Below are positions 1 through 20,806 of a DNA stretch of 20,806 nucleotides, one piece after another. A model generated the notes under the pieces. That model made no database searches. It had not been told where the DNA came from and saw only the letters and a list, made by a program, of their open reading frames with translations. The DNA comes from a virus. The translations under genes were made by a program, and so were the position numbers. Where the stretch lies: IMG/VR virus record IMGVR_UViG_3300035698_005866, positions 1 to 20,806 of that record; one strand, 5' to 3'. The number at the start of each line of letters is the position of its first letter. Position 1 is the first letter of the stretch.

Positions 1-2
1 GT

Positions 3-2123
3 GCCGTCGAAGAAAGCGCTGAGGAAGTTATTGGTATAACCGAAGAACGCCTGACGGAAATGGTCCAACGTGCCATAGATGAGAACATCCCCTTAGAAGG
101 ACTGTTAGCATTTGTGGATTCTACGCTCGGTGCCCAGACCCAAAATTATGTAGACAATAAAACATCACGTGATGAAGAAATAAACGCACGCCCTAGTGGT
201 GTACCTACCCCAGATAAAGTCGGGGCAGGCGGCAAAATGGCGGCTAAGATAAAAGAGAAAATATCGGCAAGGTATAATGAGCTTGCCCCCGCTGATGTGG
301 GCGCTGATGCGTTAGCAGGTATTGCACCGTCGGCTGAGCCTGCAGTACCTCAGGATTTAGCAGAAATTATAGATGCACCAGAACTAGGCCCCGCACCCGA
401 GGGCTTACCTATGCAAGCGGCGGCTACCCCCGTTGAACCACCAAACGTAGATGTACCGCCGGTTGAATTACCTCCTGTGCAAGCACAAGTAACCCCTCCC
501 GGACCGGTTGCGCCTCCTGCGCCTCCTGCGCCAGAAGGTATCGCGCAGATGGCAAATGAAATGCCGGCACCGTTAGTTCCCCCGTCGCTACCACCGTCAC
601 AGAAAGCACAGGCGGCGCGTGCAGAGCCACAGACACGTGAGGAGTACTTAGCCTCTCGTCGAGCTAATGATTCGCCTAGCCCACTTAACAGGCTGTTAGA
701 AATAGCTAAGCAAGGGCCGTCCGCTGACCGGATGGCAGGTGCAAAAGCCGCTAACCAAACTCTAGGCACTAGTGCTTATGAGGGTGAACAACCCCAACCT
801 GCAGAACAAGCGGGTGGTATTCAGGCCCTTGCTAAGCAAGAAGCACCTGCACCAAAACCTGCAGGGGTAGGCAGTGTCCTTAAAGAAGAAGAAGCCGCTA
901 AAAAGGTCGAGCGTGAGATTGTTGATGCCGTACCTAGTGGCGGTTCAGTAAGCACAAAAACCAAGGAAACGGTCGGTTTACCTGCCGCTAACATAAAAAC
1001 CAACGATGTTGATTTTGTTAAGCCTGACTATAGTGGCATTGCCGGTAACGTAGGTACATTCTTAGGCGGGTTCGGGCTTGGTAAAGAAAGTCTGACTAAT
1101 CCAGAGGACCAACGCAAACTAGGTGAAGAACGCGCCGAGAAGATGTTAGACCGTGAAGGCAAAGTCGAAACGATGAAAGAGATGATTGCACGCTATGAAG
1201 GTGTACTTGCTAAACAACAAGAAGGCGGCAAGTCTAAGCGCGAACTTATCAGTTCATTCCTACGTGGTGCCGCCGGTCAGTCATCTATGGGTATGGCTTT
1301 TGCTAACGCATCAGCTAACATGGCTCAAACACGCCAAAACCAAGAGGCGCAGGTGCGTACGGGCGTTAAAGAGCTTATGGCTATGGCCAAAGATACTATG
1401 GAAATGGATAGTGAGCTTGCTAAAAACGTCATGGAGAATGGGATGACCTACTTCCAGATGTCTAAGAATGACCGCACAGCGGCGGCTGATATAGCATCTA
1501 GAATGACTAACCAACAAATGCAGAACGCTAATATATCGGCTCAGCAGGAGTATAATGCACTTGCTGATAACGAGAAACGTGCCCTTGATGCTCAAGTAGC
1601 TAGCGCTAATCAGCTTATAAGAAGCAAAGAACTATCGTTTGCTATGGAGTCGCAGAGTAAACTTGAAAAGAATCGGATGGGTGACCAATTAATTAAGGAA
1701 ATCCGTAGCATGCAAACAGCTAGATACTTAGCTGTAGAGGAAAGACTTAGCGCTGATGCTGAATTTATGGCGGCTGTTAGTGTAGCTAAAGATGCTAACG
1801 GTGAGGTCATTCGTGCAAGGAAGGAAGGCGAATCTGAGCGGTCAATTAGGGCGAAAATTGAGAAGGCAGAGAACGCCGAGCGTGAAGTAGCAGAAAGACG
1901 GGAACTAGCATTCATACAACGTATAGCGTTAGAGAACCTAGCCGGTCAAGAAGGTGGCGCACCTAGCTTACTGAAACTTGAAAGAATGCTGTTTGCAGAG
2001 TTACAAAAACTGTTCCCTGATGTAGACCCCGCACGTGTTATGGGTCAAATAGGCAGTGGTTCAGAGCAACAAAGCCTAAGCCAAGACGCACAATTCTTTA
2101 TGAACCGTGCAATCGAGGGGTAG
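3..2123 (+). CDS. Proline-rich/coiled-coil virion-associated protein, 5' partial
   Basis: The reading frame is open from base 3, and the first ATG (base 60) has no ribosome binding site, so the true start lies upstream and 706 residues of the C-terminal part are visible. Roughly residues 100-210 of the visible part are Pro/Ala-rich (runs such as PPAPPAPEG), which suggests a flexible linker. A short glycine-rich stretch (GTFLGGFGLGKES) follows near residue 345. The rest is highly charged, Gln/Ala/Glu-rich and predicted helical or coiled-coil, with many MxxM and AxxA patterns and no Cys-rich or catalytic motif. I recognise no family. Two bases separate its TAG stop from an extra TAA, and the next gene's ATG follows directly; its last codons contain GAGGGG, the ribosome site of that gene. 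Position directly before a giant internal-virion-type protein suggests a structural or ejected virion component; this is inference from context. Confidence 0.8.
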   Translation, partial: AVEESAEEVIGITEERLTEMVQRAIDENIPLEGLLAFVDSTLGAQTQNYVDNKTSRDEEINARPSGVPTPDKVGAGGKMAAKIKEKISARYNELAPADVGADALAGIAPSAEPAVPQDLAEIIDAPELGPAPEGLPMQAAATPVEPPNVDVPPVELPPVQAQVTPPGPVAPPAPPAPEGIAQMANEMPAPLVPPSLPPSQKAQAARAEPQTREEYLASRRANDSPSPLNRLLEIAKQGPSADRMAGAKAANQTLGTSAYEGEQPQPAEQAGGIQALAKQEAPAPKPAGVGSVLKEEEAAKKVEREIVDAVPSGGSVSTKTKETVGLPAANIKTNDVDFVKPDYSGIAGNVGTFLGGFGLGKESLTNPEDQRKLGEERAEKMLDREGKVETMKEMIARYEGVLAKQQEGGKSKRELISSFLRGAAGQSSMGMAFANASANMAQTRQNQEAQVRTGVKELMAMAKDTMEMDSELAKNVMENGMTYFQMSKNDRTAAADIASRMTNQQMQNANISAQQEYNALADNEKRALDAQVASANQLIRSKELSFAMESQSKLEKNRMGDQLIKEIRSMQTARYLAVEERLSADAEFMAAVSVAKDANGEVIRARKEGESERSIRAKIEKAENAEREVAERRELAFIQRIALENLAGQEGGAPSLLKLERMLFAELQKLFPDVDPARVMGQIGSGSEQQSLSQDAQFFMNRAIEG

Positions 2124-2126
2124 TAA

Positions 2127-5100
2127 ATGTATTCAGCAGACCAGATTGCTAAGGCCATATCATTAGCGAAGCGTGATGGCAACTTTCAGGCGGTAGAAGA
2201 ATTAACACACCTATACCGCCGCGCGCTTGAAAGTGAGGGCCCTTCTAATGCTAGCCAAGTTAAAAGGACAAACACAAGACCACAAGCCGGTATGGATGAG
2301 GACGCCGGCTTCTTTGATAATATCACATCAGGTTTTGGCGCCGGCGTAGTAGGTATGGGCGAGATGGCCGCGCTTGGTGGTAATACGCTGTTTGAAGAAG
2401 AACAAGAATTAAAAAACCGTGAGAAGATAAAGGATATTGCCAGTGACTTGCGCCCCAAGGGTGGTAATCAGGATGACTGGTCGTATAAAATAGCCAGTGG
2501 TTTAGGTAGTATTGCCGCTATGCTACCCGCCGCAGGTGCCGCCGCGCTTGTTTCTAACCCAGTAGGTGCCTCAGCCGTCGGGCTTGGTTTAGCCGGTACT
2601 ATGGGGGTCGCCGCAGGTGCAGGTGAAGCAAGTGAGCGCGCACGTGATTTTGGCACTACTGAGGACGCTAGGAATACCGCTACTCGGTTCGGCGCCCTTA
2701 TTGGCGTTACAGAAATAATACCGCTTGGTCGTTTTGCTAAGGCATTTGAAATACCATGGCTTAACCAGTTAGTGAAGAAAGCTGAACCGGCTGACATTCA
2801 GAAACAACGTGACCGCCTTATCAACGCTTTTAAGACAGGTACATTCGAGGGCGCACAAGAACTCGGCGCCGCAGTCCTGCAGAACTTAGTTGCCACGGGG
2901 TATAACCCAGAGCAAGCACTCGTTGACTCCGGTGCATATGAAGAAGGCGCTATTGGCGGTGCATCCGGTGCAATACTCCAAGGCGTAATCGACTTGTTCG
3001 CACGTGGTAAACGTGGTCGCACCGCATTACCTGATGACACACCACCAGATAGTGGGCAGTTTGATGATGACCCGGGCGGCGCAAGCAACATAGACCCAAA
3101 CAACATAACAGATGAAGATTTAGACGGTTTGGCTAGTATGGGCGACGAAATAGATATTACCAGTACGCCAGACACCCCGTTATCACCACTGCCTCCTGTG
3201 CAAACATCACCTCAAATGGAGATTGAAGAAGCCAATCGCCCCATGCTAGAGGATACTGAGGAGATTGTATTTGAAAACGCACAGCGGCAACAACTGGCGG
3301 ACGAGGAAGCGAAGTTAGAAACGCAAGCCCAAGAGGCGCAGGCTAACCAACCACGCCCAGAACAAATGAACATAGACGACTTGATGCTTGCACCTGAAAT
3401 AGCACAAGAAAAAATGATGGCACAGATTAGAAAGGAAGAACTCGAGACGCTTGCAGGGAGAACACCACCACCCCCCACACCTGTTGAAGAACAGTTGTCT
3501 ATGGAGGACGAACTTGGGTTGAACGAGATTGACCAAGAGAAAGTAGACACGCAAATTAGGCAGGAGACAGAAGATGCTGTTGCGGGGAGAGAAACTACAA
3601 AACCTAATAAACCTAGAGTTAAAGTAAGGCCCCAACCGGAACAAGTTGCTCAGCCTAAACCTGAACAGCTAGATTTAGATAAGTTGGATAAAAAGCTCGA
3701 GCGTGACCAAGAGCGTGCTGACGATAAAGCAAGGCGTGCTGAAAACAAAGACTTACAAAAAATACTACTTGGTGAGACTCCACCCAAACGTAGAAAACCT
3801 AAAGCCGCACCTGTTCCTAAAGCGGCGGTTGAGCCTGTTGTTGAGCCTGTTGTTGAGCCTGTTGTTGAGCCTGTTGTTGAGCCTGTTGTTGAGCCTGTTG
3901 TTGAGCCTGTACCTAAAGCAGTCGCTAAACCAACGCCTACCAAGCCTACCAAAGCAGGGCCATTGCCGACACCCAAACAAAAAGTAGCTGATGCCCAAGC
4001 CCGCAAGTCAGATGCTGACGCATTACTTGGTATAGAGCCGGTTGACCCTAATATTGCGCGTAACAAAAAGCGTGCTGATGTGGCACGTAAATCTCGTGCA
4101 GTTGCCTTAAAGAATAAAAAAACAGCCGCTACTAAGAAAGCGGAGCAAGCACAAGCAAACAGGGCCAAACGCAAGCAAGAGAAGCAGACCCGTAAAGCGA
4201 CGTCTATAACTAAACCTGCTGTGACCCGTGGTGCGACGTCTATAACTAAACCTGCTGTGACCCGTGGTGCGACGTCTATAACTACTCCAAAAGTTGAGCC
4301 TAAAAAACCAACCGAGAAAGCGACTAAGAAAGCCACTGCCAATAAACCCGGTAAAACGCAACAAGTAGCTACACCTAAACAAGTTAAGGTGGGTGTAACT
4401 AAGCCGGCTAAAAAGACCGCCAAAGAGAACATCAAGGTCACCGCTGAGCAAGCACCAAAAACGGATAAGCCAGTTAGGAGTATTGCCGAAGATAAACCTT
4501 TGCTAAAGAAAGACACACAAACAAGTAGCACGATGCCGACTGAGGGTGACAAGTCTAGTAGTGATGACCAGTTTAAAGATGGGCCGTCTAAAGAAGGCAC
4601 AACAATAGCTAGGGACTTTACACGGTGGACGCAATCTCAGACCACTAAGTTAGATAAAGACCAAGTAAGCGCCGTGCGTCAATTCTTTGACTATATACCT
4701 GCCACCACTAAAGACGCAGGTCTTAGAGCATTGCAAGAATACCGTCGTGTTACAGATAACATTGAGTCGGCTTTGTTTATGATTGCCACTGACCTTAACG
4801 TAGAGTATGCGAACTATAAAAACACTAACTTTAGGTCCAAGTCTGATAAGAAGGCTTATGGCGAAACAGGTAAAGATGCCGCTACCGCCGCATACAAAAC
4901 AATCCAAGGTATGCAGGGCGCTAGGAATATAGGCAGTGTTGTTAAGTGGATGGACGAAGCATCTAATAAATATAGAAGTGATATTGATAACCAAGGCAGT
5001 AACATCTCTATGCGTGATGCCAAGACTAAACTGGCTAAGGACAAAGCAGTTACTGAGGCAAACACCCGTAAAAAACTAGCACGTGAGGAGTTTAGAGACA

Positions 5101-8100
5101 ACAAGCGGGTTACTGAGATATTAGATGAGGACTTCGATGGGCCTACTGATTTGGATATACTTGATGCAAACTTCGGAGTAGATGGGTTATTCCTAAAACC
5201 CAAAGCGATTGCCGACAGCACCGCCCCACTGCATCCTATTGCTGTTAGCATGTTAGTGGATGGGGACGTGCAGGGCGCACTTAACTTTATCGCGGAGTCT
5301 AGTAGCAACAAAGATATTGCCGGCGTAGCTAAAATACTAGCGGACAATATGGGTACGACTAAAGTAGAAGTGGTCGAAAACCTGCGCAGTCAAGTTACTG
5401 GTGAGCAGATTGCCGGTGTATTTGACCCGAAAACAAACACTATTAAGATAGACGCCGACAACGGTGTAAACATTCATACGTTACTGCATGAGGCTACGCA
5501 TGCGGCGACCAGTCACACATTGGCTAACAAGTCACACCCCGTTACTAAGAAGCTCACTGCTATATTTAACGGCAGTAAAGAATACTTAGAGCACGAATAC
5601 GGTGCCACTTCGCTTGACGAGTTTGTAGCAGAAGCATTTAGTAACCCTGACTTCCAGAACATACTGGCATCTATTAGGGTTGAGGGCGAACCACGTGGTA
5701 TGTTTGCCCAGTTTGCTAGGACTATACATAACATGATACGTGCTTGGCAGGGTAAACCTGCTTTGACCGATGTTTTCGATGTTAAGTCACAAACGGATAG
5801 ACTGATTAATTCTATACTGTCACCGGCCCCACGCTCACGGATTTCAGGGCAACTTGCCTTAGCACTGACGCCTATGGAAGCCGCTGAGCAGATGATGCAG
5901 GATAGAGACTCAGGTAAAGTAACAGCGAGTTCTTTCCTCAAAGATACGGTGGACTTCTTGTCGTCAGGCGTACCTAAGCACGCGAAGGAGATGCTTGCAG
6001 GGTTTATGCCCTCACAGCCTTTTGCGGATGTTGCTAACCACTATGGGTATGGCAACTTAGGGTATGATTTAGATAAGGCCTTACTAGAACGTAAAGAGGC
6101 AATAGGCAGAGCAGAAAAGCGGGCATCAGAGATTCTTATTGAGGCCGGTAAACTCCAGAAAAAGCTACAGCCTAATGATACAAAGCTGTTGCATTACTTG
6201 ACGTTTAACGAGGAAACCGGCTCGACCATGAAGCAGGTTGACCCCTTCTTAACCAAACAGGAAGCCGAGCTTGCTTACGGGTTTGACTCACCTAAGATGG
6301 AGATATGGGACATACAACAAGAAACTGTACGCTTGCTAAGCCCCGACGCTAAGACCTACTACCAATATGTAAAGCAGTCATATAAGTCTGAGTTTGAGCG
6401 CGTGAAAGATGCGTTGATAGGTAAGATAGAAACCACCGATGCCGATGCTAAGATTAAGGCGACTGTCACCCAAGAAATAAATGACATACTTATTAAGGTG
6501 GGTGAGTTGGCAGAATACATGCCGCTTGTGCGCGACGGTGATTTTAAACTAAGTTACCAGATAGTTGACCCTAAGGGCTCACCTGATATTGGCATAGAAG
6601 ATACTGCCAAAGCCATTAAGAACAACCGCTACGTCACGCGATTCTTTAAAAACAAGGTAGACCGTGACCGGTTTGCAAAAACACTTGAAAAAGATTCAGG
6701 TATTGAAACGGACACTATAAAAACAAGTGATGGCGACCTGATGTTAGACGACGTGGATAGTATGCCCCCTACTGCATTTGCACGTAAAACAATACAGATG
6801 CTTAGAAAAGCTGGTGTTCAAGACTCAGTGCAGGTTGACGTGTTAAGACTACTTGTCGATTACATGCCGGAAAGTTCTTTCCAACGCACGTTACAAGGTC
6901 GTCAGCAAATAAAAGGATTTGTGCCGGACATCCAAGAAGGATTAAAACTAAAAATATACGACATGACACGTCAGGTGGCTAGGTCTAAGTCCGATGGTAA
7001 GCTTAAGGATATTCAAGAAGCAATTACCCAGAGAACCAAAGATATTGCCAACCTAAAAACATCGGAGCGTACCGGCAAAGGCGAGGAGTCGGTGAGCCCC
7101 GTGGTGCAACGTGAATTATCGCTACGTGTAAAATTCGCTCTAGAGGGTGCGCAACACCCCACACTCGAAAAGTTTGTACGTTTTGGTACGCAGTACGCGT
7201 TCTTATCCACTATCGGCGCGAGTGTCGCGTCTACGATTGCTAACATGTCACAGTTACCTGTTATCATAATGCCCGCCCTCTCTGCTAAGTACGGCACGCA
7301 ACAGACGCTTAGTCAGATGGAATTCGCACGCAGGCTTGTGTTTGGTTCTAAATCCGGCTCACGCGCAGAAAGTACTTACAATAAGGTGATAGATAAAATA
7401 TCAATCGCTTATGGTGTCGACGCTTACTATGATGTTACTCACGACAGCGTGACGGACGAGGCAACATTTACCGTGCGTACGGACATGGATTTAGACCCCG
7501 AGATGGTGTCAGAGCTTAAGTCCTTAATCCCCATGGTGAAGTACGCCAAAGACCACAACATGCTAGATAACTCATTAACTAATGACCAACTCAGCCTTAA
7601 TGACATAGAAGGTATTGAAAAAGGCAGTAAAGTAAGTAGGTACTTCAACGGTCTAGTGTCACTATCGGCAGGTATGTTTAACCAAGGCGAGCGCTTTAAC
7701 AGGCAGATAACCTTGCTAGCATCTTACAATTTAAACCTTGAAGTAATGGTAGAAGCCAACCGCACTGCTAAAGATAAGAAAACCCTTGAGCAACTACAGC
7801 AGGAAGCGGCGCAAGCTTCTTTCTACGAAACCCAAGAGCTAAATGGTGGTAACGTGTTAGAGACAACCTCTAGACACGCACAACAGGGCCTAGGGCGCAT
7901 GGCGTTAATGTATAAAGGCTTTGGCATAAACATGGCCTATACACAGCTCAAAATGGCAAGGAAGGCGACTAAGGTGTATTTTGGCAACACCCCAGAAGAA
8001 AAAGCGATGGGTTGGCTTGCCACCAAGCAGTTAACCGCTATATTCGGTTCTTCTTTGTTTATGTCAGGTGTTTACGGGATTCCTATTTACGGCCTCGTTC

Positions 8101-8906
8101 AGATGATTTTCGACGTTATGCTTACAGACGAAGATGAAGATGACTTCGATAAAATTGTAGAGGATTATGTAGGCGAGAACTGGTATCGAGGCGGGCTAAA
8201 TCAAATACTAGCCGGCATAGGATTACCTATTGACTTAGGCTCACGTATTCGCTTGGCCGATTTGATTTACCAAGAGAACGTGTTTAACCCCGATGCTACT
8301 ACGGAAGAAACTATTGGTTACTTGTTAGGTGGTGTACCATGGAGCATGGTCAAGAAAACCCAACGCGGGCTAGTTGACCTAAAAGAAGGTGACTACCAAC
8401 GCGCCGCCGAGTCTATACTACCAACAGCGCTGTCCAACCCGCTAAAAGCAATAAACCGTTATGCGCCCGACTTCGGCATTAAAACACGTCGTGGTGACTT
8501 CTTATACGGTGAGTTGAGTCGTGGGGAGTTGCTCGCGCAGTTGATAGGGTTCCCACCCGCAGGTTACTTGCGGCAACAAGAGATAAACCGTAAGGCAAAG
8601 GGTATTGATATTTTCATCAACCAAGAAGCCACTAAGCTAACTAAGCAATACTATAAAGCTAGTAGGGATTTAGATTTTGACGAGATGAGTAGGGTCAAAG
8701 GTAAAATAGCCGAGTTTAATGCACGTAACAGGGCCGTTGCTATAGATGAGGAAGCAATCATCCGGTCGATGAAATCACATGTTGAGACAAGCGCTACTAT
8801 GTATAACGGCGTGGCGTTAAGTCCGAAGTACCGTAAAATAATTGAGGCTGATTTGCAGGGGGTTTATGGTTCGTTTAGTCCTGTGCGGAACTACTTTAAT
8901 AGATAA
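2127..8906 (+). CDS. Giant polyvalent/internal virion protein with HEXXH metallopeptidase and LPD38-like C-terminus
   Basis: The 2259-residue product starts at an ATG preceded by GAGGGG. The N-terminus (residues 1-35) is a short helical module, of a kind often seen at the start of large phage virion proteins. Residues about 118-170 are Gly/Ala-rich and hydrophobic. Residues about 350-800 are low-complexity, first Glu/Gln/Pro-rich and then Lys/Ala/Pro/Thr-rich like histone H1 tails, with two tandem repeats. A zinc metallopeptidase motif, HEATH, lies at 1121-1125, with a likely third ligand in DEFVAEAF (E1165 or E1169), as in the MPTase-PolyVal family. Further on are EYMPLVRDGD (about 1465), a hydrophobic stretch at about 1688-1718, and a region at about 1850-2080 resembling LPD38 (MALMYKGFGINMAY, then a hydrophobic pair). 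Known family members are phage proteins thought to be injected with DNA and cut by their own protease; this role here is inferred. No transglycosylase or RNA polymerase motif was recognised. Confidence 0.85.
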   Translation: MYSADQIAKAISLAKRDGNFQAVEELTHLYRRALESEGPSNASQVKRTNTRPQAGMDEDAGFFDNITSGFGAGVVGMGEMAALGGNTLFEEEQELKNREKIKDIASDLRPKGGNQDDWSYKIASGLGSIAAMLPAAGAAALVSNPVGASAVGLGLAGTMGVAAGAGEASERARDFGTTEDARNTATRFGALIGVTEIIPLGRFAKAFEIPWLNQLVKKAEPADIQKQRDRLINAFKTGTFEGAQELGAAVLQNLVATGYNPEQALVDSGAYEEGAIGGASGAILQGVIDLFARGKRGRTALPDDTPPDSGQFDDDPGGASNIDPNNITDEDLDGLASMGDEIDITSTPDTPLSPLPPVQTSPQMEIEEANRPMLEDTEEIVFENAQRQQLADEEAKLETQAQEAQANQPRPEQMNIDDLMLAPEIAQEKMMAQIRKEELETLAGRTPPPPTPVEEQLSMEDELGLNEIDQEKVDTQIRQETEDAVAGRETTKPNKPRVKVRPQPEQVAQPKPEQLDLDKLDKKLERDQERADDKARRAENKDLQKILLGETPPKRRKPKAAPVPKAAVEPVVEPVVEPVVEPVVEPVVEPVVEPVPKAVAKPTPTKPTKAGPLPTPKQKVADAQARKSDADALLGIEPVDPNIARNKKRADVARKSRAVALKNKKTAATKKAEQAQANRAKRKQEKQTRKATSITKPAVTRGATSITKPAVTRGATSITTPKVEPKKPTEKATKKATANKPGKTQQVATPKQVKVGVTKPAKKTAKENIKVTAEQAPKTDKPVRSIAEDKPLLKKDTQTSSTMPTEGDKSSSDDQFKDGPSKEGTTIARDFTRWTQSQTTKLDKDQVSAVRQFFDYIPATTKDAGLRALQEYRRVTDNIESALFMIATDLNVEYANYKNTNFRSKSDKKAYGETGKDAATAAYKTIQGMQGARNIGSVVKWMDEASNKYRSDIDNQGSNISMRDAKTKLAKDKAVTEANTRKKLAREEFRDNKRVTEILDEDFDGPTDLDILDANFGVDGLFLKPKAIADSTAPLHPIAVSMLVDGDVQGALNFIAESSSNKDIAGVAKILADNMGTTKVEVVENLRSQVTGEQIAGVFDPKTNTIKIDADNGVNIHTLLHEATHAATSHTLANKSHPVTKKLTAIFNGSKEYLEHEYGATSLDEFVAEAFSNPDFQNILASIRVEGEPRGMFAQFARTIHNMIRAWQGKPALTDVFDVKSQTDRLINSILSPAPRSRISGQLALALTPMEAAEQMMQDRDSGKVTASSFLKDTVDFLSSGVPKHAKEMLAGFMPSQPFADVANHYGYGNLGYDLDKALLERKEAIGRAEKRASEILIEAGKLQKKLQPNDTKLLHYLTFNEETGSTMKQVDPFLTKQEAELAYGFDSPKMEIWDIQQETVRLLSPDAKTYYQYVKQSYKSEFERVKDALIGKIETTDADAKIKATVTQEINDILIKVGELAEYMPLVRDGDFKLSYQIVDPKGSPDIGIEDTAKAIKNNRYVTRFFKNKVDRDRFAKTLEKDSGIETDTIKTSDGDLMLDDVDSMPPTAFARKTIQMLRKAGVQDSVQVDVLRLLVDYMPESSFQRTLQGRQQIKGFVPDIQEGLKLKIYDMTRQVARSKSDGKLKDIQEAITQRTKDIANLKTSERTGKGEESVSPVVQRELSLRVKFALEGAQHPTLEKFVRFGTQYAFLSTIGASVASTIANMSQLPVIIMPALSAKYGTQQTLSQMEFARRLVFGSKSGSRAESTYNKVIDKISIAYGVDAYYDVTHDSVTDEATFTVRTDMDLDPEMVSELKSLIPMVKYAKDHNMLDNSLTNDQLSLNDIEGIEKGSKVSRYFNGLVSLSAGMFNQGERFNRQITLLASYNLNLEVMVEANRTAKDKKTLEQLQQEAAQASFYETQELNGGNVLETTSRHAQQGLGRMALMYKGFGINMAYTQLKMARKATKVYFGNTPEEKAMGWLATKQLTAIFGSSLFMSGVYGIPIYGLVQMIFDVMLTDEDEDDFDKIVEDYVGENWYRGGLNQILAGIGLPIDLGSRIRLADLIYQENVFNPDATTEETIGYLLGGVPWSMVKKTQRGLVDLKEGDYQRAAESILPTALSNPLKAINRYAPDFGIKTRRGDFLYGELSRGELLAQLIGFPPAGYLRQQEINRKAKGIDIFINQEATKLTKQYYKASRDLDFDEMSRVKGKIAEFNARNRAVAIDEEAIIRSMKSHVETSATMYNGVALSPKYRKIIEADLQGVYGSFSPVRNYFNR
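3828..3911 (+). repeat. 12-bp tandem repeat (7 units) encoding VEPV
   Basis: Seven GAGCCT cores occur exactly every 12 bases from 3831 to 3903, encoding seven VEPV units (residues 568-595) within the giant virion protein. The repeat is in frame, so unit gain or loss would only change linker length. It lies at the start of the Lys/Ala/Pro-rich linker. Confidence 0.95.
4197..4283 (+). repeat. 36-bp tandem repeat (2.4 units) encoding ATSITKPAVTRG
   Basis: Two identical 36-base units (4197-4232 and 4233-4268) and the first 15 bases of a third encode residues 691-719 of the giant virion protein. The unit adds two positive charges, in keeping with a basic, possibly DNA-contacting linker. The absence of substitutions between the full copies points to recent duplication. 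Confidence 0.95.
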
Positions 8907-8950
8907 AAAAAGGGCGCCTTGCATAACCGGAGAGAAATACAAGGTGCCCT
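8905..8950 (-). terminator. Intrinsic terminator of the leftward operon
   Basis: An 11-bp stem (8940-8950 with 8911-8921, including one G:U pair) encloses an 18-base loop. Read leftward, it is followed directly by seven T residues (8911-8905). There is no T-tract after the hairpin in the rightward direction, so it serves the leftward operon. It sits immediately behind the stop codon of the giant virion gene. A second short stem (CAACGG 8965-8970 with CCGTTG 8988-8993) lies just upstream in the leftward transcript. Confidence 0.85.
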
Positions 8951-9012
8951 ACACAACACCATCACAACGGAGCACAGCGATGAAACCCCGTTGCAAGCAC
9001 ACTATATCATAG
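8944..9012 (+). CDS. Candidate 22-residue mini-ORF in the convergent intergenic region
   Basis: An ORF of 22 codons reads rightward from GTG at 8944 to TAG at 9010-9012. GTG is preceded by CCGGAGAG at nine bases, and an in-frame ATG at 8980 is preceded by CGGAG at seven bases, so two starts in one frame each have a plausible ribosome site of the type used in this genome. The peptide is polar and basic with one Cys. It overlaps the hairpin of the leftward terminator, so the signals may be fortuitous. Function unknown; weakly supported. Confidence 0.2.
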   Translation: MPYTTPSQRSTAMKPRCKHTIS

Positions 9013-9249
9013 CGTACGCCAAATGCGTACACCGAAATATAAATTTTCTATCCTAACTTCAAACACCATACGCCACTTCTTAGTTGAAAAGAATTTCTTT
9101 ACCTGTACCACTGCCAATGACGAGTTAACACAAGGTATAAAGACGGAGGCGCCTACCTCCATCTTCTCCCAGTTTACCGATAGGATAAGACCATCAGGAT
9201 GCAGTTGGCCCTTCTTCAATATCTGCTTCGGAAACGTCGGTGGATTCAT
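9007..9249 (-). CDS. Small conserved-type phage protein, function unknown
   Basis: An 80-residue product is read from ATG 9249 with AGGTG nine bases upstream. A GTG at 9261 (84 residues, no ribosome site) and an internal ATG at 9162 (51 residues, GGGAGA only four bases away) are alternatives. The sequence WEKMEVGASVFIPC followed by a basic helix and a C-terminal strand FEVRIENLYFGVRIWRT has the look of a recurrent small alpha/beta phage protein family of unknown role that I recall only generally. The start overlaps the 3' end of the primase-helicase gene by 56 bases in another frame, and it is the last gene before the terminator. Its C-terminal codons contain an inverted repeat (GTACGC at 9014-9019 and GCGTAC at 9025-9030), probably a chance result of coding. 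Confidence 0.65.
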   Translation of the reverse strand: MNPPTFPKQILKKGQLHPDGLILSVNWEKMEVGASVFIPCVNSSLAVVQVKKFFSTKKWRMVFEVRIENLYFGVRIWRTL

Positions 9250-12085
9250 GTTTGTCTGCACCTATAAGAAGTTTAATCTCTAGCACGCGTTTACTCGGCA
9301 TTGAGTAAGAATACCCCGCAGTAATCCTTTTTCTTGTATCAGTGCTAGCACCATATGTCAGTACGAGTTCATCTCTGAAAGAGTTGTATGGTATATGCTT
9401 GGTAACACACCACTTACGCAACGGCCCAAGTAATAAGAAGTGCTTCTTAGTATCCGGCTCAAACCTACCAACCAGATTGCCTCTAGCCAACTGTTCTGGC
9501 ACTTGGAATAACTCCTTACCACCATCACCAAACTTCATACCCTTACTCTCGATATGCAGTATATTATTATAGTGTTCAGCAATGTAGTCAGATAGTGTTT
9601 CGCCCGCAGAGTTCTTCATACTTGCTAAGTTGGCTTTGTTCTCTTGTACTAACACATTAACCGCCCAATCAAGCACGGGTTTTATATCATATGTAATAAG
9701 CCTAGCTTGCTTAGCAAGTATCAGCCCCATAATTGTGTAGGTGATATGGGATGCCCAGAACCTATTCTCTACTGTAAAATTAGCCAAGCGTGATAACCTG
9801 TCACGGATAGTTGTTTCAAGCGCCGGCAGTTGGTCTACGTTGTTCATAAGGTATTGTACAAACACCTGACCTGCATGCCCATAGTTGTTCTCTATAGCCG
9901 TTTCAAACAAGCGACCTGCTGTTGTCTCTGACTCCTTAGTCAGCAATCGCGGGACTCTACACTCTAAAACCCGTAATGCCTCGGCCTGTGGCGCGGCCTT
10001 ATACTTGCCAATTATTTCAAGTATTGATGTGTTAGCAGTAGTTGCTGTCATCAGTGACCACGGCACACCACGTTTACGCTCCCTATTTGAGTTCATACTC
10101 ATACGGTTTCGTTGCATACCATTGGTAATTTCATATAGGTAGTCTGATGCGTGTGAGGATTCTATGTTGGTTATTTCGTCTATTACTACAGGTAAGCTGT
10201 GCATTAATTCCATGCGATTACCCCTAGATGCGTTAGTGCCTGATATATTAAGCATTAAACCTTTCGGACTGCCCCATATACCAAGCATCGCCTTTATTAT
10301 AGCTGACTTACCTACACCGGAATCCGTAGTGTAAAAGTGCATAGACGCGCACGCTTCGTTGGCCATGTGCATCAGCACTGAGCCAAAACCCATACCAAGC
10401 CCGAATTGCTGTAACACAAACCGTGGGTCATTCCAAAACTTCATGGTTTCTTTCCACGACTCTAGTGTGCCTTTAGGTTCAAAGTTAATAAACATATCCT
10501 TCACGGCATCTGATGGGGGATTCTCTGTCACGTTGTTAGCTGTTATCTTGCGGTCGCCAAGTAAGAACTCGTCGAAGCCGTCGCCCACCCACCCAAATTG
10601 CATCCGCGCTACGTCCGCTTTTTCTCTGACCTGTAATTCATCAACCCACTTCATAAGGTAGCCCCTCATATCATTGTAGTCTCTAACATTGACTCCCTTC
10701 ACTGCTAGTTCTCTACGTAATTCGTCCTTACCAGATACAGCAAGCATATTAATATCGAACTCTCGAATGCCATCCATAGGTAAGTGTAACTTCACCATTA
10801 CTTTTTCTACATCCCCGTCGAATATACGCTTGGTTGCATAAATATCATGGGGGTAGATAAGCTTTTCTTCATCGGGGTCATCACCAACACCTACGACTCG
10901 TAGGTACACCCCACCATTCTTGCCCCTAAAGTAAGGGAACGGAAACTTAGGTATACCGGCCACTGGCGGCGCAAACACCGCTGACGCTATTACTGGTAAC
11001 TTGTCAGGAGGTGATGTGTCGCTTTTGTATACAGGTCCGTCTACTTCTGCCTCTAACACCCTCATGCCTATTGTAATAGGGGATTTAATCTTACCTTTTA
11101 GTGGGCAGTCATTGCATCCATTGGGGTTAGCATCTGAAAAAGCTTCGCATGTTTGTGGTTTGGGTATCTCGTTGGCTTTATCTTCTGTCTTGTTGAAGTC
11201 ATACCCACTGTGCCGTTTAGAAATCAGGTGAATCGCTTTATGCCTATCGGAGCAAAACTGTGCTATAGATAGCCCCGCACGCCACAAAGGTTCCGACACT
11301 GCCTCTTGGTTTGTTACCAAGTATTTTATCTGTGCACACCCACGACCGGCTAGTGTCTCGGTCATTACCTTCTTAAAGACAGCCTCTTTGTTACCGGCCA
11401 GTTGTTGGTTAAGCCCACTCATAGATGGGTGTGCTAGTGTAGTAATAGTAGCAAGTGGTGCGTCGATTTCACCTATGATTGCTTTAAACGCCTCAAAAGA
11501 TGTCACCTTGCCTTCGGCCTTTACTGGCACGTCACGCGGCGGGTCATACTTTACGTTCTTAGTCAGTGGCATACGTAAAATACGTGAACCATCAGCAGTA
11601 ACGGCGTGGTCGGCGTGGAACTCATGCAATTTGCACAACTTCTTAAGAGCCACAGCCACAGGGCGCCACTCATCAAAAGTCACTGCTTCTTCTAAAGGCC
11701 AGTAAACATGTAGCCCACCACCGGATATGACAGTGTATGGTTTAGGTAGCCCGACTTCTTTGCAGAATTTCTTAAGTTCACCCCATGCGTGGGGTAAGTC
11801 TGTAAAACCCTTATCTACACCACAATCCACATCCAAAAAGAATGTGCGGATTTTAGCAATATTGTCGTGGCCTCTAGCTTTGACACCTTTGGCTTTACGC
11901 TCTGTGTAGGATGCTACAGCATAGAACGTGTTAACAGGTATTCCTTCAAATCCATCAGATGCTTTAACGAGTTCATCTAGAGTATCAAAAAACTTCTGGC
12001 GACCTTTACCTTCTTTATTTATTATTTTGAGGCAGTACAACCCCTCAGGGCACAATACTGTCTCTAAGAATGTTCTTCGGTTCAT
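9194..12085 (-). CDS. PrimPol-type primase fused to superfamily 3/D5-like helicase
   Basis: The 963-residue protein probably primes and unwinds phage DNA. The N-terminal archaeo-eukaryotic primase (PrimPol) fold shows the three expected motifs: DVD (85-87) for metal binding, SGGGLH (121-126), and D159 with the following DGSRILR (165-171). A cysteine group (C278, C313, C324, C327) with the adjacent sequence KGKIKSP is typical of phage primases and probably binds zinc or an Fe-S cluster. The C-terminal AAA+ part has Walker A SGVGKS (589-594), Walker B VVIDE (633-637) and a sensor-like TTANTS (about 682-687). It thus combines the two activities of T7 gp4 in an unrelated fold. The ATG start has only GGTGAT upstream. 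It lies 66 bases after the putative single-strand-binding protein gene; that gap holds a hairpin. The tail is mildly acidic. Confidence 0.9.
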   Translation of the reverse strand: MNRRTFLETVLCPEGLYCLKIINKEGKGRQKFFDTLDELVKASDGFEGIPVNTFYAVASYTERKAKGVKARGHDNIAKIRTFFLDVDCGVDKGFTDLPHAWGELKKFCKEVGLPKPYTVISGGGLHVYWPLEEAVTFDEWRPVAVALKKLCKLHEFHADHAVTADGSRILRMPLTKNVKYDPPRDVPVKAEGKVTSFEAFKAIIGEIDAPLATITTLAHPSMSGLNQQLAGNKEAVFKKVMTETLAGRGCAQIKYLVTNQEAVSEPLWRAGLSIAQFCSDRHKAIHLISKRHSGYDFNKTEDKANEIPKPQTCEAFSDANPNGCNDCPLKGKIKSPITIGMRVLEAEVDGPVYKSDTSPPDKLPVIASAVFAPPVAGIPKFPFPYFRGKNGGVYLRVVGVGDDPDEEKLIYPHDIYATKRIFDGDVEKVMVKLHLPMDGIREFDINMLAVSGKDELRRELAVKGVNVRDYNDMRGYLMKWVDELQVREKADVARMQFGWVGDGFDEFLLGDRKITANNVTENPPSDAVKDMFINFEPKGTLESWKETMKFWNDPRFVLQQFGLGMGFGSVLMHMANEACASMHFYTTDSGVGKSAIIKAMLGIWGSPKGLMLNISGTNASRGNRMELMHSLPVVIDEITNIESSHASDYLYEITNGMQRNRMSMNSNRERKRGVPWSLMTATTANTSILEIIGKYKAAPQAEALRVLECRVPRLLTKESETTAGRLFETAIENNYGHAGQVFVQYLMNNVDQLPALETTIRDRLSRLANFTVENRFWASHITYTIMGLILAKQARLITYDIKPVLDWAVNVLVQENKANLASMKNSAGETLSDYIAEHYNNILHIESKGMKFGDGGKELFQVPEQLARGNLVGRFEPDTKKHFLLLGPLRKWCVTKHIPYNSFRDELVLTYGASTDTRKRITAGYSYSMPSKRVLEIKLLIGADKHESTDVSEADIEEGPTAS

Positions 12086-12104
12086 AGTATCACCACAGGG
12101 AAGA

Positions 12105-12135
12105 ACGCCGTAGGATTATAGAAATACTACGGCGT
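12105..12135 (-). other. Intergenic hairpin before the primase-helicase gene
   Basis: A perfect 9-bp stem (ACGCCGTAG at 12105-12113, CTACGGCGT at 12127-12135) with a 13-base loop fills most of the 66-base gap. Read leftward it is followed by TTCTTCCC, not a continuous T-tract, so it may be a weak attenuator, an RNase processing site or a stabiliser rather than a full terminator. The lower primase level expected relative to the preceding binding protein would fit partial termination; this is inference. Confidence 0.55.
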
Positions 12136-12151
12136 CAGGGTTAGTTAGTAA

Positions 12152-13087
12152 CTACTCGTCATCCCAATCATCAATGATACTGGCTAAGTCGTCATCTACT
12201 TCCGGTGCAACACTTTTCTTACTCTGCGCCTTAACAGGTTCGTCTATGTCATCGTCGTCCTCGTCCTCGTCCTCTACCACAGGTTCAGGCTTAGGTTTGG
12301 CCTTAGGTTTGGCCTTAGGTTTGGCTTTATTCTCAGGCTTAGTCTCAGGCTCGTCCTCCTCGGCAACGGCGTGGTGCGACTTCTCCCCTTCACTCACAGT
12401 CAAATCAAGTGCTAGTTTAACCTCAGGCGTATCTTTTATTGCTACCACTTGGTTAAGTTCGACTTCGTTTAGAGGGCGCGTAGCCTTAAAGAATAACTTA
12501 GGTGTTTCAGCATCATCATCGAAGTACATGTTAGTCACTACGGCAATGGCCGGAGCTTTGTTGGCATTGAGGAATCGTGCATATGCCTGCATCGGCATTT
12601 TGCCACCCTCAGCACTACCGAAAACAGAAGTAGCAGGTAACTGCATTTGGTATATAGTCTCTAAGTCATCTTCTAAAACCACTGCTAGGCGTTGGCTAAA
12701 CCTACATGCTCTTGTATCGCCTTGTCCGCTACCTTTGATTGCTTGTGGGCAGGTAGAACAACTACTAGATTGTGGTTCCTTGACGTCGACGCTAGGCGTC
12801 TTAGTATCGGCAGACCAACATGACGGTGGCGAGTTACTTTTAGAGTCATAGGAACCCTCATAATAAGTACGCGCTATAGGTGCGGCGTCGATTACAATAA
12901 TACTAATATTGTCCTCTTTACTCACACTAACTTGTTCACCCCCAACTATCATACGGAACTTAGCACCTTTGATGCTGATGCGTTTATAGTCACCGCCACC
13001 TGCTAACTTGTTATTGTCCTCTAACAGTTGTTGGAAAAGCGGGTTTTTTGATAATGCGCCGGCAAAACCGGCTAGTTCGTTACTCAT
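12152..13087 (-). CDS. Putative single-stranded DNA-binding protein with Cys4 motif and acidic tail
   Basis: The 311-residue product has an ordered N-terminal domain (about 1-230) containing cysteines C90, C110, C113 and C128, a likely zinc site that recurs in phage proteins of this type. A Lys/Pro-repeat linker (about 250-268) and a strongly acidic region follow, ending in DDDLASIIDDWDDE. An acidic C-terminal tip containing an aromatic residue is the hallmark of bacterial SSB and T7 gp2.5, where it docks other replication proteins. The neighbours, a primase-helicase downstream and an HTH protein upstream, support a replication role. No canonical OB-fold signature was identified by eye, so the function is inferred from tail and context; a recombination mediator is the main alternative. 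The start has AAGGTG that overlaps the stop of the preceding gene. Confidence 0.65.
   Translation of the reverse strand: MSNELAGFAGALSKNPLFQQLLEDNNKLAGGGDYKRISIKGAKFRMIVGGEQVSVSKEDNISIIVIDAAPIARTYYEGSYDSKSNSPPSCWSADTKTPSVDVKEPQSSSCSTCPQAIKGSGQGDTRACRFSQRLAVVLEDDLETIYQMQLPATSVFGSAEGGKMPMQAYARFLNANKAPAIAVVTNMYFDDDAETPKLFFKATRPLNEVELNQVVAIKDTPEVKLALDLTVSEGEKSHHAVAEEDEPETKPENKAKPKAKPKAKPKPEPVVEDEDEDDDDIDEPVKAQSKKSVAPEVDDDLASIIDDWDDE
12288..12323 (-). repeat. 12-bp repeat (3 units) encoding the KPKA linker
   Basis: Three 12-base units of (G)(C)CTTAGGTTTG type (12288-12299, 12300-12311, 12312-12323) encode the Lys/Pro/Ala linker of the putative single-strand-binding protein. Directly beside it, a GTC/CTC-rich run (about 12253-12274) encodes the acidic stretch. 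Both change only the length of a flexible tether. Confidence 0.8.
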
Positions 13088-13096
13088 AAATACACC

Positions 13097-13444
13097 TTAT
13101 AAATCATCTTCGTAGTCACTAAGAATATCACGTAGTTCGTCATCGCTTTCTTCTTCTGAAACGACTTCAACACTACCACTTGTACTTGCAGGTTCGACTG
13201 TAGCAAGCGCGTCTAACTCAGCACCCGTCTGCTCTATCTCGGTTTGGGTAACATCACCGAGCGGTGGTGGCTCGTTTACCTCTAACAATGCCGCTTCCAC
13301 CTTGTCTAGATTAAACCGGTAAGTACTCCCCACCTTAACATATGCCGTGCTAGGGATGTGGCCGGACTTTATCCAGTTTCTAATAGTTGAAATGGAGACA
13401 GAGAATAAATCTGCCACCTCGCTAATCATTAGGTACGACTTCAT
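13097..13444 (-). CDS. HTH (excisionase/MerR-like) DNA-binding protein with acidic tail
   Basis: The first 55 residues form a winged helix-turn-helix of the HTH_17/excisionase type: SEVADLFSVSISTIRNWIKSGHIPSTAY followed by a YRF wing and LDKVEAALLE (helix-turn-helix at about 7-27). The rest is disordered and acidic, ending in DDELRDILSDYEDDL, which closely matches the tail of the next protein in the operon. The start ATG overlaps the stop of the preceding gene by four bases (ATGA), which implies translational coupling. It may be an origin-binding or regulatory protein, or a factor that recruits the replisome through the shared tail motif; with no integrase in view, excisionase activity is not supported. 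Confidence 0.75.
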   Translation of the reverse strand: MKSYLMISEVADLFSVSISTIRNWIKSGHIPSTAYVKVGSTYRFNLDKVEAALLEVNEPPPLGDVTQTEIEQTGAELDALATVEPASTSGSVEVVSEEESDDELRDILSDYEDDL

Positions 13445-13854
13445 TTTGAGTTCTTCCTTACGGTTATTTGGTACGCTGATGTCTGCTCTAAAGAGTCAGG
13501 TACATTGTCTGGGTTGTCTTTAATCCACTCCTTGACCGCCGTTTGGTTCAGGCGCTTCTCAAGGAAATCCGGCACGTTGTTCTCAATCACGAACTCGTGC
13601 ATGTTAGACCAATCACTTGACCAGTAACGGGTCTTTGTCGTGCGGATGAACGTGCCATGAGCTGTCTTGGAGCTCTCGACGCCATTCTTATTGCAAAAAT
13701 CTAATAACGCAACTTTGATTTTGTTTTGTTGTTCCTCTAACGCATCGTTTTGTAAATCAAACTCGCGCTTGAGTTCTTCACGCTTGGTGCGTATCTTAAT
13801 AAATACTCTGGTTAACTTATCTGGCAATGTTTCTGTAGGGGTCTCGTCACTCAT
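13441..13854 (-). CDS. Coiled-coil phage protein of unknown function
   Basis: The 137-residue product is the first gene after a strong promoter and has GGAGA six bases before its ATG. Residues about 10-50 form a charged helix likely to pair as a coiled coil (FIKIRTKREELKREFDLQ). The remainder, with the pattern HGTFIRTTKTRYW, then FLEKRLNQTAVKEW, resembles a family of small phage proteins found beside replication genes whose function is unknown to me. It shares a general layout with Gam-like nuclease inhibitors (helix pair then small domain) but I see no specific match. Expressed at the head of the operon with the HTH and binding proteins, it probably supports replication or recombination. Confidence 0.7.
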   Translation of the reverse strand: MSDETPTETLPDKLTRVFIKIRTKREELKREFDLQNDALEEQQNKIKVALLDFCNKNGVESSKTAHGTFIRTTKTRYWSSDWSNMHEFVIENNVPDFLEKRLNQTAVKEWIKDNPDNVPDSLEQTSAYQITVRKNSK

Positions 13855-13884
13855 ATTGTTTCTCCGATGTGTTGTAGGATGTAC

Positions 13885-13913
13885 ACTATACTAGTTAGAA
13901 GTAAGCTAGTCAA
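13885..13913 (-). promoter_or_regulatory. Sigma70-type promoter for the late part of the leftward block
   Basis: Read leftward, TTGACT (13913-13908), a 17-base spacer and TATAGT (13890-13885) match the sigma70 consensus at 5 of 6 positions in each hexamer with ideal spacing. Transcription would start near 13878, about 24 bases ahead of the 137-residue gene. The -35 box overlaps the last codons of the SNF2 helicase gene. ACTAG occurs twice as a direct repeat across the spacer (13907-13912 region and about 13891), a possible operator. Confidence 0.7.
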
Positions 13914-15441
13914 GTATATCTTTGTAAAGGTCTATAATACATGTGTGTAGGTTGATTTTGTTATCAAGCATTGAGTAAATGTGCTTTTCTACTGGTGAGC
14001 CACACAACTTCACTACAGTACACTTGTTCTCTTGGCCCGCTCTGTGGAACCGAGCATTTGCCTGTTCATATGTTTCTACGGAACTAGTTGGCCCCCACCA
14101 CACCGTTGTGTCGGCGGCTGTTAATGTAACCCCGTGTGCGGCTGATTGTGGTTGTATCACTAATACTTGCGGGTCGTCTGTATCTTGGAAGTTTCTGAAT
14201 ATCTTGGTTCGTTCATGTGCCGGAATGTCCCCCGATATAATAGCATTGCTCACGTTGTCATCTGTTAGCTTCCCCGATATAAGGTCAATCACGTTCTTGA
14301 AAGGTGCGAACACGATTACTTTCTTACTAGATTCGGCCATTACCTCACGTAGTACTTTGTATCTAGGGGTAATGTCAAAGAGTAGCACCTCACGGTCGTC
14401 GGTATACGTAGCACCAAGGGCAATTTGCAACAGTTTACTCATAGCAATCGCGGCGTTGGCGGCGGTGACTTCTTCGCCCGATGCTTGGATAACTAATTTC
14501 TGCTTGAGTGCTTTATAGAACTTCTGCTGTTGTCGGCTCAGGTCTACATCACGTTTCACGTAAACAAGTTCTGGTAAGTCTAGGCACTCTGCCTTAGTAA
14601 AACGAATGGCAGGTTGCAATACCCTGTGGACAGTTACATCCGCATCGGACTTAGGGACAAACTTAAATTGGTTTATCTTGTACATAACTTGGTCACGGAA
14701 TAGGTCGAGTCGGCGTGGCACCGATTCTTTATTTGCTAGTTTGGCAAGGCCATAAGCATCCATCGGGGATTGTGCGGCAGGAGTTCCAGTCATCTGCCAT
14801 AACCACGTGTCAGGCTGTATCAGGGCGTTCATCACCTTCCACCGATTAGTCTGCGGGTTTTTGTAGTGCGACGCCTCATCAACAATAACTAAGTCAAACC
14901 CACCCTTGGCAATGGTCTCACGTATAATCTCAATACCACCGTAGTTGATTATTACGTATTCTGTTTGTAGGGCTAGCACTTTTTCACGTTTGGCTTTTGA
15001 GCCATATGCGACTTCTACCGTGCGGTGCATCGCAAAATTAAACATGTCATCACGCCATGCAGACTCCATAATAGATAGAGGGCACACCACAAGCACGCGC
15101 TTGATTTTACCTATAGATAGTAAGTAGTCTGATGCGCCAATAGCCGCACCGGTTTTTCCCGTTCCCTGTTCGTTGAAGCAAAACGCGCGACGGTTCATAA
15201 CGAGGAAATCGGCGGTGGTTATTTGGTGGTCGAAGGGGGTGTATTTAGACTTCCACTTGTACTTACCCGTTAGGGGGGAAGGTACAGTGATACCTATGTT
15301 CTTTAACACGTGGCACTCATCTAAACCCCAATGCACTAGCACGCCGTTGTTACCGGCACGCTTGCTCTTGGGTATGAGGTTTGTTATCCGTTCGGGGTTA
15401 CGAACCTGCAACAATACAGCTTTGTTGTTTATTATTTTCAC
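13906..15441 (-). CDS. SNF2-family DNA helicase/translocase
   Basis: The 511-residue protein is a superfamily 2 ATPase of the SNF2 type, a double-strand DNA translocase. Visible motifs are Walker A (EQGTGKT, 91-97), motif II as DEAS (188-191), motif III MTGTP (217-221), a second RecA lobe with QPQSAAHGVTL (430-440) and motif VI QANARFHRAGQ (460-470). It is compact, without the extra domains of chromatin remodellers, as is usual in phages. The start is GTG at 15441, chosen because CCGGAGA lies five bases upstream. A 17-bp palindrome stands just ahead of that site. Likely roles are replication fork remodelling, branch migration or displacement of host proteins; which one cannot be told from sequence. 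Confidence 0.92.
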   Translation of the reverse strand: MKIINNKAVLLQVRNPERITNLIPKSKRAGNNGVLVHWGLDECHVLKNIGITVPSPLTGKYKWKSKYTPFDHQITTADFLVMNRRAFCFNEQGTGKTGAAIGASDYLLSIGKIKRVLVVCPLSIMESAWRDDMFNFAMHRTVEVAYGSKAKREKVLALQTEYVIINYGGIEIIRETIAKGGFDLVIVDEASHYKNPQTNRWKVMNALIQPDTWLWQMTGTPAAQSPMDAYGLAKLANKESVPRRLDLFRDQVMYKINQFKFVPKSDADVTVHRVLQPAIRFTKAECLDLPELVYVKRDVDLSRQQQKFYKALKQKLVIQASGEEVTAANAAIAMSKLLQIALGATYTDDREVLLFDITPRYKVLREVMAESSKKVIVFAPFKNVIDLISGKLTDDNVSNAIISGDIPAHERTKIFRNFQDTDDPQVLVIQPQSAAHGVTLTAADTTVWWGPTSSVETYEQANARFHRAGQENKCTVVKLCGSPVEKHIYSMLDNKINLHTCIIDLYKDILD

Positions 15442-15445
15442 AATA

Positions 15446-15475
15446 TCTCCGGTTAAATAGTAGGGATTCCCTACT
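15446..15475 (-). promoter_or_regulatory. Palindrome plus ribosome-site leader, copy 1
   Basis: A palindrome of 17 bases (AGTAGGGAATCCCTACT read leftward, 15475-15459) overlaps the TAG stop of the 86-residue gene and is followed by ATTTAACCGGAGA, the ribosome site of the helicase gene. The whole 30-base block is repeated at 19623-19652 with only two differences. As RNA it can fold into a 7-bp stem with a three-base loop right before the ribosome site. There is no T-tract, so it is unlikely to be a terminator; an operator or RNA-level control site is more likely. Confidence 0.75.
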
Positions 15476-15731
15476 TTCTCTTTTGGTAGTTCCGTGCTCT
15501 GTTTTTACTAGGACTCTCTAATATAACGCCGTGTTTGTTAGAACCACCTTTACTTAGTGCTTTTTTGTGGCTGACGTCCTTGCCTTTGCGCTTAGGCGAC
15601 TTCTTAGTCACAGTGCCAGTGTCGCGCTTGTCTATCGCACGTCTAGCACGTTGGCGCTCCATACGCCTCTCATGCTCGTTGGGGTCTGCTTTCTGCCTTT
15701 GGTATTCTTTCTTATAATCACGTTCAGCCAT
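15471..15731 (-). CDS. Small basic HNH-derived protein
   Basis: The 86-residue protein is extremely basic. Its second half (DVSHKKALSKGGSN at 52-65, then N77-R78) follows the pattern of the HNH nuclease core, where D/H-H-I-x-P-L-x-x-GG-x-N and a later N are expected. The zinc-binding cysteines of larger HNH proteins are absent, so it may be a minimal nickase or only a DNA-binding relic. Similar small proteins are commonly found next to SNF2 or Cas4-like genes in phages. Its ATG overlaps the end of the nuclease gene by eight bases; CGGAG lies seven bases upstream. The stop codon lies inside the palindrome that precedes the helicase gene. Confidence 0.7.
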   Translation of the reverse strand: MAERDYKKEYQRQKADPNEHERRMERQRARRAIDKRDTGTVTKKSPKRKGKDVSHKKALSKGGSNKHGVILESPSKNRARNYQKRK

Positions 15732-16407
15732 TATTTGCTCCGTTGTGTATACACTGCTTAACCACGCAGTGTGCCCTGCATAACCCAGACGGCTTAGTAG
15801 GCCATACGTTAAGTTTGAATGCTTTAATCATCTCGTTGTTTCTACTAACCCAACCCGACCATAAACGAGACTTGTCTGATTTCTTGTATTTTGCTTTTAC
15901 TAGTTGGTTGCATTTAGTAAATACTAGACCGCCACTCACGTTCTCAACCTCAGGGTAACTTGCAAATATGAGCAGTGCCATCAACTCTAGTTGGTCTTTG
16001 TCAGCATAGTTAGCGTTCTTGCTAGTTTTGTAGTCAATTACAAACGCATGGTTACCTTTGATAATAAGTAAATCTACCACACCTCGTATCCATATGTCTT
16101 TACTAAAATAAGTACAAGGTACAAAATCATGCGTAATGCCAAGCTTAAGTTCGCAGTACTTCTTACCTGTCTTGTTCTTTAGCGAGTCGAGAACTGGTTT
16201 CATATACTGAAACTTTTTGGGTATTTCTACGTCGTCGCGTACATATCTTTCCGCTACTTTGTGGGCTTGGTTGCCGTATTTAGTAGCTGTGGTCTCTACA
16301 TACGGGAACTCGTTAAGGTGTCTTGTATGGTAAAACTGTTTAGGGCATTGCTCGAACGCCTTAAAGTGTGAGTAGGATGTAGGGTCTATAGCTTTTATGT
16401 TAGGCAT
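15724..16407 (-). CDS. PD-(D/E)XK nuclease, Cas4/RecB-like, with Fe-S-type cysteines
   Basis: The 227-residue protein shows the RecB/Cas4 nuclease pattern: FEQCPKQFYHTRH (C21), GNQAHKVAERYV (H49), GVVDLL (D112), VIDYKTSK (D125 and K127) and a Q139 in the following helix. C21 with C210, C214 and C219 (motif GLCRAHCVVKQC) matches the one-plus-three arrangement that binds a 4Fe-4S cluster in Cas4 and AddB. It would cut single-stranded DNA or trim ends during recombination. The ATG at 16407 is preferred over one at 16431 because GGAGA stands five bases before it and it overlaps the polymerase stop by only eight bases. No other CRISPR-related gene or array is present, so a recombination role is favoured. 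Confidence 0.88.
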   Translation of the reverse strand: MPNIKAIDPTSYSHFKAFEQCPKQFYHTRHLNEFPYVETTATKYGNQAHKVAERYVRDDVEIPKKFQYMKPVLDSLKNKTGKKYCELKLGITHDFVPCTYFSKDIWIRGVVDLLIIKGNHAFVIDYKTSKNANYADKDQLELMALLIFASYPEVENVSGGLVFTKCNQLVKAKYKKSDKSRLWSGWVSRNNEMIKAFKLNVWPTKPSGLCRAHCVVKQCIHNGANNG

Positions 16408-18244
16408 CACAATCTCCGTAATATTTTGCAACGTCTAAGTCACAACTAAGTGGTAAGTCTTTGGCCCATGGTGGACTCCAACACATCGAAGTGCGAACAA
16501 GCGACTTGGCTTTTTCTACAACGGCGATGTCTTGAGGGATGACTAGTACAAGTGAGTCATGCACCGTCAAACGTATAGGGTATGTTTTTTGTATTTTTAG
16601 CATTTGGTCTGCCATTACTATTTTAGCAAGTGCTTGGCAAATATTCTCAACTAGTTTACCACCATATATTCTGGTAGCCCCCTTGTTGCCCATGTACTTA
16701 TATTGCTCTCCTTTGTCGGTACGTTCTGATACGTGTAGTGAGGGGTAGAACTGCACTAACCCGTTAGGGAGTAGTATACCTTCACGCTCAGGCAATACAG
16801 TAAGCACACCCTCTCGGCCAAATGGTAGCGCCTTACCCTTTGCAAGTGCGGCGATGACATCATTACCCCGATACCATAACTTAACGATGTTCTTATATGT
16901 GGCTCTATATGTGCGCACTATCTTAGTAGACTCTTGCAGTGATATGAGAACGCCGGCTTGCGCCCGCAACTGGTCTCGAAACTTCTCAGCACCCATCCCA
17001 TATCCGCATCCGAGAATACACATCTTACCAATAAATCTTTCGGCGGGCGTGATTTTAGATTCTGGTTTATTATAGATGCGACTAGCCATACTGATGTACA
17101 CATCGTCACCACGTAGGAACGCGTTAACAAGCTCATGCTCCCCTGCCAACCACGCAACTATGCGCGCCTCGATTTGTGCCGAGTCAGCCACCAAGCATAA
17201 ATAGCCCTCAGGCGCACGGATAGTACGCTTCAATATCTTACCATTCGCGCCCCGACTGGGTAGGTTTTGCAGGTTGATTTTGTCTGTGCCACCCCATCTT
17301 CCGGTGTGTGCGGCGTAGTAGCTTATAGGCCCCGGGAGAAGTCCACGCTCTGCTATACCTATAAACCTCTCAGTACGTGTTTCTTCTAGCGTTGATTTAT
17401 TACCGAGTCTGGCGTTCGCAAGTGCTTGTACTACCTCGTTGTCATGGTCAAGTAGTTCTTTAAATCCGTCGTCCGTCTTAGCAAATGCAAATGCGGTCTT
17501 ACCTGTTTTCAGGCTTATCTTCGTGGGGGGTTCGATGCCTTCGGCGCGTAACAACTCAGCAAACTTGTTGTTACTCATAAGGTCTTTTTTATCCACCCCT
17601 GCTTCGGCAAGTAGTTCGGCTTTGCGCCGTTTGACACCAACAAGGTGGTTCTCTAATCGTTCTTCGTTCAGCTCAAGTATGGGGTTTGTAAACATCTTAA
17701 GCGTCATATCTATAACACCGAGTTCCTTTTTAGGGAACCCATGCTTCATATAATACCTAAACAAGCCATAGGTTAAATCACAGTCAAGGATACAATAGTC
17801 ACCATACCTTGCTAGTTCTACTTCGGAAAAGTCCAACCGTCTTTTACCAAGTGCATGTATAACCTCGTCACCCTTAGCTTGATTAAGGTGTCTTTCTGCT
17901 TGCTTAGCGAGTGAGTGACGCATGTGTAAGCCGTTATGCGCCCGAGACATAAGCATAGTATCAGCAAGGCGTTTAGGGCGAATACCAAAATGCCAACTAA
18001 GAATAGCCCCGTCAAAAATAGTATTTTGGCCGAGTAGTACAGCATTATCCCAATCAAACGAATGTAGGTATTCATATATCTCAGCCTTAGTGCCACTGGC
18101 CCACTCTGTCTCTCCATCATTTACTTTTACTCCTACGCCTATCACCTCAAACTGCGGGTCACGTATATATGCTTCGGTTGTCATCTTGCTAAGTGAGTAC
18201 TCTTTACTGTAAAAAGTTTCAAAGTCGAGGGTTATTAGGTTCAC
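16400..18244 (-). CDS. Family A DNA polymerase with 3'-5' exonuclease
   Basis: The 614-residue replicative polymerase has an N-terminal DnaQ-like proofreading domain (DFE at 7-9; QNTIFD to D78; YCILD with D154) and a polymerase domain with TGRWGG (314-319), motif A DSAQIEAR (354-361), motif B R403-x3-K407-x3-L411-x3-YG (415-416) and motif C HDS (562-564). The 5' nuclease domain of bacterial Pol I is lacking, as is common in phages. L411 aligns with E. coli F762 and S564 with the E883 carboxylate, both noteworthy. The start is GTG (18244), overlapping the preceding stop as GTGA, so translation is probably coupled; GGTGA lies upstream. It is followed at once by the Cas4-like nuclease. Confidence 0.95.
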   Translation of the reverse strand: MNLITLDFETFYSKEYSLSKMTTEAYIRDPQFEVIGVGVKVNDGETEWASGTKAEIYEYLHSFDWDNAVLLGQNTIFDGAILSWHFGIRPKRLADTMLMSRAHNGLHMRHSLAKQAERHLNQAKGDEVIHALGKRRLDFSEVELARYGDYCILDCDLTYGLFRYYMKHGFPKKELGVIDMTLKMFTNPILELNEERLENHLVGVKRRKAELLAEAGVDKKDLMSNNKFAELLRAEGIEPPTKISLKTGKTAFAFAKTDDGFKELLDHDNEVVQALANARLGNKSTLEETRTERFIGIAERGLLPGPISYYAAHTGRWGGTDKINLQNLPSRGANGKILKRTIRAPEGYLCLVADSAQIEARIVAWLAGEHELVNAFLRGDDVYISMASRIYNKPESKITPAERFIGKMCILGCGYGMGAEKFRDQLRAQAGVLISLQESTKIVRTYRATYKNIVKLWYRGNDVIAALAKGKALPFGREGVLTVLPEREGILLPNGLVQFYPSLHVSERTDKGEQYKYMGNKGATRIYGGKLVENICQALAKIVMADQMLKIQKTYPIRLTVHDSLVLVIPQDIAVVEKAKSLVRTSMCWSPPWAKDLPLSCDLDVAKYYGDCDA

Positions 18245-18633
18245 TTGTTGTCACCATTGTACTTACGTTCTTCAAGTATGGCGATGCGATGTTCAGCAAG
18301 TTCTGCGACTGCGGGGTCTCTATCACCACACAGCATAACAAGTCTAGCGTAGGGCAAGTGTTCATTAGCCGCCGCGAATCTACGGCTCACATCATGTTCG
18401 CTATTAGCTAACTCTAACATCACCGGTACTATCATTTCTGATACGCCACCTAGTATTAAATGTAGGTTATTAACGATTTCCGTCGGTAATTTGTGTACCA
18501 CCTCATCAACCATGAGGGAGTCGAACTGGGTCCCACGTATGCCCCACGTATCTCCGGCATTTACGCCCGATGTACCTCTGGCATTACGATGCGAAAGTAT
18601 TTGCTCCAACTTGCTATTGTTTGTTATTGCCAT
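18241..18633 (-). CDS. Helical-repeat (HEAT/LRV-like) protein of unknown function
   Basis: The 130-residue product from ATG 18633 is favoured over an earlier ATG at 18654 because GGAGA lies five bases before it. The C-terminal half, DVSRRFAAANEHLPYARLVMLCGDRDPAVAELAEHR, matches the loose consensus of variant leucine-rich or HEAT repeats (residue pattern A-x-x-x-LP-x-x-L-x-x-L-x-x-D-x-D-x-x-V). The N-terminal part is Ser/Asn/Gly-rich and probably flexible. Such repeats are usually protein-binding. The GTGA overlap with the polymerase gene suggests equal and coupled expression, so a polymerase partner or processivity accessory is a reasonable but unproven idea. Confidence 0.6.
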   Translation of the reverse strand: MAITNNSKLEQILSHRNARGTSGVNAGDTWGIRGTQFDSLMVDEVVHKLPTEIVNNLHLILGGVSEMIVPVMLELANSEHDVSRRFAAANEHLPYARLVMLCGDRDPAVAELAEHRIAILEERKYNGDNK

Positions 18634-18889
18634 AGTGTTCTCCGTTATTACCATTTTGCCCTATGATGTCAATACGCTCCTCAGTATCAGGCCACACCAT
18701 ACTCTCTATGTGCCTATCTGATGTAGATATACCCATCCGTACCATCTTACTCCGTATGTTTGCAGGTTTACGTGTGTTGAAGAAGGCATACACCTCCGGC
18801 ATTGACTTACCTATATTTCGCATGGTTAGCAACTGCTTTTCATCTACAGCCGTCCACGCTTTATACCCCTTACTATTCGGTCGCTTCAT
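18614..18889 (-). CDS. GcrA/Myb(SANT)-like DNA-binding protein
   Basis: The 91-residue protein has an N-terminal domain WTAVDEKQLLTMRNIGKSMP followed by FNTRKPANIRSKMVRMGIS, which fits the three-helix GcrA or Myb-like pattern: an initial W, a hydrophobic helix, G-K-S before the second helix, and R-x4-IRSK-x-x-R-x-GI in the recognition helix. The C-terminus is short and Asn/Gly-rich. The start has GGAAGG just upstream and overlaps the preceding stop as ATGA; its 3' end overlaps the next gene by 20 bases. A transcriptional regulator or small origin-binding factor is likely; the exact target cannot be read from sequence. Confidence 0.65.
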   Translation of the reverse strand: MKRPNSKGYKAWTAVDEKQLLTMRNIGKSMPEVYAFFNTRKPANIRSKMVRMGISTSDRHIESMVWPDTEERIDIIGQNGNNGEHYGNNKQ

Positions 18890-19275
18890 CTACCTTCCCC
18901 AGAAAAATTAAAAAGTTTTGGTGCATCTATATGGATGAGTTTACTATCCATCAGAGGATAGTATATTTTATGTTCATCACGCGGCCAGAGGTATCTGCCA
19001 GTAGTTCTAGGTAAAAGCAAATCATCATAACGATACTCAGTGGGCTTAACAGGAAACAAACTGATATAGTCTGGTGGTATCTCAATCACCTGTACCGTGC
19101 CACTAGGCTTACCGGCGAGGGGTTGCGTGATAACGTGTGGTGGCGCATGCTTAGTACCACAACAGCAACAGCAACAGCTAGTCCAATCTTTAACATAAAG
19201 GATTAGCAGGAAAACAGCTATGAGTAGTAAACCCACAGCTTTGCACTTGTTGTTAAACTTGTCTTGTTTAGTCAT
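18886..19275 (-). CDS. One-helix membrane protein with six consecutive cysteines
   Basis: The 129-residue protein has a basic N-terminus (K3, K6, K10, K12), one hydrophobic helix (about 13-28) and then SCCCCCCG (C34-C39), encoded by alternating TGT and TGC codons. By the positive-inside rule the N-terminus stays in the cytoplasm, and the Pro/Tyr-rich C-terminal part (with IEIPPDYISLF, LPRTTGRYLWPRD) lies in the periplasm, so the cysteines sit at the outer face of the membrane. They may bind metal, form disulfides or be lipidated; no lipobox is present. I recognise no family. It stands between a 41-residue membrane protein and a DNA-binding protein in the same operon. The ribosome site is weak (GGGCG). 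Confidence 0.7.
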   Translation of the reverse strand: MTKQDKFNNKCKAVGLLLIAVFLLILYVKDWTSCCCCCCGTKHAPPHVITQPLAGKPSGTVQVIEIPPDYISLFPVKPTEYRYDDLLLPRTTGRYLWPRDEHKIYYPLMDSKLIHIDAPKLFNFSGEGR

Positions 19276-19278
19276 TTT

Positions 19279-19404
19279 TTACGCCCTAACCAACCACGCT
19301 ATGGCCATCATAATAAAGAACACCACCATAAACATTTCACCTATCCCTGCGAATAGTAATGCCACGGTTACAAATACTGCACTCACTAGCAATCTCTCGT
19401 TCAT
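19279..19404 (-). CDS. 41-residue two-helix membrane protein
   Basis: A small ORF begins at ATG 19404 with a strong AAGGAG nine bases upstream and ends at TAA 19281-19279. It starts as ATGA over the previous stop. The product is almost wholly hydrophobic: one helix at about 5-20 and another at about 25-39, separated by GIGEM, with a short basic N-terminus and a terminal Arg. Size and two-helix hairpin layout resemble small holins or holin-like proteins, but there is no endolysin beside it and its place in the early operon fits an inner-membrane accessory or superinfection protein equally well. Confidence 0.65.
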   Translation of the reverse strand: MNERLLVSAVFVTVALLFAGIGEMFMVVFFIMMAIAWLVRA

Positions 19405-19616
19405 TTTGATAACTCCTTAGTTATATTTTGAGACCACTGCTTTTGTTTTTCGATTGACTCCCAATTATCGTGGATGGTGTTTCTCTTAAACACTACTTTA
19501 CTAAACCACGTAGTTCTCTCGGTGTCATAGTAATAAGTTGTCATATAACAACGTTCGGTTGCTTTCCACATATTAAAAGAAAACTCAAGTCTTGCTATAA
19601 ATTGCTTAAAAGTCAT
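19401..19616 (-). CDS. 71-residue hypothetical protein
   Basis: The start ATG 19616 follows ACCGGAGAG at five bases, within the second copy of the palindrome leader. The product is rich in aromatic residues and Lys (three consecutive Tyr near residue 28, three Trp in all), with no membrane helix and no known motif. It overlaps the next gene by four bases. I do not recognise it. Its expression may be controlled by the palindrome that lies just before its ribosome site, in the same way as the SNF2 helicase. Confidence 0.6.
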   Translation of the reverse strand: MTFKQFIARLEFSFNMWKATERCYMTTYYYDTERTTWFSKVVFKRNTIHDNWESIEKQKQWSQNITKELSK

Positions 19617-19622
19617 TTTTAC

Positions 19623-19655
19623 TCTCCGGTTTAATAGTAGGGAATCCCTACTATT
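19623..19655 (-). promoter_or_regulatory. Palindrome plus ribosome-site leader, copy 2
   Basis: A 23-base palindrome with one central base (19633-19655, core AGTAGGGATTCCCTACT) overlaps the TAG stop of the secreted-protein gene. Next, read leftward, comes AAACCGGAGAG, the ribosome site of the 71-residue gene. The 30-base block 19623-19652 matches copy 1 at 28 positions, with one change at the palindrome centre and one in the spacer. The RNA form is a 10-bp stem with a three-base loop. Confidence 0.75.
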
Positions 19656-19959
19656 TGAGTTCAGTTATACACATCTTAAATACGTTGTTCGCGAAGTCTG
19701 CGACTGCTTCATCTCTCCCTGCTTGTGTCATTCGCACGTGAGTTTCAAAGGCGTAGTCGATAACAGCAATAACAAGGGAGTTACCGCCTACTAAAGCATA
19801 CATCTCAGCCATCGACATGCCACTTTGCCTCGCCACCATAATATTCTTAGCTGACTTACTCAACTCAGTGCATGTTATTATTGTACTCTCTGGTAGTGTT
19901 TCTGCTGCTGATAGAAATGAACAGCCAATTAATATTGTTGCTAAAATAGTATTTTTCAT
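19651..19959 (-). CDS. Small secreted (periplasmic) protein
   Basis: The 102-residue protein has a typical signal peptide: M-K-N, a hydrophobic core TILATILIGCSFL and a probable cleavage after SAA (residue 19). LIGC at 10-13 formally matches a lipobox, but Cys13 would leave a very short leader, so type I cleavage is preferred. The mature part is helical with C30 and C97 able to form a disulfide, and a motif AKNIMVARQSGMSMAEMY that resembles a recurrent family of small exported phage and bacterial proteins of unknown function. The ribosome site GGAGAG is fused to the stop of the previous gene (GGAGAGTAAAAATG), implying coupling. It may act in the envelope during infection, for example in superinfection exclusion (inference). 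Confidence 0.75.
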   Translation of the reverse strand: MKNTILATILIGCSFLSAAETLPESTIITCTELSKSAKNIMVARQSGMSMAEMYALVGGNSLVIAVIDYAFETHVRMTQAGRDEAVADFANNVFKMCITELK

Positions 19960-19961
19960 TT

Positions 19962-20198
19962 TTACTCTCCGGTGTGTAGTGTTATTGCCTTGTCTGACAG
20001 GTGTTTGATTTTAATCTTAGTACGTGTTGACACGAAACTGTGTGATATTCTGGGACTGCATCCATAATACGCCTTGGTGAAATCCCCGACGAATATTTCC
20101 ATGTCTCGTAGTTTGGCATAGCCCCTTTCTATTTTGGCCACGTGTAATACTTGTGTAATATTATTTTGTAATATACAGGCTGTGTTTTTATACACCAT
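19962..20198 (-). CDS. 78-residue hypothetical protein
   Basis: The start at ATG 20198 gives 78 residues and an 11-base overlap with the preceding gene; an upstream ATG at 20243 would give 93 residues and a longer overlap. Neither has a clear ribosome site, so coupling to the previous gene is likely. The product is basic (many Lys and Arg, IKIKHLSDKAITLH at the end) with two Cys, and has no recognised motif. Its final codons GGA GAG form the ribosome site for the secreted protein. DNA or RNA contact is possible from the charge but cannot be claimed. Confidence 0.55.
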   Translation of the reverse strand: MVYKNTACILQNNITQVLHVAKIERGYAKLRDMEIFVGDFTKAYYGCSPRISHSFVSTRTKIKIKHLSDKAITLHTGE

Positions 20199-20505
20199 CA
20201 AACCGTTTTTCAGCAATAACTTTTGAAATAGTATGGATCGCATAGTGTTTACTTAGCCGATTAATTTCTTCCTGTATTTCAGCTTCAATTAACCCCTTAA
20301 CTTGGTCAGATTCAAAAATTAAGCTTTTTTTAATTTCTTCGACAATTTCAGGATCATCAAGCAAGGCTATGATCACCTTTTCAACCTTACGCCTCATAGC
20401 GTCCCTCACTCCTAAATTTATACCCTCGTTTAACTTTCTTTTAAACTTAGTGTCAGTTAGCGCTTTGGCCATTGTCTCTTCTGGTAAATCAAATGTTATT
20501 TTCAT
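20188..20505 (-). CDS. 105-residue helical charged protein, function unknown
   Basis: The ATG at 20505 is preceded by AGGAG at seven bases. After a short strand (MKITFDLPE) the product is a series of charged amphipathic helices (KALTDTKFKRKLNEG, VEKVIIALLDDPEIVEEIKKS, LIEAEIQEEINRLSKHY) with no cysteine. The pattern resembles small scaffold or coiled-coil phage proteins, but no family is recognised. Stop and start overlap neighbours on both sides. Lys/Glu content and lower GC than the polymerase genes are visible, as is common in early accessory genes. Confidence 0.65.
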   Translation of the reverse strand: MKITFDLPEETMAKALTDTKFKRKLNEGINLGVRDAMRRKVEKVIIALLDDPEIVEEIKKSLIFESDQVKGLIEAEIQEEINRLSKHYAIHTISKVIAEKRFDGV

Positions 20506-20546
20506 TTTACACTCCTAACGTGTTTCGTTTTACGGTCATACTTCAT
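20502..20546 (-). CDS. Candidate 14-codon leader mini-ORF
   Basis: ATG at 20546 with GAGGG eight bases upstream encodes the basic peptide MKYDRKTKHVRSVK and ends as ATGA on the start codon of the 105-residue gene. The precise overlap and reasonable ribosome site are the only evidence; it may act as a translational coupler, or be chance. Confidence 0.25.
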   Translation of the reverse strand: MKYDRKTKHVRSVK

Positions 20547-20683
20547 TACTCAAACCCTCGTTTAATTGTTTCAATAATCGGTCACGCTCACTTATTAAGT
20601 CAGCAACCTTCGCCTCAATCTCTTGAATGCTTTCTTTCAATATCTTCTTCTGTGTTTTTGTCTGTGTATAAAGTTTTATTCAT
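20536..20683 (-). pseudogene. Small coiled-coil ORF, apparently frameshifted
   Basis: ATG 20683 has a strong ribosome site (AAGGAG seven bases upstream), yet its frame ends after 22 codons at 20615. The +1 frame is open from 20679 to TGA 20536 and encodes ILKESIQEIEAKVADLI and SERDRLLKQLNEGLSNEV, a typical short leucine-zipper-like coiled coil, without its own ATG. Joining both frames near 20670 would give a sensible protein of about 48 residues. Explanations are a one-base indel (mutation or assembly error in the A/T-rich start), a programmed +1 shift, or a TTG start at 20640. The function of the protein is unknown. Confidence 0.5.
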
Positions 20684-20687
20684 TGTC

Positions 20688-20804
20688 TTACTCCTTATTT
20701 ACTAAATTCCACAGGTTACTGACGTAATTTTCAAACTTGAAAGTGTCGTAGTTCAAATCTGTGTTTACGTTTATTGATATATCGGCATCACAATCTTTGC
20801 ACAT
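20688..20804 (-). CDS. Small Cys-containing ORF at window edge, probably 5' partial
   Basis: A frame open to the right edge has an ATG at 20804 and stops at TAA 20690-20688. The visible product is 38 residues, starting MCKDCDADISINVNTD, with a CxxC pair that could be half of a zinc site. The ribosome site upstream, if any, lies outside the window, so the gene may begin further right. Its last codons (AAG GAG TAA) carry the ribosome site of the following coiled-coil ORF, which shows the same tight packing as the rest of the operon. Confidence 0.45.
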   Translation of the reverse strand: MCKDCDADISINVNTDLNYDTFKFENYVSNLWNLVNKE

Positions 20805-20806
20805 CA

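Follow-up and report, generated by a model that had tools for sequence, protein, structure and literature searches.

The window analysed here, the whole of IMG/VR virus record IMGVR_UViG_3300035698_005866 (20,806 bases, possibly a fragment), carries on its minus strand a replication module in which a family A DNA polymerase, a PD-(D/E)XK nuclease, an 86-aa protein, an SNF2 helicase, a Mu Gam-like protein, a helix-turn-helix (HTH) protein, a single-strand-binding (SSB)-like protein and a DUF927 primase-helicase follow one another in that order (Table 1). The HTH and SSB-like genes are adjacent and co-oriented with 9 nt between them, and the C-termini of their products, DDELRDILSDYEDDL and DDDLASIIDDWDDE respectively, both fit the pattern D-D-[DE]-L-x-x-I-[IL]-x-D-[WY]-[DE]-D.

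Table 1. Features of the HTH and SSB-like genes and of their neighbours in the window.
Feature	Coordinates	Strand	Basis
HTH protein, 115 aa: HTH_17/MerR-excisionase-type domain, disordered acidic linker, C-terminal tip	13097..13444	-	PF12728, PF00376, model
HTH domain, residues 4-55	13280..13435	-	Pfam, model, nearest folds
HTH C-terminal tip DDELRDILSDYEDDL	13100..13144	-	SSB-like form in L013, L015; altered in L018/L102
SSB-like protein, 311 aa, PHROG 27714, probable replicative SSB	12152..13087	-	phrog_27714, slot exchange, OB-like model
Predicted OB-type body, residues 33-237	12377..12991	-	AlphaFold2 model and VIA-align
Probable zinc site, C90, C110, C113, C128	12704..12820	-	Four invariant cysteines; putative metal binding
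Linker and tip module, residues 277-310	12158..12259	-	Homologous to C-terminus of relatives' gp2.5-like SSBs (hhalign)
SSB C-terminal tip DDDLASIIDDWDDE	12155..12196	-	Conserved among SSB-slot proteins
DUF927 primase-helicase, candidate docking partner	9194..12085	-	PF06048 E 2.3e-24; co-occurs with tip
SNF2-type helicase, candidate docking partner	13906..15441	-	PF00176 E 1.9e-20; co-occurs with tip
Family A DNA polymerase, candidate docking partner	16400..18244	-	PF00476 E 5e-34; co-occurs with tip where contigs long enough
Mu Gam-like protein, fixed upstream neighbour of HTH gene	13441..13854	-	phrog_13900 E 1.8e-18; weak Phage_Mu_Gam; adjoins HTH gene in relatives

Several further features were seen in the window. 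The short gap between the SSB-like gene and the start of the primase-helicase holds an inverted repeat of 9 bp whose arms enclose a loop of 13 nt (ACGCCGTAG ... CTACGGCGT; 12105-12135), spotted by eye, which is possibly a terminator, an attenuator or a binding site. An exact 18-nt direct repeat, TCATTTTTACTCTCCGGT, lies at 19613-19630 and 19956-19973, and on the minus strand each copy supplies a small gene with its ribosome-binding site and start codon. A virion-type protein of 2259 aa (2127-8906) contains a repetitive PVVEPVVEP region and over its C-terminal third is similar to DarB-like/PLxRFG proteins from podophages of Klebsiella, Erwinia and Pseudomonas. The Pfam scan also gave a 0.012 match to Gp3-like, a recombination directionality factor, which was set aside as below its cut-off.

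The SSB-like protein matches phrog_27714 (E 9.9e-38), a family listed as of unknown function; its relatives are encoded by 436 IMG/VR stretches, with 80 loci retained for analysis, and none were found in cellular genomes. The AlphaFold2 model, made with 57 relatives, is confident in the core and shows the linker as disordered, with a short helix at the tip. When this model was compared with solved structures using VIA-align, RB69 gp32 (Z 7.5) and the T4 gp32 core (Z 6.7) ranked first, over ~150 residues at an rmsd of ~4, followed by a BRCA2 OB domain (Z 6.5) and then by folds at 4.5 and below. All of these Z scores are below 8, and the match of the predicted structure to a gp32-like fold is accordingly of middling strength, suggestive rather than decisive; a Foldseek search of the model against the PDB gave no match at E<0.001. 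Four cysteines (C90, C110, C113 and C128) are invariant in the 57 aligned relatives; T4 gp32 has a zinc site, and by analogy the cysteines probably form a metal site as well. No sequence kinship with gp32 was found: the protein does not match PF08804 (gp32), hhalign gave a probability of 0.6%, and gp32 was absent from the profile matches to PDB chains. The T7 gp2.5-type profiles (phrog_112, PF10991, PF21265) likewise found no match in the body of the protein, which ends W-D-D-E and lacks an end like the bacterial SSB-Ct Asp-Asp-Ile-Pro-Phe. Its linker includes a PKAKPKAKPKAK stretch encoded by 12-nt tandem repeats (12281-12328).

The upstream HTH protein matches PF12728 (E 1.2e-9, 38.7 bits against a cut-off of 27) and also PF00376 (MerR), and its HTH_17 domain places it with the MerR-excisionase type of DNA-binding protein. 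In its model the HTH occupies residues 4-55 and a further helix residues 101-114, and the nearest solved folds are Pukovnik Xis and BldC. An earlier note on this DNA had described the two neighbours as unrelated outside a common acidic C-terminal motif, and this description holds, with an HTH_17/MerR-type domain in one protein and an OB-type body in the other; the coordinates, strands and tail sequences that it gave are also correct.

To assess the likeness of the tails, the last 22 residues of each protein were matched without gaps under BLOSUM62, and the best score was compared with those from 2000 shuffles of the HTH tail. No shuffle equalled the observed score in the window (0/2000, p<0.0005) or at the related locus L015 (0/2000), while p was 0.0075 for L013 and ~0.02 for L018 and L102, and in nearly all remaining relatives the likeness was not significant. 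A tree of the SNF2 proteins groups the window, L013, L016 (whose HTH protein is identical to that of L015) and L018 in one clade with support of 100/100. When 86 non-redundant HTH tails were scored against a profile of 96 SSB tips, three (those of the window, L013 and L015) reached p<0.01, and the HTH family overall lay near expectation, with eight of the 86 below 0.05; family-wide likeness to the SSB tip is thus not significant beyond the window clade. The C-terminal pattern occurs, among 6317 distinct ORFs of the loci, in the same three HTH proteins, in one gp2.5 fragment and in 171 SSB-slot proteins, a number that is not a frequency because the tip itself was used to retrieve many of the SSB-slot loci. 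The three tipped HTH proteins were not so chosen, L013 and L015 having come from the search with the SSB body. Across IMG/VR, a strict DNA pattern designed on the HTH tip matched five contigs only, all of them already known as closest relatives. On the strength of the shuffling (in the window and L015) and the ORF background a chance origin was rejected, and the likeness of the HTH and SSB tails noticed in the earlier note is confirmed as real.

The SSB tip is by far the more widespread of the two. Three forms of the SSB slot were distinguished: form A, that of the window, has a PHROG 27714 body with the tip; in form B a PHROG 27714 protein without the tip precedes a gp2.5-like protein that bears it; and form C has a tipped gp2.5-like protein, no PHROG 27714 gene being seen in that slot. 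At loci not chosen by tip, 102 distinct SSB-slot proteins were compared and 99 of them have the full motif; of those of the window form 83 of 85 have it, the other two (L145 and L148) retaining W-D-D. An exception in form B is L151, where the tip is absent in every frame at the end of the gp2.5-like gene. None of 30 distinct PHROG 27714 C-termini in form B bears the tip, which is carried instead by the adjacent gp2.5-like protein. The gp2.5-like bodies that occupy the slot in many relatives match phrog_112, Enc34_ssDNA-bd and SBB_T7, both Pfam models only near their cut-offs, and when their family was compared with PHROG 27714 by hhalign the last 34 residues were the sole shared region (41% identity, E 7.1e-12). 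About three changes are needed to account for the three forms on the SNF2 tree. L151 apart, the SSB tail was thus retained through each change of body, and its tip is old and modular. Tip-less PHROG 27714 genes beside a gp2.5-like gene, tipped except in L151, were recorded at L151, L175, L180, L182 and 38 more loci. These tip-less proteins end SPFxxxEGFxxN, a segment similar to the NPFxxVEGF stretch that follows the OB part in gp2.5-like proteins and a possible sign of an old connection between these genes.

That the window protein is probably an SSB follows from the tip, which also ends gp2.5-like SSBs in the same slot of relatives; the earlier note, which took the downstream protein for a putative SSB, was very probably right. 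We therefore regard the 311-aa PHROG 27714 protein as a probable replicative SSB that would bind ssDNA, one that probably works like an SSB yet is not to be filed in the gp32 or the gp2.5 family. This suggests an SSB function for a PHROG family that is widespread in uncultured phages. True gp2.5-like proteins occupying this slot finish with the same linker and tip, and the comparison therefore also supports reading the tip as a docking element of the gp2.5/SSB kind. The phage group thus offers a natural experiment in which it is the putative docking tail, and not the ssDNA-binding body, that stays constant; a keyword search of a set of papers for displaced phage SSBs gave none.

Known SSBs resemble the window protein in part. 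With the T7-type phage SSBs T7 gp2.5 and Enc34 ORF6 it shares an acidic C-terminal tail on a replicative SSB (here a probable one); the tail is homologous to the tails of the relatives' gp2.5-like proteins, and in relatives such a protein bears this very tip in the same slot. Its body, however, is not gp2.5-like by any profile, and T7 gp2.5 itself ends ...SWDEDDEESEEADEDGDF. T4 gp32 provides the nearest solved fold and has a cysteine-rich insert and a tip of the same design (DLDDLLNDL), but sequence kinship was not found, the cysteines come in a different order and the Z of the fold match is middling. Tips of this design (DLDDLLNDL and DDDLNDILNDL, for example) also end several gp32 relatives, a likeness that we read as convergence. 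The E. coli SSB-Ct similarly joins a disordered linker to a conserved tip that recruits many partners (PMC7145534); the present motif differs in its W-D-D end and in being imitated on a neighbouring DNA-binding protein.

The history of the HTH tip is different. The usual end of this family is hydrophobic-D-(E/D)-D-hydrophobic, unlike the SSB tip, and some lineages are without an acidic tip; among 127 distinct HTH C-termini there is a D at -2 in 109 and at -4 in 96, and the last residue is mostly hydrophobic. The final two or three residues of the HTH tip (x-D-L), which are absent from the SSB tip, match this D-x-D-hydrophobic end. In forms B and C, where the downstream ribosome-binding site is not next to the stop codon, the same end is still present, and a constraint from that site was therefore rejected as its cause. 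The HTH proteins of the window, L013 and L015 also contain the block L-x-x-I-L-x-[DE]-Y, of which L018/L102 have an altered form. Within the window clade the HTH tip can be aligned and the linker cannot, and synonymous changes make up about half of the codon differences in the tip, a pattern suggestive of selection on the peptide. The earlier note named independent variation of the two tails in relatives as grounds for rejecting its idea. Inside the window clade both tails are kept, but across the phage group they do vary independently, SSB tips staying in place while HTH tails range from none, through hydrophobic-D-x-D-hydrophobic, to SSB-like, and this weakens the note's interpretation. The tails therefore do not go back to a single ancestral feature: nearly all members of the phage group have the SSB tip, and the SSB-like HTH tip, confined to a small clade, is a clade-specific echo of it.

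Our preferred reading, to which we assign a probability of about 0.5, is that the window encodes an SSB with an OB body whose tip docks on a replisome protein, and that the HTH tip of its clade imitates the SSB tip and most likely contacts the same surface. The SSB would have three parts: an OB-type body that holds a probable zinc site, then a disordered linker, and at the very end an amphipathic acidic tip (D-x-L-x-x-I-I/V-x-x-W-D-D) that would dock on a conserved phage replisome protein, namely the primase-helicase, the SNF2 helicase or the polymerase. Such a partner would read the tip rather than the body, because the linker-tip module is kept whether the slot body is PHROG 27714 or gp2.5-like. 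The T7 gp2.5 tail has been implicated with both polymerase and primase-helicase (PMC5686142). Naming the partner by co-occurrence failed, as the primase-helicase, SNF2, Gam-like and polymerase genes are all found together with the tip on contigs of sufficient length. In the window clade the HTH protein would either bring a sequence-specific DNA binder to the partner or compete with the SSB for it, and its role may accordingly lie in bringing the partner to a DNA site, in transcription or in that competition. If its tip does bind the same socket, a DNA-site binder would be using the SSB's own route to the replication machinery.

A precedent for a common docking partner is found in T4, where gp43, gp55 and gp33 end in hydrophobic-acidic motifs that serve the gp45 clamp and can replace one another; in gp55 the motif follows a variable linker (PMC2988020). 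By this analogy a partner common to both tips is plausible in the window clade, the only place where such very similar conserved C-termini were found on the two unrelated proteins. The likeness extends to highly similar hydrophobic-acidic ends behind variable linkers (PMC2988020), but in T4 the partner is proven and the motifs are interchangeable, whereas here the partner is only proposed, and no clamp was identified in the window. Slightly more tentatively, the module could be a transplantable replisome-docking device, one plug fitted to exchanged SSB bodies, with the clade's HTH imitation sharing or competing for a single replisome socket. Against our preferred reading, HTH proteins in the rest of the family lack an end like that of the SSB or have no acidic end at all, so that such a tip is generally dispensable. 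The x-D-L end of the HTH tip, which fits its own family, also counts against it, as do the middling gp32-like fold match and the absence of kinship in sequence profiles.

It is possible, if less to our liking, that the SSB tip alone docks on the replisome and that the HTH tip is its family's own motif with a different partner, similar by convergence of acidic amphipathic tails. The aspartates at -2 and -4 and the hydrophobic last residue in most of the HTH family favour this, as does the family-wide similarity to the SSB-tip profile, which is barely above chance, and the gp32 tips, of the same design without kinship, indicate that such acidic tips recur. Convergence accounts less well for the tails of the window, L013 and L015, which fit the SSB profile far better than their own shuffles, and for the whole matching block, beyond the end, being kept while the linker diverges. 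We consider it unlikely that the HTH tail is an acidic lid, without a protein partner, which folds back on its own HTH domain and lowers non-specific DNA binding by charge mimicry: residues 59-115 do have a net charge of -17, and in phage SSBs acidic tails modulate how the protein binds DNA (PMC5686142), but the net charge of the HTH domain is 0 and a plain charge lid would need no conserved L-x-x-I-L-x-x-Y spacing.

As the two genes are adjacent and co-oriented, the HTH tip could be a recent copy of the SSB tip made by duplication or gene conversion. We hold this to be very improbable: over 39 nt the two tips agree at only 23-25 positions, and their identical residues use the same codon in 2/6, 4/5 and 3/8 cases in three genomes, which argues against recent copying and led us to reject a recent duplication into the HTH gene; an old, eroded copy is still conceivable. 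Least credible of all is a chance similarity of two functionless acidic tails. Acidic tails are common and p<0.01 was reached by few HTH tails, but those few belong to the window and its two nearest relatives, in which the motif is kept despite diverged linkers.

The earlier note went on to suggest a possible origin-loading mechanism. Between 8800 and 20806 there are no inverted repeats of at least 16 nt within 400 nt, and apart from repeats in coding sequence and a short duplicated start region nothing there resembles an array of iterons; origin loading is not supported. Its interpretation as a whole is thus borne out in part, being right in kind for the SSB tip and plausible, though unproven, for the HTH tip.

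Distant PHROG 27714 relatives also occur in named phages, with varied C-termini: the Xp15 protein (L095) ends TGNW, those of HHU4 (L096) and Effie (L098) end FDDIANKW, that of Rollin (L093) ends AFAGWDD and that of KPP25 (L097) is without the tip. In Xp15 and HHU4 the gene next to the PHROG 27714 relative encodes a carbamoyltransferase rather than a DUF927 primase-helicase.
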